A stretch of DNA of 64,000 bases from Phormidium tenue FACHB-886 (GTDB lineage: Bacteria; Cyanobacteriota; Cyanobacteriia; Elainellales; Elainellaceae). The first letter of the stretch is position 1; each line of letters begins with the position of its first letter. This document shows positions 1 to 64,000 of the stretch, piece by piece. The stretch covers positions 62,001 to 126,000 of the forward strand of contig NZ_JACXWX010000013.1 of assembly GCF_014764505.1 (NCBI RefSeq), given 5' to 3'. The position numbers were made by a program, and so were the translations under genes. Under the pieces are notes generated by a model that made no database searches, was not told the DNA's origin, and saw nothing but the letters and a program-made list of their open reading frames with translations.

Positions 1-1
1 C

Positions 2-766
2 GTCACGCTGTACAGCTTCTGGGACTATGCGGGGTTTGGGGTCAATACGTTTATTTTTCTGTTGATTGGCGTGGAAGTTAGCCTGCCCACGCTTTGGCAA
101 ACGCTACCTGCTGTCTTAATAGCGATTCTGGCATATCAACTGGGGCGAGTACTCAGCGTTTACCCGATGCTGGCAATCTCCAATCGGATCGATCGTCCGA
201 TCCCCATGCGGTGGCAGCATGTTTTGTTTCTGGGCAATATCAAAGGCTCTCTGTCGATGGCGCTCGCATTGAGCCTGCCTGCAACTCTTGCCAATCGCGG
301 ATCTTTAGTGGCGATCGTCTTTGGCACAGTTTTGCTGTCGCTGGTGCTTCAGGGGCTTAGCCTGCCGTGGATTGTCAAACGGCTAAAACTCTCTCCCTCC
401 TCTGAAGCCAAGCAGCAAGCCGATGAGCTAAAGGCACAGCTCATTACTGCCAAAGCTGCCCAAGATGAGCTAGACGGCATGCTGAAGACTGGCGTTTTGC
501 CCAAAGCAGCGTTTGAGGAACTGCGATCGCTCTACCAAGTTCAAATTGCCAAAGCCGAAAAAGCCTTACGCAATCTCTACAACCAGCGTCATACCGACTT
601 AAGCATTAACCCTGCATCTGGCTTAGATGCAGTTCGTCGTCAGCTTCTGCTGGCAGAGAAGGGCGCTCTTGCCAATGCGGTTCGCAAACAGATTCTCTCA
701 GAAGCAGTAGCAGAGGTGCAGCTACGGCAGATTGATGAGAAGCTGTTGCGGCTGGAGGATGATTAG
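2..766 (+). CDS. Na+/H+ antiporter, C-terminal part (5' end outside window)
   Basis: The reading frame is open to the left edge (first full codon at base 2), so this is the 3' part of a longer gene. The first roughly 120 residues are hydrophobic membrane segments with the pattern of the C-terminal half of CPA1/NhaP-type cation:proton antiporters, including LLIGVEV and a GNIKGSLSMALALSLP segment, which resembles the late conserved helix of this family. After about residue 130 the chain becomes a charged, Ala/Gln/Leu-rich helical cytoplasmic tail of about 110 residues ending in LLRLEDD. The family exchanges Na+ (or K+) for H+ at the plasma membrane. The gene converges with the Nudix gene and the stops are 12 bp apart. 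Family assignment is fairly secure; the ion specificity is unknown. Confidence 0.8.
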   Translation, partial: VTLYSFWDYAGFGVNTFIFLLIGVEVSLPTLWQTLPAVLIAILAYQLGRVLSVYPMLAISNRIDRPIPMRWQHVLFLGNIKGSLSMALALSLPATLANRGSLVAIVFGTVLLSLVLQGLSLPWIVKRLKLSPSSEAKQQADELKAQLITAKAAQDELDGMLKTGVLPKAAFEELRSLYQVQIAKAEKALRNLYNQRHTDLSINPASGLDAVRRQLLLAEKGALANAVRKQILSEAVAEVQLRQIDEKLLRLEDD

Positions 767-778
767 GGGCTGAGAGCT

Positions 779-1231
779 TCAGGCTACGGTGGTCATGCCT
801 TTGAAATAATCCTGGAGCTGGCGACCGCTGTCATGCGACAGGACTTTAGGCAGTTCACTCGGCAAAAATGCCTTGACATCCATTACCTCTAACGTATCTT
901 GAGCTTGCAGGCTACCCTCCACCTCAGCTTCGACGACCACACAAATAGAATGAAATCGCGGATCGCGCTCTGGGTGAGAGTAAACGCCGACTAACCGATT
1001 GATTTTAACCAGCTCTAATCCTGTCTCTTCCCCCAGCTCCCGGCGCACCGAAGCAGGAATATCTTCCCCCCAGTCGACCATGCCACCTGGCAAACTCCAT
1101 TTGCCATTATCGCGGCGCTGAATTAGAACAATCCGACCGTCTGGTAAAACTGGAATAATGCCTGTCCCCGTAATAGGATGACGGATCAGCAGCCCCAATG
1201 CTGCCTGAACATAACGCTTCAACTGACGCAT
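779..1231 (-). CDS. Nudix hydrolase
   Basis: This 150-residue protein carries a complete Nudix box (Gx5Ex7REUxEExGU): it starts at GGMVDWGED and ends REL-GEE-TGL at about residues 48-71, so the metal-binding glutamates are all present. The family hydrolyses nucleoside diphosphates linked to another moiety, such as oxidised nucleotides, ADP-ribose or NADH. The N-terminal GLLIRHPITGTGIIPVLPDGRI strand and the short length fit a stand-alone, soluble enzyme. Substrate cannot be predicted. ATG start at 1231. No operon partner; the neighbour on the left is convergent and the upstream side is a long intergenic region. Confidence 0.88.
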   Translation of the reverse strand: MRQLKRYVQAALGLLIRHPITGTGIIPVLPDGRIVLIQRRDNGKWSLPGGMVDWGEDIPASVRRELGEETGLELVKINRLVGVYSHPERDPRFHSICVVVEAEVEGSLQAQDTLEVMDVKAFLPSELPKVLSHDSGRQLQDYFKGMTTVA

Positions 1232-1996
1232 AGAAAATAAGAAGCTATGAGCAAATAGAGCAAATATCTGAAGTAACCTCGAACCATTGCTAGAAGCAAA
1301 CGCTCAATCAAACTGTGGCGATTTGCGGTCGATAGGGCACCCACATCACGAAGTTAAACCGCAAACTGCTGCCGAGCCATGCCAACCTAAGGTTTAGAAC
1401 ATAAGGTCTAGAAGTTGAGCGAAAAATAGCGATCGCACGATAGCGACAAAGCAGAGAAACACCCAAACGCCACCCACAAAACCTGCCTGCTTTGTCTGTC
1501 TTGCCAACCTGATAAAGAGAACACAAACTCAGCTGAAGCCAATTGCGGCTCAGGCGAAACTGTCAAACAACGGACAGCTAACTCAACCATCAATTTAGCG
1601 TTTTTAAGGGACATTGAGCAGGGGCAGACAGATGCCTCATGCTCTAGAAGAGCTGCAATTGCAGCACAGGCTGTATCATCCGAAAACTCGCTTGCGGGAC
1701 TGTAAGCTCTTTGCAAAAAGTCATTTCAACCGCTAAGGGATTCGAGCCTCCTAAATCCTCCTACCCTTTGGGAAGGCAAACCTAAGAAAAGGGGGACTTT
1801 GATTAGCTCGATTCCATTTTTCTAGGCTCTGCCTTGCCAAAGGGTCAGAGGCTAGAGGGAAGTGCAACCGCAAGAGGAAAATGCAACTTTTACATCCCTT
1901 AATTAGAACAGCGTTTTCCTACAGTTTTCCTACAGTGTTCTTCTACAGCCAGCACTGCCGAATTCAGATTGAGGCAGTTAGAGATTTCCGACGGGG
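1232..1996. other. Intergenic region, no convincing gene
   Basis: This region of 765 bp lies between the Nudix start and the PrxQ stop. Short open frames occur on both strands, but none shows a ribosome site plus a recognisable protein. It holds a HIP1-type GCGATCGC near 1430 and an imperfect inverted repeat at 1745-1853, listed separately. The Nudix promoter should lie at its left end. Confidence 0.6.
1745..1853. repeat. Imperfect inverted-repeat element
   Basis: The arms CCCTTTGGGAAGGCA (1764-1778) and TGCCTTGCCAAAGGG (1830-1844) are complementary at 14 of 15 positions, and an outer pair AGCCTC (1745-1750) / GAGGCT (1848-1853) adds to it. The centre is rich in G and A. The arrangement looks like a small non-coding dispersed repeat (MITE- or REP-like) of the sort common in cyanobacterial intergenic DNA. 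Only one copy was noticed here, so dispersal is inferred. Confidence 0.4.
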
Positions 1997-2479
1997 TCAG
2001 GTGAGTTCTGAGCCACTGACAACTCCCAAATCCGCCAAAATGTCAGCAGCATGGTTGTCTGGCTTGACCTTAAGGTAAATTTTCTCAATCTTGCCGTCTG
2101 GGTCGATCACTACTGTATTGCGGCTGATGCCCATGTACTCCTTTCCCATAAATTTCTTCAGCCCATAGCTGTCATAAGCCGCTGCAACCTTGCCGCCTTC
2201 GTCAGACAAAAGCGGAAACGGCAGACCAAACTTCGTGATAAATTTCGTATGGGATTTGGCATCGTCAGTGCTGATGCCCAGCACTACAACATCATTTGCC
2301 TGATAGTCAGCATAGGCATCGCGGAAGCCACAGGCTTCTTTAGTGCAGCCCGGTGTGTTGTCACGCGGGTAAAAATAGAGCACAACGCGCTTGCCGCGCA
2401 AGTCAGACAGCTTCACCACATTTCCATCTGCATCGGGCAAACTAAAATCGGGAGCAACATCACCGGGTTTCAAAGCCAT
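1997..2479 (-). CDS. Peroxiredoxin Q / BCP family thiol peroxidase
   Basis: The product of about 160 residues is an AhpC/TSA-fold thioredoxin peroxidase. It reduces H2O2 and alkyl hydroperoxides using thioredoxin. The peroxidatic site [12 protein letters not shown] has both cysteines of the PrxQ/BCP type (C45 and C50, five residues apart), so an intramolecular disulfide is expected. The N-terminus [19 protein letters not shown] is canonical. I chose the ATG at 2477-2479 over a GTG nine bases upstream: an AGG lies at suitable distance from the ATG and the family begins there. No signal peptide, so it is probably cytoplasmic. Single gene with no obvious operon. Confidence 0.92.
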
Positions 2480-2601
2480 TTGCAACACCTGATTGGATCA
2501 AACTAGAGGCAGACTGAAGCAAAATTTGCAGGCAGCACTACCAGGCAAAAAATTGCCATCTCTGATTGTAAGACTCAAATTGACCCCGTGTTTCGTTCAC
2601 C

Positions 2602-3171
2602 TTGAACCCCTCCCCTAAATCCACCCTCCGCCGATCGCTCCTGCAAACCCGTCAGGCAATGCCGCCTGACCTATGGCGCACCAAAAGCGATCGTCTCTGT
2701 GCCCATCTACAAACCTGTGAATGGTTGTATCAGGCACGCACCGTTCTGGCATACGTGAGTGTCCGGCAGGAGCCAGACCTCAGCCCCCTTCTCACTGCAT
2801 CACACCGCTGGGGTTTGCCGCGCTGCCTTGGCAAATCGCTAGCTTGGCATCTCTGGTCGCCTACAGAATCACCACCGCTACAGCCCGGAGCCTACGGCAT
2901 CCCAGAGCCGTCTGCTGATACTCCCCTGTTACAGCCGGAAGAGGTGGATCTGATTTTGGTGCCTTGTGTCGGATGCGATCGGCAAGGATATCGCTTGGGC
3001 TATGGGGGCGGTTTTTACGATCGACTGCTTAGCGATCCAGCTTGGTCAGGCAAACCTACGATCGGCATTGTCTTTGAATTTGCCCATTTGCCCAGCCTGC
3101 CGCTCGACCCTTGGGATCGCCCCCTCCGGGCTATCTGCACTGAAGCAGGAGTCGTAATGCGCCAGGATTGA
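2602..3171 (+). CDS. 5-formyltetrahydrofolate cyclo-ligase
   Basis: This 189-residue protein belongs to the MTHFS family, which converts 5-formyl-THF to 5,10-methenyl-THF with ATP and so recovers folate from a dead-end pool. The C-terminal signature GYRLGYGGGFYDRLL (near residues 133-147) is the family ATP/phosphate-binding motif, preceded by VDLILVPCVGCDR. The N-terminus has the usual basic helix STLRRSLLQTRQAM. The start is a TTG at 2602 and is somewhat uncertain because no strong Shine-Dalgarno precedes it. The gene converges with the haem peroxidase gene. Confidence 0.9.
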   Translation: MNPSPKSTLRRSLLQTRQAMPPDLWRTKSDRLCAHLQTCEWLYQARTVLAYVSVRQEPDLSPLLTASHRWGLPRCLGKSLAWHLWSPTESPPLQPGAYGIPEPSADTPLLQPEEVDLILVPCVGCDRQGYRLGYGGGFYDRLLSDPAWSGKPTIGIVFEFAHLPSLPLDPWDRPLRAICTEAGVVMRQD

Positions 3172-3183
3172 TAAATGAGCAGC

Positions 3184-3204
3184 AAAATGGGGGTGTCGCC
3201 CCCA
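3184..3204 (-). terminator. Probable terminator of the haem peroxidase gene
   Basis: A 6-bp stem (TGGGGG at 3188-3193, CCCCCA at 3199-3204) with a 5-nt loop is followed by TTTT when read on the minus strand. It lies about 30 bp downstream of the peroxidase stop codon. Confidence 0.5.
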
Positions 3205-3232
3205 AGAACAACACCCCTTTGAGTTTCTGCTT

Positions 3233-4804
3233 CTAGAGCACCTTGGCAAGCTTCAGCAGGTCTGTCAGCGTAAAGGTGCCGGGTTTGGCGCTGGGCAAAG
3301 AAGGCTGCCAGTTTTTCTGGCGCAGAATCGAGTCTTTGCTGCGGCGAGCCAAGCCGATCAGCACCTCTGCCACGATCGTGCTGCCCACAGGTCCAAGATG
3401 CTGTCCCTTAGCCCGTGCTGCTGCTTCAACCAGAACGTAGTACCAGAGCGGTGTGCGTTCTATAAAGCCGCTCTCCCGCAGGATCTTGCTCTGTTGGGCG
3501 CTTGCTGCTGCAGCCTCGATCTCCGCTCGAGTCAATGGAGTTTGCCCGATCGCTCGCGCCACCGCTTGGCCCGTGGGCATCCGCAGCAGATATCCACGCA
3601 ATAGGTTTCGTACCGCCAAGCGCGCACCATCGCCCTTTTCTGGAACACCTTGAATATCTGGCAGCTCAAACAGCGGTTCAACCAGCTTCGTGTCAAACCG
3701 ACGAGCTTTATTAAAGGGAACGCCTGTATCGACGAAATGTTGCCATTCAATAATCCAGTTGTCCGGTAGGGTGTCGAAGGAGCCTAGCTCTCCGCTCAAG
3801 GCGGTGAATGTGAACAATAAACCCAAGCTGGCAGGAAATGTGCCAGGTTCACCGCTTGTATTGAAGTTGAGGTTGAAATCGTAATCAGCCCGGATCATGC
3901 TGTGCCCGAAGCGGTAAGCCGCCGCCACGAACTCCAGCGGCAAGAAGAATGGTTCAGCCATTCCATCGTAAAAGCGGTTGCCGTTCTTAAGAATGTCTTC
4001 CACGATCTTTGGATCCACGATCCGCTTTAGAAAATCGTGGATGACAATGTGCTGATAGTGCTGCCGAAGGAGGCGTTGTGCCTGCCTAAACGTTTTGCCT
4101 TGATCGACTAATGCGTTATGCGCTCGCAGAAATGCCAGGTGCAGCTGTGAGATTACTGTATTTTCGTCGTTACGGGGATCGCCGATTTGGGCAGCCCGAT
4201 CGATCGTAGGATCGTCGCTTCGCGCTTCACGGGGAAGATCGTTTTTATCTCCCTTGCCTTTGGGACGCAGGTTTGGTTTTTCAGTACCCTTAAGCGGTGT
4301 CACGGTGCCAATTTTCAGTTTCGCTTTGTTTGCAGGATCGCGCGGTGCGGGCAGCCCATAAACGCTATCTAGGTCTAATGTGGCATTGCGGCGATTTTGC
4401 AGCGTATTGCGAATCGTTTCCAGCGACAATGGCGCAAGGTTGGGATCGAGCAGCTTTGGCAAAGGCGAGGAAACCTCTTCCAGCGTAATGTCGTGATCGA
4501 CAAACTGACCGAAATAGGTATAGCCGGCTGGAATATTGGAATCGCCGCTGCCGTCTTTATCTCGGCTTTCATCGCGCATTACCCGACCCAGCTCCACCAA
4601 ATGCTCGCGAGTTTTGGGCGATACAGGCAGTAAGTTAGCCGGATCGCTTTGGAGCTTAGAAAATAGAAAGTCGAAATCTTGCAGGTCAACTGTAGCCATG
4701 GCAGCAAATGCCAGCGGCACTTCTGCGCTACGAGCAGACATCGATTCAAAAGCGTCTTGCAAGGTTTCTGTCGTAATTTCTGCCCCATGGGGAATTCGTG
4801 GCAT
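3233..4804 (-). CDS. Animal-type haem peroxidase family protein
   Basis: The 523-residue protein is a member of the peroxidase-cyclooxygenase (An_peroxidase) superfamily. It has the distal haem motif YTYFGQFVDHDITLE with the expected catalytic histidine at about residue 104, the helix QLHLAFLRAHNALVD, and YRFGHSMIRADYDF with a candidate proximal histidine near residue 301. These enzymes oxidise halides or organic substrates with H2O2. There is no signal peptide or transmembrane segment, so it may be cytoplasmic or exported by a non-Sec route. A good AGGGAG ribosome site precedes the ATG at 4804. The family is patchy in bacteria, and the natural substrate is unknown. Confidence 0.85.
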   Translation of the reverse strand: MPRIPHGAEITTETLQDAFESMSARSAEVPLAFAAMATVDLQDFDFLFSKLQSDPANLLPVSPKTREHLVELGRVMRDESRDKDGSGDSNIPAGYTYFGQFVDHDITLEEVSSPLPKLLDPNLAPLSLETIRNTLQNRRNATLDLDSVYGLPAPRDPANKAKLKIGTVTPLKGTEKPNLRPKGKGDKNDLPREARSDDPTIDRAAQIGDPRNDENTVISQLHLAFLRAHNALVDQGKTFRQAQRLLRQHYQHIVIHDFLKRIVDPKIVEDILKNGNRFYDGMAEPFFLPLEFVAAAYRFGHSMIRADYDFNLNFNTSGEPGTFPASLGLLFTFTALSGELGSFDTLPDNWIIEWQHFVDTGVPFNKARRFDTKLVEPLFELPDIQGVPEKGDGARLAVRNLLRGYLLRMPTGQAVARAIGQTPLTRAEIEAAAASAQQSKILRESGFIERTPLWYYVLVEAAARAKGQHLGPVGSTIVAEVLIGLARRSKDSILRQKNWQPSLPSAKPGTFTLTDLLKLAKVL

Positions 4805-5089
4805 TATTAAGTTCTCCCTTAAAGAGATTGAGATAGTGGGTTATCCGTTCTTCAATATCCTGAAAGTAGGCTTAGTGTTGTAGTACCCCCACGGGTACTC
4901 TTTAACACCTGATTGCAGTTCTCAGGGCAGGTAGTGCAAAGCGTGGCGTAGAAATTACGCTATGAAAACTGCACAGCGCTATTTCGCTTCTCAGAATAAA
5001 TCCAAAAGCGCATTGTTGCTGATTAAGTTGGCTAAAGATCTTGCAGTGGTTGTAACGACGATCGCTGGAAAAATGACAGTTGAGCAAGT

Positions 5090-5443
5090 CTAGCCACCGC
5101 TCACTTTTGCCTTGTAGCCTAGCTGCGTCAAAATCTGCACTAGTTTTTGGGCGTGATCGCCTTGAATTTCGATCTCGTTCTCTTTGACTGTGCCGCCCGC
5201 ACCGCATTGAGTTTTGAGCTGCTTCAGCAAAGCAGCTAGCGTTTCTGGTTTCGTCTGGAAGCCCGTGATCACCGTGACCGTCTTGCCTTTGCGGCCTTTG
5301 CGCGATGCTTGCACCCGCAAATTTTGCTGGTTGGGCGGCAGTTCCTGGATCGGGCGGGCAGTCGCATCAGAAGCTGCATTGCCAAACTCCGAGTAAACAA
5401 CGCGATTGCCAGGGCGAGCAGTGGGATCTTTGGGTTGAGACAT
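5090..5443 (-). CDS. SUI1/eIF1-like translation factor (YciH family)
   Basis: The 117-residue protein has a disordered basic N-terminus of about 50 residues and a C-terminal SUI1 domain: [13 protein letters not shown], then [20 protein letters not shown] and the ending [18 protein letters not shown]1 domains bind the small ribosomal subunit and, as eIF1 in eukaryotes, check start-codon choice; bacterial YciH has a related, non-essential role in initiation fidelity or stress translation. The gene is divergent from trpB; the start codons are only about 50 bp apart, so the two share a very compact promoter region. Confidence 0.9.
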
Positions 5444-5449
5444 ACGACG

Positions 5450-5455
5450 TATAAT
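5450..5455 (+). promoter_or_regulatory. Candidate -10 element of trpB
   Basis: A consensus TATAAT overlaps an in-frame ATG at 5454. If it is the -10 box, transcription would begin near 5462 and the ATG could not be the trpB start, which favours the GTG at 5493. No clear -35 element is visible, as in many cyanobacterial promoters. Confidence 0.4.
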
Positions 5456-5492
5456 GAAGGCTATTCCTCACTACTATCCTATCTGGCTTGCC

Positions 5493-6776
5493 GTGACGCT
5501 TACTCCCCTTTCCTCCGGTCATTCTTCCAATCAGCCTTCTGCATCTGCCCCAGAATTTGCCCCAGAGGGACAGGTTCGTCCTGATGCGCTCGGTCGCTTT
5601 GGCAAATTTGGCGGCAAATACGTCCCCGAAACGCTGATGCCTGCCCTCAGCGAATTGGAAACAGCGTTTTACCAGTATCGGCACGATCCAGCATTTCAGG
5701 AAGAATTCCAAGGGCTACTGCGAGATTACGTTGGCAGAGCTACCCCGCTGTACTTTGCAGAACGGCTAACGCAGCACTACGCCCGTCCGGATGGCACTGG
5801 CGCACAGATTTATCTGAAGCGGGAAGACCTAAACCACACCGGAGCGCACAAAATCAACAACGCGCTGGGTCAGGTGCTGTTGGCAAAACGGATGGGCAAA
5901 CAGCGGATCATCGCCGAGACGGGAGCCGGACAGCATGGGGTGGCCACTGCCACCGTTTGCGCTCGGTTTGGGCTAAGCTGCATCATCTACATGGGTGTGC
6001 ATGACATGGAGCGGCAGGCGCTCAATGTGTTTCGGATGCAGCTAATGGGGGCAGAAGTGCGCCCGGTAGCGGCCGGTACAGGCACGTTGAAGGATGCCAC
6101 CTCTGAGGCGATCCGCGATTGGGTGACTAACGTAGAAACGACGCACTACATTCTAGGTTCTGTGGCAGGGCCGCACCCTTACCCGATGATCGTGCGGGAC
6201 TTTCAGGCAGTGATTGGGCAGGAGACGCGGCAGCAGTGTCAGGAGAAATGGGGCGGCTTGCCAGATATCCTGCTGGCTTGTGTCGGCGGTGGCTCTAATG
6301 CGATGGGTTTGTTCCATGAGTTTATGAAGGAGCCTGCTGTGCGGATGATTGGCATCGAAGCAGGCGGCGAAGGGGTTAACTCCGACAAACACGCGGCAAC
6401 GCTGACTCGCGGCAGAGTCGGCGTTCTGCATGGTGCCATGAGCTATCTGCTGCAAGACGAAGATGGACAGGTGATCGAGCCTTACTCGATCAGCGCTGGG
6501 CTAGATTACCCTGGCGTGGGACCCGAGCACAGCTATCTCAAGGACTCTGGGCGGGCAGAATACTACAGCATTACCGACAAAGAAGCCCTAGATGCTCTCC
6601 AGCGCTTATCGCGTTTGGAAGGAATTATCCCTGCCCTAGAAACGGCTCATGCGATCGCCTACCTGGATGACCTCTGCCCTCAGCTCTCTGGTAGCCCTCG
6701 TATTGTGATCAACTGTTCTGGTCGAGGAGATAAAGATGTCCACACGGTGATTAAATCATTGGGCAATCCGGCTTAA
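5493..6776 (+). CDS. trpB: Tryptophan synthase beta chain
   Basis: TrpB joins indole (passed from TrpA) to L-serine to form L-tryptophan, using pyridoxal phosphate. The PLP lysine lies in [13 protein letters not shown] (about residue 120); [32 protein letters not shown], the glycine-rich [13 protein letters not shown] phosphate loop and the C-terminal [10 protein letters not shown] are all present. The frame extends upstream to an ATG at 5454, but I prefer GTG 5493: cyanobacterial TrpB starts near this point and the ATG lies inside a TATAAT. The gene stands alone without trpA, as is common in cyanobacteria. Its stop codon is inside an 8-bp hairpin (6768-6789). Confidence 0.97.
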
Positions 6777-6789
6777 AACTCTAAGCCGG
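6768..6789 (+). terminator. Hairpin overlapping the trpB stop codon
   Basis: CCGGCTTA (6768-6775) pairs with TAAGCCGG (6782-6789) around a 6-nt loop. The stem contains the first two bases of the TAA stop codon. No strong T-tract follows, so it may stabilise the 3' end rather than terminate efficiently. Confidence 0.4.
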
Positions 6790-6897
6790 AACTACTTTAG
6801 GAGCGACTGAGAAGCAGCGATCGCGATCACACCCAAACTGAAACTGATTGCCGTAATCTAAGCTCCGTACGCTCAGATAACAAAGGAGTTTCCTGAC

Positions 6898-7473
6898 ATG
6901 GTCATGGCTTATTGGTGGGCTGCTGCTTGGTCGGCCTTGCTCTCGCTGACGCCTCAGCCTCTGCTGCCAACAGCAGTTCCGTCTGCGTCTACCCGTGCGA
7001 TCGCAGGACTTGCACAAGAATCTGAGGAAGTTTCACAGGGATTATTTCAGGGTGAAATCCTCATCAGTCAGCAAACTAGTGCGACTTCTACCTCAGCCTT
7101 GGAGCAGGCAATTTTACAGCAAATTAATGAATATCGACGGCAAAAGGGATTGACCACCCTGACGCTGAATGCAACAATCACTCGCCAAGCCCGTCAGCAT
7201 AGCCAGCAAATGTCGCGCAGCCGCAACATGAGCCATGATGGGTTCAATGCCCGCGTCCAAACGATCGCCAAGTCTATTTCCTACCGGGGTGCTGCTGAAA
7301 ACGTTGCCTTCAATCAAGGCTATAGCAATCCCGATCGGCAAGCGGTAGATGGCTGGATCAAAAGCACTGGACATCGCAGAAATATTGAAGGCGACTTCAG
7401 TTTGACGGGAATTGGGGTGGCTAAGAACACTCAAGGAGAATATTACTTCACCCAAATTTTCATTCGTCAGTAG
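6898..7473 (+). CDS. Secreted CAP/SCP-domain protein
   Basis: The 191-residue protein has a hydrophobic N-terminus (WWAAAWSALLSLTPQPLLP) that reads as a signal peptide and then a CAP (cysteine-rich secretory/PR-1-like) domain from about residue 65. It contains ILQQINEYRRQKGL, the RNMSHDGFNARV segment with the conserved His, AAENVAF, WIKSTGHRRNI and the terminal GEYYFTQIFIRQ. Bacterial CAP proteins are extracytoplasmic and of mostly unknown function; protease and sterol-binding roles have been proposed elsewhere. A textbook AAAGGAG (6882-6888) lies 9 nt before the ATG. It probably has its own promoter in the 120 bp after trpB. Confidence 0.88.
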   Translation: MVMAYWWAAAWSALLSLTPQPLLPTAVPSASTRAIAGLAQESEEVSQGLFQGEILISQQTSATSTSALEQAILQQINEYRRQKGLTTLTLNATITRQARQHSQQMSRSRNMSHDGFNARVQTIAKSISYRGAAENVAFNQGYSNPDRQAVDGWIKSTGHRRNIEGDFSLTGIGVAKNTQGEYYFTQIFIRQ

Positions 7474-7514
7474 CAACCAGTCTGCAGTTGCCCATTCAAA
7501 AACCAGGGTATTGA

Positions 7515-7558
7515 TGTAATGATTTGGAAGAGCAAATTTACCCTTCCAAATCATTACA
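7515..7558. repeat. 16-bp perfect inverted repeat between CAP and RNase D genes
   Basis: TGTAATGATTTGGAAG (7515-7530) and CTTCCAAATCATTACA (7543-7558) form a perfect 16-bp stem with a 12-nt loop. No T-run follows on either strand, so a classical intrinsic terminator is unlikely. It ends about 19 bp before the ribosome site of the next gene and could be an mRNA-processing or translational control hairpin. Confidence 0.75.
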
Positions 7559-7587
7559 GCTTGACGACGACCCAATAGGAGTGCGAA

Positions 7588-8211
7588 GTGGAAGATTTTC
7601 AGGTCTGCGATCGTGACCTCCCGCCAGAAATTCTCGAAGCCTATTTGCAGGCAGAGACAATTGCCGCAGACACCGAAACGATGGGTCTGCTGCCTTGGCG
7701 CGATCGGCTTTGTCTGGTGCAGCTTTGCGATCCGCAGGGACGGGTGACGGTGGTGCGGATTGCCCAAGGTCAGACTGAAGCAATCAATCTCAAACGTCTT
7801 CTAGAAGAAACGACAATTCACAAAATTTTTCACTTTGCTCGCTTTGATCTGGCAACCCTGCGTCATCATTTGGGCATTCACGTCGCGCCTGTATTTTGCA
7901 CAAAAATTGCGAGCAAGCTTGCCCGCACTTATACCCCCAAACATGGACTCAAAGACGTAGTGCAGGAGCTAGTACAGGTAGAGCTTGACAAAACGGCGCA
8001 AAGCTCCGATTGGGGAAACGCAATTAATCTCTCAGATGAACAGCTGCGCTATGCGGCAAATGACGTGCGCTACTTGATCCAACTGCGCTTTAAGCTAACG
8101 GACATGCTGAAGCGAGAAGGACGCTGGGAACTGGCGCAACAATGTTTTAGTTGCTTGCCGACGATCGTCTCGCTCGATCTGCTGCAATACCAGAATATCT
8201 TTGAGCATTAA
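7588..8211 (+). CDS. Ribonuclease D-like 3'-5' exonuclease
   Basis: The 207-residue protein consists of a single DEDD-family 3'-5' exonuclease domain. Exo I is AADTETMGL, exo II is FHFARFDLATL and exo III is YAANDVRYLIQL, supplying the four acidic metal ligands and the catalytic tyrosine of the DEDDy type. There is no HRDC domain, so it is shorter than E. coli RNase D, as is usual in cyanobacteria. Role: exonucleolytic trimming of RNA, such as tRNA 3' ends. GTG start at 7588 preceded by AGGAG (7577-7581). A long perfect hairpin lies just upstream. Confidence 0.88.
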   Translation: MEDFQVCDRDLPPEILEAYLQAETIAADTETMGLLPWRDRLCLVQLCDPQGRVTVVRIAQGQTEAINLKRLLEETTIHKIFHFARFDLATLRHHLGIHVAPVFCTKIASKLARTYTPKHGLKDVVQELVQVELDKTAQSSDWGNAINLSDEQLRYAANDVRYLIQLRFKLTDMLKREGRWELAQQCFSCLPTIVSLDLLQYQNIFEH

Positions 8212-8399
8212 TACTTTTGAGCATAAACAATAGTTCTTGCACTTTGCGCTGAAGCTAAGACTGGCGTTTACGGATATGGCAGCCCGCGATGCTAAGCGTC
8301 CAAGCATCAGTGATGCCTAGAGAACCAGATTCAGGCGCGATCGCTTGAGATCCTTCTCCAAAGCCGCTAAGATGCAAAAAACGTCATCCCCTGCTCGTT

Positions 8400-11300
8400 A
8401 TGAAAATTCTGCACGGCAGTTGGATTCCCCACCCCGACGATGGCTTCATTCAAACAGGCGCTTTTTATCTGTGGGTAGAAGTTTTACCTCAAAAGCGTAA
8501 GGGTCGTGCGGCTACCAAAGAATCTCTTCTCCATCCAGGGCAGCTGAGCCGAGCCGATCTGGAAGCGTTTTTAAGCGATCGCCTCAGTCTCAAACCCACT
8601 CCCCGGTTCGGCTTCTCCCGCCACCTTTCACAGCAGTATTTTGCTTTGCCCACTGCAGAAGGGCGTCCATTGCCTTCGCCTGAGCTGGCTCGCTACCTGG
8701 AAATTGAGATTCCTGATGCTTACGAAGGACTGCGCGATTGGGAGGTTACTTGCTATGGGGTGGCAAGCCCAACGGGGCAGCCCGGTTCGTTGTATGAGCA
8801 GTCGCTTCCAGTCATCAAATTTCTCAACGATCTACATTTCCTGGCGCTCCACAGCGCCGAAGAATTTCAGCTTGGGGCAGATTTGCTGTTTTGGTATCAC
8901 TATACGCAGTCATTTAAACAGGTCATATACAAAGAGCAGTATATTCCAGCGTTCAAATATCGAGAATTGTCTGAACCTACTAAAAAGACCAAGAAAGGAA
9001 AGACCTCGACATCTGCTGGAACGCCGAAATTTGAACTGTATGCAACCTGGGAAATTATTTCGCAATCCTATGAGGCGAATCTAAAAGACTACGTTGAGTA
9101 TATGCCGCTTCTGTGTGCTGCGGGTTCTTCGATCGCCCGCAAGGCAGCAGCGCTATATGACTCAGAAACACTGCTGCGCCACTTCTCGGAATGCCTGCTG
9201 ACAAACCTGCTGATTCATACCCCCTCTACTGCCAAATTTGACAAACAGATTGCTGATACGTTCATCTACAGCGCGCTGCATCCCCAGCGCTGCAACCCCC
9301 AAGCAACAGCCGAAGCGCTGGAGCACTATCAGCAGTGGCTTCGTTGGAAAACGCAGATCACCCGTACCCAAATTGATTCACCTTTTGATCTGTGCTTTCA
9401 GCTTCATTCTGCCCCACCTAACCATCCCGATCGCTGGCAGCTAGAATTTTTGGTGGCTGCTAAGCAAGACCCCTCCTTGCGTCGATCGCTTAGCGACTAC
9501 TGGCAGCTCACAGCTAAACAAAAAACTAGTTTTACAAAACAGTTTGGCAAAGACTTTGAGACTCACCTGCTGCTTAACTTAGGATATGCTGCGCGTATAT
9601 ACTCAAAACTTTGGGAAGGACTGGACAACGATCGCCCTACCGGATTGCAGCTCACGCTAGAGGATGCCTTTACCTTTCTAAAAGAAAGCGCCTGGATTTT
9701 GGAAGATGCCGGATTTCGGGTGATTGTCCCTGCTTGGTATACGCCTGCGGGTCGTCGTCGCGCCAAGATTCGGCTGAAGGCGGCTGGCAAAAAAATAGGG
9801 GCAAGCAAAACCAATCAAAGCTATTTCAGCTTCGATACGCTGGTGCAATATCAGTATGAATTGGCGATCGGTGAGGCGGCAGTCTCGGCGCGGGAGTGGG
9901 AGCAGCTGGTCAACGCTAAAGCGCCGCTGGTGCAGTTCCGGGGACAGTGGATGGAGCTGGACAAAGACAAGATGCAGCAAATGCTGGAGTTCTGGCAGAA
10001 GCAAGCCGATGAGCTACCCGAGATGACGCTGCTGGAAATGATGCAGCGGAGTGCCGAAGACGAATTTGAAATTGAGCCAGATGGAGCGCTGGCTGAGCTA
10101 ATGGCAAGGCTGCGCGACAAGAGCCGCCTAGAGCCGATCGCTGATTTGCCCAATCTGCAAGGCACGCTGCGCGAATACCAAAAGCGGGGCGTTTCTTGGA
10201 TTCATTATTTAGAGCAGCTGGGTCTCAACGGCTGTTTAGCAGATGATATGGGGTTGGGAAAGTCGATTACGGTGATTGCCCGGTTGGTTCAAGAACGTAA
10301 CGAGAGCGCTGTTTCTCCGACGCTGCTGATCGCACCCACTTCGGTTGTAGGCAACTGGCAGCATGAAATCGCCAAGTTTGCGCCTCAGCTAAAGGCAATT
10401 GTGCATCATGGAGGCGATCGGCTGCAGAGCCAAGCAGATTTTGAAGCGGTTTGCTCACAGTATGACGTTGTGATTACCTCGTATACGCTAGCGCGCAAAG
10501 ATGAAAAATTGTTTAACAGCATCAGCTGGCATCGCGTGGTGATTGATGAAGCGCAGAATATCAAAAATCCTAAAGCAGCACAGACTCGGGCAATTCTGAA
10601 GCTTTCTGCCCAGCATCGGCTGGCGCTGACGGGCACTCCGGTTGAGAACCGCCTGCTGGATCTGTGGTCGATTTTCAACTTCCTGAATCCGGGCTATCTG
10701 GGAAAAGAATCTCAGTTCCGTAAAGGATTTGAGATCCCGATTCAGAAAACTAATGATGCCAGAAGAGCAACGACGCTCAAGAAGCTTGTGGAACCCCTGA
10801 TTCTACGGCGCGTCAAAACAGATCCAACGATCATCCAAGATCTACCCGACAAAATTGAACAGAAACTCTTTACGTATCTCACTAAAGAGCAGGCGTCCCT
10901 CTATGAAGCCGTTGTCAAAGAAATCACTGGGGAGCTGCAGTCTGCTGAGGGAATTCAGCGCAAGGGGCTAATCCTCTCAACCCTGATGCGGCTGAAGCAG
11001 ATTTGCAATCATCCGGCGCAGTTTTTGCAGGACGGCAGTGAGTTCTCGAGCGAGCGATCTCAGAAGCTTAGTCGCCTAGCAGAAATGGTGGAAGAAGCGA
11101 TCGCTGAAGGTGAAAGTATTCTAATTTTCAGCCAATTTAAAGAAGTTTGCGATGAACTAGAACGTTACCTTAGAAAAACTCTTCATTGCAATACTTACTA
11201 CATTCATGGCGGAACGCTACGCGCTAAACGAGAGCGAATGATCCGCGAATTTCAAGACCCGGAAACAGAACCTTCAGTGTTTATCCTGTCGCTAAAGGCG

Positions 11301-11606
11301 GGTGGCGTTGGTATTACCCTCACTAAAGCAAACCATGTCTTTCACTTCGATCGCTGGTGGAACCCTGCTGTGGAAGATCAAGCTAGCGATCGGGCTTTCC
11401 GGATTGGGCAGACCAAGCGGGTGTTTGTGCATAAATTCGTTAGCATTGGCACCCTAGAAGAACGAATTGACCAGATGATTGAGGATAAAAAGAAGCTGGC
11501 AGGGGCGATCGTCGGCGCTGATGAATCCTGGCTGACTGAGCTAGATAATGAAGCCTTCCAACGGCTGATCGAGCTAAACCGTAGTGCCATTTTGGAGGTA
11601 GGTTGA
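8400..11606 (+). CDS. SNF2-family DEAD/DEAH helicase
   Basis: The 1068-residue protein has an N-terminal roughly 550-residue region with a bacterial SNF2-associated segment and a C-terminal SNF2 motor. Motor motifs: LADDMGLGKSITVIA (motif I, near 613-627), DEAQNIKNP (motif II, DEAQ, near 716), LTGTPVENRLLDLWS (motif III), ILIFSQFKE and LSLKAGGVGITLTKANHV in the helicase C domain, then DRAFRIGQTKRVFVHKF (motif VI). Such enzymes translocate on double-stranded DNA without strand separation. Its stop codon overlaps the start of the SWIM gene, so the two are one operon and probably act together. Partner or target unknown; roles in DNA repair, transcription recycling or defence are possible. Confidence 0.95.
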   Translation: MKILHGSWIPHPDDGFIQTGAFYLWVEVLPQKRKGRAATKESLLHPGQLSRADLEAFLSDRLSLKPTPRFGFSRHLSQQYFALPTAEGRPLPSPELARYLEIEIPDAYEGLRDWEVTCYGVASPTGQPGSLYEQSLPVIKFLNDLHFLALHSAEEFQLGADLLFWYHYTQSFKQVIYKEQYIPAFKYRELSEPTKKTKKGKTSTSAGTPKFELYATWEIISQSYEANLKDYVEYMPLLCAAGSSIARKAAALYDSETLLRHFSECLLTNLLIHTPSTAKFDKQIADTFIYSALHPQRCNPQATAEALEHYQQWLRWKTQITRTQIDSPFDLCFQLHSAPPNHPDRWQLEFLVAAKQDPSLRRSLSDYWQLTAKQKTSFTKQFGKDFETHLLLNLGYAARIYSKLWEGLDNDRPTGLQLTLEDAFTFLKESAWILEDAGFRVIVPAWYTPAGRRRAKIRLKAAGKKIGASKTNQSYFSFDTLVQYQYELAIGEAAVSAREWEQLVNAKAPLVQFRGQWMELDKDKMQQMLEFWQKQADELPEMTLLEMMQRSAEDEFEIEPDGALAELMARLRDKSRLEPIADLPNLQGTLREYQKRGVSWIHYLEQLGLNGCLADDMGLGKSITVIARLVQERNESAVSPTLLIAPTSVVGNWQHEIAKFAPQLKAIVHHGGDRLQSQADFEAVCSQYDVVITSYTLARKDEKLFNSISWHRVVIDEAQNIKNPKAAQTRAILKLSAQHRLALTGTPVENRLLDLWSIFNFLNPGYLGKESQFRKGFEIPIQKTNDARRATTLKKLVEPLILRRVKTDPTIIQDLPDKIEQKLFTYLTKEQASLYEAVVKEITGELQSAEGIQRKGLILSTLMRLKQICNHPAQFLQDGSEFSSERSQKLSRLAEMVEEAIAEGESILIFSQFKEVCDELERYLRKTLHCNTYYIHGGTLRAKRERMIREFQDPETEPSVFILSLKAGGVGITLTKANHVFHFDRWWNPAVEDQASDRAFRIGQTKRVFVHKFVSIGTLEERIDQMIEDKKKLAGAIVGADESWLTELDNEAFQRLIELNRSAILEVG
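11594..11598 (+). promoter_or_regulatory. Ribosome-binding site of the SWIM gene inside the SNF2 gene
   Basis: A GGAGG sits 7 nt upstream of ATG 11606, inside the last codons of the SNF2 gene. It supports the ATG over the adjacent TTG at 11603 and indicates re-initiation coupled to SNF2 translation. Confidence 0.6.
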
Positions 11607-12439
11607 TGGCAAGCTTTACAAGAACCTGGTGGGGCGATCGGTTTATTGCAGCCCTAGAATCTTTTACGGATGCAGGACGTTTAGGGCGGGGTCGATCTTA
11701 TGCCCGCGGTGGTAAAGTGTTGAACTTTGATATTCAAGGCAATCAAATTACTGCCCGAGTCAAAGGCTCTGTTAATCCCTACTTTGGCGTTTACAAAGAG
11801 CCAACTTATCACATTTCAATTGAGATGGACTCGATCCCTAGAGCTAAGTGGACAAAAGCAATTCAGGCACTTGCGTCTAAAGCCAGCATGGTTTCTAAGC
11901 TGATGCTAAATGAAGTTCCTAATGATATTGAAACGGTGTTCGACCAATTAAATCTAAGTTTGTTACCCAAAAGCCGTAAAGACTTTACCACAAGCTGTTC
12001 CTGTCCAGATTATTCCAATCCCTGCAAACATATTGCTGGGGTTTATTATCTGGTTGCTGCGCAGCTCGATCAAGATCCCTTTCTGCTGTTTGAACTACGC
12101 GGACTCTCCAGAGCCGATCTGCAGGTAGAGCTAAAACAATCGCCGTTAGGTCAGGCGCTGTCTTCTGAACTAGAGGCTAAACCGATTGTGCCAGAACCCG
12201 CTACCGCTCTCTATACTCGTCCCCAACCCCACCCTGTTGCTCAACCACCGCTCAAAGAATTTTGGCAGGGCAAACGGCGGTTGCCCCAATCGATCGAGCC
12301 AGCTACCTCAAGCGGGGTTTCTGCTATTTTGATTAAGAAACAGGGGGATTTCCCGGCTTTTTGGCATAAAGACGGATCGTTTATTGAAACGATGGAGGAG
12401 CTTTATCAACGGGTAAAGCGGAAGAATAACGATCTTTAA
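11606..12439 (+). CDS. SWIM zinc-finger protein
   Basis: The 277-residue protein has a SWIM zinc finger (CxCx6CxH) at about residues 129-142, seen as SCSCPDYSNPCKHIAG. The N-terminus TRTWWGDRFIAALESF with the RGRSYARGGKVLNFDI stretch is typical of the bacterial SWIM proteins encoded beside SNF2 helicases. SWIM fingers bind DNA or protein. The start overlaps the SNF2 stop by one base (TGATG), so translation is coupled. The C-terminal third is proline-rich and poorly conserved in appearance. I infer that it is the DNA- or substrate-recognition partner of the helicase; no experimental role is known to me. Confidence 0.88.
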   Translation: MASFTRTWWGDRFIAALESFTDAGRLGRGRSYARGGKVLNFDIQGNQITARVKGSVNPYFGVYKEPTYHISIEMDSIPRAKWTKAIQALASKASMVSKLMLNEVPNDIETVFDQLNLSLLPKSRKDFTTSCSCPDYSNPCKHIAGVYYLVAAQLDQDPFLLFELRGLSRADLQVELKQSPLGQALSSELEAKPIVPEPATALYTRPQPHPVAQPPLKEFWQGKRRLPQSIEPATSSGVSAILIKKQGDFPAFWHKDGSFIETMEELYQRVKRKNNDL

Positions 12440-12487
12440 TGAAAACCGATCTACAAGTTTCCTGCATCGTCCCCAAACTTCATGCAA

Positions 12488-13465
12488 TCATAAGGTTTTG
12501 CAGCTAATGCCCCTGCCTCTGGCGGATTTTATGGCTAGCATAATGAAACTTCGCCAAACCGTGAGATTGCCGGGTTGAGTCAGCAGCGATCGCGCTCCCG
12601 TAGACAATGCCTGCCAGCGTTGCCCTTTGCCGAACTCCTGCCACGCCTGACTCAGCAAAAAACCTTGGATGTGCAACGCTGCCGTATAGGGTCTGTCTTC
12701 TTTTCGAGGTGGCATCGGTGGATAGCCCCGCTCCACGTCGTCTATCCCGCTGAGGCGGCGTTGCTTCTGAAGCTCGCGGGCGATCGTATTAAAAAACTCT
12801 CGCTGGGCTGACCCCTGCGTGTGGGTAATTGAGGTACTGTGCAGGCGGTAATAGTAATGCACATCTGGAATATACCAAACTTTACAGTGCTCACTCAGGC
12901 GGAGCTGCAAATCAATATCTTCACCTGTGTAAAAATAAGGACGAAAACCACCAAGCGATCGCAGTATTTCAGTGCGAATTGCATAAGTACAAAGATGAGT
13001 ACGTGTTATACCCATTTGCAATTCTGCAGTGATATCTTCTGACTCACCGCCACAGTCTAATCGGATGATGGAAACGCCTCTCGGGTTAATTGCAGAATAG
13101 CCCCCGCATACCGCTCCATAGTCTGGATGCTGCACAAGCCACTCAGTTTGCCGCATTAGCCGCTTTAGTGGGTACAAATCATCTGCGTCGCACCGAGTCA
13201 ATACTTCCCCCCGTGCAATTGCGAGCCCTGCATTGAGTGCAGTCGCAATTCCTTTACCCGGGTTAGAAATGATCCGAATCCGATCGTCTTGGAGCCTGCA
13301 CACCCTTTCAAGCGAATAATCCGTCGAGCCATCATCAATCACAATTACTTCCAGTGACAGCCGCCGTTCTTGCAGGATGGAATTGAGTGCCAAGCCCACA
13401 AACTGCTCAGCGTTGTACAGAGGCATGAGAACACTAATCTGTACGGGAGAGCCGCTCTCGGTCAT
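12488..13465 (-). CDS. GT2 family glycosyltransferase (fifth of five)
   Basis: The 325-residue protein is a GT-A fold family 2 glycosyltransferase: ISVLMPLYNAEQFVG, EVIVIDDGSTDYSLERV, GEVLTRCDADDLYPLKRL (the DxD metal and sugar-nucleotide site) and YTGEDIDLQLRLSE. The frame continues 62 codons upstream, but the ATG at 13465 has a strong GGAGG (13474-13478) 8 nt before it and matches where its paralogues begin. It is the last gene of the Wzm/Wzt operon, separated from the previous GT by 197 bp, and is the most divergent paralogue: the C-terminal tail motif shared by the other four is only weakly recognisable. It probably adds a sugar to the glycan exported by Wzm/Wzt. Confidence 0.9.
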   Translation of the reverse strand: MTESGSPVQISVLMPLYNAEQFVGLALNSILQERRLSLEVIVIDDGSTDYSLERVCRLQDDRIRIISNPGKGIATALNAGLAIARGEVLTRCDADDLYPLKRLMRQTEWLVQHPDYGAVCGGYSAINPRGVSIIRLDCGGESEDITAELQMGITRTHLCTYAIRTEILRSLGGFRPYFYTGEDIDLQLRLSEHCKVWYIPDVHYYYRLHSTSITHTQGSAQREFFNTIARELQKQRRLSGIDDVERGYPPMPPRKEDRPYTAALHIQGFLLSQAWQEFGKGQRWQALSTGARSLLTQPGNLTVWRSFIMLAIKSARGRGISCKTL

Positions 13466-13473
13466 TGGTTGTT

Positions 13474-13478
13474 CCTCC
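13474..13478 (-). promoter_or_regulatory. Ribosome-binding site that sets the GT start
   Basis: On the minus strand GGAGG is 8 nt upstream of ATG 13465. This argues against the 62-codon in-frame extension upstream, which lacks homology to the sister genes. Confidence 0.6.
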
Positions 13479-13662
13479 GGCTGAAACTGGGTAGGTGCTG
13501 ACTTATGGAATGGCAAACGGAATTTGAAGGATTTTCTTTTTTCCGCAATTAAGTGAACTATGGTGTTATAAGATAATACACAATTTCTTACCGAAAAAAA
13601 TAGCGTGAAAGCATAATTGAGCAAACGCTGACGAAAGAGCATCTGTCGCATGAGATCGCTCC

Positions 13663-14643
13663 TTAAAGTTTGCCAGCGCGATCGAGAAGCGGAAGCGCTA
13701 ACTGGGAGGGCGAAGCGACTGGTTCAGGCATGGGTTTGACAATAGCACTGGCAAACAGCTGCCAGCCTTCAGACTGAAGGGGAGAAATTTGAATGGCTTT
13801 TAACCCATAGATCAGGGCAGTCTGCCGTTGCCCACTGTTAAACGCCCACCAGCCGTAGCGCAGCATAAATGCACAGCGCGATTGAGGATCCGTGCTCGGT
13901 CGCCAAGCGGCAGTTGCTTCAAACCTGCCGTTGGGAATGCCGCGCCGCAGCCATGCCCGTTTGCAGGCTTCTCGTGCTTTTTGATTTTGCAGAGCACCTT
14001 GCTGCTCACTGACCGAATGGGCATGGAGGCGATACTTGAGCACCATTTCTTTTAGATTGGCCAGTCGCCCGATTTCGCCCAACCTGAGCCACAAATCCAA
14101 ATCTTCGCAAGGTGCCAACGCTGGGTCATAGCCTCCCACCTGCAGCACAGCCGATCGCCGCATCATCACACAAGGGTGATTGATGGGGGTATGCCCCGCT
14201 AGCGCTAGCGCTTGGATTTCTGCATTGGTTTCTGGCATGGCAAGACAGGTGAGCCAGCGTCCTTTCTCGTCGATCATGCCATGGGCACCGCCCAGACACA
14301 CTAGATCGGGCTCTTGTTGCAATCGTGTTACCTGCAGTCGGAAGCGATCGGGCTGGGCAATGTCGTCGGCATCCATCCGCGCCACAAACTCACCCTGCGC
14401 TAGCTGCAGCAGTTCGTTCAACGCGACTGTATAGCCTGTGTTGGGGCGACTAATGAGGCGAATCCGGGCATCCCGGACAGCATACCGCTCCAGAATAGAG
14501 CGCGATCGGTCGGTCGAGCCATCATCGATGATCAGAAACTCAAAATCCTCAAACGTCTGACCCAAAATACTTTCCACTGCCGCAGCCACAAACCGCTCGG
14601 CGTTGTAAACAGGCATAATTACGGAAACCAAAGGGATACTCAT
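13663..14643 (-). CDS. GT2 family glycosyltransferase (fourth of five)
   Basis: The 326-residue GT2 enzyme has PLVSVIMPVYNAERFV, EFLIIDDGSTDRSRSIL, GEFVARMDADDIAQPDRF with the DxD, and CEDLDLWLRLGEIG, followed by a shared C-terminal module RYGWWAFNSGQRQTA and GWQLFASAIVKPMP. The start is only 5 bp after the upstream GT stop, so they are co-transcribed. It is a close paralogue of the three upstream GTs. The acceptor and donor sugars cannot be told from sequence. Confidence 0.92.
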   Translation of the reverse strand: MSIPLVSVIMPVYNAERFVAAAVESILGQTFEDFEFLIIDDGSTDRSRSILERYAVRDARIRLISRPNTGYTVALNELLQLAQGEFVARMDADDIAQPDRFRLQVTRLQQEPDLVCLGGAHGMIDEKGRWLTCLAMPETNAEIQALALAGHTPINHPCVMMRRSAVLQVGGYDPALAPCEDLDLWLRLGEIGRLANLKEMVLKYRLHAHSVSEQQGALQNQKAREACKRAWLRRGIPNGRFEATAAWRPSTDPQSRCAFMLRYGWWAFNSGQRQTALIYGLKAIQISPLQSEGWQLFASAIVKPMPEPVASPSQLALPLLDRAGKL

Positions 14644-14648
14644 ACGGC

Positions 14649-15590
14649 TTAACAGGAAGAATGCAAATTGGGTAGCGGTTTGACTAAGGCACAGGCAAGC
14701 AGCTTCCAGCTCTCTGGGGTAGCAGGATGAAGGGCGATCGCCTTTAGCGCAGAACTAGCTGCCGTGCGCCGCAAGCCATGATTGAATGCCCACCAGCCGT
14801 ATTGGTGCAGGAAAGACTGACGCGAGGGGCGATCGCGTCCTGGGCGATACCAGGGTTTCTGGGCGCTAAAATGCCCGACGATGCCGCGCCGTTGCCACGC
14901 CCGCCGACAGGCTTCCTGGATCATTTGGTACTGCAACTCGCTGTGTCTGGCGCTGACAGACTGCATATGAAAGCGGTACTTCAGCACAGTATCCGGCAAG
15001 TTTGCCAGCAGCCCCACTTCGCCCAACCGCAGCAGCATATCTAAGTCTTCAACGGTCTGCATGGTCTCGTCATAGCCGCCAATCTGCTGAAGTGCCGATC
15101 GGCGGATCATGGCGCAGGGATGATTGATGATCGTTTGCCCTGATAAGAGGGCCTGCTGAATCTCAGTGTTTGTTTCTGGCATTGCCGAATGCAGCACCGT
15201 TCGCCCCTGCGGATCGATCAGGTCATAGGCTCCACCCACGCACACGTAATCGGGGTGCTGCTGTAGGAACTTGACCTGTAGCCCAAAGCGATCGGGTTGG
15301 GCAATGTCGTCCGCATCCATCCGCGCCAAAAACTCGCCCCGTGCCAGCGTCAGCATCTGATTCAGCGTTTGAATCAGCCCTCGGTTCTCTCGATGAATCA
15401 ACCGGATTCGCTTGTCTTGAGCAGCATAGCGGTCTAAAGTCTGGCGCGACTGATCCGTGGAGCCGTCGTTGATCAGCAGCAGCTCAAAGTCGCCAAAGGA
15501 TTGTGCCAAGATGCTCTCGATCGCCGCTACTAAATAGCGACCACCGTTGTAAACCGGAAATAGCACTGAGACGAGCGGCGGTTGACTCAT
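14649..15590 (-). CDS. GT2 family glycosyltransferase (third of five)
   Basis: This protein of about 313 residues carries PLVSVLFPVYNGGRYL, ELLLINDGSTDQSRQTL, GEFLARMDADDIAQPDRF and VEDLDMLLRLGEVG, then the shared tail QYGWWAFNHGLRRTA and SWKLLACALVKPLP. The frame continues 13 codons upstream, but I choose the ATG at 15590 because it overlaps the preceding gene's stop as ATGA, the arrangement repeated at the other operon junctions. Function: sugar transfer in assembly of the exported glycan (inference from context). Confidence 0.92.
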   Translation of the reverse strand: MSQPPLVSVLFPVYNGGRYLVAAIESILAQSFGDFELLLINDGSTDQSRQTLDRYAAQDKRIRLIHRENRGLIQTLNQMLTLARGEFLARMDADDIAQPDRFGLQVKFLQQHPDYVCVGGAYDLIDPQGRTVLHSAMPETNTEIQQALLSGQTIINHPCAMIRRSALQQIGGYDETMQTVEDLDMLLRLGEVGLLANLPDTVLKYRFHMQSVSARHSELQYQMIQEACRRAWQRRGIVGHFSAQKPWYRPGRDRPSRQSFLHQYGWWAFNHGLRRTAASSALKAIALHPATPESWKLLACALVKPLPNLHSSC

Positions 15591-16507
15591 AGCACGAGCT
15601 GTCTGGGGAGAGGTTTGACGATCGAGCAAGCTAGTAGCTTCCAGGCAGCAACCGAAAGCGGCTGGGCGGCAACTGCCCTCAGACCACAGCGACGAGCAAC
15701 TTCCCGCTGACCATCGTTGAAGCTAAGCCAACCGCAGCGCAGCAAAAAATCATGCTGGTGCAAATGGTCGGCAGGCTTGCGGATAAACTCACCTACAATG
15801 CCCCGTCGCTGCCACGCTCGCTGACAGGCAGCATAAGCATCGGAGGTTTGGCGGTTTTGCCGTCGATGTGTGATCGATTTCGAATGCAGCCGATAGCGCA
15901 GCAGCGTATCAGGCAGGTTGGCAAGCTCGCCCAGTTCACCCAGCCGCAGCCACAAATCTAGATCGACTGAGGCAACCAGCGATTCATCGTATCCACCCAC
16001 TTGCAGCAGCGCCGATCGCCTCACCATGGTGCAGGGATGATGCAGCATGGAAATACCACCGACCAGCAGCGATTGAATCTCTCGATCGGTCTGCGGCATC
16101 TCGCAATGCCCCAAATGGCGATCCTGCTCATCTATCCAATCCAAAGCGCTGCCGACACAGAGAACATTGGGATGTCCTCGCAGAAAGCCCACTTGGCGAG
16201 CAAAGCGATCGGGCATTGACACATCATCCCCATCCACGATGGCAATGAACTCTCCACGGGCTTGCGCCAGCAGCTCATTGCGAGTTTTGGAGATACCACG
16301 ATTTTCCCTGCTGCTCAGCTTGATGCGCTCGTCCCGCCTCGCATACCGCTCTAGGATTTTGCCAGAGCCATCCGTAGAGCCATCGTCGATGATGATGAGC
16401 TCGAAGTCCGTCCAGGTTTGGGCCAAGATGCTCTCGATCGCAGCAGCCAAATACCGGTCTACATTGTAGATCGGCATCAAGGCTGAAACGGTAGGAGGTT
16501 CGCTCAT
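15587..16507 (-). CDS. GT2 family glycosyltransferase (second of five)
   Basis: The 306-residue paralogue has VSALMPIYNVDRYLAAAIES, ELIIIDDGSTDGSGKIL, GEFIAIVDGDDVSMPDRF and SVDLDLWLRLGELG. Its nucleotide-binding motif is DGDD where its sisters have DADD, a small but possibly relevant difference. The tail RCGWLSFNDGQREVA and AWKLLACSIVKPLP is shared with its neighbours. Both ends overlap the adjacent genes by 4 bp (ATGA), so it is translationally coupled. Confidence 0.92.
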   Translation of the reverse strand: MSEPPTVSALMPIYNVDRYLAAAIESILAQTWTDFELIIIDDGSTDGSGKILERYARRDERIKLSSRENRGISKTRNELLAQARGEFIAIVDGDDVSMPDRFARQVGFLRGHPNVLCVGSALDWIDEQDRHLGHCEMPQTDREIQSLLVGGISMLHHPCTMVRRSALLQVGGYDESLVASVDLDLWLRLGELGELANLPDTLLRYRLHSKSITHRRQNRQTSDAYAACQRAWQRRGIVGEFIRKPADHLHQHDFLLRCGWLSFNDGQREVARRCGLRAVAAQPLSVAAWKLLACSIVKPLPRQLVL

Positions 16508-17418
16508 TGTGCTGTTGAGTGTGAGAAGGGTTTAATCAACGCGCAAGTGAGCAGCTTCCAGCTTTCAACATCAGACGGCATTGCTTTAACTGCCTGCATT
16601 CCATAGGCGATCGCTTTCCGCCGCTGCCCTTTGTTAAACATCTGCCAGCCAAACTGCAGGGTAAGGCTGTGCCGCCAGGAGGGGGCTACTTCATACCGTC
16701 CGGCGATTTGCCGCCGTTCCCAGGCTCGTTCGCAGGCAGCGCGGGCATATCCTGTCTGTTGTTTAATTCGTTTCTCGGTAACTGAGCCCGCATGGATACG
16801 GTATCGCATCAGCACCTTTTGCAGATTGGCAAGCTTGCCGATCTCTCCCAGCTTCAACCACAAGTCGAGGTCTTGAGCCGATTGCAGGCTAATATCGTAT
16901 CCCCCAACGGTCACCACTGCCTGCCGCCGCATCATCACAGAAGGATGACAGAAGTAATTTCTGCCAGCCAGCATATGCGCCTGAATTTCGTCATTGTCTG
17001 CCGCAGGTGAGCAGTGCATCAGGATTTCCCCTTCTCCATCGATCCATTCTTGAGCCGTGCCCAGGCAAACCACCTGGGGATGCTGGTTGAGAAAAGCGAC
17101 CTGATCAGCAAATCGTTCTGGTAGCGCTACATCGTCTGCGTCCATGCGAGCCAAAAACTTGCCGCTCGATCGGCTAACCAGCTCGTTGAGCGTTTGAGTG
17201 AGCCCTCGATTTTCGCGGCTAATCAGGACAATGCGTGGATCTTGGGCAGCATAGGCTTGCAGGATGTCAAGCGATCGATCGGTAGAGCCGTCATCCACAA
17301 TCAGAAACTCAAAATCTGTGAATGTTTGTCGCAAGATGCTTTCAACGGCTTCTCGTAGATATCGCTCGCTGTTATACACTGACATCAACACGCTAATCGT
17401 GGGAGTGGATCCGCCCAT
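16504..17418 (-). CDS. GT2 family glycosyltransferase (first of five)
   Basis: The 304-residue protein is the operon's first GT2, 29 bp after the Wzt-like ATPase gene. It has TISVLMSVYNSERYL, EFLIVDDGSTDRSLDIL, GKFLARMDADDVALPERF and AQDLDLWLKLGEIG, with the shared tail QFGWQMFNKGQRRKA and SWKLLTCALIKPFS. A GT2 in this position often adds an early sugar, but the order of action cannot be inferred from gene order alone. Its stop overlaps the next gene's start (ATGA). Confidence 0.92.
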   Translation of the reverse strand: MGGSTPTISVLMSVYNSERYLREAVESILRQTFTDFEFLIVDDGSTDRSLDILQAYAAQDPRIVLISRENRGLTQTLNELVSRSSGKFLARMDADDVALPERFADQVAFLNQHPQVVCLGTAQEWIDGEGEILMHCSPAADNDEIQAHMLAGRNYFCHPSVMMRRQAVVTVGGYDISLQSAQDLDLWLKLGEIGKLANLQKVLMRYRIHAGSVTEKRIKQQTGYARAACERAWERRQIAGRYEVAPSWRHSLTLQFGWQMFNKGQRRKAIAYGMQAVKAMPSDVESWKLLTCALIKPFSHSTAQ

Positions 17419-17447
17419 ATCTTTTGATATCTCCTTTTGATATCTTT

Positions 17448-18734
17448 TCAGCAGCCTGCCTTCTCAACGAGTTGCCATGAACGCGGCTGATAGTAAAAAC
17501 CGCGATTCATTTTTTCTTGTCCATTCACGGTAAATTTGTATCCCTCATACGCATCCAGAACGTAGAGCGAACCCTCCTTAACGTAGACATTCAAGATATA
17601 GGTGCTGGGAAGCAACCCCAGATGCGGCAAATAGGCACGCAGCTCGTACTCACCTGGTGCAACTTCAAAGGTTTCGCAGTCGTAGGCACTGCTCATGTGT
17701 AGGGCTAAGCCGTTGTCTCGGGTTGGTTGATAAACCGCCAGAAAAAGACTGAGATTGTGGATTTTGCGGTGAGTTTTGCACTTGACGCAGATGTAAGTGG
17801 GTTCACCGCTGGTCAAGGTTTCCAGCAGCCTACCTTCAGCATCTTTGAAGTAAATCGAGACCAAATCGGCTCCGGCACTTTCTGCTGGAGATCGCTCTGG
17901 CAAAAGGAAGGGAATGGCGCTTCGATCCAACCGCTTAACCCCAAACAAATCTTGCTCATACTGATCCATGATCGATCGCGCATCGCCAGCCGCTATCACC
18001 TCCCCTTTGGACAAATACACGGCGGTATCGCAAACGTTGAGGATACCCTGAAAAAAGTGGCTCACTAATACAAACGAAGTACCCTGCTGCAGCAGCTTCG
18101 ACAATTTCCGCTCGCATTTAGACCGAAATCGCACATCCCCGACTGCCAGCACTTCATCGATCAACAGAATGTCTGGATCGGTATGGATGGCACAGGCAAA
18201 CCCTAAGCGGGCCGCCATCCCAGAGCTATAGCTTTGCACTGGTGCATCGATCGCCTCCCCAATTTCGGCAAAATCAACGACTTCATCAAAGCGATCGTTG
18301 ATTTGCTTGGTGCTCAAGCCCAAGATCGACATGTTGGCATAGATGTTTTCCCGTCCGGTCAAAATTGGGCTAAATCCGGCGCCCAGCGCAATCAGCGGGG
18401 CGATTCGTCCTCTCGCTCGAATCGTTCCTGTATCAGGCTTGATCAGCCCGCTGATAATTCGCAGCAGGGTCGTTTTACCGCTGCCGTTCGCTCCCACTAA
18501 GCCCAACGCCTGCCCCTGCCGGAGCTGGAAGCTCACATCCTTGAGCGCCCAAAACTCCTTCGATCGCAGCTGGTCGCTTTGCCGTCGCATCCCCGACAGT
18601 TCTGAACCAATATCCTGAATGCCGTAAAACAGCGATCGCTTTAGACTACGACAAAACTTTTTTGAAACCCCCTCAATCGATAAAACGATCTCACTTTCAG
18701 TTGATCGCGTTGTTTCACTCGGAAATGTCATCAT
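17448..18734 (-). CDS. Polysaccharide ABC transporter ATP-binding protein (Wzt-like)
   Basis: The 428-residue protein is the ATPase of an ABC-type polysaccharide exporter. Walker A is GANGSGKTTLLRI, the signature is YSSGMAARLGFA, and Walker B is ILLIDEVLAVGD, all in the first 250 residues. The roughly 170-residue extension after it, from about 265, is beta-rich and fits the Wzt C-terminal domain, which in O-antigen systems binds the end group of the finished glycan and gates export. This suggests the exported chain has a recognised terminus. The gene overlaps the permease gene by 4 bp; two adjacent ATGs are possible starts. It acts at the inner membrane with the permease. Confidence 0.92.
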   Translation of the reverse strand: MMTFPSETTRSTESEIVLSIEGVSKKFCRSLKRSLFYGIQDIGSELSGMRRQSDQLRSKEFWALKDVSFQLRQGQALGLVGANGSGKTTLLRIISGLIKPDTGTIRARGRIAPLIALGAGFSPILTGRENIYANMSILGLSTKQINDRFDEVVDFAEIGEAIDAPVQSYSSGMAARLGFACAIHTDPDILLIDEVLAVGDVRFRSKCERKLSKLLQQGTSFVLVSHFFQGILNVCDTAVYLSKGEVIAAGDARSIMDQYEQDLFGVKRLDRSAIPFLLPERSPAESAGADLVSIYFKDAEGRLLETLTSGEPTYICVKCKTHRKIHNLSLFLAVYQPTRDNGLALHMSSAYDCETFEVAPGEYELRAYLPHLGLLPSTYILNVYVKEGSLYVLDAYEGYKFTVNGQEKMNRGFYYQPRSWQLVEKAGC

Positions 18735-19702
18735 GCGCTCATTCGCTCAATTACAAACGGCATTGCAACCCGATACACCAGCCAAGCCAACAGCAGCCCC
18801 ACGAGTGCTAGCAGGCTTGCCAGCCAAAACCCAGAAGGGTTAGACATGCCGCCGATCGTGGCTAGATCGCGTACGGCAACCAGCAGCGGCGTAGCAGGAT
18901 TGAGCTGCACCAGGGTCGCAAACCCGCCAGACTGCGGCACTGGATAAATCACAGGGGTCAGGAATAGCCACAGCCCCAACGCCAGCGTCAAGCCCTTAGA
19001 AACGTCTTCGTATAAAGCGGCGATCGGAGCCAGCAGCAAGCCCACTGCAGTTCCCAAGGCGATCAGGTGAACCAGCGCGACCGGAGCCAACAATACCATC
19101 CCCTGCACCGGAATCTTGAACAGCAGGAACAGCCCCACAATTAAAATTAGCTTGATGCCAAAGTTGAAAAAGACCTGCCCCAACTGGGACAAAATGATCG
19201 CCTCACGCGGAAAATTGATCTTTGCTAGCATCGGTTTAGCAGCCACCACCGCTTGAATGGGACCCGCAACTGCCTCACTAAACGTTTGCCACAGCGCCAT
19301 GCTGAACATGACATAGGCAGGATAGGGAATACTCGTCTCACCCACATTGAGGACTTTGGCAGTGCTTGCCAGCGTCAGCCCCAGTGCAGCAACGATCGGC
19401 GGCACAAACGCCCAAAAAATTCCTAAAGCAGACTGCCGATACTGGGCGTTGATATCTCGCACCAGCAGGCGCCACGCTAGCTCTCTGGATGCCAACAGAT
19501 CGCGTCCCATACTGCGAAACAGATGCAAAGGGTGGCGTAAAAGGCTTTCAGGCGTATAGGTAATGTCGAGTGGATTAGCTGGCTCAGTTTTGGACGGGTA
19601 GGATTCTGGTAGAGATGGCTCTGATAGATGCGAATGCCTTGGCATAGCTGACCCTTTTCGCTCACAGATAGAAAGGTGGGCATCAGGAGGTGAAGCAGAC
19701 AA
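18731..19702 (-). CDS. Polysaccharide ABC transporter permease (Wzm-like)
   Basis: The 323-residue membrane protein has six hydrophobic segments after a cytoplasmic N-terminus of about 90 residues and the ABC-2 motif WRLLVRDINAQYRQSALGIFWAF. Similar sequences export O-antigen, teichoic acid or capsule. It is the first gene of the operon, followed by its ATPase and five glycosyltransferases. The first 19 residues are of low complexity and a second ATG at 19645 (MPRHSHL) is an equally plausible start. No strong ribosome site distinguishes them. Confidence 0.9.
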   Translation of the reverse strand: MSASPPDAHLSICERKGSAMPRHSHLSEPSLPESYPSKTEPANPLDITYTPESLLRHPLHLFRSMGRDLLASRELAWRLLVRDINAQYRQSALGIFWAFVPPIVAALGLTLASTAKVLNVGETSIPYPAYVMFSMALWQTFSEAVAGPIQAVVAAKPMLAKINFPREAIILSQLGQVFFNFGIKLILIVGLFLLFKIPVQGMVLLAPVALVHLIALGTAVGLLLAPIAALYEDVSKGLTLALGLWLFLTPVIYPVPQSGGFATLVQLNPATPLLVAVRDLATIGGMSNPSGFWLASLLALVGLLLAWLVYRVAMPFVIERMSA

Positions 19703-20113
19703 TTCAAAAGAATTGCTGTAAGAGAGGCGCTAGCGAAGTAGTAATGCTCTAAACCTGCTGTGGCTTCTTCAAGAAGCTGGCTTTAGTGTGCTTTTCGAAG
19801 AAGCCAACAGCCTATTTGAAACATACGCTCTTAGCGCAGATATTCACGCTCGTGAAACCCGATTGTAAAAATCACTTACATAGAAACACAAGTATTAAAT
19901 AATGCCTTCATGGAAAATACACGCGGATTTTAGCAAGAACCGCTGTGACAACAGGGCAGCAAATTTCTAACGCGAAATCTGCCGAAGTTGTTGGGAACCG
20001 CTGAATTCAGCTCGTCCGAAACATCAGATGAGACCTAGCGGTTCAACTTCCATGTGATCCACTACACACTACAGCATTGCCCGATTGTTTCCAATCCGCT
20101 ACAGCCCCAAGTG
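19703..20113. other. Intergenic region upstream of the Wzm operon
   Basis: This 411-bp gap lies between the operon's first gene and the 3' end of the WD40 kinase gene, which is transcribed toward it. I see no gene or structured RNA. It should hold the promoter of the polysaccharide operon; no clear -10/-35 pair was identified. Confidence 0.5.
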
Positions 20114-21964
20114 CTAAAACATTTGCCAAATCTTTATCGTTTCGTCCGCACTACCACTGACTAACCGATCGCCTGCTGTACTAAAGCTGAGCGCCTTAAC
20201 CCCCCAGGAATGCCCAAATGCACTAAGCCGGTCGCCGGTCTGCAGATCCCAAAGTTTAATGCAGCTATCTTCGCTACCGCTGGCAAAAAATTTGCCGCTC
20301 GGATGCAAAGCAAGACAGTTGATGCGATCGCGGTGCGCCGAAATCACCTTGAGCTGTTCACCAAATTTGCAGTCCCAAATCTTGAGGGTTTTGTCCCAGC
20401 TCGCGCTGATCAGAATGGTGCCATCTGGAGTGAGTGCAAGAGCACTCACTCGATCGACATGTCCCCTCAGCGTTTTTATTACGCGATCCTGTTTGAGATC
20501 CCAAAGGCAAATCGTGCGGTCGTAGCTGCCGCTTACTAAATACTGTCCGGTCTGATCGATTACCAAAGCACTGACTCGCTCCTGGTGCTGCGCCAAGTCT
20601 GCCAACGGTTCATCCGTTTCGGCATCCCAAAGCTGAATTAAGCCGTCGCTGTTGCCGCTTACCAACAGAGCACCATCTGAGTCAAAGGCGATTGCCGAAA
20701 CTGCCCAGCCATTGCTGGGCAAAGTACTAATCAGCTGGCGGTTAGACAAATTCCACAGCTTGACTGTGCCATCGTTGCTGGCGCTAATTAACACTCGCCC
20801 ATCAAAGCCAAATGCCAAGGCGCTAATCCAATCCCGGTGTCCAGCGGTTGACCAAAGCGATCGCCCTGCAAAGGTATGCAGCAGCTCACCCGTCTCTAGC
20901 CGCCACAGTTTGATAGTGCGATCGCTACTGCCGCTTGCCACAATCTGACCATTGGGACTAAGGCTGAGGGCAGTCACCTCTCCTGTATGTCCTATCAACG
21001 TTTGCACACAGCGCCAGCTTGATGGATGGGTGGGTTTTGATGGCAAGCGCTGATGCGATCTACCGTTTGCAGGACGCAAATCTCGCAGTACCTCTGCTGC
21101 CGTTTGATAGCGCTGGCTCACAGCACGCTGCACCAGCTTATCCAAAACCTGCCGCAATTTGCTGCTGACGGGCTGGGGCAAGTATTGCCGCCAGATCCAC
21201 GCATCTTGGCTAACGGAGTACAAGTCAAATGGATGTAGTCCGGTAAGCAAGTGCAAACAAGTCACCCCTAAACTATATAGATCGCTAGCAAATAAGGCTT
21301 TGCCCATTGCTTGCTCTGGCGCAACATATCCGGCGCTGCCAATCACGGTGCCCGTTCTCGCCAGCACTGTTTCAGTCGCATACTTGGATGCACCAAAATC
21401 AACCAGGACCAGCTTGCCGTTTGCTTGCGAGCGTCCGGGACGGATGATGTTTTCTGGCTTGATATCTCGGTGAATCACCTGACGATCGTGAACAAAGCTC
21501 AAGACAGGCAAGATATCTGCCAGCAATTCCCAAATCTGTGCCTCGTTAAACGTTCCAACTTGCGCCAAGATTTCCTCTAAATTGCGCCCCTCAATGTACT
21601 CCTGAATGAGATAGAACGATTCTGTCGATTCAAGGTGGTCTAGCAATCCAGGAATTTGCTGGTGCTGTCCTAACTGCAACAGCAGCTCGATTTCCCGACG
21701 AAACAGGTCAACCGCTTTCGCCGATTCTGATTCAATTTCTCGTGGCAAAAGCTGCTTTATGACGCAAAAAGCAGCGGCAGGCTCTGAACTACCTGCCTTC
21801 TCCTGATCGATCGCTAAAAAGGTGCGCCCAAACCCGCCCTGTCCAATCAGCTCTAAGGCTTGGTAGCGATCGCCCACCCACAGCTTCCACCCACAATTTT
21901 GACAGAATTTCGCATCATCAAGATTACGCGGCTTCTGACAAACAGGGTTAAGGCAGTAAGTCAT
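20114..21964 (-). CDS. Ser/Thr protein kinase with WD40 propeller
   Basis: The 616-residue protein begins with a zinc ribbon (CLNPVC and FCQNCG, residues 4-25), then a Hanks-type kinase domain from about 33 to 300 (LIGQGGFGRTFLA glycine loop, HRDIKPENI near 164, DFGASK, and APEQAMG), and seven WD40 repeats to the C-terminus, each ending in an xLWxL-type strand (IKLWRL, VKLWNL, IQLWDA, ICLWDL, LKIWDC, IKLWDL, IKIWQM). This is a characteristic cyanobacterial architecture. The kinase phosphorylates Ser/Thr on unknown targets and the propeller mediates protein binding. No membrane segment is visible. The start is the ATG of MTYCLNPVCQ. Confidence 0.95.
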   Translation of the reverse strand: MTYCLNPVCQKPRNLDDAKFCQNCGWKLWVGDRYQALELIGQGGFGRTFLAIDQEKAGSSEPAAAFCVIKQLLPREIESESAKAVDLFRREIELLLQLGQHQQIPGLLDHLESTESFYLIQEYIEGRNLEEILAQVGTFNEAQIWELLADILPVLSFVHDRQVIHRDIKPENIIRPGRSQANGKLVLVDFGASKYATETVLARTGTVIGSAGYVAPEQAMGKALFASDLYSLGVTCLHLLTGLHPFDLYSVSQDAWIWRQYLPQPVSSKLRQVLDKLVQRAVSQRYQTAAEVLRDLRPANGRSHQRLPSKPTHPSSWRCVQTLIGHTGEVTALSLSPNGQIVASGSSDRTIKLWRLETGELLHTFAGRSLWSTAGHRDWISALAFGFDGRVLISASNDGTVKLWNLSNRQLISTLPSNGWAVSAIAFDSDGALLVSGNSDGLIQLWDAETDEPLADLAQHQERVSALVIDQTGQYLVSGSYDRTICLWDLKQDRVIKTLRGHVDRVSALALTPDGTILISASWDKTLKIWDCKFGEQLKVISAHRDRINCLALHPSGKFFASGSEDSCIKLWDLQTGDRLSAFGHSWGVKALSFSTAGDRLVSGSADETIKIWQMF

Positions 21965-22049
21965 AAACGAAAAAGCAGAACGGTCTAGCTCTATCTTGAC
22001 ACTGTGATTCGAAATCTTGCTTAATCTTTCCCCACTGCACCGAACATAA

Positions 22050-22077
22050 AATGAGGCGCAGAACGCTGCGCCTCATT
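22050..22077 (-). terminator. Strong intrinsic terminator, minus strand
   Basis: AATGAGGCGCAG (22050-22061) and CTGCGCCTCATT (22066-22077) form a perfect 12-bp stem with a 4-nt loop. Read on the minus strand it is followed by TTATG, continuing the T-rich end of the stem. It ends about 85 bp before the kinase start and would separate that gene from any minus-strand transcript upstream. Confidence 0.6.
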
Positions 22078-22080
22078 AAT

Positions 22081-22283
22081 TGGTCTTTCCACTAGTCGAA
22101 TTTCCAAACCCATTATCCCCGTCCGAGTGCTTATTCAAAGACTCGGAGGTCTTACAGCTAGAGATGTCATCCTTCTCCTAGTACACACAGGCAGTCAGGG
22201 TATTTCACCCTTTCGGAGGATGGTATTCACGCTGTGCAATGGATATTCTTAGAACTATCTGATACCTAAGCAGTTTGTTCGCC
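22081..22283. ncRNA. Candidate structured small RNA, strand unresolved
   Basis: This 200-bp stretch lies between two outward-facing terminator-like hairpins. It contains internal complementarity: CCGAGT...ACTCGG around 22122-22146, AGGGT/ACCCT with a 5-nt loop near 22197-22211, an enclosing CATCC...GGATG pair (22168-22222), and CAAAC/GTTTG near the ends. No coding frame fits. I do not recognise it as tmRNA, RNase P RNA, SRP RNA or a known riboswitch; its length is near that of 6S RNA, but I cannot confirm that. Confidence 0.3.
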
Positions 22284-22312
22284 CGACAGGAGACTGTCGG
22301 GTTTCTTTATAG
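22283..22312 (+). terminator. Intrinsic terminator, plus strand
   Basis: CCCGACAG and CTGTCGGG form an 8-bp stem closed by a GAGA (GNRA-type) loop, followed by TTTCTTTAT on the plus strand. No plus-strand protein gene lies upstream for kilobases, so it points to a plus-strand small RNA ending here. Confidence 0.65.
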
Positions 22313-22580
22313 CAGCAATCTTCATGGTATTCCTCCATGTATGTGGACAGATGCGCCCTACAGTAAACAGCTACAGAAAGCCATAGCTAACAGCTATCCT
22401 GCTTTGACGCGCATCACCAAATTTTGTTCCAACTCTTACCAAAACAGTTTGCAAAACAAGCCCAGACAATTGCCGGTCTAGACTGAAATCAGTAGCCCCG
22501 CTGTGACTTGCACCGTTTCATCTTGGCACATAGCAGTGGAAAACTCAGAAATTAATACTAGGTCTTAACCTAAGCCTTAA

Positions 22581-23201
22581 CTAAGCGGTTGCCTGCACAA
22601 CCCGTAAAGGTTCGGCTAGCGTTTCAGCGATCGCTAAAATACACTTAGCATCCGTGACCATCCAGGCATGTCCACCTACCCATAGCTGACGGTTTTTGCC
22701 AACAGGCATTTCAGAACTGCTAGCAGGCACAATCATTGAATCAAAGGGTGTCCAGAGAGAAGTGAAGTTAATCTGCTCTAAACGGTAGGCATCTCGATTC
22801 AAATCCAGCAGAAACTCACTGCCAATCCGCATTTGGTTTGCACCTAAGTTGGAGCGCAGAAGTGCTGTCCAGGTGCCATTGTGGGGTGAGGCAATTGTGA
22901 TGAACCGCTCGATACGCCGCAGTCCACCTAAGCGCTGTAGATAATAGCGGCTAATGATACCACCCATGCTAAACCCGACTAAATCGATCGGCTGGGCTGG
23001 CTCAAAAGTCTGCTCGACATAATCCAAAACTTGTGCCGCCAGCACTTCTAAACCTGCATCACCATTGCTGGGGTGCAAATCGAGCGTATGAACGTCCCAG
23101 CCCAAGTTTTCCAATGCGGGAGCCATTCGCCAAAAAATGGCATGAGTATCATCAATTCCGTGGATCAGCAGCACTGGGTTGCGATAGGCGGTTCTCATCA
23201 T
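22581..23201 (-). CDS. Alpha/beta hydrolase, lipase-like
   Basis: The 206-residue protein is an alpha/beta hydrolase of the triacylglycerol lipase/PGAP1-like kind: an oxyanion segment NPVLLIHGIDDTHAIFW, the nucleophile elbow GFSMGG (Ser near 78), ITIASPHNGTW after it, and a late GGHAWMVTD with the likely catalytic histidine. These proteins hydrolyse ester bonds of lipids or small esters. There is no signal peptide, so it is probably cytoplasmic or peripheral. It is monocistronic and upstream of a small-RNA-like region. The natural substrate is unknown. Confidence 0.85.
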   Translation of the reverse strand: MMRTAYRNPVLLIHGIDDTHAIFWRMAPALENLGWDVHTLDLHPSNGDAGLEVLAAQVLDYVEQTFEPAQPIDLVGFSMGGIISRYYLQRLGGLRRIERFITIASPHNGTWTALLRSNLGANQMRIGSEFLLDLNRDAYRLEQINFTSLWTPFDSMIVPASSSEMPVGKNRQLWVGGHAWMVTDAKCILAIAETLAEPLRVVQATA

Positions 23202-23378
23202 GGGCAGTTCTCAGCAGCAGTTGGAGATTGGTTCTTCCCTAAGATAAGAGAGCAAAGGATCGATTGCACTATATTTAGGACAGCTAGAGGAATGTCCTCA
23301 TTCTTAGGTCCATTGTTGATTGATTCTAACGGACCAGGGAGCGGTCTTTTGGAATAAATCAAAGCATAGTTGAAACAT

Positions 23379-23412
23379 AAAAAGACGGGGCGAAAACTTC
23401 TGCTTTCACCCC
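23379..23412 (-). terminator. Terminator of the chemotaxis operon
   Basis: On the minus strand a 9-bp stem (23404-23412 with 23387-23395, one G-U pair) with an 8-nt loop is followed by GTCTTTTTATG. It begins about 32 bp after the CheA stop codon and is a good intrinsic terminator for the five-gene operon. Confidence 0.75.
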
Positions 23413-23444
23413 TCCACTCTTCACCGCTAGAGCTAGCTGCTAAC

Positions 23445-26400
23445 TTACTGACTGCTTGTAACCAGCACTTCGCCCTTTAACATGCGCTGCGCTGCATCCA
23501 GCAGCATTTCCTCCAGATAGGGCTTCGTAAAGTAGCCTTTTGCACCAAGCTGAACTGCCATCTGACGATGACGATCGGCTCCCCTAGAGGTCAGCATGGC
23601 GATCGGCAAGTGCATCAAATGTGGATCTTTCTGGATGCGCGACAGCAGTTCTAACCCATCCATGCGTGGCATTTCAATATCGCAGAATACCAGATCGCAG
23701 GGTAACCCCGATCGCAATTTTTCCCAGGCTTCCTGACCGTCGCGGGCTTGCTCCACTCGGTAGCCAACTTTGTTGAACGTCATCGACAGCAGCTCACGAA
23801 CCGTAATTGAGTCGTCCACAATTAGCACCGTTGGTTCGCTCTTGATGTCGAGCATTTCCTGCGGTGGTGCTGCGCCTTTCTCCCACAGCAAGCTGCCCGC
23901 CTCTCGACGGATGCGTCCTTGAGACAGATCAATCAGCTCCAGCACATCCGCGATTGGCATAATTCGCCCATCGCCTAGCACTGTCGCGCCCGCAATACCG
24001 ATTGGCTTAGGAACAGGTCCTTCTAGCTGTTTAATCACAATTTCTTGCTCACCCAACACCTGATCAACCTGGAGCGCTAAGAAGTTCCCGGCGCTGCGGA
24101 GGACAACGATCGAAACGATGTCTTCTTCCTGGTTACCGCCGTAAACACTGCCGCGTCCCAACACGCGGTTAAGCGCTAGCAGTTCGGGCAGCGGCTGGAA
24201 CGGCAGCAACGTATCACGCCAATAAATAGAAGTACGCCCTTGTTCGTCAATTTGAACTCGCTCCTTGGGCACATCCAGCATGTCTTCCACCCCGTCCATG
24301 GGAAAGGCAATGCGAGCGCGGTTGCTGATACAGCACAGCGCTTTAGAGATGCTCAGCGTTAGCGGCAGACGAATGGTAAAGGTTGTACCTTTGCCAATAG
24401 TCGAGTCAATGCTAATAACACCCCGAATTTCGTTGAGGTTGCTCCGCACTACGTCTAAACCAATGCCACGACCGCGCAAATCATCTACCTGGTCAACAGT
24501 ACTGAAGCCGTGGTGGAACAGTAGATCGTAGGTATCTAAGCGGGACATCTCTTTAGACTGGGCAGGCGTAATTACCCCCTTGGCGACTGCTTTTGCCTTA
24601 ACGGCTTCCGGATTAATGCCTGCGCCATCGTCACTGACAGAAATAACCGTCTGGTTACCCTGGTGGAAGGCGCGGATGGTAATTTTTCCGGTGGGCGGTT
24701 TTCCTGCGGCAACACGCTCGGCAGGGGTTTCAATGCCATGCGCAACCGCATTGTTGACTAAGTGCGTCATCGGGTCATACAGCTGCTCGACAATCATCTT
24801 GTCAATCAGCGTATCGCGCCCTTCGATGGTTAGCTCTGCCTGCTTACCGTATTTTAGTGAGTTATCGCGCACACCTCTGGGCAACCGATCGGCAGTTTGG
24901 GCGAAGGGAACCATGCGCGAGCGGGTTAAGCCTTCCTGAAGCTGGGTGGTGATTTGGCGGAAGTTACGCGTCACTTGGTCGCTTTCATCCACCACGAAGT
25001 CAATATCCGAAGCAGATTCTCGCACTCGCACGATCAGCTCGATCATTTCCTGCGACAGCGTATGGAAGCCAGTAAAGCGATCCATCTCCAGTGCATCAAA
25101 GCTCATGCCTGTAGCATGGTTGCTTTGCACCGTCGAGAAACTGCTACCCTGCGACGAGAGCTGGTAGCTACGGCGATTGGAGAGCAATGAACTTTCCAGT
25201 AGCGATCGCTCATACAGGTCCCGCATTCGTTGCCCCACGTCACTCAACTGCTGCACCTGATACAGCAGATTGTCGAGAAACTGCCGTAGCCTTTCCTGGG
25301 CTTGCTCCAGACTATTACGGTTGACAACCATTTCCCCAACCAGGTTATTGAGATTGTCAAGATGTTTAACTGATACCCGCATCGTCTGGTCGCCTAGTGT
25401 GTTGCGGCGCTGAGGACGACGATTCGCTGTACTAGAGACTGGGCGATTCCCTCTCGCCGCAGTTGTTCCTCCTAACTTCTGATCGGCGTCTTTCAGCAAG
25501 TCTTCCAGGTCGCCAAACTCATCTTCTGTATTGGGAGGAGAAGAAATAGGGAAGGTAGGCGATGCCGTTTCGTCGTCCAGCATTGAGTCAAGATCAGCAG
25601 AGTCTTCGACAGCAAATGCAGCTACGGCAGGCGCTTCCTCCAGCAAGGCATCAAGATCGGCAAAATCATCACTGCTAGAGAAAATTGGAGCAGCGGAAAC
25701 CACTTCTTCCTCTAGTAGCGCATCTAGGTCAGTAAAATCATCAGCTGCATTCAAGAAATCATCAGCTGCGCTCAAGGACGAAGACTCTACGGGCGAAGAT
25801 TCTATTGCTGATGCTTCATCCAGTAGGCTATCTAGACTGGCGAAGTCATCTGTCGTCGCTGGAGGCTCGCTGGAGTCCTCCAAATCGCTTGTCAAAGTGA
25901 AATTAGCAGCTTCATCTAATACAAGTGCTTCATCTAAATTGTTTTCCCATAAATCATTTTCCCACTCAAAGGGTGAGCCGGCAGGAGTGATCGCCTCTAG
26001 CGGCTCAACGTTAAGCTCCGAGCTAGGTATAGCGAGCTCACTACCTAGAGTTAAATCAAAACTCTCTTGTGCAATCATCGCTTCTGCTGTATTCGAAGCT
26101 GTATTTGCCGGAAAGTCCGTTGCTTGATCGAGGTTGATATCTAAAGCGATCGCATCAGATTCGTCTAGAGTTAAATCAAAATTCTCTAGCGAAAAATCTT
26201 GCGTTGCTTGTGTGCCATCAACTAGTAAATCATCTAGTTCTAGGCGGTCTTGACTATCTGTGCCAAGCTCGGCGGCATCAAGTACTTCAGGTTGAAACAA
26301 TCCTTCTTCTAAAGGCTGTTCTACCTCACTAAGCGTTAGTCCTACATCATTTTGAAACAGATTCGCTAGGTCGTTCTCCATTGAGGCTGCATCAACAGCA

Positions 26401-28877
26401 GGCATTTGGATGGGTTCGGTAAGCGGATCAGAGGTAGCTTCTTCGTCAAACAGAGCGCTGAGATCAAACGATGAATTGTCGTGGGTTGCGTTTGTCTCCG
26501 CTTGGTCAAGAGCTGCATCGTCCCCTGGTTGCACAGCCTTGCCAAGCGGTGTGTTATCTACTGAAAAATCTTCTAGGTCGTCTTCTCGCGTATCCTCTAG
26601 CGCATTCAGTTCAAAAAAGTTTACTTCAGACGGGGCTACCGCAGACTCAGCGATCGCTAACTCCAAATCACTAGCTGAACTACCCAGATGGGACTGCTCC
26701 TCAAATGGATTGCTATCGAAGAGATCTAGGTCCAGCGCTTCTCTAGATTCTTCTGTTGCCCCGCCAAACTCCGTAGTTAGGTCAGGCAGCTCTTCAACAG
26801 GGGAGAATGGATTATCAGCAGAGAGATCAAAATCACGTAGATCAGGTTCCAGTAGGTGAAAGGCGCTCACACTGTCATCTGAGCTGCCTAGATCTGAGAC
26901 ACGATCGCCTGTGAATACCTCATTCCACAAATCTGCTGTAATGTCCGTTAAATCTGTGTCGTTGCTTACGTCCGTTTCTGGCTGCACGTCAAAATTGAGA
27001 TCAGCACTGCCAGGAAACAGCTCTTCTGGAACAGACTTATTGGCGGTGTCAAACGGGTTATCAAACAAGGTTTCGGGACTATCTAACGCCCCTGCAAAGA
27101 TATCATCCAGGTCGTTTAAATTAGAATTTGCCTGTCGATCACCCGTTTTGGCACTCAGCCCTTCTATATCTAGACCTGCCAGCAGCTCATCCAAATTCTC
27201 GAAGTTGCTTTCATTCCGGGATACAGTTCTATCAGCTTCAAACAAAAGAGCATCAAAATCATCGATCGCTGTTGATGAATCTATTTGCCCTGTTGAAGCA
27301 GTTAAATTAAAAAAGTCATCAGCTGGCTCAGATTCAGCAAATGCTGATGGAGGAATAGTTTCTGGGGCTTTTTCTAGGGTTTGCTGAGAATCAAGCATCA
27401 TCGCGCTGTTGTTAAGCAAGCCCGATAAATCATCGTCCTCATCAAACGTCAATGTATCACTGCTGTCTGGTGTAAACAGAAGATCAGAAAATTCATTAGG
27501 GGGTTCGGGCGTATAAGATGGCAACACAACGCCAGGCGAAATCACTTCCTCTGCTTGCCAAGTCAACCCCAGCTCAGGCATTTCGCCTTCAAATAAATCA
27601 GCAAGTGAGTTTAGCTCAGCTACGCCCACCTCTGGTCCTGATTGATCTTTTAGCAAAGAATCACCATCGAGTTCTTCTATCAAGCTCAAATCAGCGCTGT
27701 TTGCAGTACGGCTAGCCGTTTCACCATTAGCGCCTAAATCAAACTCCAGCAGCGAATTGGTAGCGCTGCCGTTCAGATCAAGTTCTAGAGCAGAAGTATC
27801 TTCATCACCAAAGAAGCTAGATATACTCGGCTCCTCGAGTGCAGGGTCAAACCAGTTTTCGTCTGATCCAGTTTCTGCTTCACTCTCCAGAAGCATATCC
27901 GCTAGCTCGTTATCTCTGTCTGACGAGGAAATTGCCTCCCTGCTGACCTCTCCCGCATCCATTGTTGCCAAGAGGTCTGCCAAGGCAGTATCAGTAAGGG
28001 TATCTGTGAATGGGGTAGGAGCTGCTTCTGCCGGCACGAGTTCCAGCAGGCTCTCACAGGCAGTGATTTCAGTCGATCGACCTGCCAAAACCAGTTCTTG
28101 AGCACGCTTAATGTCTTTGATGACGAGCGGAGCGAGCGCACGATAGGTTGTATTAGAATTGCCGATCACCCTTGCCGTTATTTTGAGCAGCTCACACCAG
28201 TTGGGCAAATCTAGCTGCTCTCCAGCTTGCGACAAATTGCGACAAATTGCTTGAAGCTGCTGGCGCGTCTCGGCAGTGTCATTTTGCTTAAACAGCTGCA
28301 ATAGTTCCCGGAGTTGAGCGGGCACATCGCTTTGAAAAATCAGCTGTAGGGCACTTTCTTCACGAACAATTGCTGATTGTGCTGCAACAGGTTGAGCGAG
28401 TACAGGTTGAGCAACCACCAACAGTTCCACATCCTCGGGCGGTCTGCTCCCGGATTGGCTCACCAAAACGCTCAGGTGTTGCCCTAATTCAGTAAAAACA
28501 GGTTCCACGCCTGCCATCGCTTCTTGGGCTTTATCATCTGTAAGCCCGAAAGGTCCTTGAAGCTGATCGATCAGCTCATGCAGCGTATCATATACCCGTA
28601 AAAACAGGGTTTCCAGCCGCTGATCAACTTTTATCGGGCATTCTTTGAGAACTTTGAAATAATCTTCTAAGCGGTGCGCCGTATACTGGATGCTGTTTAG
28701 CCCCAGCATGGCTGCACCTCCCTTAACCGAGTGCGCTGCCCGAAATACTTCACTAACGATCTCTGGATCTGCGATCGTGCTTTGGAGATTCAACAGCCCT
28801 TGTTCAATGGTATTGAGATGGTCTTTTGCCTCCTCAATAAAGTAGCCCATAATTCGCTGTTGTTGTTCCGACAGCAT
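23445..28877 (-). CDS. CheA-type hybrid histidine kinase (PilL/HmpE-like)
   Basis: The 1810-residue protein is the kinase of a pilus chemotaxis pathway. An N-terminal Hpt domain has FRAAHSVKGGAAMLG with the phospho-His near residue 47. A very long acidic linker follows (about 150-1140), built partly of DDFxxLDxLL-type repeats. Then come the CheA dimerisation helices (LDNLNNLVGEMVVNRNSLEQ, near 1170), an HATPase domain (NNAVAHGIETP, DDGAGINPEA, GRGIGLDVV), a CheW-like domain, and a C-terminal receiver with DDSITVRELL and the phospho-acceptor aspartate near 1733 (FCDIEMPRMDG). It is the last gene of the operon. Homologues control type IV pilus motility or phototaxis. Confidence 0.95.
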   Translation of the reverse strand: MLSEQQQRIMGYFIEEAKDHLNTIEQGLLNLQSTIADPEIVSEVFRAAHSVKGGAAMLGLNSIQYTAHRLEDYFKVLKECPIKVDQRLETLFLRVYDTLHELIDQLQGPFGLTDDKAQEAMAGVEPVFTELGQHLSVLVSQSGSRPPEDVELLVVAQPVLAQPVAAQSAIVREESALQLIFQSDVPAQLRELLQLFKQNDTAETRQQLQAICRNLSQAGEQLDLPNWCELLKITARVIGNSNTTYRALAPLVIKDIKRAQELVLAGRSTEITACESLLELVPAEAAPTPFTDTLTDTALADLLATMDAGEVSREAISSSDRDNELADMLLESEAETGSDENWFDPALEEPSISSFFGDEDTSALELDLNGSATNSLLEFDLGANGETASRTANSADLSLIEELDGDSLLKDQSGPEVGVAELNSLADLFEGEMPELGLTWQAEEVISPGVVLPSYTPEPPNEFSDLLFTPDSSDTLTFDEDDDLSGLLNNSAMMLDSQQTLEKAPETIPPSAFAESEPADDFFNLTASTGQIDSSTAIDDFDALLFEADRTVSRNESNFENLDELLAGLDIEGLSAKTGDRQANSNLNDLDDIFAGALDSPETLFDNPFDTANKSVPEELFPGSADLNFDVQPETDVSNDTDLTDITADLWNEVFTGDRVSDLGSSDDSVSAFHLLEPDLRDFDLSADNPFSPVEELPDLTTEFGGATEESREALDLDLFDSNPFEEQSHLGSSASDLELAIAESAVAPSEVNFFELNALEDTREDDLEDFSVDNTPLGKAVQPGDDAALDQAETNATHDNSSFDLSALFDEEATSDPLTEPIQMPAVDAASMENDLANLFQNDVGLTLSEVEQPLEEGLFQPEVLDAAELGTDSQDRLELDDLLVDGTQATQDFSLENFDLTLDESDAIALDINLDQATDFPANTASNTAEAMIAQESFDLTLGSELAIPSSELNVEPLEAITPAGSPFEWENDLWENNLDEALVLDEAANFTLTSDLEDSSEPPATTDDFASLDSLLDEASAIESSPVESSSLSAADDFLNAADDFTDLDALLEEEVVSAAPIFSSSDDFADLDALLEEAPAVAAFAVEDSADLDSMLDDETASPTFPISSPPNTEDEFGDLEDLLKDADQKLGGTTAARGNRPVSSTANRRPQRRNTLGDQTMRVSVKHLDNLNNLVGEMVVNRNSLEQAQERLRQFLDNLLYQVQQLSDVGQRMRDLYERSLLESSLLSNRRSYQLSSQGSSFSTVQSNHATGMSFDALEMDRFTGFHTLSQEMIELIVRVRESASDIDFVVDESDQVTRNFRQITTQLQEGLTRSRMVPFAQTADRLPRGVRDNSLKYGKQAELTIEGRDTLIDKMIVEQLYDPMTHLVNNAVAHGIETPAERVAAGKPPTGKITIRAFHQGNQTVISVSDDGAGINPEAVKAKAVAKGVITPAQSKEMSRLDTYDLLFHHGFSTVDQVDDLRGRGIGLDVVRSNLNEIRGVISIDSTIGKGTTFTIRLPLTLSISKALCCISNRARIAFPMDGVEDMLDVPKERVQIDEQGRTSIYWRDTLLPFQPLPELLALNRVLGRGSVYGGNQEEDIVSIVVLRSAGNFLALQVDQVLGEQEIVIKQLEGPVPKPIGIAGATVLGDGRIMPIADVLELIDLSQGRIRREAGSLLWEKGAAPPQEMLDIKSEPTVLIVDDSITVRELLSMTFNKVGYRVEQARDGQEAWEKLRSGLPCDLVFCDIEMPRMDGLELLSRIQKDPHLMHLPIAMLTSRGADRHRQMAVQLGAKGYFTKPYLEEMLLDAAQRMLKGEVLVTSSQ
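25495..25870 (-). repeat. Acidic D/L-rich repeats in the CheA linker
   Basis: The linker residues at roughly 1005-1128 hold imperfect copies of a 10- to 12-residue unit, with examples DDFASLDSLLDE, DDFTDLDALLEE, DDFADLDALLEE, DSADLDSMLDDE and DEFGDLEDLLKD, spaced by Ser/Ala-rich stretches. Further weaker copies occur upstream. They resemble short amphipathic acidic helices that could be docking sites; that role is inferred. Confidence 0.7.
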
Positions 28878-28946
28878 AAGCGTGTTCCTTTCAGTGAGGG
28901 ATTGAGGTAGGGATCTGAGCTAGGGTTAGACGTTTGCTTGCCATAC

Positions 28947-31757
28947 CTATACTTTTTCAATGCGGAATCGTTCTACAGACGCCAGCAGGTCACGGGCGAC
29001 ACCCACCTGGTTTTGTAGAGAACCGGATACCCGTTGAGCTTCTTGCGAGGTCTCTTGAGCGGTCAACTCAACAGATTGCATTACCTGAGCCACATTGCGG
29101 GAGGTCTCAGTTTGCTCAACGGTATCAGCCGTAATTGACCGCACCAGCACGTCGATTCGGTTAGAGACCTGAATGATGTCTTCTAGCGATCGCTTTGCCT
29201 GTTCTGCAAGGCGCGTTCCTTCAATTACCTGCTGGGTGCCTTCTTCCATCGCAGTCATCACAGATCCCGTTTCACTCTGGATCTGCAACACGATTTGTTC
29301 AATCTCTTTGGAGGCTTTAGCGGCTCTATCGGCAAGCTGGCGGACTTCATCCGCAACAATTGCGAAGCCCCGTCCTGCTTCTCCGGCTCTGGCTGCCTCA
29401 ATGCTAGCGTTGAGTGCCAGCAGGTTAGTACGGGAGGCAATCTGAGAAATCAAGGCGACGATTTTAGAAATCTCCTGCGAAGATTCTGCCAGCCGCTTTA
29501 CCTTGCGGGTCGTTTCTGCCACCGTTTCACGGATCTCTAAAATACCAGAAACCGTCCGTTCCACGGCTTCACCACCCTTAAGTGCGGTTGAAGATGCAGA
29601 GCGTGCCACTTCCTCAGCTTCACGGGCGCTTTCTGCCACCCGCTGAATTGAATCAGTCATCACCTGTACTGAATTGAGCGTTACAGCCAGTTCTTCGGCT
29701 TGGCGGAGCGCGTCTGAGGAGAGCGATCGAGCAAAGATTTCGTTCTCTGTCGAACTCTTGGTTACTTGTCGAGCTGCCGTCTTCACCTGTTGGACGATCT
29801 CCCGCAAATTTTGAATTGTCAAGTTGAAAGAATCGGCGACTGCACCCAGCACATCTGCAGTCACTTCCGCTTGCACCGTTAGATCGCCACGTGCTGCACC
29901 TTCTACATCATCCAGCAGGCGAATCACTTGGCGCTGCAAGTCTTCTTTGGCTTGCTCTTGCTCCTCGGCTTTGCGCTGTGCCTCGCTTGTGGTCGTGAGG
30001 ATAACCCGTGCCATCTGGTTGAAGCCAGTCGCCAGTTGACCGAACTCATCCTCCGAATAAACTGTGGCACGAGCGTTGAAGTTGCCCTGAGAGACTGCAT
30101 CGAACTGGCGCTGCAAATCCGCTGCAGTTCGTTTAACTTGCTGAGTTAAAAAGCTGCCCGTTGCTGCCGAAACACCAAAGCCTGCCAGCCCAGCAACTAC
30201 ACTCATTGCCAAACCAGCTGGTGTTAGATAAGGGAGCACCTGCTCTTTGCGCTCCTGCGGCACGGTGCTGGCAGCGACAAAATACACGGTGGCGGCTGCC
30301 AGTGCTGCAGCGACACCCGTTGCCCCGGCAATAATCCACTTTTTAGCGGCAATCGGTGCATTTTCTAATGGAGCTGTCCAGCCTTGCTCAACGCTGACAT
30401 CAGGCTCAAGCCGGTTATCGGTCTGGGCAAACGTGGGTAAAGGCTCCGAGGTGTTAGACAGCGGGAAAACATCATCTTCATGAATGATTGAGTGGTCGGC
30501 ACCACTATCGGTAAAATCAAACGCGCTGCTCATCAATCCGGTCGTTGTAGAGCCGATCGATGCCCCAATTGAAGGACTGGTGAAATCTACTGAGTTATCC
30601 GACAAATCAAAATCGGGGAGGCTTCCCAAGTCATCAAACTCATCAAATTCATCGAGGAAATCAGCACTACGTCCTCCAGGAACAGCCCCATTATTATTGA
30701 CAGTGTTGCTTCTGGAAGCAGTTTCGCTAACTGGGAAGCTGTCATCTAAGTCCTCGAATGCAAAACTGCCAGAGACAAACGTATGATCGTCATCTGAGGC
30801 AGAGACATTTTCATCAAAGTCAGCCGGAGGCATAGGAGTGCCAAAAGTTTGATCGCCTTTATCCTCAGGCTCGTTGAAGCTGGAGGGAGCGCCCATGAAG
30901 AATGTTTCATCCTCAGTTTCTTGCAGGTTGAAGCGCTCTTGGGAAGCGGCAGACACGTGAGGCTGATAACCTTCTTCAAGTGAAAAATCAGCTTCAATAC
31001 TTGTTGCTGACTGCTGCACTGTGAACGGCTGATCGGCAAAAGGTTGATCAAAGGGCTGATCAAACTCTTCAAGCTCCGCTGTATTGACTACAAACGGATT
31101 GGCAAACGGATTGTTGGCAGCAGACGGGGGATCTGATCGATCCACATCCTGTACGCTGTCTATACTAAGGTCAGCAAAATCGAAGTCGTCGTCTACATTC
31201 TGAAAATCTTGCCGCGACTGCCATTGAGCGTCGCTTTGACCTTTCGGTTCAATGTGACTGGGCTGGTTGGAGTAGAAGGGGGATTGAGAGTCAATCGTGC
31301 TGATAAAGTCTGAGTCAATGTCAATATCTGAGAAGTCGGGATTTGCTAAATCCGGATCTACTTCAGGATCAAACACTTGCTCCGATTGCGGCTCGGAAAA
31401 CCGATAACCAGCAAAATCATCGCCGAAAGAATCATCAACTGCCGAACTTGTGCCGTTGCCATTGCCATGCTCCTCCAGAGAGGCATACTGTTCGGCATAG
31501 GCAAGCCCGTTATTGGCGTAATTAACGAAATCAGAGTCATCAGTCAGGCTGAGGACAGATTCATACTGCTCGCGGGCAACATCAAACTGTTGTAGTCCAT
31601 AGCAGTAGATGTGTCCTCGCAGCAGACGGACGCTTGGATCGCTGGGATGGTCTTCGACGAGCCGATCGACGATTGAAGCTGCCTCTTCGTAGTTGCCCAC
31701 CATGTAGGCGCGTTCGGCTTGCTGATATTCACTTGCGAATCCTGTAGCTGATCCCAT
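28947..31757 (-). CDS. Methyl-accepting chemotaxis protein (PilJ/HmpD-like)
   Basis: The product of about 936 residues has an unusual layout. TPR-like helices (residues 1-90, [18 protein letters not shown]) lead into an acidic, low-complexity cytoplasmic segment (about 100-450). Two closely spaced transmembrane helices follow (near 474-530) with only about 10 residues between them, so there is no periplasmic sensor domain. Then come HAMP-type linkers and the MCP signalling helices, whose tip is [20 protein letters not shown] with [15 protein letters not shown] chose the ATG at 31757 because the AGGAG lies 7 nt before it and only 1 nt before the ATG at 31763. It couples to the downstream CheA through CheW. 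Confidence 0.93.
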
Positions 31758-31876
31758 TTGCATTCTCCTGCCCGTAGCAATTCTGGTCTAGGTGATTTGT
31801 GAGTGGTGGGTAAGGGGTTTTAGAACCGTTCTGCTGTTCTAGTTTCCTGTTGCTTATAGTTTTGTCACGCTGTTTG

Positions 31877-32404
31877 TTATGCCGCCCAGCGGGCAGATCG
31901 CAAAATTGCAACCTGATCTAACAGCCGCAAGAAGCGCTCGCCATTGCCCATCATCCATTCTCCCCGCAAGAACGGAGCCATTCCATCGGGTACATTAGAA
32001 GACATCTGCACTTCGTCAATATCTAACCAATCCATGCCGACAATTCGATCGACTGCCAACCCCAGCAGGGCATCCTGATCCTCCACGGCGATGACTGAAA
32101 TTTCTGGGCGATCGGTACTGAGCAGCGTAGGACTGCCTAAAAATTGCCCTAAATCAGCTACCCATATCACCCGCCCCCGCACGTTGAGTGTCCCCAGCAA
32201 CAGCGGCGACACATTGGGAATGGGGGTAATGCGATCGGGCGGGGAAGAGATGACCTCGCGAATTCCAGTTGCAGGCAGGGCAAATTCTTCACCAGATGTC
32301 ACAAAAAACCGGAGATGCAATTCGCCCTCAGGATTCTCTAATGCTTGAAGCTCTGGTGCTTGATCTTGCCCTCGTCCGGTTAAGAAATCTGGATTGCCAA
32401 TCAT
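31877..32404 (-). CDS. CheW-type coupling protein (PilI/HmpC-like)
   Basis: The protein of about 175 residues is a single CheW domain (RFFVTSGEEFALPATGIREV, TPIPNVSPLLLGTLNVRGRV, VIWVADLGQFLG, AVEDQDALLGLAVDRIVGM). It links the MCP to the CheA kinase. A GTG seven codons upstream (32425) is possible, but I prefer the ATG at 32404, giving MIGNPDFLTGRG, which has an AGG at suitable spacing. It lies between the CheY and MCP genes with modest gaps, in the standard gene order of cyanobacterial pil/hmp operons. Confidence 0.92.
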   Translation of the reverse strand: MIGNPDFLTGRGQDQAPELQALENPEGELHLRFFVTSGEEFALPATGIREVISSPPDRITPIPNVSPLLLGTLNVRGRVIWVADLGQFLGSPTLLSTDRPEISVIAVEDQDALLGLAVDRIVGMDWLDIDEVQMSSNVPDGMAPFLRGEWMMGNGERFLRLLDQVAILRSARWAA

Positions 32405-32538
32405 GAATCTAACCTGCCCACTCACGGAAACCTATGGAGCTGCCCTCATTTTTTAAGCTACCCCCCTCAGGGAATTCCATAACACTTTAACTAGAATGAC
32501 CCAATTTTGATTAAAAATTTATATCAATTTAGTCAAGT

Positions 32539-32904
32539 TTACCCTCGTAGAAGCTGCTTGACTGTGCCGACCAACTCAGTTGGCTGAAACGGTTTAGCAA
32601 TGTAGGCATCTGCGCCTTGCTTCATGCCCCAGTAGCGATCGAACTCTTCACCCTTAGAAGAACACATGACTACAGGCACATTCTGAGTTTTGGGGTCGGC
32701 TTTGAGACGGCGACACACTTCGTAACCGTTCATGCGCGGCATCACAATATCTAGCACTACTAAATCTGGACGCTGCCCCTGAATTTTTTCCAGGGCTTCG
32801 ACTCCATCGGTGGCAATTGAGACGCTTAGTCCACTCCCTTTCAGCAGGTCTGTAATCATCTCTCGCTGAGACACACTATCTTCCACGACCAACACTGTAC
32901 TCAT
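32539..32904 (-). CDS. CheY-like response regulator (PilH/HmpB-like)
   Basis: This stand-alone receiver of 121 residues has VLVVEDSVSQREMI with the acidic pocket, the phospho-acceptor aspartate near residue 52 (VVLDIVMPRMNG), PVVMCSSKG with the conserved Ser position, and YIAKPF with the conserved lysine. It is phosphorylated by the CheA kinase and acts on pilus motors or regulates flux in the pathway. ATG at 32904. Confidence 0.93.
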   Translation of the reverse strand: MSTVLVVEDSVSQREMITDLLKGSGLSVSIATDGVEALEKIQGQRPDLVVLDIVMPRMNGYEVCRRLKADPKTQNVPVVMCSSKGEEFDRYWGMKQGADAYIAKPFQPTELVGTVKQLLRG

Positions 32905-33208
32905 ACCTTCTTACCTGCTCAAAACGGATAGGGCGGCTTGAACATTACCGATCGCTAATTTGGCAATCGCCAGCTTGTTGACTGCCAGACCTGCATTCTA
33001 GAGTCAAGAGTACCCTCGATTTTTAAAGAATTGCCACTTATAGCGGGTCTTGTAGAGGAATAGAGGGTTCAAGAGAACTGAGTGCGGTGCGCTCACACCG
33101 ATCGAATCAGGCTTGGTCAGGCGATTGCTCACCCGTTCCAGACATTATTCAGGCTGTGAAGCTGATCGTTACCGATTGTAGAATTTAGGGAACGTCTCTA
33201 GTTGTAAC
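32905..33208. other. Gap between PatA-like and CheY genes
   Basis: This 304-bp space within the operon has no coding frame, hairpin or repeat that I can support. It is unusually long for an operon interior and may hold a second promoter for the cheY-cheW-mcp-cheA genes. Confidence 0.4.
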
Positions 33209-34483
33209 TCACCTGCCAATTTCTAGTTCATCTTGTAGCGCGTCTGCCAATAATTTTTCTGGCAGTGGGCGATTGGGTTGCCCTGCACCGACATATTTTT
33301 CAACCAGCATCCGCAGTTCTGACTCATCAAACGGTTTCGTTAGGTAATCTGTTGCACCTACCATGCGGGCACGGACACGATCGGTAAAGCCATCCTTCCC
33401 CGTCAGCATGACGATGGGTGTATCCCGAAAGGCAATCGATCGGCGTAGCATCGCGCAAAGCTCGTAACCGTCCAGCTCTGGCATGGCAATATCGCACAAA
33501 ATTAAGTCTGGCTTGAGCTGAAACACCAGGCTCAGCGCTTTGAGCGGATTGCTAATTGAAGTCGCCTCGTACCCATGCTGCGTCAGTATGTCCTCCACAG
33601 CTTTCCGCACTGTCAGACTATCTTCAATGCAAACTACACGCGGCACTTGACGCTGGTGCAGCAGATGCAAATCCCATTTATGGGCGACCGATTCTTCTGT
33701 TGTTGGGCTGAGCAGGTGTACTGAGCCCTCTTTGACGTATGGATAGACTGCCCGTGCCACCGTTAGAATGTCCCGATGCAAGTAGCGGGACATCTGCCGC
33801 AACGAGGTTTTGCCGTCTGCCCAGCGCTGCAGAATCTTAAAAGTAGACGGAGCGATCGTTTGCTGCAGGTGATGGGCATCGGCAATTGCCGGACATTGGT
33901 CCGGAGACTGGATGTGCGGGTGGAACTGTTTCCACTCCTGCACCTGCTTCATGATTTGGGCGACAAGGGGCGCAATTTCTAACGTGGTGAGCTGTGGGGA
34001 CAGCGCCGACCCCAGCTCGAATACAAACGCTCCTTGATGCAAACTCAGCAAATCAAAAAGCGTCTCGTTCACCATGCTCTGAATAATGTCGCGTCCTTGA
34101 GCAGGGGTGAGAATGCGCTCTTCTAGTAGCGTCCAAAGATAACCATATTCCGGCGCATTGAAAGGGGCAATTGCTGAGGCGCTAGTGGGATCGAGCAGCT
34201 TGTCTATCTTGTGACGCCAAAGGTGATCTCGCAGACGCAAAAGAGTGCTGCTGCTATCGCCTGCATAGATAATTTGACCATTGAAGAAAAATACGAACCA
34301 AGATTGCCCCATCGCGGGCTGTAGACGGCTACGGACATTTCCAATCGGTTCAGCAATCCCATTGCCTGAAACCCCGCTGATGGAGGCACTGTAGGCTTCT
34401 ACAAATAGCTCTCCTGTGCGTTGTCCCAGCTCGATTAGCTGTAAGATGCTCCGTATGTCAATTTCGCTCAGCTTGCCCTGCAT
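33209..34483 (-). CDS. PatA/PilG-like response regulator (HmpA-like)
   Basis: The 424-residue protein has an N-terminal PATAN (DUF4388) domain, seen as MQGKLSEIDIRSILQLIEL and GQSWFVFFFNGQIIYAG, a helical middle region, and a C-terminal receiver with VVCIEDSLTVRKAVEDIL and phospho-acceptor aspartate near 331 (LILCDIAMPELDG). PATAN-receiver proteins such as PatA, PixG and PilG take part in cyanobacterial motility and heterocyst-pattern signalling. It is the first gene of the operon, opposite hmpF. Cyanobacterial PixG/HmpA relatives are downstream regulators of pilus activity. Confidence 0.92.
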   Translation of the reverse strand: MQGKLSEIDIRSILQLIELGQRTGELFVEAYSASISGVSGNGIAEPIGNVRSRLQPAMGQSWFVFFFNGQIIYAGDSSSTLLRLRDHLWRHKIDKLLDPTSASAIAPFNAPEYGYLWTLLEERILTPAQGRDIIQSMVNETLFDLLSLHQGAFVFELGSALSPQLTTLEIAPLVAQIMKQVQEWKQFHPHIQSPDQCPAIADAHHLQQTIAPSTFKILQRWADGKTSLRQMSRYLHRDILTVARAVYPYVKEGSVHLLSPTTEESVAHKWDLHLLHQRQVPRVVCIEDSLTVRKAVEDILTQHGYEATSISNPLKALSLVFQLKPDLILCDIAMPELDGYELCAMLRRSIAFRDTPIVMLTGKDGFTDRVRARMVGATDYLTKPFDESELRMLVEKYVGAGQPNRPLPEKLLADALQDELEIGR

Positions 34484-35111
34484 TGCCGCTTATGTGTTCT
34501 CCCCATAAAAGCACGCCTGAATTCAGTTTTCCCACCGCTCCAACGTTTTGTATCAGCGCTCTTCCTCTACAGATACTGTAAACCTTTGCAGAAGCGCTGC
34601 TCTCAAGGAGTAAGTCACTATATTGCAAAAACACTTGAGGCAAGAAACTGTGAGGATTGCAAATACATTAAAGAGCTGTCCGCTTTAGAGGAGGGCAAAG
34701 CGCCTTCTAGAACAACCATCAAGAAGTTGCTTTACTCACAATTCTAAGCTAGGCTTGGCTGTGGCGTTGGCAAAACCTCTTCTGAGAATTGCGCTAGCTT
34801 TGGAACTGTTCATCGACCTCTCCTAAACTATAGCAACCTTGTCTGGATTGTTAGAACCGATTTTGTTGCAGGTTTAATATTTTGCTTTTTGGTCGTCATC
34901 TCAATCTTGAACTATTCTTGTGTAAGCAGAGGGATTGCAGGGAACTCTAGGCTATGACGCTCGGTTACTCTTCTGAAACAAGCAGCCTTCTCTACCTGGC
35001 AGATAGTGATACAGTTGACAGAAATAGAAAGTGGTAGAACTAGGAAGTCCTCCTCTTAAGTGCTTTTTGTTACCAGCAGCAGCATTAATACCTGTGGTCC
35101 AGCTTAGGTTA

Positions 35112-35137
35112 AGGCAATTGCCTGCCCCTAGGCAGGC
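35112..35137 (+). promoter_or_regulatory. Overlapping alternative hairpins in hmpF leader
   Basis: GCCTGCC (35120-35126) pairs with GGCAGGC (35131-35137) around a 4-nt loop. A second palindrome, GGCAATTGCC (35112-35121), shares two bases with it, so the two cannot form completely at once. It lies about 180 bp before the hmpF start. Confidence 0.35.
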
Positions 35138-35302
35138 TTCTAAGTCTGGAGTCATTTATAGTGGCAGCAAGCGGAGGTATGTAACGATCGAACTAACGGT
35201 CAACCCAATCCCCTTGCAGATTAATCAAATTGCAGAAGTGCTCCCTAAAATGGGGAAAGCCGATCGTCAGCGAAGCGTTGTTGTGGCTCAAGCGTAGACA
35301 AA

Positions 35303-35309
35303 GAGGAAG
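35303..35309 (+). promoter_or_regulatory. Ribosome-binding site that sets the hmpF start
   Basis: A GAGGAAG lies about 7 nt upstream of GTG 35317. It supports the shorter product over the 29-codon in-frame extension from a TTG at 35230. Confidence 0.55.
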
Positions 35310-35316
35310 ATTGTCA

Positions 35317-37023
35317 GTGCTGTATCTTGCGGAAGTTCAAAAAAACCGGAGAGGCGTGATAGGGGGCGGTAGACCCGAATTTAGGCTACTGGCATGTCAG
35401 CGCACCGAGCAAAGCTGGAGTGCTGTCCCTGGCGAAGAGGTGATTCCAGCCCCCGACGATGCCAGCAACTATGCTAACGGTATCTTGGTGATGGTTGATC
35501 TGTCTGCTAGCAGGCAGGTGCAACGTCATAGTGAGGCGGGTCGCCAGCTTGTGAGCATTCTACAAGGATTTTCCAGGCTTCAGGAGAAGGCAAAAACTCA
35601 GGAAGCCGAAATCGAGCAGTGGAAAGAATCCTTAACTTACCAGAGCCAAGAGCTCAATCGGCGTGAACTAGAGATGGAAGCTCGCCAAGAAGAGCTTCAG
35701 CAAATGGAGGAAGCGTTTGCCCAGTTTGACACTCAGCGTCAGGAAATTGAAGCTGCCCGTGCGGAAGTAGAGCGGCTGCGAGGAGAATTTGAGCGCAAAA
35801 CTGAAGAACTCCAGGGTGCTTGGGCCCATCTGCGAGGGGAAACGAACCGTCTTGAAGAACGACAGGCAGAGCTGTCTGGGGGGTTAAATGCTGATCAAGC
35901 CCAGCATCTCCAGAGTCTCATCGATCGCCTCGCTGCCTCCACATCTGCTGATGCTTTTAACAACCAAATCAGCGCGGCTTTTGACCTGCTCAGCCAGCAG
36001 CAAAGTTTCCTGGACTTCCACTGGCGTTCATTGCAAGACCAGCAAAACTCTGCTCAGCAGCTTCAGGGAGAAGTGGACTGGAAAACACAAGAATTGCGCG
36101 ATCGTTGGCATGGTTGGCATCAAGCCCAAACTGCCCTAGAGCAAGCCAAAGTCGATTTGAGTACTCAGCAAGCCGTTCTTTTGCTCCATCAGCAGTATGC
36201 CAAAGCGCTAGCCGATCGGTTACAAGCCCAAGAAGCCGTGCAGCAGCAGCTAGCGCAGCTGTCAGGAGGCTCCAGCAAAGTAGATTTGGAAGCGCTAGAG
36301 AAACTGTCTATTGAGGCGTTGCAAACTATTGCAACTGAGCTGGAGAAAGACCTGGAAAAACTTTCCCGCTTTGTTAATAGTCAGGAAGAAGAACTTTCAT
36401 TGCAGCAGGAAGCGATTAACGATTTGCAAAAGCAAATCCAGCAGGCAAACGAGTATGATCGCCTGCGTCTAGAAACCGAGCTTGTCGATGAGCAAGACCG
36501 CTATCAGATGCTGAATGAAACGCTTGTTGGTCAACGGCGCAACCTGCAAGAACGTCAAGCCGTGTTGAAGCAGCACCAGGCTGTACTGGCTCGCCGCCAA
36601 GGCTACCCTGTAGATGAAGCGAATCGATCGATCGGGTTAGAGCCAATTTTGCTGCAGCTTGAGCAGCAGCAGCAGCAGCAGCGACAAGAGCATCAGGCGC
36701 TAGTGGGAAAGATTCAGCAGCTGCAGTCTGCTCTATCGCAAAATGAGCTGATGGTGGCGGAGCAGGGGATCGAGCAAGAGTCTAAGCGCGAGGAGCTGAA
36801 ACAACTGGATCAGCAGCTCCAGGCGCAAATGACAGCTGTCGCTGAATTGTGGGGTAAGGTAAACCTCCAGCAGGAGATGCTCCAGCCGATTCAGGATAGC
36901 CTGAATGGGGTGCGGCAGCAGGTAGAGGCGATCGCCAGTTCGCTAACTCAGAATGCAAATGGTTCTCAGCCTCAGACTGTAGACGAGATCCGGGAACTGG
37001 TGCAGCAATTAGCAGCGGGCTAA
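35317..37023 (+). CDS. hmpF: Coiled-coil motility protein HmpF-like
   Basis: The product of about 568 residues begins MLYLAEVQKNRRGVIGGG, followed by LLACQRTEQSWSAVPGEEVI, which matches my recollection of the HmpF N-terminus. The rest is nearly all alpha-helical coiled coil rich in Gln, Glu and Leu, including a Q-run near residue 450. HmpF of Nostoc punctiforme is a pole-localised coiled-coil protein required for type IV pilus activity and direction control. The GTG start at 35317 is chosen for its ribosome site and conserved beginning. It diverges from the chemotaxis operon, the arrangement expected for the hmp locus. The identity rests on memory of the family and on context, not on an alignment. 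Confidence 0.8.
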   Translation: MLYLAEVQKNRRGVIGGGRPEFRLLACQRTEQSWSAVPGEEVIPAPDDASNYANGILVMVDLSASRQVQRHSEAGRQLVSILQGFSRLQEKAKTQEAEIEQWKESLTYQSQELNRRELEMEARQEELQQMEEAFAQFDTQRQEIEAARAEVERLRGEFERKTEELQGAWAHLRGETNRLEERQAELSGGLNADQAQHLQSLIDRLAASTSADAFNNQISAAFDLLSQQQSFLDFHWRSLQDQQNSAQQLQGEVDWKTQELRDRWHGWHQAQTALEQAKVDLSTQQAVLLLHQQYAKALADRLQAQEAVQQQLAQLSGGSSKVDLEALEKLSIEALQTIATELEKDLEKLSRFVNSQEEELSLQQEAINDLQKQIQQANEYDRLRLETELVDEQDRYQMLNETLVGQRRNLQERQAVLKQHQAVLARRQGYPVDEANRSIGLEPILLQLEQQQQQQRQEHQALVGKIQQLQSALSQNELMVAEQGIEQESKREELKQLDQQLQAQMTAVAELWGKVNLQQEMLQPIQDSLNGVRQQVEAIASSLTQNANGSQPQTVDEIRELVQQLAAG

Positions 37024-37035
37024 ACGGAGTTTAGC
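37019..37035. terminator. Hairpin over both convergent stops (hmpF / amylase)
   Basis: GCTAAAC (37019-37025) and GTTTAGC (37029-37035) form a 7-bp stem with a 3-nt loop and include both genes' stop codons. The stops are only 7 bp apart. It may act as a weak bidirectional terminator. Confidence 0.35.
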
Positions 37036-38632
37036 TCTGCTCCACCCAGACTGACACCTTGCCGCCCGGACAGCAAAACTCACCCCAGCCGTCTTCATTT
37101 GTTTGAACAGATTCTTTAATGTGTTGGGTGAGGTCTACGAAAGTGGCATTAGGTTTACCAACCTCCATCCACTTAAAGCCGCCCTCCCCATTGCTGATCA
37201 GCACTGCCAACGCTTTGGGGTGGTGCTCGTCTCCTAAGCGCGTCCAACCAATTGTATTGGGATGGTCAAAGTAGGTGTATTGTTCTCCGTAGGCGTAGTG
37301 TTTGCGGGCATGCAGCAGTTTGTTAATAATCCAATTGTGTGAGGGTAGGACGATCGAGTGGTTGTTGCCGTCGTGCCCTTTGCCGGTATACTCCGCACCA
37401 TAGTAGTCTGCATAAAACACACAGGGATAACCTTCCCGCCGCAGCAGAATTAATGCATAGGCGATCGGCTTGAACCAAGGTTCAACTGGATTTTCGAGCG
37501 ATTGAAGCGGTTGAGTGTCATGGTTCTCTACAAAAGTAACCGCAAGAGCAGGAATATCTTGCATCAATGTCCCATCTAGAATTTGTCGCAGATCGTAGTC
37601 ACGCCCCTGAAGACTAGCGCTGCGGAAGTTGTTCTGCAAAGGGACATCGAACAGCGACATTCGACCACCTGTAGCATCGAGATACCATTTCAGTGAAGCT
37701 AAATTGGGTGTCCAATATTCCCCAACGCAAAAGAGGGGCCGCTTGGCGTAGCTACGGACATGATCGAGCCACATGCAGAAGAACCAGGCAGGGATGTGTT
37801 TCACGGCATCCAGGCGAAAGCCATCAACCCCTGTAGTGTCTAAAATCCACTCACCCCAGTATTTGAGTTCAGCCTGGACTTGCTCATTGTCCATATCCAG
37901 GTCGCAGCCCAAAAGAAAATCGTAATTACCCTTCTCTAGGTCAGTGAACTTCTCAAAGCTCTGTCCCTCGAATAGGTAAACTGTGCAGTCGTCTGAACTG
38001 CGCATGTTGTGGTTGACCGAGTCGAAGTGACAGGATCTCCACTTCATGCTGGAGTATTTGTCGCTGCGCCCGGTGAAGTTGAACTGGGTATAGGCATCAA
38101 TGTCTTGAGCACAGTCAAGCGGCTGGTTGCGATCGTCTCGTGCAAAAGGAATTGCCCGAATCGTTTCTATTTCGTCGCCGCCGTCTTTGTGGTTGAACAC
38201 AACATCAGCATAAATCTGGATACCAACGCTGTGAGCAGTCTTGATGGCTGCCACTAGCTCATCTTTGCTGCCATACTTCGTTTTAACGGTATCCTTCTGG
38301 TTAAACTCGCCCAGGTCAAACCAGTCATAAACCGCATAGCCTACGTCATGACCGCCCTTACGTCCCTTGTAGGCAGGTGGTAACCACAGCGCTGTAAATC
38401 CAGCTTCCGCGAGTGCTTTAGCATTTTCCCTGAGCTGATTCCAATGAGTTCCACCGGGAGGAAGGTTCCAGTGGAAATATTGCATCATCGTTCCGTTGTT
38501 TGGTATGCCGTTGTTTGGTGTTCCGTTATTTGGTGTTCCGTTGCTTGCTGGTACTGGTTCTGGACGGGCACTATATAATTTTGCAATCGCCTGTAGAAGA
38601 TTCCCGATGATTCTAAGGATGCTTTGAAGCAT
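37031..38632 (-). CDS. Alpha-amylase (GH13 family)
   Basis: The 533-residue enzyme has the GH13 (beta/alpha)8 barrel: IQIYADVVFNHKDGG (region I), DGFRLDAVKH with nucleophile Asp near 275, LFCVGEYW with acid/base Glu near 305, and FVENHDTQ with Asp near 372. The sequence resembles the Bacillus liquefying amylases (GH13_5). It hydrolyses internal alpha-1,4 bonds of glycogen or starch. The N-terminus is a short amphipathic or hydrophobic stretch, then four NNGTP-like repeats before the barrel; a cleavable signal peptide is not clear, so location is uncertain. It lies upstream of glycolysis genes on the same strand. Confidence 0.93.
   Translation of the reverse strand: MLQSILRIIGNLLQAIAKLYSARPEPVPASNGTPNNGTPNNGIPNNGTMMQYFHWNLPPGGTHWNQLRENAKALAEAGFTALWLPPAYKGRKGGHDVGYAVYDWFDLGEFNQKDTVKTKYGSKDELVAAIKTAHSVGIQIYADVVFNHKDGGDEIETIRAIPFARDDRNQPLDCAQDIDAYTQFNFTGRSDKYSSMKWRSCHFDSVNHNMRSSDDCTVYLFEGQSFEKFTDLEKGNYDFLLGCDLDMDNEQVQAELKYWGEWILDTTGVDGFRLDAVKHIPAWFFCMWLDHVRSYAKRPLFCVGEYWTPNLASLKWYLDATGGRMSLFDVPLQNNFRSASLQGRDYDLRQILDGTLMQDIPALAVTFVENHDTQPLQSLENPVEPWFKPIAYALILLRREGYPCVFYADYYGAEYTGKGHDGNNHSIVLPSHNWIINKLLHARKHYAYGEQYTYFDHPNTIGWTRLGDEHHPKALAVLISNGEGGFKWMEVGKPNATFVDLTQHIKESVQTNEDGWGEFCCPGGKVSVWVEQS
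38491..38550 (-). repeat. Four 15-bp tandem repeats in the amylase gene
   Basis: Four tandem 15-bp units with few differences encode SNGTP-NNGTP-NNGIP-NNGT type linker residues near position 30-48 of the amylase. Such units can change in number by slippage. Confidence 0.85.
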
Positions 38633-38827
38633 GGTGGTTCAGTCTGAAAGAGGGCATTTAGATTTTTTAGAGTAGATTTTCTGCTTTAAGACTAAACGTT
38701 TTCAATGCAGTTTAGGATTTCCCTGCAGGATGCAGGTTTAGCCCTCAATTTGCCATCCTTGAAACAAACTTGAATAAGCTGCTCCTGCCAGCCAAGTGAG
38801 CAGAGCTTTAGAGATTTGTTTTTAGAG

Positions 38828-39529
38828 CTAGCTATCTGTCAAGACTGTTTTGCTAACAAACTGCCCTTCAGAATTGAGGTTATAGACAATTGGCACTCCC
38901 GTCGCCAGTTCCAACCCTGGAACCTCTTGTTCATTCAGATTTTCCAAGTGCATGATGATCGATCGCAGCGAGTTACCATGAGCTGACACCAGCACCCGAT
39001 CACCGCTTTTGAGATGGGGCAGGATGCAGTCTTTAAAGAAAGGAATTGTGCGGGCACTGGTATCGGCAAGGCTTTCGCCGCCGGGCGGACGCACAGAATA
39101 GGAACGCCGCCAAATAGTGACCTGATCAACCCCATATTTTTCTGCCGTTTCTGCCTTGTTTAACCCCTGCAGGTTGCCATAATAGCGCTCGTCTAGAGCC
39201 TGAGACAGAAATACCGGGATCTCGCAGCTCCGATCGCCTTCATAGTTATCCCAGCCGTGCCAATCTGGATCGTCAGCACTGTGCTTGAGGATCGGACTTT
39301 TGCCTGCTGCGACTGCATCTGTTTCCACCAGACAAACCATCGCCGTTTGGATCGCGCGAATCAACAAACTGGTGAAGCAGAGATCGATTGGATAGCTCTT
39401 GAGCTTTTCTGCCGCCTGTTCTGCCTCTGCTAGCCCTAGCTTGCTCAGGGGCACATCGACCCAGCCTGTGAACTTGTTGGCGGCATTCCAGGTGCTTTGA
39501 CCATGACGAAGCAGAATCAGAGAGGACAT
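38828..39529 (-). CDS. gpmA: 2,3-bisphosphoglycerate-dependent phosphoglycerate mutase
   Basis: The 233-residue enzyme interconverts 3- and 2-phosphoglycerate in glycolysis. The phospho-histidine motif LILLRHGQSTWN is at residues 5-16, with FTGWVDVPLSKLG and the second histidine in VLVSAHGNSLRS near the C-terminus; RYYGNLQGLNK is also present. Its length is near the usual 230-250 for dPGM. Monocistronic by spacing, but on the same strand as pyruvate kinase upstream, with a 49-bp gap that would allow co-transcription. Confidence 0.93.
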   Translation of the reverse strand: MSSLILLRHGQSTWNAANKFTGWVDVPLSKLGLAEAEQAAEKLKSYPIDLCFTSLLIRAIQTAMVCLVETDAVAAGKSPILKHSADDPDWHGWDNYEGDRSCEIPVFLSQALDERYYGNLQGLNKAETAEKYGVDQVTIWRRSYSVRPPGGESLADTSARTIPFFKDCILPHLKSGDRVLVSAHGNSLRSIIMHLENLNEQEVPGLELATGVPIVYNLNSEGQFVSKTVLTDS

Positions 39530-39578
39530 AAGTTAAGCCATTAATGAGGTGAAGCAGGCAGGTGTGCTCGGTTTACAC

Positions 39579-41000
39579 TTATTGTATTTGGTGAATCTTT
39601 AAAAAATTTGTGCCACCAGAAGCTTGCATCGGGATTCCACCCATGATGAGGATGCGATCGCCCGGAGCGGCAAGTCTGTGTTCTAGCACACAGGCTTCGG
39701 CTTGTCGAATAGCAGTTTCAAACGTTTCGACTTCTTCTTCGATCAAAATGGGGTGCAAACCCCAGATCAGGTTAAGGCAGTGGTAAACGTAACGATTGGG
39801 AGTCAGCCCGATGACAGGAGCGCGAGGACGCTCTTCGGCAGCAAGCTGGGCGGCGTAACCAGTAGCAGTGAAGGCAACGATGCAGCGCAGATCGAGCGAT
39901 TGATCGATCGCATTGAGGGCTTCGCTAAGGGCGTGGGTTTCGTCGGATTTAGCAGGGGGGTGGTTGACGAACTTCAGATCTTTTTCGACTTCGTGCGCGA
40001 TCCGTGCCATCATTTCTACAGCTTGGACGGGGTAGTTGCCGACAGCTGCTTCCCCAGACAGCATAATGGCATCTGTGCCATCGAGAATGGCATTGGCAAC
40101 ATCGCTGGCTTCGGCACGCGTGGGACGGGGATTTTGGATCATGCTCTCCAGCATTTGGGTGGCGGTGATTACCGGAATGCCAATTTGGTTGCAGCGACGA
40201 ATGATGTGCTTTTGTAACCCAGGGACTTTTTCGGGGGGTAGCTCTACACCTAAGTCGCCGCGCGCCACCATGATGGCATCGCATTCTGTCAGGATCTCTT
40301 CAAGATTGGCAATTGCCTGCGGTTTCTCGATCTTCGCCAGTACGGGCATATCCGATCGCCCCTGTTCTGCTAGCAACGCTTTTAACATCCGGATATCTTC
40401 TGCTCTGCGGACAAAGCTGAGCGAAACCCAATTTACATTCTGCGACAGCCCAAACTCCAGGTCTTTAATATCTTTCTCGGTCATGGAAGGCAGGCGCAGC
40501 TGAAGCGACGGCAGATTTACACCCTTGTGGCTCTTGAGCAAGCCACCTTTGACCACAATGCAGCGGACGGCGTTGCCCTCAATTTCTTTGACGATCAATT
40601 CCAACAGTCCATCATCTAGCAATATTTGAGTTCCAGGTATGGCCTCTTCAGAAAGGAAGGGATAGTCAATTGAGGCAGTCTGCGGTTGGGCGGTAAATTC
40701 TGCGGCAGGCACCAGCGTCAGCAGTTCGCCTGCAGTGAGCTGCATTCCGCCTGCAGGCATATCGCCTACACGGATTTTAGGTCCTTGCAGGTCTTGCAGG
40801 ATTGTGACGGGACTATCGAGTTCTTCGGAGACGCTGCGAATGAGGGCGACTGTTGCCGCGTGCTCTTCGTAGCTGCCGTGCGAAAAGTTGAGCCGCGCAA
40901 CGCTCATGCCTGCTTGAATCATCCGCTTGAGGACTTCAGGCGATCGGCTAGCAGGACCAATCGTTGCGACAATCTTTGTCCGATGCTGGAAAGACTGCAT
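39579..41000 (-). CDS. pyk: Pyruvate kinase
   Basis: The 473-residue enzyme transfers phosphate from phosphoenolpyruvate to ADP at the end of glycolysis. The active-site signature is [18 protein letters not shown], followed by [33 protein letters not shown] and [15 protein letters not shown] are the usual N-terminal motifs, and the C-terminal regulatory domain is complete. Length is typical. It lies 49 bp upstream of gpmA on the same strand, and an alpha-amylase lies beyond, forming a glycogen-to-pyruvate grouping. Confidence 0.96.
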
Positions 41001-41113
41001 GGGAGGGAGGAAGTATCGTCATCAGCAGGATAAACAGTTTGCCCCAAAAATGCAGTCGGGAAGCGCACACAATGGGGCAGGATTTCTAATGGGAGCGTCT
41101 GCAGCTTTTGTGC

Positions 41114-42472
41114 CTAGAGGGTGTATGTAAATGATTCTGCCAATATCCCTGGAACCCAGGCGCCTCCTAGCGCTCGATGCTCATAAGTCCCTACTTCGGG
41201 AATGAACTCTTGGAAATTGGTAAGGGCAATCAGGTTTTCGCCGAAGCAGCGATAGAGGCTTTCATCAAAGCGGAGGTTCTCGATCGGCGCAACGATTTCG
41301 CCGTTCTCGACCCAGAAGCAAGCGTAGCGAGTCATCCCCGTGACCCGTCCAGAGGGGCGATCGCTCCAGTTTAAGTAGTGCAAATTGGACAGGTATAAAC
41401 CTGTATCAAGGGCTTTGAGAATTTCGGCAGCCGGGAGACTGCCAGGAGCAATTTCGGGCGATCGCAAAGACTCACCACCGTTTGCCCCGTTCGCGACTTT
41501 ACCGTATTCTTTGGCAGTGCGGGAGTTAACTAAAGTGTTGACTAGCCTACCATTTTGAATGATGGGCAGTTCGATCGGCGCAATTTCGCCCCAGCCGTTA
41601 AAGCGAGGAACTAGCCCGCGTCGAAAATCTTCTGTAAGGCTGAAGGCGGACGAAAGCCGCTTTTCGCCACGCTGCAACACTGCAAAGGCGCTATTACCCC
41701 GCTGCAAGGCTGCCTCGCTCACTCCTCCCCACGAAAACAGGGCTAATAGATCGGCAACGGCAGCAGGCGCTAAGTAAGTGCGATACTGCCCTTTGGAAAC
41801 AGCTTTGGGCGATCGCCCCAGTCGCTCTAGCTGCTGCTTGGACTCAGCCAGTTTTGCAGTGTAGGCAGCTGCATCCCATTCGTTTCCGGCAAATGTGCCT
41901 TTGACGGCCTGCCCATCTGGGGTGAAGAGGGAATAGTCCAGCGAGAAAGATTCGGTGGCGAACCAGTGTTTTTGTCCGGCAGAGTCAGCATAAGCACGGA
42001 TCAGAGAGCCACCTGCGTAGATGCCTGCGAAATCTAGCCCTACAACTTCAGGCAAAATCGCAGCCACGGTAGTTTCAGGACCGAGCAGCCTGCCCTGATG
42101 CACATCGCGACTAGTGGCGCTGCCTGCTGGAGTAACCAGGTAAGGGTCTTCGGGGAGGTGTGGCACTTCCTGCCGTAGCTCATTGAGGGCAACTTTGGTT
42201 TGCTGCCAGTCGATCGTCCAATTGCCCGTAAATGGAATGGTGCGAGAGGCAGTGCGGCGATCAGACATCAGCGTTAGAGAAAGTTCGCCGTCATCGACAC
42301 AGCCTGCCTGCCGCACCTTGGCGCGATTGAAACGGACGAATTGGCTGGTTTCGCCCGTTAGCTCTAGCTTCAGGCTTTCGTCGGCTTTGAGTTCTGCCAG
42401 TAGGGTGCTGACGAGCTGATCGAAGGTTGCTTCAGGCGTACCGATCGTCTTTGGGTCTGTTTCTGCCAGCAT
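41114..42472 (-). CDS. TldE/PmbA-type peptidase-like protein
   Basis: The 452-residue protein belongs to the TldD/PmbA family. It lacks a HExxxH motif, as expected for the non-catalytic TldE partner in a TldD-TldE heterodimer. C-terminal segments such as RVTGMTRYACFWVENGEIV and NLRFDESLYRCFGENLIAL match the family. Its ATG overlaps the stop of the upstream gene by one base (TAATG), showing translational coupling. The pair degrades small peptides, and in other bacteria it matures microcins or disposes of toxins. Confidence 0.9.
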   Translation of the reverse strand: MLAETDPKTIGTPEATFDQLVSTLLAELKADESLKLELTGETSQFVRFNRAKVRQAGCVDDGELSLTLMSDRRTASRTIPFTGNWTIDWQQTKVALNELRQEVPHLPEDPYLVTPAGSATSRDVHQGRLLGPETTVAAILPEVVGLDFAGIYAGGSLIRAYADSAGQKHWFATESFSLDYSLFTPDGQAVKGTFAGNEWDAAAYTAKLAESKQQLERLGRSPKAVSKGQYRTYLAPAAVADLLALFSWGGVSEAALQRGNSAFAVLQRGEKRLSSAFSLTEDFRRGLVPRFNGWGEIAPIELPIIQNGRLVNTLVNSRTAKEYGKVANGANGGESLRSPEIAPGSLPAAEILKALDTGLYLSNLHYLNWSDRPSGRVTGMTRYACFWVENGEIVAPIENLRFDESLYRCFGENLIALTNFQEFIPEVGTYEHRALGGAWVPGILAESFTYTL

Positions 42473-43911
42473 TATTCTCCACCTCCAAACACTTCTACTG
42501 CTGTAAACACACAGGCGGGTGAGCCATGCCCTACACGAATTGCCTGGTTCGGTTCACCTTTGCCGCAATAGGGTGTGCCGTACATTTCCCAGGTTGCGTC
42601 ATTACCAACGCGGCTGAGGCTATGCCAGAACTGCGGTGTTGTAGCACGGTAGTTGGGGTTACGGAGCGTTTTCGTGAGCTTGCCGTTTTCAATTAATTTG
42701 GCATACTCACAGCCAAACTGAAACTTATGCCGTTGATCATCAATCGACCAGGAGCGATTTGCTTCCATGTATACGCCGTAATCAATATCGCTGATGAGTT
42801 GTTCAAATGTATCTGTTCCGGGTTCCAGGTTCAGATTTGCCATTCGATCGATCGGCGGACGGTTCCAGGACGAAGCACGGGCACAGGCAACCCCAGAAAC
42901 GCCTGTCCGGGTTTGGCTTTCCAGGCTGCCTAAGCCGCGCAGCAGCGTTCCCTCCTGAATTAGATATTCACGGCTGGCAGGTGCGCCCGTGTCATCGAAG
43001 TGATAGCTGGCAAACTCGCCGGCAACGGTGGGGTTGAAGGTAATGTTCATCAGCTTGGAGCCATAGGTAAGGCTGCCAAAATCGCTGAGTTTAACAAAGC
43101 TGCCACCTGCGTAATTGCGTTCGTCCCCCAAGATGCGATCGAGCTCCAAAGGATGCCCAACGCTTTCGTGGATTTGCAGCATCATCTGGTCGGGCGCAAG
43201 CACAAGATTAGTCGTCGTCGTGGGGCATTCTTCTGCCGTGAGCAGCTCAACGCCTTGTTCGCCAATTTGCGCAGCCCGCTCCCACAGGTTTGCCTCTGGG
43301 AACAGCTCCCAGCCGCCTTGATAGCAGTGCGCCAAATGTCCGTTGTTACTGCGTTGCTGCACGATGCCGCCGTCTTGAGCAGTGACGCCGTAGTGCGTTT
43401 CTAGCAGCAGAAATTTTTGGTAAACCTCAGAGCCGTTCGTGCTGACAAACCAGGATTCGGTTTCGTTGGCGATCGCAGTTGCAGTGGTTTGAACAATTTG
43501 ATCAGACACCTTGAGCGTCTGACAGAGGCGGATTAGCAGATCGTTGAGTTCTGCAGGGGTAAGCGTATCCAGTGCTTTGACAAAGGGGGAGATGTATTGT
43601 CCGACCACTTGAGGGCGTACAGCAGGCGTAAGTGGGTAAATTGCCCACTCGCTAGCGGCAATCGCCTGCTGGTAGGCAGTCTTTGCGGCTGCCTGAATGC
43701 TCTCTAGATGCAGCGAGTTCGTTGCCCCGTAGCCAATCTGTCCATTCACCAAAACTTCCACCATAATACCGTGGCTGGTAGATTTGGCATTGTGCTGTGG
43801 ACGACCGTCACGGACGTTGTGATATCCGACGGTTTCTTTAACGGCTCTTAGTCCAATCCAATCTGCCGACACATCCAGCGCGGCGATCGCCTTTGATAAA
43901 TCAGAAATCAT
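42472..43911 (-). CDS. TldD-type metalloprotease
   Basis: The product of about 479 residues is the catalytic member of a TldD-TldE pair. The zinc motif HESVGH (HExxxH) is near residues 248-253. GSKLMNITFNPTVAGEF and DDTGAPASREYLIQEGTLL are typical of the family. The frame runs 13 codons further upstream from a TTG at 43950, but the ATG at 43911 (MISDLSKAIAALDV) is the more natural start; ribosome signals are weak for both. The next gene starts on its stop codon, so the two are produced together. Confidence 0.92.
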   Translation of the reverse strand: MISDLSKAIAALDVSADWIGLRAVKETVGYHNVRDGRPQHNAKSTSHGIMVEVLVNGQIGYGATNSLHLESIQAAAKTAYQQAIAASEWAIYPLTPAVRPQVVGQYISPFVKALDTLTPAELNDLLIRLCQTLKVSDQIVQTTATAIANETESWFVSTNGSEVYQKFLLLETHYGVTAQDGGIVQQRSNNGHLAHCYQGGWELFPEANLWERAAQIGEQGVELLTAEECPTTTTNLVLAPDQMMLQIHESVGHPLELDRILGDERNYAGGSFVKLSDFGSLTYGSKLMNITFNPTVAGEFASYHFDDTGAPASREYLIQEGTLLRGLGSLESQTRTGVSGVACARASSWNRPPIDRMANLNLEPGTDTFEQLISDIDYGVYMEANRSWSIDDQRHKFQFGCEYAKLIENGKLTKTLRNPNYRATTPQFWHSLSRVGNDATWEMYGTPYCGKGEPNQAIRVGHGSPACVFTAVEVFGGGE

Positions 43912-44047
43912 TAGACGGGTTGTGTGAGGGTGGTTGCGGTGAATCTGCAAATTAGACCTGCTGCCACTAGCGCAGCAGAACCGCCAGCAAAAATTAGTTC
44001 TATCTCATTCTATAGAGTTAAGCCAACAGCTTTGTGAAATTGATTAC

Positions 44048-44914
44048 CTACGGGTTACAATAGCTACACTGAGCCGGATCTGCATACTGAACGCTATCCG
44101 GGAAGGCTGTCTCTTGGGAAAAACCACAGTGCTGGCATTGATAAACCACCAATCGCACGAGGGGTGTAGGCAGCCTGCATAAACCACAGGGCAAACCCGG
44201 CTGACGAGAACCGATCGCAAAGCCCGGACAGCCACAATCCGGGCAAACCTGCCGGATCGTTTGAATCAAATTTTGCGTGGCTTGGGCGATCACCTTCATC
44301 CGGGTTGGGTTATGCATGGCTCGCATATCGGTTTCTAGATGAGCAGTGGGGGCGACTGCCAGTGCTTCTGACACGGCTGCCTGCAGTTGGGCTGCGGTCG
44401 TGATGCCTTTCGTGATGGGGTTGGAGTTTCCTTGAGCGATCACGACCAAGCCATGCTGCGGAAAGCCTACCTTCTGAGCGAAAGCTTGAGCATCGGCAAA
44501 GCTGCGGATTGTACAGTGATTGAAGTTGGTTTCCAGCGAGAGCGCCTCGCCTACTAGCTCTAGCCCATAGTCCCGATCGATCAGCACCACTAGCTCCCGG
44601 TTGCAGGGCAGGTAGGGCATTGCGGGATGCGGTAAGAAGGCTCCTTCACTCGCAACTGCAATTGAGTGCCCCGTCAACGCCATTGCTTGCTCAGCTTTCT
44701 GGCGGGCAGCCTCTAGCTGAGAGCCAGAACGGGGGATTTCTCTTGTGAACGTGCCAAAGCGATCGGTATCAAAGCCTTCAGGAACAATCAGATGCAGCCC
44801 AACCTGCGCCAGAAATGGAGCAATAGCTTCTTCTTTGCGGTGCATCGTTGCCAAAACTGCTTCAGACTTCTGGAAAACGAAGGGGCTGGGAAATTTGTGG
44901 GTTAAGCGAGTCAT
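44048..44914 (-). CDS. Zinc-ribbon protein of unknown function (DUF6671-like)
   Basis: The 288-residue soluble protein has an N-terminal region of about 220 residues starting FVFQKSEAVLATMHRKEEAI, with ETDMRAMHNPTRMKVIAQAT, and a C-terminal part with at least two CxxC zinc-ribbon pairs (CPDCGCPGF, CGLC, CQHCGF, CSYC). The pattern fits the DUF6671 family, whose function is not known to me. It resembles a nucleic acid or nucleotide enzyme with a metal-binding tail, but that is inference. No operon partner: it lies between tldD, 97 bp away on the same strand, and a long intergenic region. Confidence 0.7.
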   Translation of the reverse strand: MTRLTHKFPSPFVFQKSEAVLATMHRKEEAIAPFLAQVGLHLIVPEGFDTDRFGTFTREIPRSGSQLEAARQKAEQAMALTGHSIAVASEGAFLPHPAMPYLPCNRELVVLIDRDYGLELVGEALSLETNFNHCTIRSFADAQAFAQKVGFPQHGLVVIAQGNSNPITKGITTAAQLQAAVSEALAVAPTAHLETDMRAMHNPTRMKVIAQATQNLIQTIRQVCPDCGCPGFAIGSRQPGLPCGLCRLPTPLVRLVVYQCQHCGFSQETAFPDSVQYADPAQCSYCNP

Positions 44915-45079
44915 AGTTTAGTAAAACACGTGTTTAAAAAGCTTTACCAAATTTAATGGAGCGATCGCTAGAGGTCATTACAAGGATATTTCGATAGTTC
45001 AGTTAAAGGAACGCCGAGATGAAATGATTGAAACTTACTTTAAGGATTGTATAGCGCCCCGCGCATACGTCAGGATAAG

Positions 45080-45122
45080 TTTTTGTGTAGAAGCCCCACG
45101 TAGCGGGGTTTTTACACAAAAA
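45080..45122 (+). terminator. Long hairpin, terminator-like on the plus strand
   Basis: TTTTTGTGTA (45080-45089) pairs with TACACAAAAA (45113-45122) and CCCC (45094-45097) with GGGG (45105-45108), joined by A-T and G-T pairs: an 18-bp stem with a 7-nt loop. The GC core followed by TTTTT reads as an intrinsic terminator on the plus strand, but no plus-strand gene lies upstream. It could end an unannotated small transcript. Confidence 0.5.
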
Positions 45123-45444
45123 AGGATTTCAATCTAAGTGCGGAACGCCATAACTTTGTAAAGTTCGGTCGATCGGGTCACCCGATTGGATGAGGTATAT
45201 TCTCTAAGCCGACCTTTATCTTAGAAACATCAGCGATTTGAAAGTGCGAATCAGGAATCTAAACGATTAAGTTTGTATTAGTTTCTACAAGTTCATCTTT
45301 CCTTAAAATTTGAGCCTGTAACCGATCGCTAAGTTGTAGAAGGTTAGAGAGAAACAGCGTATTTCGATTACGATTTAAATTTATCGTAAATATTCTTTTT
45401 CAAGACTAACTGCGGTAATTCCCTCTACAAAATTTGTGCATCTA

Positions 45445-45474
45445 TTTATTCCTCGTCAATATTGGAGGAATAAA
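45445..45474 (+). promoter_or_regulatory. Hairpin sequestering an SD-like sequence
   Basis: TTTATTCCTC (45445-45454) and GAGGAATAAA (45465-45474) form a perfect 10-bp stem with a 10-nt loop. The right arm holds most of the only GGAGG upstream of the peptidoglycan-binding gene, whose start is 56 bp later. Confidence 0.35.
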
Positions 45475-45529
45475 AAATTCATTCACATGACTAGTTCACT
45501 TCAACATATTTCATCAACGTATTTCATTT

Positions 45530-46276
45530 ATGTCTAGCAATCAAACCCTGCCCCAAGCCCAGCCCACCGCTTCTGACCCAGTTTTGAAACAAGGTGATTT
45601 TGGCGCTGCTGTTTTTGAACTACAGACCTTGCTTAACGCCAAGGGCGCTAACCTGGTTACAGACGGCAATTTTGGTCCTGCAACCAGAGCAGCGGTCATC
45701 AAATTTCAGCAGCAAAACGGGCTGGTAGCGGATGGCATTGTGGGTTCCAAAACCTGGGCAGTTCTACGTAAACCAGTCGAACAACCTATCAAACTAGTTG
45801 ATGTTTGTCTCAGCTACCAACCCGATCGCTTCTCCCATCAAACCAATGCGATCAATTGGCTGGAAGCTCAACTGACGTTCCGCACCTTCCGCGAGTTTAT
45901 GCAGCGGTTTGACAAAGCCCAGATCCAGCCTGATCCCCTTCTGAAGCAAGGCGATTCTGGACCAGTCGTTCGTCGATTGCAGGGAATGCTGAATGCTACA
46001 GGTGCAAACCTGGTTGTAGATAGCCAGTTTGGACCAGCAACGCGAGCCGCCGTCATTAAATTTCAGCAACAGCACGGGCTGACGGCTGATGGAACTGTAG
46101 GCGATCAGACTTGGGCAAAGCTATTTCAAATTGTAGAAAAGCGTCCCCTGCGGGTGCTCTTCCACTCCTACCAGGAGCATCAGTTTGACTACACCAAGGC
46201 TGCCCTCGAATGGCTGCAAGCGCAAATTTCCCCCACAACTCTAGCTGAGTTTGCCAAGCGCTGGCGCAATCAATAG
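45530..46276 (+). CDS. Protein with two peptidoglycan-binding domains
   Basis: The 248-residue protein has two PG_binding_1 domains, at about residues 20-83 and 140-203: VLKQGDFGAAVFELQTLLN with FGPATRAAVIKFQQQNGL, and LLKQGDSGPVVRRLQGMLN with FGPATRAAVIKFQQQHGL. Each is followed by a segment of about 50 residues with a conserved WLEAQ/WLQAQ core (AINWLEAQLTFRTFREFM; ALEWLQAQISPTTLAEFA). So the gene is an internal duplication of a PGB-helical unit. There is no signal peptide or catalytic domain. The role is probably binding to cell wall or to an intracellular analogue, but the missing signal leaves its location open. Confidence 0.82.
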   Translation: MSSNQTLPQAQPTASDPVLKQGDFGAAVFELQTLLNAKGANLVTDGNFGPATRAAVIKFQQQNGLVADGIVGSKTWAVLRKPVEQPIKLVDVCLSYQPDRFSHQTNAINWLEAQLTFRTFREFMQRFDKAQIQPDPLLKQGDSGPVVRRLQGMLNATGANLVVDSQFGPATRAAVIKFQQQHGLTADGTVGDQTWAKLFQIVEKRPLRVLFHSYQEHQFDYTKAALEWLQAQISPTTLAEFAKRWRNQ

Positions 46277-46327
46277 CTCTATCCTGCCGGTTACTGACGC
46301 AATCAGTAGTTCTAAACTCCATTCATA

Positions 46328-46365
46328 AAGCGTTGTTTCCAATTCATAGAGTGGAAACAACGCTT
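46328..46365. terminator. Bidirectional terminator between convergent genes
   Basis: AAGCGTTGTTTCCA (46328-46341) and TGGAAACAACGCTT (46352-46365) form a perfect 14-bp stem with a 10-nt loop, followed by CTCTCTTTAT on the plus strand. It sits between the peptidoglycan-binding gene's stop and the exchanger gene's stop. Confidence 0.65.
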
Positions 46366-46371
46366 CTCTCT

Positions 46372-47445
46372 TTATGCAGGATGAAAATAAAACGCCACTC
46401 CTAGTGCTAGATAGGTTGCCAGCAACAGCGCCCCATCCAACCAGTTTGAGCGCCCTCCAGAACTAATTAAATTTGCCACAATCACGCTAATTGCAATGGC
46501 AATTACCTCAAAAGGATTGAAGTTAAGATCGATCGGCTGACCAATCGCCTGACCCACCAAAATCAGTACAGGTGCAACAAACAGCGCAACGAGTGAACTA
46601 TCGCCTGTCACTGTAGAAACTGCCAAATCCATTTCATTCTTTAAAGCAAGGCGAACCAAAATAATATAGCCAGGAATATCACTAACTAACGGCAGAAGAA
46701 TTACCCCTGTGAACAGCGGCGTTAACCCTAGTCGCTGCGTTTCTGGCTCAATCACCCCCACAAACAGGTCTGAAACAAAGGCAATTCCCACTGTAGAAGC
46801 TAGTAGCACCGCAACCCACAGCCAAACCGATCTACGAGGCTCATTGCCACTGGTTTCTTCGTCAATCAGGCGGGTTTCGTAGAGATAGCTGTGCGTGATG
46901 AAGGAGAAGATCAGCGTCAAGCCATACACAAGGATCAGCAATACAGAGATAATGATGGAAAGACTGCGAATTGCCTGCTGATCCACAATATTTGAGGTCG
47001 CAATTACAGCGGTTGGCAAGGCTAAGGCAATGGTTGCCAAGGTCATTGAAGAGCCATTTACCCTAGCGACAATCGGCTTGAAAATCTGCTCTTTGTAACG
47101 CAGACCCCCTGTAAACATTGCTAGTCCTAGAAGGAGCAGCAGCGCCCCCAAAATACTTCCAGTAATGCTGGCTTCCACGATATCTACCAAGCCTCGCCGC
47201 AGCGCCATTAGCGCAATAATCAGCGCGGTGGCGTTGCCAAACAAAGCATTAACCAAACCGCCTACGGTTGACCCTGCCACCGCTGCTACTTCTTCGGTGG
47301 CAGTGCTGAGCCAGATCGAGAGTGGAATGATCGCAAGAGCAGAAATAATAAACACGGCTGTGTCACCCCAATCTAGCCAATCTGCTGCAACAGCGAGCGG
47401 CACCAAGAGTAGGAGAATTAGTGAGATTAGGGTTCTGGCTGGCAT
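46372..47445 (-). CDS. CAX-like cation exchanger with degenerate motifs
   Basis: The product of about 357 residues has roughly ten membrane segments in two halves, with a charged loop between them, as in CAX Ca2+/H+ antiporters. The first alpha-repeat reads STATEEVAAVAGSTVGGLVN and then ALFGNATALIIALMALRRG; CAX proteins have GNxxE here and this one has GNATA. The second, near VSDIPGYIILVRLALKNEMD, lacks the family's GNxxEH. So the acidic residues central to Ca2+ binding in the family look replaced in both halves. The frame extends 67 codons upstream; I chose ATG 47445 because the upstream part overlaps the U32 gene and lacks membrane character. A role as an atypical exchanger is possible. Confidence 0.75.
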   Translation of the reverse strand: MPARTLISLILLLLVPLAVAADWLDWGDTAVFIISALAIIPLSIWLSTATEEVAAVAGSTVGGLVNALFGNATALIIALMALRRGLVDIVEASITGSILGALLLLLGLAMFTGGLRYKEQIFKPIVARVNGSSMTLATIALALPTAVIATSNIVDQQAIRSLSIIISVLLILVYGLTLIFSFITHSYLYETRLIDEETSGNEPRRSVWLWVAVLLASTVGIAFVSDLFVGVIEPETQRLGLTPLFTGVILLPLVSDIPGYIILVRLALKNEMDLAVSTVTGDSSLVALFVAPVLILVGQAIGQPIDLNFNPFEVIAIAISVIVANLISSGGRSNWLDGALLLATYLALGVAFYFHPA

Positions 47446-47546
47446 GAGGCTTACGATCGAACATTGAAGACAGGTCCTTCTTATTAAACCGCAAGCATCA
47501 CTCATTCCAGATCTGGCTTTGGGCGGGAAGGGACAGCCGTAGGCTG

Positions 47547-50036
47547 CTAGAATGTACCGCGAGTCACCCCTAGCTGGCTGGATAGCTTTAGCTCCCGCCA
47601 AAGTTGCGCTCCGCTGATCTCGCCTTGCAGAAGTTGTTGATAGCACTGAATCGACCGCGCTACCTGCTGCGGCGATTCATTCACAAATTCTAGACGAAAG
47701 GATTGTACTCCTACTTTGATAAGGGATTGGACATACTCTGCTCCCGTTTGAGCTACGCCATTAAACACCGTATTGCGACAGCCTGCATCGGCTTGCAGCA
47801 AGTGTTCTGTTCCGGTGCGATCGCGCAATTTAACCTGATGGCTTTCACAGGGGCGACCACAATCGGTGTAGTCTTTGCCTTCCGAAAGAAACGCACAGAA
47901 TACACAATGCTCCATGTGAAACATCGGCATGTGCTGGTGAATCGTTACCTCAAACCAGTCGGTTGGGCACTGCCGGATTAGATCCTCAAGCTGCTGAATA
48001 TTCAGATCATAGGAAGCCGTCAGTCGCTCAAGCTGAAATTGTTTGAAGTAAGCAGCGGCGATCGGATTCGCTACATTCAGTGAGAAATCGCCAATACAGC
48101 GCTGACCTTGAAAGAACGCAAGCTGATCATAATTACGAATTAAATAGCCGTCTGCCTCAGCCGATCGTACCTGCTGCAAAATCCAATTTTCTGCAGGCTT
48201 GGTGATGCGCGGCGGTGCAACCCAGATTGTAGGGACTGTGGAGCTAGACTGCCATTGCCGCACAAGCTGAACGGCTTCTCGGTAGGCGCGCGGGTCTTCA
48301 AACTCGCAGTACAGCGTGGTGATCCCAGACTGGAGAGCAGCTTGAAGTTGGGGCAGGCTGCGAGTAAGGACGGCGAGGGTGGAGTGGCTATCAGCAGAGG
48401 AACTGGGGAGCACAGGCAGGAGATCGGTAAAGCTATGAGTAGAATTAAGCTGCCAGCGTTTGGGCTGTGATCGTAGTTCCTCAAGCTGAGCGACGATCCC
48501 GCGGCGCATTCGGTTCAATTCGCTGATAGGCAAAATCACAGCATCCTGCAGGTGATTAGTAAACTCACCGAGCTGGAAAGGCGTGTTGCCAAGCCGACCA
48601 AACTGGTCCTGTAGCCGATCGCCCGTTAAGGGCTGGCTGTGCGCTTGAGTCAGCGGCATGGCAGACTCAACTTGCACCACATGCCCCTGTGGATCGCGAG
48701 CGATCGCTACAAGCGGTTGATTAGTTGCACCGTGAATTTCTAAAGCGATCGGACGCTGAAACTGTGGAGTTTCACTGCTAAAAGTTTGGCGAAGCTGGCG
48801 ATCGAGTTCTGGATCGCTGGTTTTCCAAATTTTGTCTCCAATTTGGATTCGCTTTAAATCAATGTCTCGTCGCCCAAACGATAGCAGTGCTTCTTTTTTG
48901 CGGTATTCGATCGCATAAATTCGCCCTCCTTCTTCAGGTGCTTCAGGATGTCCGCTGTCGAACACCACACCATCTCCGGCTTTTGCTGAAGCCTCCAGCC
49001 TGACCGCAATCTGCTGATTGTGAACACCAATCACATCACCCAGATAAACCCCCCGCTTCTTACCAAAGCGCGCGTGAACTAGTTCTTGATTATGGATACC
49101 ACGAAACCAGCCTGTGTAAAGCCCTCGCGAAAACGCCATCTCCAGGCTGTAGCGGGATTCTTGAGCTGCTTCCATGCCCTGTGCGGCAACTTGATCGATC
49201 GCCGACCGATAAACGCGTGTCACATTTGCCACATACTCAGCCGACTTCAAGCGCCCTTCGATCTTGAGACAGGTCACGCCCGTTTGCATCAGCTCTGGCA
49301 GAACGTCTAACCCAGCTAGATCTTGGGGGCTAAGCAAATATTTACGCTGGTTTAAATCTACAGCTTTCCCGTCTGCAATCAGCTCATAGGGCATGCGGCA
49401 GGCTTGAGCGCACTCACCCCGGTTGGCAGAGCGTCCGCCCAGCGATTCGCTCGTCAAACACTGCCCAGAGTAGGCAACGCACAGCGCCCCATGCACAAAG
49501 ACCTCTAGCGGCATTGCCACCTGCCGATCGGCTAACTGCTGCTGGATCTTGTTGATTTCCTTCAGCGAGCATTCCCGCGCCAGCACCACGAGCTGACAGC
49601 CCAAAGATTGAGCAAACTCAACGCCCGCTGCGCTCGTCACCGTCATTTGAGTCGAGGCGTGAATCGGGAAGTCGGGCGATAGATGCCGAATGAGCCGACA
49701 GATGCCTACATCCTGCACAATTACCGCATCTACACCTGCACTGATGATGCTGCGGAGATACTGCTCCGCAGCAGCTAGTTCCTGCGGGAAAATTAGCGTG
49801 TTCAGCGTGACGTAGCCTTTAACGCCGCGCCGATGCAGAAATTCCATTAGCTTTGGCAGATCGGCTTCGGTGAAGTTGTGCGCTCTCATCCGCGCATTGA
49901 ATCGCTCCAGCCCAAAGTAAATGGCATCTGCACCATTTTCGATCGCCGCCTTGGCACAGTCCCAATCTCCGGCAGGTGCCAGCAGTTCTGGAATGTGAAC
50001 AGTAGACGGCGATTCAATTGGCAAGTGGGTAGTCAT
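47547..50036 (-). CDS. U32 family peptidase-like protein (RlhA/TrhP type)
   Basis: The 829-residue protein begins with the U32 domain: IPELLAPAGDWDCAKAAIEN, GVDAVIVQDVGICRLI, and the cysteine signature GQCLTSESLGGRSANRGECA followed by QACRMPYEL. A collagenase-like middle domain and a C-terminal U32-associated part with HMEHCVFCAFLSEG and DCGRPCE follow. E. coli members TrhP and RlhA act in hydroxylation of tRNA uridine or 23S rRNA cytidine, with conserved cysteines probably binding a metal or iron-sulfur cluster. The length suggests the fused U32 plus DUF3656 form, like RlhA. No membrane segment. RNA hydroxylation is the best-supported role, though the family is historically called peptidase. 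Confidence 0.88.
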   Translation of the reverse strand: MTTHLPIESPSTVHIPELLAPAGDWDCAKAAIENGADAIYFGLERFNARMRAHNFTEADLPKLMEFLHRRGVKGYVTLNTLIFPQELAAAEQYLRSIISAGVDAVIVQDVGICRLIRHLSPDFPIHASTQMTVTSAAGVEFAQSLGCQLVVLARECSLKEINKIQQQLADRQVAMPLEVFVHGALCVAYSGQCLTSESLGGRSANRGECAQACRMPYELIADGKAVDLNQRKYLLSPQDLAGLDVLPELMQTGVTCLKIEGRLKSAEYVANVTRVYRSAIDQVAAQGMEAAQESRYSLEMAFSRGLYTGWFRGIHNQELVHARFGKKRGVYLGDVIGVHNQQIAVRLEASAKAGDGVVFDSGHPEAPEEGGRIYAIEYRKKEALLSFGRRDIDLKRIQIGDKIWKTSDPELDRQLRQTFSSETPQFQRPIALEIHGATNQPLVAIARDPQGHVVQVESAMPLTQAHSQPLTGDRLQDQFGRLGNTPFQLGEFTNHLQDAVILPISELNRMRRGIVAQLEELRSQPKRWQLNSTHSFTDLLPVLPSSSADSHSTLAVLTRSLPQLQAALQSGITTLYCEFEDPRAYREAVQLVRQWQSSSTVPTIWVAPPRITKPAENWILQQVRSAEADGYLIRNYDQLAFFQGQRCIGDFSLNVANPIAAAYFKQFQLERLTASYDLNIQQLEDLIRQCPTDWFEVTIHQHMPMFHMEHCVFCAFLSEGKDYTDCGRPCESHQVKLRDRTGTEHLLQADAGCRNTVFNGVAQTGAEYVQSLIKVGVQSFRLEFVNESPQQVARSIQCYQQLLQGEISGAQLWRELKLSSQLGVTRGTF

Positions 50037-50138
50037 GGAGGCGATCGCGGTTCAATCAAGACTGCATCTTCGATCTTGCCGCAGTTCCGAAAAACCTGCT
50101 ACGGCTTCTCGAAATCCCCTGTAGAAGTTTGTACTTCT

Positions 50139-51845
50139 CTAGCGCAGACGATTTTGTTCAATGAACTCCATCAGCGCATCATATTTGGGAGAACTCTCCT
50201 GATTAACATATTCCAGTGCCCCCCAGCTCCCCCACTTACTAGGCTCAGAGATGTCAGAGAAGTGCATGAATAGCGTTCCACCGCTTTTCTGCCAGTCGTT
50301 TAAGAGCTGTGTGTAAATCTCCCGCATCTTCGGATGGCGGTTGACCTCAATGAAAAGATTTGTCAGCTTTTCGTTATTCTCAACGCCTTGCCAACCGACC
50401 ACATGCTGACCGCCTTCATACGCCACGAGCCGCAGCCCTTTGTCTTTGGCGACTTTGGCATGATAGGTAAACGCATCTGAGACAACTTTCATATCTTTGC
50501 TCAGCCACTCAAAAGCTTTGCTACTGCCGCCGTCTGCTTGAGACAGCCAGGATTCAATCGTTTTTTGGTGTTCGGGCGCGCCCAAGTTACCGCTGACATA
50601 GCCCGTGATCGCATAGGCGTCCGCCTGTTCGTGGCAGGGCTTATTGCCTTCTGCGACCCAGTAAGGGCAGTTGAGTACCATCTCCTCTAAGCCTTGCCAT
50701 GCCGTTTGGGTACCAAACACTGCCACAACCCGGTCGCGATCAGCTCCAAATTCCCGCTTCCAAATATCTGAAATCTGTGCCGAGCGCATGCCATACCACT
50801 GCATGTATGAATCGCCTTTGTCCTCTCCCCAGCGGGCTTTGCCTTGCGCTAGGGCATATTGCGACTGCGGAAATGACCAGTTCCAGACTTCGTTTGATAG
50901 CTCCACATACGCGTTGAGACCCGGATCAAGCTGCTGTTTCACAAGACGGGCAAAGTTCCGCACATAGTCATCTGTAGCCGCGTGTGGCATGTTAAACCAG
51001 GGGTTTGCGCCCAAGCGGTTAGCGAGCTGCACCATGATTTCAACCGGAACTCCTTTGCCCAGCGCATAGGAACGATCGTCCACTTTGGGACGGTTTGCCC
51101 AATCGCGCTGCTTAGTCTCGTTGGTGTTCATCCAGTCCATAAAGCGGATAGCGCTAAATTTCTTGGTGCGCTCCAGGAAGACTGGATTGAAGATTTGCTG
51201 CTCGTAGGTAGCTTCATAGGCGATCGGCACTACGCGAATATTGCGAATATAGTTGCCGGTCTTTTTAGGGTCAGTCGCGGTAATGATCAGGTGAATTCCT
51301 TCGCCATCGCGCGAGAAATCAACGTTAAGCACATCGCGTCCTGGGCGGGAGGCGGCTTCATCTTTGACCGCATCATAGACATACTCGATCGTGCCTTCCC
51401 CGTCATACAGCACGACATATTGACCAGATTCAAATTTACCGTTACCGCCAAATAAAATCGTGCGGACACGGGTAAATTCCGGCGAATCTTCAGGGGCAGG
51501 CAACGACTTCACCCAGCCATGTTCGTCTAAGTCAAGCTGGTCAAATTCATCCGTTGCCCAGCCGCCTGTGCAGCCCGGCTCGCCTCCTTCGCACTGAGTC
51601 AGCCACTCGCGAGACAGCTTAAAAGCATCTAGAAACGGGACTTCGGTTGACCAATCATTAATGCCATTTAGGTTTGTGCCAAGTGCTAAGGTGGCTCCAG
51701 CGCCTGAAGCTGCCGTAGCCGTAGCCGTCGTTGCAACCTGCGCACAAGACAGCGAGAAAAATACCGTGAGGCTAAATATTGCTAAATAGGCGATCGCTCT
51801 TAGAGAAGGCGATCGGCGCTTGAGCAAGGGAAGCTTGCTGATCAT
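50139..51845 (-). CDS. Exported clan GH-A-like glycoside hydrolase
   Basis: The product of about 568 residues starts with a basic and hydrophobic export signal (RAIAYLAIFSLTVFFSLSCAQ) and then a thermolabile-looking low-complexity stretch. The catalytic domain (from about residue 200) carries ELSNEVWNWSF, with a candidate acid/base Glu near 319, and VAYEGGQHVVG, with a candidate nucleophile Glu near 477. That pattern of NE and later E fits clan GH-A glycosidases. No specific family is recognised. It is the last gene of the rhamnose operon, 54 bp after rfbB. The upstream in-frame extension of 45 codons overlaps rfbB, so I chose ATG 51845. It probably acts on surface or extracellular glycan. 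Confidence 0.72.
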   Translation of the reverse strand: MISKLPLLKRRSPSLRAIAYLAIFSLTVFFSLSCAQVATTATATAASGAGATLALGTNLNGINDWSTEVPFLDAFKLSREWLTQCEGGEPGCTGGWATDEFDQLDLDEHGWVKSLPAPEDSPEFTRVRTILFGGNGKFESGQYVVLYDGEGTIEYVYDAVKDEAASRPGRDVLNVDFSRDGEGIHLIITATDPKKTGNYIRNIRVVPIAYEATYEQQIFNPVFLERTKKFSAIRFMDWMNTNETKQRDWANRPKVDDRSYALGKGVPVEIMVQLANRLGANPWFNMPHAATDDYVRNFARLVKQQLDPGLNAYVELSNEVWNWSFPQSQYALAQGKARWGEDKGDSYMQWYGMRSAQISDIWKREFGADRDRVVAVFGTQTAWQGLEEMVLNCPYWVAEGNKPCHEQADAYAITGYVSGNLGAPEHQKTIESWLSQADGGSSKAFEWLSKDMKVVSDAFTYHAKVAKDKGLRLVAYEGGQHVVGWQGVENNEKLTNLFIEVNRHPKMREIYTQLLNDWQKSGGTLFMHFSDISEPSKWGSWGALEYVNQESSPKYDALMEFIEQNRLR

Positions 51846-51898
51846 AGGGCATGGTTGGAGAACGGTGGACAGGTCAACGGCAGGTTGAACGACAGGTT

Positions 51899-52984
51899 CT
51901 AAGCGTAGACCTTGCGGTAATAGTCTTGATAGTCTTTTGACAGTAGCGGTTGCCACCAGTCTGGGTGAGAGAGATACCATTCGACTGTGCGGCGCAGTCC
52001 TTCCTGTACTGTGACGGAAGGAACCCAGCCCAGCTCAGTCCGAATTTTGGTGGCATCGATCGCATAGCGGCGATCATGTCCTGGGCGATCTTTGACAAAG
52101 GTGATCAGGTTGCGTGCCGGACGTACCGGCAAAGACGGCGCGAGTTCATCCATCAGGTCACACAGCATGTGAACCAGATCGATATTTTTAACTTCGTTGT
52201 TCCCACCAATGTTGTAGGTTTCGCCTGCTGTACCTCGATGGATCACAGCATCAATAGCGCTACAGTGATCTTCTACATACAGCCAGTCGCGCACGTTCTG
52301 CCCATCACCATACACAGGCAGCGGTTTACCCATCAGGATGTTGATGCACATCAGCGGGATTAGCTTTTCTGGGAAGTGATAAGCGCCGTAGTTGTTAGAG
52401 CAGTTGGTAATCAGGGTAGGCAGCCCGTAGGTATGGTGATATGCCCGCACCAAGTGATCGCTCCCTGCCTTGGAGGCTGAGTAGGGGCTGTTGGGCGCAT
52501 AGGGCGTAGTTTCGCTAAACCCCGGGTCGGTCGGCTCTAGACTGCCGTATACTTCGTCTGTAGAGACGTGATGGAAGCGGTAGGTTTGCGGCTGTCCGGC
52601 TGTGTTCCAGTGTTGCCGAAAGGCTTCCAAAAGAGTGAATGTGCCAACGACATTGGTTTGCACGAACGCACCAGGTCCCAAAATCGATCGATCGACGTGC
52701 GACTCGGCAGCAAAGTGAACGATCGTATCGATATCCTCAGTCTGCAGCAGTTCGTCAACCAGGAGACGATCGCAGATATCTCCTTCCACAAAGCGCAGGT
52801 TTGCCTGTCCTTCCAAACTAGTCAGGTTGTTGCGGTTTCCAGCGTAGGTAAGCGCATCTAGGACGATGACTCGATCGCCAGGATATTGCCTGCACCAGTG
52901 ATGCACAAAATTAGAACCAATGAACCCTGCCCCTCCTGTGATAATCACACGGCGTGGCGGTCTGGATACAAGCTGCTCTGGCAT
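51899..52984 (-). CDS. rfbB: dTDP-glucose 4,6-dehydratase
   Basis: The product of about 361 residues is an extended short-chain dehydrogenase. GGAGFIGSNFVHHW binds NAD, and YSASKAGSDHLVRAYHHTYG holds the catalytic Tyr and Lys. It makes dTDP-4-keto-6-deoxyglucose, the second step of dTDP-L-rhamnose synthesis. The frame also opens upstream from a GTG at 53029; I prefer the ATG 52984 (MPEQLVSRPPRR), which gives the usual length. It is fourth in the rfbC-D-A-B order and 76 bp after rfbA. Confidence 0.93.
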   Translation of the reverse strand: MPEQLVSRPPRRVIITGGAGFIGSNFVHHWCRQYPGDRVIVLDALTYAGNRNNLTSLEGQANLRFVEGDICDRLLVDELLQTEDIDTIVHFAAESHVDRSILGPGAFVQTNVVGTFTLLEAFRQHWNTAGQPQTYRFHHVSTDEVYGSLEPTDPGFSETTPYAPNSPYSASKAGSDHLVRAYHHTYGLPTLITNCSNNYGAYHFPEKLIPLMCINILMGKPLPVYGDGQNVRDWLYVEDHCSAIDAVIHRGTAGETYNIGGNNEVKNIDLVHMLCDLMDELAPSLPVRPARNLITFVKDRPGHDRRYAIDATKIRTELGWVPSVTVQEGLRRTVEWYLSHPDWWQPLLSKDYQDYYRKVYA

Positions 52985-53060
52985 AGTAGTTACGTTTTGA
53001 ATATGTTGATTTGCGATCGGCGGGGACACGCCTCACCGAACTGAACTGCGGACTGAATTA

Positions 53061-54134
53061 CTAAATGACTTCAATTTGGCAGTCATCGCCAATCATGAAC
53101 CGTAGTGCTTTGGGACGGCGGGGAGCTTCGGTCAGATAAGCACGTTGACCAATCACGCTATCCACAATGCGCTTATGAACACCCTCCACTCTGGCACCTT
53201 GCAGGATGACGCTATGTTCTAAATCCGCTTCAATTAGGCGCACATCATCCGCGATGCTGCTGTAAGGACCAATGAAGCAGTTTTCAAGATGGCAGTTTTT
53301 GCCGATCGTCACAGGACCACGAATCGTGCAGTTCGTTACCGTAGAGCCTTCACCAATTTGGACACGTCCAATAATCCGGCTTTGCTCATCCACGTTGCCC
53401 TGCATCGAGCAGATAAGGCATTCATCCAAAATGACTCGGTTGGCTTCCAGTAAATCGTCTTTTTTACCAGTATCCAGCCACCAGCCGCGAATCTGGCGGG
53501 CTTCTACGGCTTTTTCCCAGTCGATTAGCTGCTGGATCGCATCGGTGATTTCCAGTTCGCCTCTAGCAGACGGTTGGATTGCGGCGATCGCCTCATGGAT
53601 CACAGGCGAGAACACATAAATGCCAACCAGCGCCAAGTTAGAAGGCGGGTCTTTGGGCTTCTCAATTAGCTGCAGCAGCCGTCCGTTCTCATCAACCTTT
53701 GCAACCCCAAAAGCGCTGGGATTAGGCACAGGACACAAGAGCGTCAGTGCTTCCAGGCTGTGTGTCTGAAACTGCTCCAGAAATAGCGCCAGCTCGCTTT
53801 GCACTAGGTTATCGCCCAGATACATAACAAACGGCGAATCTCCTAAAAACGGCTGGGCGATCTTGACGGCATGTGCCAATCCGGCGGGCTGGTCTTGCAA
53901 AATATAGGTAATATTTGCCCCAAACTGGCCGCCATCGCCTGTTTTGGCTTTCACTTCTTCACCTGTTTCCGGGCTGATGATGATGCCGATCTCGGTGATG
54001 CCCGCCTCAACGATCGACTCGATGCCATACCAGAGAATGGGTTTGTTGGCGACTGGAACGAGCTGTTTAGCTCCGGTGTAGGTCAGCGGACGGAGACGGG
54101 TGCCTTTGCCGCCGGAAAGAATAATAGCTTTCAT
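53061..54134 (-). CDS. rfbA: Glucose-1-phosphate thymidylyltransferase, long form
   Basis: The 357-residue enzyme couples dTTP and glucose-1-phosphate to dTDP-glucose, the first step to dTDP-rhamnose. The nucleotide site is LSGGKGTRLRPLTYTGAKQL, with MYLGDNLVQ and EKPKDPPSNLALVGIYVF after it. The C-terminal left-handed beta-helix (VDEQSRIIGRVQIGEGSTV, CTIRGPVTIGKNCHL) marks the long form. Its start overlaps the rfbD stop by 4 bp (ATGA). The long form is often used as a feedback-regulated variant. Confidence 0.95.
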   Translation of the reverse strand: MKAIILSGGKGTRLRPLTYTGAKQLVPVANKPILWYGIESIVEAGITEIGIIISPETGEEVKAKTGDGGQFGANITYILQDQPAGLAHAVKIAQPFLGDSPFVMYLGDNLVQSELALFLEQFQTHSLEALTLLCPVPNPSAFGVAKVDENGRLLQLIEKPKDPPSNLALVGIYVFSPVIHEAIAAIQPSARGELEITDAIQQLIDWEKAVEARQIRGWWLDTGKKDDLLEANRVILDECLICSMQGNVDEQSRIIGRVQIGEGSTVTNCTIRGPVTIGKNCHLENCFIGPYSSIADDVRLIEADLEHSVILQGARVEGVHKRIVDSVIGQRAYLTEAPRRPKALRFMIGDDCQIEVI

Positions 54135-55045
54135 GAGTGAGTGGAGGAATAAAGTTCAGTTAACATCTGTCGGAGGCTTTGTCGCCACTGGGGGGCAGGC
54201 GAATTTTGGAGTGCCCAAATCTTCTGACAAGCCAGCGCCGAGTAGGCAGGGCGCTCCGTTGACGTGGGAAATTCTGGTGTGGTAATCGGCACAACGCGCT
54301 GCAGCTTTAGCGGAAAGCCGATCGCTTCGGCTTCTTCAAAGATGGCAACGGCAAAGTCATACCAGCTCGTGATGCCGCTGTTCGTAAAGTGATAAATCCC
54401 GCTGGGAGCAGCTTCAACAGCGCCCTTAAGCAAATGTGGGGAAAGCGTAGTGATCGCCTTAGCAATTTCAGCAGACCAAGTTGGCGTTCCCACCTGATCG
54501 GCAACCACTCGAACTTCAGGGCGATCGGCTCCTAACCGCAGCATTGTTTTTACAAAATTGCCTTTCCCCTTTGCACCATAGACCCAGGCTGTCCGGAGAA
54601 TGGCGTAGCGCAACGACGACTGAGCTGCAACTTGCTGAATCCCTTGCTCACCGAGCAGCTTTGACCTGCCGTATGCTCCAAGCGGATTGGGCGCGTCGGT
54701 TTCGGTGTAAGGGGTATTCTTCTGCCCGTCGAACACATAGTCTGTGGAGATGTGAATTAGGCTAGCGCCAATCTGCTGAGCGGTCTCTGCCATCACAGTC
54801 GGGGCTTCGGCATTAATGGCTTTCGCCAGATTAGTCTCTGTTTCGGCTGTATCGACTGCGGTATAAGCTGCCGCATTCACAATTAGATCAGGCTGTGCGT
54901 CTTGGATGAGTTGACGGATGCGATCGCTTTGGGTCAAGTCCAAAGCATCCCGTGCAACGCTAATCACCTCACCCACCAACGGCAGTGTTTTTTGTAGCTC
55001 CTGACCGACCTGTCCGGCTGCTCCAATCAACAAGATGCGCCTCAT
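54131..55045 (-). CDS. rfbD: dTDP-4-dehydrorhamnose reductase
   Basis: The 304-residue NAD(P)-dependent reductase makes dTDP-L-rhamnose from the 4-keto sugar. It has LIGAAGQVGQELQ for the nucleotide, YVFDGQKNTPYTETD after the catalytic Thr region, and YGRSKLLGEQ with the Tyr and Lys of the active site. Its stop overlaps rfbA (ATGA). The rfbC gene lies 154 bp upstream on the same strand. Confidence 0.94.
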   Translation of the reverse strand: MRRILLIGAAGQVGQELQKTLPLVGEVISVARDALDLTQSDRIRQLIQDAQPDLIVNAAAYTAVDTAETETNLAKAINAEAPTVMAETAQQIGASLIHISTDYVFDGQKNTPYTETDAPNPLGAYGRSKLLGEQGIQQVAAQSSLRYAILRTAWVYGAKGKGNFVKTMLRLGADRPEVRVVADQVGTPTWSAEIAKAITTLSPHLLKGAVEAAPSGIYHFTNSGITSWYDFAVAIFEEAEAIGFPLKLQRVVPITTPEFPTSTERPAYSALACQKIWALQNSPAPQWRQSLRQMLTELYSSTHS

Positions 55046-55199
55046 TCAGTTACCTCGGTTTCTAGGGGGGAACGAGAATTACCAATTGGAAAGACCGACG
55101 GGTTTAAGATACCCAAATCGTTCCTGTTGCTCCAATCTTCTCCAGATGCCTCGTCACTCAGATAGCTTCTGCATTTTGCGGTGTAATACCGCTCCTCAG

Positions 55200-55742
55200 T
55201 TAATCAAAAAGTTCGGCTGTTTTAAGCAATTGACCTGCCTGATCTTTGGCAGACACGACGGGGTCTCGGGTTGCCCAATCGATCGCCAAATCTGGATCGT
55301 TCCAGGCAAGGCAGCGCTCGTGGGCAGGGGCATAGAAATCGGTGGCTTTGTACAACACTTCAGTGCGATCGGCGAGCGTCAGGAAACCATGGGCAAACCC
55401 TGGCGGAATCCAAAACTGCCGCTTGTTTTCAGCGCTCAGCTCGCAGCTCACCCATTGTCCAAAGGTCGGAGAGCTTTTGCGTAAATCTACCGCTACATCA
55501 AAGATAGCTCCAGCAACAACGCGCAGCAGTTTTCCTTGCGCCTGCTGAATTTGGTAGTGTAACCCCCGCAAGACGTTTTTAGTAGAGCAGGAGTGGTTGT
55601 CTTGGACAAAGCGTAGCTCAACCCCGGTTTTCTCGGCAAAAGCCTTTTCGTTAAAGCTTTCCATGAAAAAGCCGCGTTCATCCTCAAACACACGAGGCTC
55701 AATGATCAAAACGTCTGAAATCTCTGTTGGAATAATCTTCAT
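55200..55742 (-). CDS. rfbC: dTDP-4-dehydrorhamnose 3,5-epimerase
   Basis: The 180-residue cupin-fold enzyme epimerises the 4-keto-6-deoxy sugar at C3 and C5. Motifs include DERGFFMESFNEKAF, GLHYQIQQAQGKLLRV with the catalytic His, and PPGFAHGFLTLADRTE. It is the first gene of the operon. Length is the usual 180-190 residues. Confidence 0.95.
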   Translation of the reverse strand: MKIIPTEISDVLIIEPRVFEDERGFFMESFNEKAFAEKTGVELRFVQDNHSCSTKNVLRGLHYQIQQAQGKLLRVVAGAIFDVAVDLRKSSPTFGQWVSCELSAENKRQFWIPPGFAHGFLTLADRTEVLYKATDFYAPAHERCLAWNDPDLAIDWATRDPVVSAKDQAGQLLKTAELFD

Positions 55743-56217
55743 TGCTTTTCTCGCTGACCTCCATACAAATGCACCAAATTCATCCGTTTTGTTCTAGTCG
55801 ACAGAACTAGAAATAAATCTCCCACATCCTAGCCAATGCTGTGGGATCTACTGAAGAGGATGACCAAGAGCATTTATCCACTCTTTACATTGATTCCAGC
55901 AATGGTATAGGGGCAGTGAAGCAGGTTCGCTATTTTACCGACTTTGCATCGAGCTGAGCAAACCCACAGCCAGTAGGTATTTCAGTCGGTATTTATGGCA
56001 CGGCTCGAACCAAATCGAGGTACTTTTCAAGGCTGTGTCTGCAATCTGCTCAGACAGCCTGCTCTTCTAAACTTTGCACAAGACTAGCTACTGCCCAATG
56101 CTAATGCCAATCGACAGCAGCGGTTTAAGCCAATATTTTTTGAGAGCCGTGCTTCGCACGGCTCTCAAAAAATATTGGGATCTATTAGGCGTATTGGTAG
56201 ATCGCCCTTCGGTTGTT
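55743..56217. other. Intergenic region with a 23-bp perfect hairpin
   Basis: This 475-bp gap lies upstream of rfbC and downstream of the membrane GT2. It should hold the promoter of the rhamnose operon. Its notable content is the palindrome at 56130-56178; no gene is supported. Confidence 0.5.
56130..56178. repeat. 23-bp perfect palindrome with stable mini-hairpin loop
   Basis: The arms 56130-56152 and 56156-56178 are perfectly complementary over 23 bp with a 3-nt loop. On the minus strand the loop region is GCGAAGC, a sequence known to form an exceptionally stable DNA mini-hairpin. The T-run lies before the GC core and the A-run after it on both strands, the reverse of an intrinsic terminator. 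It starts about 40 bp from the GT2 stop. Confidence 0.85.
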
Positions 56218-57447
56218 CTAAGTTTTAGACGTATTAATATCGCGCTCAGTACGGACCCACTTAGTTTCTGGACGCACGAGGAACTTAAGGTAGAGCGGAA
56301 TTTTCCAAAGCATATAAAGCGGAATCGCCAAAAGGGTGCGCGCAGGCAGATCCGATCGGCAGAACTTTGCCCAAGCGAGCAGCGTTGCCGTCAGCAGCAG
56401 CGAACCGTCAATTGCCAACAGCAGCACAGGCAACCAAATACCCGTCAGCAGCGCTGCAATACAAGCAAGCACGATAGCTACCAACCAAAACATTACCAGC
56501 AGGGATAGAGGTGGCACAGCAAGATCAAGCGCCATCACGCCCAGATCAAGCCGTTCTTCAACCACTGCTCGTTTGAGCAACGCTGGAACCTGCGTCAAGA
56601 GCGTTTGTAAATGCCCATGCTCCCAGCGAGTCCGCTGGCTGGAGGAAGCTTTGTCCTGCTGGGGCAACATTCCTCTCACGCTTGCCGTTTCACAAAAGTA
56701 GACGGGTCGCCCTGCGATCGCCAGATCGATTCCCAACTGCATATCTTCAACAATATTGCCGCTTGCCAGCTTAACGCTACGCAAAACAGCCCAAGGAAAC
56801 GCCATACCTGTCCCAGTGAGCAGGCAGGGAAAGCCAAACCGATTTAGCCCTCTAGGACGCACCAAATTTTTCATCTTAAAGGCAAAGGCAGATACGGCAT
56901 CTCGCGGCTTTGGGGCAGCAGGCTGCTCCATTAAGTAAAGCGCCTGCACGGGCTGCTGTTTGGTGATTGCCAGTTTTGCGATTTGCGAGAGAGTGCCGGG
57001 CTGTACCAGACAATCGGCATCAACAATCGTTATTACATCAGGCGGGTCTGCCGCTAAATAGTTGACGCCATAGTCGAGCGCATAACCTTTACCACGCTGG
57101 TCTAAATTTCGGCGCTCGATTACGGTAGCTCCGGTGCTACGGGCAATGGCAGCAGTGTCATCAGTGCAGTTGTCAGCCACCACCACGAGGCGATCGTGCT
57201 CGGTGAGCTGTGGCAGCAGGCTTTTTAGGACAGGCAAAATTCCAGCCGCTTCATTGTGAGCTGGAATTAGGACGGCCGTTTTGATCGTCGCTGGAGACGA
57301 CGATGGTTCTGGGAGAGGGCGAGCAGGCAAAAGTGCTGCAAGGCATTCTACAAACAGCGTCCCAATGGGTACAAGCAGAATAAGAGCGATCGTCAGCAGA
57401 GCGCTACTGAGCAGAAACATAAGGGGATGGACTAACAGGACCCGCAT
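56218..57447 (-). CDS. Membrane GT2 glycosyltransferase with QxxRW motif
   Basis: The 409-residue protein has an N-terminal membrane segment, a cytoplasmic GT2 domain, and about three C-terminal membrane segments. GT motifs: AVLIPAHNEAAGI, IVDADCL with the metal site, GNIVEDMQLGIDL with the catalytic ED, and SSQRTRWEHG with a QxxRW signature. This is the pattern of processive enzymes such as cellulose and hyaluronan synthases or related non-processive transferases. It is monocistronic. The initial ATG is at 57447, but an internal one nine codons later is possible. The glycan product is unknown. Confidence 0.9.
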   Translation of the reverse strand: MRVLLVHPLMFLLSSALLTIALILLVPIGTLFVECLAALLPARPLPEPSSSPATIKTAVLIPAHNEAAGILPVLKSLLPQLTEHDRLVVVADNCTDDTAAIARSTGATVIERRNLDQRGKGYALDYGVNYLAADPPDVITIVDADCLVQPGTLSQIAKLAITKQQPVQALYLMEQPAAPKPRDAVSAFAFKMKNLVRPRGLNRFGFPCLLTGTGMAFPWAVLRSVKLASGNIVEDMQLGIDLAIAGRPVYFCETASVRGMLPQQDKASSSQRTRWEHGHLQTLLTQVPALLKRAVVEERLDLGVMALDLAVPPLSLLVMFWLVAIVLACIAALLTGIWLPVLLLAIDGSLLLTATLLAWAKFCRSDLPARTLLAIPLYMLWKIPLYLKFLVRPETKWVRTERDINTSKT

Positions 57448-57485
57448 CTTTACGCAATTTTATTTAGTAAATGGTATTTAGAGAG

Positions 57486-57583
57486 CTATAGCAACCGCCA
57501 TAGTAGTTAAGACAGGCATATTCCTGTGAATGTGTTCCACACCCTCACAAAAATTGTCCTAAGCGCAATGGCAACCGCTATAG
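57486..57583. repeat. Two copies of a short CTATAGCAACCGC-like motif
   Basis: AGCAACCGCCATAG (57490-57503) and GGCAACCGCTATAG (57570-57583) match at 12 of 14 positions. A related CTATAGCAACC lies at 34828-34838. They look like a short dispersed intergenic motif. Confidence 0.4.
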
Positions 57584-57890
57584 CTTGCTAACTTACTTAG
57601 GAGCGATGGCAGACATAATTAATCGCCAAAGACGCAGCACGTCTAAAGCTCACTGAAACAGCTCCTTTAAATTGTCCTGTTAGACTCGACGCTCGACCAG
57701 AGAAGCTTGCCATTGTCCAACGAATCTTTATAATCACCTTGACAGGATGCCAATCGAGCTGAGTGACTTTACAGCCGAATGAACCGCAAAACTACCCAAT
57801 TCTTTCCGAATTTCTGCAGCGGATGAGTTGCGGATCATTTAGGCTAATGATTCACATTAATGATTCCGAGTAATCGTCCAGCTAATAAAA

Positions 57891-57914
57891 GACCTAGCAG
57901 CCCCCTGCTAGGTC
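57891..57914 (-). terminator. Terminator of chlH
   Basis: GACCTAGCAG (57891-57900) and CTGCTAGGTC (57905-57914) form a perfect 10-bp stem with a 4-nt loop. Read on the minus strand it is followed by TTTTATT. It starts about 108 bp after the chlH stop codon. Confidence 0.8.
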
Positions 57915-58022
57915 GATCAATGAACGTCACTTATCTTTTTCTAATGTATGCTGCTTACCCCGGAATAGCTTCACCTTTTCGGCTCATCCATTCAGGTGAG
58001 CAACTTTGAGAGCAGCGTCAAA

Positions 58023-61000
58023 TCACTCAACACCCTCAATGCGATCTTCTACTTCTTGATAGAGTTCGCGCAGCAGCTCCAGGTTTTCTTCGCTAGTTTC
58101 CCAGTAGCCGCGACCGTTGACTTCCAGCAGCGTACTAACGACCTTGCGGAACGAATGCGGATTGAGATTCAGCAGCCGATTTCGCATGGCTTCATCTTGG
58201 ATGAACGTCGCGTTGGTGTCTTCGTAAATCCAGTTGTCTACGGCGCCGGCAGTAGCTGACCAGCCCATCGTGTTTACCAGCCGCTTCGAGAGTTCGCGGA
58301 CGCCTTCGTAGCCGTGAGACAGCATCCCCTCATACCACTTTGGATTCAGCAGCTTCGTGCGGGCATCCAGTCGGACAGTTTCTGAAAGCGTGCGGACTTG
58401 AGCATTGGCGGTGGTGGTGTCAGCAATGAAAGAAGCAGGCGCTTTGCCATCGTTCCGCAGCTTAGAAACGACCTTGGTGGGGTCAGAATCAAAGTAGTGC
58501 GATACATCCGTCAGAGAAATCTCTGAGGAGTCGAGGTTTTGGAACGTTACATCCACTGTTTTAAGGGCAGACTCAAACAGCTCGCGCGACTGATCCATCA
58601 TCCCAGGGTTGTCGGAGTTGAAGGCGAACGACTTGCGCGCCAGATACATGTCCTGTAGCTCTGACTCAGCCTCCCAAGTGCTGTTCTCCACTGCCAGGTT
58701 TACGTTGGCGGCATAGGAGCCAGAAGCGTTAGAGAAGACGCGCGTCGCAGCCTGCCGCACGTTAACATTCATCTCCTCGGCTTGCTTGAGCGCATGCTTA
58801 CGAACGAAGTTTAGCTCTAGCGGTTCATCGGCTTCCGCTGCCATCTTGATGGCGCGATCGAGCAGGTTCATTTGGTTGATGAACAAGTCGCGGAAGACCC
58901 CAGAGCAGTTGACCACCACGTCTACCCGTGGACGACCCAACTCCTCTAGCGAAATCAGCTCCAGCTTATTGACCCGCCCCAGCGCATCGGGAACCGGACG
59001 CACGCCAACCAGCAGCATTACCTGCGCCAGCGATTCGCCGTAGGTCTTGATGTTGTCTGTGCCCCACAGTACAAACGCGATCGTCTCTGGATACTGTCCG
59101 TTGTTTTCCTGACGCTGGCGATTGAGCAGGCGATCAACCACAATCTGCGCCGACTGCACCGCTGCCGAAGTCGGAATCGACTGCGGATCAAGCGCATGGA
59201 TATTCTTGCCGGTGGGCAGCACATCCGGATTGCGAATCGGGTCGCCGCCCGGTCCCGGCAGGATATATTCACCTTCCAGCGCTTTAATCAGAGCGCCTAG
59301 CTCGTTGTCTGCCGTCACCTGCTTCAGGCAAAACTCCAGATATTCAAACAGCGGCTTGATCGCGTCTGGGTCAACCTTGGCATAGCCTGCTTGGTGCAGC
59401 GCTTCGATCCAGGGTTCCTTTTTGCCGATGTTGAAGAAGTTGAGCTTGGTGACTCTAGACACGCGCCCGTCGGCATCGGTCTGTTCTTTCACCATTGCCG
59501 CAACCGCTGCCCGCGCTGCCTGATTAATGTCATACAGCAACTGCACATCTGCCAGAACGCCGCGATCGCTGTTTTTGTAGATTTCATCGATATCGCGGCC
59601 TAGGCTGCTGGCGATAATCCGCTGCAGGCTCTGGATATTTTCTTCGGCGCGATCGAGTCCAGCAATATTGACCAGCGTGGCGATCGCTTCTTCGGCGGTG
59701 GGTGGTTTGCCAATAATGTGCAAGCCGCAGGGCAGCAGACGCGATTCGATCTCCATCAGCCGGATATAGACTTTACCGACTAAGGCATCCCGATCGCTTG
59801 CCTCTAGCTCTGTGCCTGCTTCTGGCAGCTCAATATCCTTGTCGAGGTTAACCTGCCGACACTTCTCGATGATGGCATTGATGATCGGCATCGCTCGACC
59901 GCCCTCTTTCAGGGTTTGGTAGGAGGAAATCAGCTCACTGAGTTCCTTCAAACCTTTGTAGAGTCCGGCGTTTTCGGCTGGCGGCGTCAGGTAGCTGATC
60001 GTCTCGGCATAGCTGCGGCGTTTGGCGATCGTCGCTTCAGATGGGTTGTTTGCCGCGTAGTAATAGAGATTGGGAATCATGCCGATCAGGCTATCTGGGT
60101 AGCACTCACCCGACATCCCCATTTGCTTACCCGGCATGAATTCTAGCGATCCATGCGTGCCAAAGTGCAGCACGGCATCGGCCTGCCAGACATGCTCTAG
60201 ATAGGTGTAGTAGGCAGCGAAGCCGTGGTGCGGGCTGGCAGAACGCGAGAACAGCAGCCGCATCGGGTCGCCCTCGTAGCCGAAGGTTGGCTGAATGCCG
60301 ATGAAGACATTGCCGAAGTGCTTGCCGAAAATCAGCAGATCTTGCCCATCGGTATTGAGATGACCCGGAGCCTCACCCCAGGATTCTTCTAGGCGCTTGT
60401 GGTAGGGAGTCAGTGATTCGTACTCCGGCACAGACATGCGGTAGGCGATGTTCAGCTCTGGGCTGTTGTATTGTGCTTGGGCATCGTGAATCACCGCCTG
60501 CATCAGCGCTTCTGCTGAATCGGGCACCTCTTGCACGTCATAGCCGTTGTTTCGCAATGCCTTTAGTGCTTCGTAGATCGAGCCAAACACATCGAGATAA
60601 GCGGCAGTACCAACGTTGCCCTTGTCGGGCGGGAAGCTAAATACTGTGATCGCCACTTTCTTGTGGATCTTCGGCTTCCGGCGCAGGTTTGCCCATTTCA
60701 TAGCGCGTTGGGCGATCGCTTCTACGCGGTCTTGCAGGGCGATCGCTTTACCGGTTGCCCCATCCCGACCCGATACGATGATTGGCTCGATGGCACCATC
60801 TAGCTCAGGAATGGCAATTTGCAGCGCTACCTGAATCGGGTGCAGACCCAGATCGCTATCTTGCCATTCTTCAGTAGTTTGGAAGACGAGCGGCAGCGCC
60901 ACCATGTAAGGACGGTTCAGCCGCTGCAGGGCATCGATCGCTTTCGGGTGGTCTTGCCGTGCGGGTCCGCCGACGAGCGCAAAGCCCGTGAGGGAAACTA

Positions 61001-62003
61001 CAACATCAACGATCGCCGTTTGCGCTTTGGAGATGGGGTCGTAGAAGAAAGCCTCTACAGGCTTGGAGAAATCTAGACCGCTGGCAAACACCGGAATTAC
61101 CCGTGCGCCCATGCACTCTAGCTCTTGCACCATTGCCACATAATGGGCATCATCGCCCGTAACCAAGTGCGTCCGCTGCAGCACCAAGCCCACGACTGGA
61201 GCTAGCGGATCTTTTAAATCTGCCGACACATCTTGCCGAGAGCTGTACCAGTTGAGATATTCTTTCAAATCCTCAAACATGTGAGGCGCGAGCGGATGCC
61301 AGATACCCAAGTCAGGATAGGTAACTGGATCGCGGTATTTCACTGCTGTAGTACCTTGATCCACCTGCGTGTATCTGTCCACCAGCATCAGCAGGAAGTT
61401 TTCCAGATTCTCCGCTGAGCCGCCTAGCCAGTACTGGAAGCTGAGCATGAAGTTACGGGCATCTTGTGCCTTCTCCATGGGCAGGTACTTCAGCACTTTG
61501 GGCAACGTATTCAGCAGCTTCAGCATGGCGTCCTGGAAACTGCTGCCCGATTGCTCTTTGCGCTTCCGCATAAACTGGGCGATCGCGCTCTTGGATTGCC
61601 CAAGCTGCGCCATGGAAAAGCTACCTAGCTTGTTGAGCCGCATCACCTGCGGCATTGAGGGAAACACAACGGCAGCATCTAGGCGATCGCGGTGTGGCTC
61701 CACTGCCGCCACCACTTTCTCGGCAAGTTCTTCAATAAAGATCAGCGAAGCGATAAAGAGATTGGCTTCTGCCACATCCTGCTGGAACGCTTCGTAGTTT
61801 TCGGGGCTACGCAATTCTTCTAGCAAATAGCCGCTAATCTCGATCGCCAGGTTGGGGTTCGTTTCATTAATCGACCGGACAGCCGCAGACAGGGCACTTT
61901 GGTACTGCGGCTCCAACACGACATAGACCACCTTGATCAGCGATCGCCCCTGAAGGTTGTCGGGTGCGATATGTCTGACCGTGGGCTTGACGTGAGTGAA
62001 CAT
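58023..62003 (-). CDS. chlH: Magnesium chelatase subunit H
   Basis: The 1326-residue protein is the porphyrin-binding catalytic subunit of Mg-chelatase, which inserts Mg2+ into protoporphyrin IX, the branch point to chlorophyll. It works with ChlI and ChlD, which are not in this window. The N-terminus [19 protein letters not shown] is typical of cyanobacterial ChlH, and internal landmarks include [20 protein letters not shown] and the [20 protein letters not shown] segment near the C-terminus. Length matches the family. An AAGGAG ribosome site lies about 8 nt before the ATG. A terminator follows at 57891-57914. Related to CobN but the sequence is ChlH-like. Confidence 0.97.
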
Positions 62004-62446
62004 GCGGTTTGGCTCCTTATGAAAGGCACTTACGTAGAAGGGGTTTGGCTATCAGCGTTGGGATATTGCAGCTAAGGCATTCCAGAACAGCACTAGATCA
62101 ACGTTGTGTTAGAGGTTGACAAACGTGACTAAAGCTGGCAAAGAAAACTTAACTTGAATACCCTAATAAAGGTTTACATGAAGTGTTTTTATCAGAAAAC
62201 CCTCACCACATGGGCAATTGAGCCCTCAACCGACACAATTTGATATAAATAACGAGATATTTTTTTACATTTCTTATATAAAAACTGAGTGTTCACTCAA
62301 CCATCTGTGATTTAGTAACCGATTCAACCCCTTCAAGATTTTCTCATAAAGGTTGCTTATTGCTAAAACAAGTAAAATCAATCACCTTATCCCCTGCATA
62401 AGCTACGTCTGGCAAGGTCGCCCTACAGTTCATGCCTCAACAAACT
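62004..62446. other. AT-rich region upstream of chlH
   Basis: This 443-bp AT-rich gap lies between the chlH start and the 3' end of the small membrane-protein gene on the same strand. It should hold the chlH promoter. No gene or strong hairpin is visible. Confidence 0.5.
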
Positions 62447-62854
62447 CTATTCAGCAGATCTTCGTTTAAATCTTTGCCTTAACCAAACTGCCCAAGCCCA
62501 ACCTGCAATGCTGCCAACTAAGTAGACCGGAAAATCCAACCAGTTAAACGAATTGCCCAACACCAATCGCCCAGGCAGGGTTGCCCGCAGCGCCTGTAGC
62601 CAAGGGGGCTGCCAAAGCTGCAAAAACTCGATCGCGCAAGTCGCAAGACAAACCGCGATCGCGGCTCGGCTCGGCAAAACGCTAGGAAGCAGAAAGACGA
62701 CCAGCAGCACCCAAAAGATTTCATAGGCAATGCTGCCCAGCGCATCGTGCAGCCAAGCGACACCGAAGAAATTGGAGAATCGCACCCAATAGCCGACCGG
62801 CACAATCGCAATCAAGCTCATCAAAGTAGCGAGACGAGCAGAACGAGACATCAT
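62447..62854 (-). CDS. Small membrane protein, DUF2809-like
   Basis: The 135-residue protein has four hydrophobic segments and a central EFLQLWQPPWLQALRATLPG motif, followed by LVLGNSFNWLDFPVYLVG. The pattern fits the DUF2809 family of small membrane proteins, which has no assigned function. The first two codons are both ATG, so the start is either 62854 or 62851. It ends with a basic tail (RQRFKRRSAE). It lies 55 bp downstream of the glycoside hydrolase gene, so the two may be co-transcribed. Confidence 0.75.
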   Translation of the reverse strand: MMSRSARLATLMSLIAIVPVGYWVRFSNFFGVAWLHDALGSIAYEIFWVLLVVFLLPSVLPSRAAIAVCLATCAIEFLQLWQPPWLQALRATLPGRLVLGNSFNWLDFPVYLVGSIAGWAWAVWLRQRFKRRSAE

Positions 62855-62909
62855 TGGCTTAATTTAATGGTTCGAAAGAGTATTAAACGCCATTGACAAT
62901 CACGGCTGC

Positions 62910-64000
62910 TTAGGGTCTCCAGTTTGTTAGCAAGTTGGGGCGAATTGAGGCGGCTTCAAATAACCTTTGAAATACTGCGCGGCGCGCAGGTCGCGGGTCT
63001 GGGGTGATATTCCACAGGCTTTCGTAGAAAAAGAATGAAACTCCGGCAAACTGACGATCGCGCACTGCCCAAACTTGTTCTTCGACTTGATGAATTGGCA
63101 CAGCTAAATCTCTCAGCCCTGTAAGGATGGCAATTGATACAGGAATATGCGTTTTGGCTGCCCGCACTTCTGGACGAGAAAGCGCTGCAATAAAGTGATC
63201 AAAGTTAGTGCTATAGACCTGCAGAACCAGCTCTTCAATTAAGCCCTGCCGCTCCCAGCGCTGCCAATCCTGCAGGTAGTGGTGATAAGCAAATGGATAG
63301 TTATTAGGTGAAACAGAAACGATTGTATTGCGATCGACTGCCTTGATTGCACGAAACAGACGAGACATAAAGCTGGTGATTTTGTCAGCTCGCCAGCGTA
63401 CCCATTCTGCATCATCTGGATTACTAGAAGGAGACTTGCCGCGGTGTTCTTGGCGGTAGAGCTGGAGAGTATAGCTATCGTAGCCAAATTCTGCCGGTAA
63501 GCCTAAATGATCGTCAAACTGGATGCCATCAATATCATATTGGCTGACAATTTCAATAACTAAATCTTGAATAAATTGCTGCACCTCCGGCTTGAAGGGA
63601 TTGAGCCAGCGGCGCTGATAGATGCCATCCTGCCAAAGTTGGGAACCGTCCTGACGTTGAGTAATCCAGTCGGGGTGAGCGGCAGCAATCTCAGACTCTG
63701 CGGTTGTCATGAAGCCAAACTCAAACCAGGGAATTACAGTGAAGCCCTTCTGATGTCCTAAATCAACAGCGTTTGCCAGCGCATCTTGCTCTTGCCACTC
63801 CGGCACTCGTGGATCGACTGCAACGCCCATCACCCGTTGTGCAGTAGGGCTGGGATAAACGGTATAACCCCAGTTCCAGGCGGCAGGATAGATCGTATTG
63901 AAGTTTAGGCTGGCAAGCTGATCTAGGGCAGTTTCCAGGCGATCGCGGCTATACAGCACATCACTGTCTACATTGGTCAGCCAAACCCCTCGAAGTTCCT
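62910..64000 (-). CDS. GHL10-type glycoside hydrolase, 5' end outside window
   Basis: The visible part is about 363 residues and the frame stays open to the right edge. It begins with ELRGVWLTNVDSDVLYS, the classic beginning of the catalytic domain of GHL10 (DUF4015-like, 'family 10 glycosylhydrolase') proteins, and has PEVQQFIQDLVIEIVSQYD and DGIQFDDHLGLPAEFGYDS with a likely catalytic pair, then VSVSPNNYPFAYHHYLQDW. Members are (beta/alpha)8 enzymes, typically exported, that act on polysaccharide or peptidoglycan-like glycans. The N-terminal signal would be outside the window. Confidence 0.88.
   Translation of the reverse strand, partial: ELRGVWLTNVDSDVLYSRDRLETALDQLASLNFNTIYPAAWNWGYTVYPSPTAQRVMGVAVDPRVPEWQEQDALANAVDLGHQKGFTVIPWFEFGFMTTAESEIAAAHPDWITQRQDGSQLWQDGIYQRRWLNPFKPEVQQFIQDLVIEIVSQYDIDGIQFDDHLGLPAEFGYDSYTLQLYRQEHRGKSPSSNPDDAEWVRWRADKITSFMSRLFRAIKAVDRNTIVSVSPNNYPFAYHHYLQDWQRWERQGLIEELVLQVYSTNFDHFIAALSRPEVRAAKTHIPVSIAILTGLRDLAVPIHQVEEQVWAVRDRQFAGVSFFFYESLWNITPDPRPARRAVFQRLFEAASIRPNLLTNWRP

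Follow-up and report, generated by a model that had tools for sequence, protein, structure and literature searches.

Which enzyme is encoded directly behind the rhamnose genes of Phormidium tenue FACHB-886, and what might it do there? A preliminary description of the 64-kb window (the whole stretch of 64,000 nucleotides analysed here) had pointed to an unrecognised clan GH-A-like hydrolase at the end of the dTDP-rhamnose operon. We approached this question with Pfam, NCBIfam and PDB sequence searches, a structure model, a fold search and a comparison of gene neighbourhoods in relatives.

The hydrolase gene and the rfb operon

The gene follows rfbC-D-A-B on the same strand, an arrangement that had been proposed from the letters of the sequence and that the Pfam matches confirm, with a gap of 53 bp between rfbB and the hydrolase gene.

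56218..57447, minus strand: family 2 glycosyltransferase (GT2) gene (Pfam), 5′ of rfbC also in most relatives
55200..55742, minus strand: rfbC, dTDP-4-dehydrorhamnose 3,5-epimerase (Pfam dTDP_sugar_isom, 3.4e-76)
54131..55045, minus strand: rfbD, dTDP-4-dehydrorhamnose reductase (Pfam RmlD_sub_bind, 1.4e-102)
53061..54134, minus strand: rfbA, glucose-1-phosphate thymidylyltransferase (Pfam NTP_transferase, 3.5e-62)
51899..53029, minus strand: rfbB, dTDP-glucose 4,6-dehydratase (Pfam GDP_Man_Dehyd, 8.8e-93), directly upstream of the hydrolase gene in relatives
50139..51845, minus strand: putative clan GH-A type retaining glycoside hydrolase gene, 568 aa (ORF call, Pfam, NCBIfam, PDB sequence searches, structure model, fold search)
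51744..51845, minus strand: signal sequence, residues 1–34, a hydrophobic stretch that ends in a lipobox-like SLSC (Cys34)

The open reading frame for the 568-aa protein begins with an ATG at 51845 and stops at 50139. We prefer this start to that of a longer ORF, which extends to 51980, because the longer frame overlaps rfbB and the signal sequence starts at 51845. The signal noted in the preliminary description is clearly present. Its lipobox is non-canonical, with Ser at position −3 relative to Cys34. A lipobox-like Cys is found in 12 of the 15 rfb-linked members with a readable N-terminus, the window's own included, and is missing in the other three (L038–L040). By its N-terminal sequence the protein is a probable lipoprotein, and the same region suggests that it is held at the envelope.

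On the same strand, a U32 peptidase gene (47547-50036) begins 102 bp beyond the hydrolase gene, and no terminator-like site was found on either side of the hydrolase gene, the U32 interval included. Since the U32 peptidase gene adjoins the hydrolase gene in no relative examined, we rejected it as a member of the transcription unit and regard the hydrolase gene as the last conserved one. Its designation as the last gene of the operon therefore stands for conserved gene order; as a strict end of the operon it is tentative, given the same-strand neighbour 102 bp on and the lack of a terminator-like site.

Within the 64-kb window, no polymerase or exporter adjoins the rfb operon. About 31 kb away, at 12488-19702 on the minus strand, several GT2 genes lie beside a Wzt-type ATPase (Wzt_C) and an ABC-2 permease; this cluster for ABC-type polysaccharide export may draw on dTDP-rhamnose. 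Upstream of the GT2 and rfb genes lies the gene for magnesium chelatase subunit H (CobN-Mg_chel, 58023-62003, minus strand), whose position is kept in several relatives (L035, L037, L041, L051), so that a chlorophyll gene consistently accompanies the rhamnose operon there.

Sequence searches

Over the hydrolase domain, no Pfam or NCBIfam match was obtained for the 568-aa protein or for any of 76 aligned sequences (0/76). Profiles built from 27 and from 76 sequences found no glycosidase among solved structures (PDB), searches that would be expected to reveal CAZy families of solved structure unless these are very distant. We dismissed as chance the matches of the 568-aa protein to KEOPS Pcc1 and cruzain (E 0.1-0.7) and those of the family profiles to a nanobody and to PsbQ. 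Individual clan members were equally unproductive. GH39 gave no PF01229 match and an hhalign probability of 0.3%, the same as controls, with a weak GH39 profile of only two rows. GH5 (no PF00150 match, 0.3%) and GH10 (no PF00331 match, 0.2%) remained at the level of unrelated control families in the same comparison, and the Pfam GH30 models matched neither the 568-aa protein nor the 76 aligned sequences.

Judged by these searches, the protein belongs to a bacterial family outside the coverage of Pfam, NCBIfam and solved structures. In a search of the open-access literature, no description of such a family was found. Where plasmid records carry an annotated gene for a relative, its product is mostly named as hypothetical or as a calcium-binding protein.

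Predicted fold and active site

A prediction from the single sequence was discarded (pLDDT 35). The AlphaFold2 model derived from the 76 sequences has a mean pLDDT of 96.6 and a pTM of 0.94. Presence or absence of a TIM barrel had been set beforehand as a test, and the predicted structure is a barrel of the clan GH-A type: a (beta/alpha)8 barrel with eight strands in order, read in the model as residues 54-58, 232-234, 281-286, 312-316, 373-378, 410-417, 472-480 and 523-528. The features that define the putative active site and the architecture are as follows.

51225..51512, minus strand: beta-sandwich insert, about residues 112-207, between barrel strands 1 and 2 (from the strand order in the model; the reading as a domain is ours)
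50877..50897, minus strand: SNEVWNW, residues 317-323, after barrel strand 4, with Glu319 as predicted acid/base preceded by the invariant Asn318 (alignment, model)
50406..50420, minus strand: YEGGQ, residues 476-480, on barrel strand 7, with Glu477 as predicted nucleophile (alignment, model)

Both motifs lie at the residues originally given for them. S317, N318, E319, W321 and N322 are identical in 76/76 aligned sequences and E477 in all 75 that cover its position. R234 (strand 2), H288 (after strand 3) and Y416 (strand 6) are invariant or nearly so in the alignment, and their positions resemble the conserved active-site set of GH5. Model and alignment together place an Asn-Glu pair (N318-E319) after strand 4 and the candidate nucleophile E477 on strand 7, as the clan requires; in the model, this residue layout is the active-site pattern of clan GH-A, in line with the retaining catalysis predicted at the outset.

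A Foldseek search of the PDB with the model returned 139 matches at E<=0.001, the best at E 4.2e-7. The top 50 comprise GH79, GH53, GH50, GH51, GH10, GH164, GH5 and GH2 enzymes, all of which belong to clan GH-A by established classification. The nearest solved structures give modest TM-scores of about 0.3-0.57, and the substrate can therefore not be read from the fold; adopting that of GH79 from its fold match was rejected as over-reading at a TM <0.5.

Occurrence and gene neighbourhood of the family

In a scan of one genome per species (84,980 species), at least 583 loci encode relatives, corresponding to 583 of the 593 stretches listed, and these span about eight phyla or more. The best 80 of the at least 583 come from Cyanobacteriota, Chloroflexota, Gemmatimonadota, Acidobacteriota, Myxococcota, Campylobacterota, Planctomycetota and Pseudomonadota, together with a few doubtful records. 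A sample of the window's own phylum gave a match in 20 of 291 genomes, a few of these matches being fragments. Fischerella and one other cyanobacterium carry adjacent tandem copies of the hydrolase gene (L105, L108, L113), and in metagenome bins frameshifts or stops interrupt some copies of the short form (L095/L051, L097/L052), through either assembly error or decay.

Conservation of the association with rfb genes had likewise been set beforehand as a test, and it is borne out across genera. In 15 of 20 short-form loci of relatives, rfbB lies directly upstream on the same strand, usually preceded on its 5′ side by rfbA, rfbD, rfbC and a GT2 gene, and the rfbB-linked gene spans nine genera besides the window's own, 10 in all. 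With the gene carried by 28 of 98 related genomes, rfbB upstream in 15 of 20 loci, and Glu319 and Glu477 kept in 76/76 and 75/75 sequences, neither the hydrolase gene nor its link to rfb is a product of chance. The association has a defined range: in a tree of 89 rows, all 16 rfb-linked rows fall inside one group of 20 with a support of 93, and the rfb-link label requires four changes over the whole tree. The rfb link thus belongs to one cyanobacterial clade, and the family as a whole is tied more generally to polysaccharide synthesis genes. Relatives of the same taxonomic family also possess rfb operons that lack the hydrolase gene and continue with other genes after rfbB, and on this ground we rejected a requirement of the gene for rhamnose synthesis itself.

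Outside the rfb-linked clade, the gene often adjoins genes for GT2, GT1/4 and WecG-type glycosyltransferases, epimerases and Wzy-like proteins. GT2 genes make up 13 of 107 neighbouring genes within two positions in other bacteria, compared with 55 GT2 matches in the whole 8.9-Mb genome to which the window belongs, a background of one genome only. A Wzy-like gene lies directly upstream of the hydrolase gene at one locus (L082), in Shinella the gene is placed between O-antigen ligase and polysaccharide export genes, and a Paracoccus plasmid protein fuses the hydrolase domain to a GH16 domain and RTX repeats.

Roseobacters show a further architecture, in which an N-terminal 'GHSLxGPxxPxM' region, possibly an SGNH-type esterase, precedes the hydrolase domain (L140:5062-7617, L141:5083-7602, L146:5047-7602, L150:5089-7611, L145:4783-8661); the same region opens the Paracoccus GH16 fusion (L075:1438-8346). 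In an unusual combination of a peptide-synthetase-like enzyme with a polysaccharide hydrolase, one roseobacter (L146:1-5107) has, ahead of its hydrolase gene, a cluster of genes for a 1161-aa AMP-binding/luciferase-like/PP-binding protein, for a phosphopantetheinyl transferase and for a GHSLVG protein separate from the hydrolase. A record under an actinobacterial name (L141, Nocardioides marinus DP1N28-1) holds a cluster much like this one, through contamination, misnaming or recent transfer.

Two cyanobacterial forms

The cyanobacterial members occur in two forms. A hydrophobic leader, a lack of extra domains and, in most members, the lipobox-like Cys characterise the rfb-linked form. The second form shares the catalytic domain, is leaderless, lies away from rfb genes and in several cases carries RTX calcium-binding repeats (HemolysinCabind), a composition that suggests export into the matrix; it was not found in the genome to which the window belongs.

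Proposed function

The 568-aa protein is predicted to be targeted to the envelope and very probably cuts sugar chains. We favour, with a probability of roughly 0.7, an envelope-anchored, probably lipid-modified, retaining endo-glycosidase of the clan GH-A type that acts on the cell's own exopolysaccharide, as PslG does. Cleavage would be a double displacement in which Glu319 acts as acid/base and Glu477 as nucleophile. The substrate would be a polysaccharide of the cell's own making, built from dTDP-rhamnose and other sugars; the enzyme may thus act on a rhamnose-containing polymer. It might trim the chain, detach it from the exporting machinery or remove polymer that has stalled while being made and exported, the same role as proposed for PslG with Psl. 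The analysis shows the conserved motifs, the conserved operon position, a confidently predicted barrel and its similarity in fold to GH-A enzymes; that the protein hydrolyses its substrate with retention, that it has a lipid anchor, and what its substrate and its role in the cell are, we infer.

The distribution of the family also fits a clan GH-A hydrolase that attacks foreign or matrix polysaccharide, for nutrition or for remodelling after secretion, and whose place behind rfbB is a frozen accident of one lineage. Close paralogues lie away from rfb genes, several of them with RTX repeats and likely type I secretion, many non-cyanobacterial members are larger multidomain proteins, and the rfb link is limited to one clade. 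We nevertheless consider this explanation unlikely. The rfb-linked form lacks extra domains and mostly has the lipobox-like Cys, the family is again enriched beside glycosyltransferase and polymerase genes in distant bacteria, and the retention of the rfbB link over 10 genera speaks against an accident.

Location in synthesis clusters would suit a building role as well, in which a transglycosylase or polymer-linking enzyme on a GH-A scaffold links chains to one another or fixes the polymer to an acceptor at the surface, with no cutting. Some clan GH-A families, such as GH72, transglycosylate, and N318, E319 and E477 would be the same in such an enzyme. No sequence feature points specifically to a transglycosylase, however, and PslG, the closest functional parallel, is a hydrolase (PMC11912335); we give this alternative a small chance. 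A catalytically dead GH-A fold that serves as a glycan-binding or export protein is more improbable still: the beta-sandwich insert in the model could be accommodated by such a role, and catalysis of the 568-aa protein is itself a prediction, yet neither the two catalytic Glu nor the residues around them vary across many phyla, a constancy for which a dead enzyme would have no need.

Beyond endo-acting cleavage of the cell's own polymer by this one protein, we tentatively propose, at somewhat less than even odds, that the at least 583 loci represent an unnamed clan GH-A family with a beta-sandwich after strand 1 that is devoted to the exopolysaccharides of its producers, and that in cyanobacteria comprises a cell-anchored rhamnose-operon form and an exported RTX form. 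If so, the same catalytic domain is used for trimming while the polymer is being made and for release from the matrix.

Comparison with known systems

Among enzymes of similar fold, GH79 heparanase and 4-O-alpha-L-rhamnosyl-beta-D-glucuronidase (5bwi, 7dfq), members of clan GH-A, are among the best PDB matches (E 4e-7 and 7e-6). They differ in sequence (10-13% identity, no Pfam GH79 match) and superpose with a TM of 0.36-0.47, and the match does not imply a similar substrate. GH53 beta-1,4-galactanase, GH51 arabinofuranosidase, GH10, GH5, GH50 and GH164 enzymes share the barrel type in the fold search, whereas none of these families has a Pfam match in the 76 members, and the profile comparison with GH5 and GH10 stays at control level.

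With respect to operon organization, PelA and AlgL have folds and families different from those of the 568-aa protein. Their likeness lies in the position of a degrading enzyme, a hydrolase in the Pel operon and a lyase in the alginate operon, within a polymer-making operon (PMC9894940, PMC9075953), and the hydrolase activity of PelA generates secreted Pel (PMC9894940).

PslG, an endo-beta-glucanase of the psl cluster, is like the 568-aa protein in that its gene lies inside a cluster for a rhamnose-containing exopolysaccharide, and in its two catalytic Glu, clan GH-A barrel and envelope location, which for the 568-aa protein are predicted. PslG of Pseudomonas aeruginosa is a GH39 enzyme; the 568-aa protein, in contrast, has no detectable sequence or profile relation to GH39 (with a GH39 profile of two rows) or to a PDB glycosidase chain, contains the extra beta-sandwich insert, and is encoded by a gene that in its clade is tied to rfb genes and not to a polymerase. 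PslG works at the inner membrane in Psl synthesis, and glycosyl hydrolase genes are common in EPS clusters (PMC9075953). As with PslG-type hydrolases of EPS operons, the gene studied here is conserved within a polysaccharide synthesis cluster, and the parallel with PslG drawn in the preliminary description is one of proposed role and predicted clan and does not extend to the family, which by sequence is not GH39, GH5 or GH10.

Hydrolases in polysaccharide operons influence the amount of polymer, its length and its attachment to the cell, and most of the known examples come from Pseudomonas and similar bacteria. The present family is large and uncharacterised, has intact catalytic residues and recurs beside polysaccharide genes; it is a candidate for the same job in cyanobacteria, roseobacters and rhizobia. 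It would also be a source of new enzymes for polymers on which few known enzymes act.
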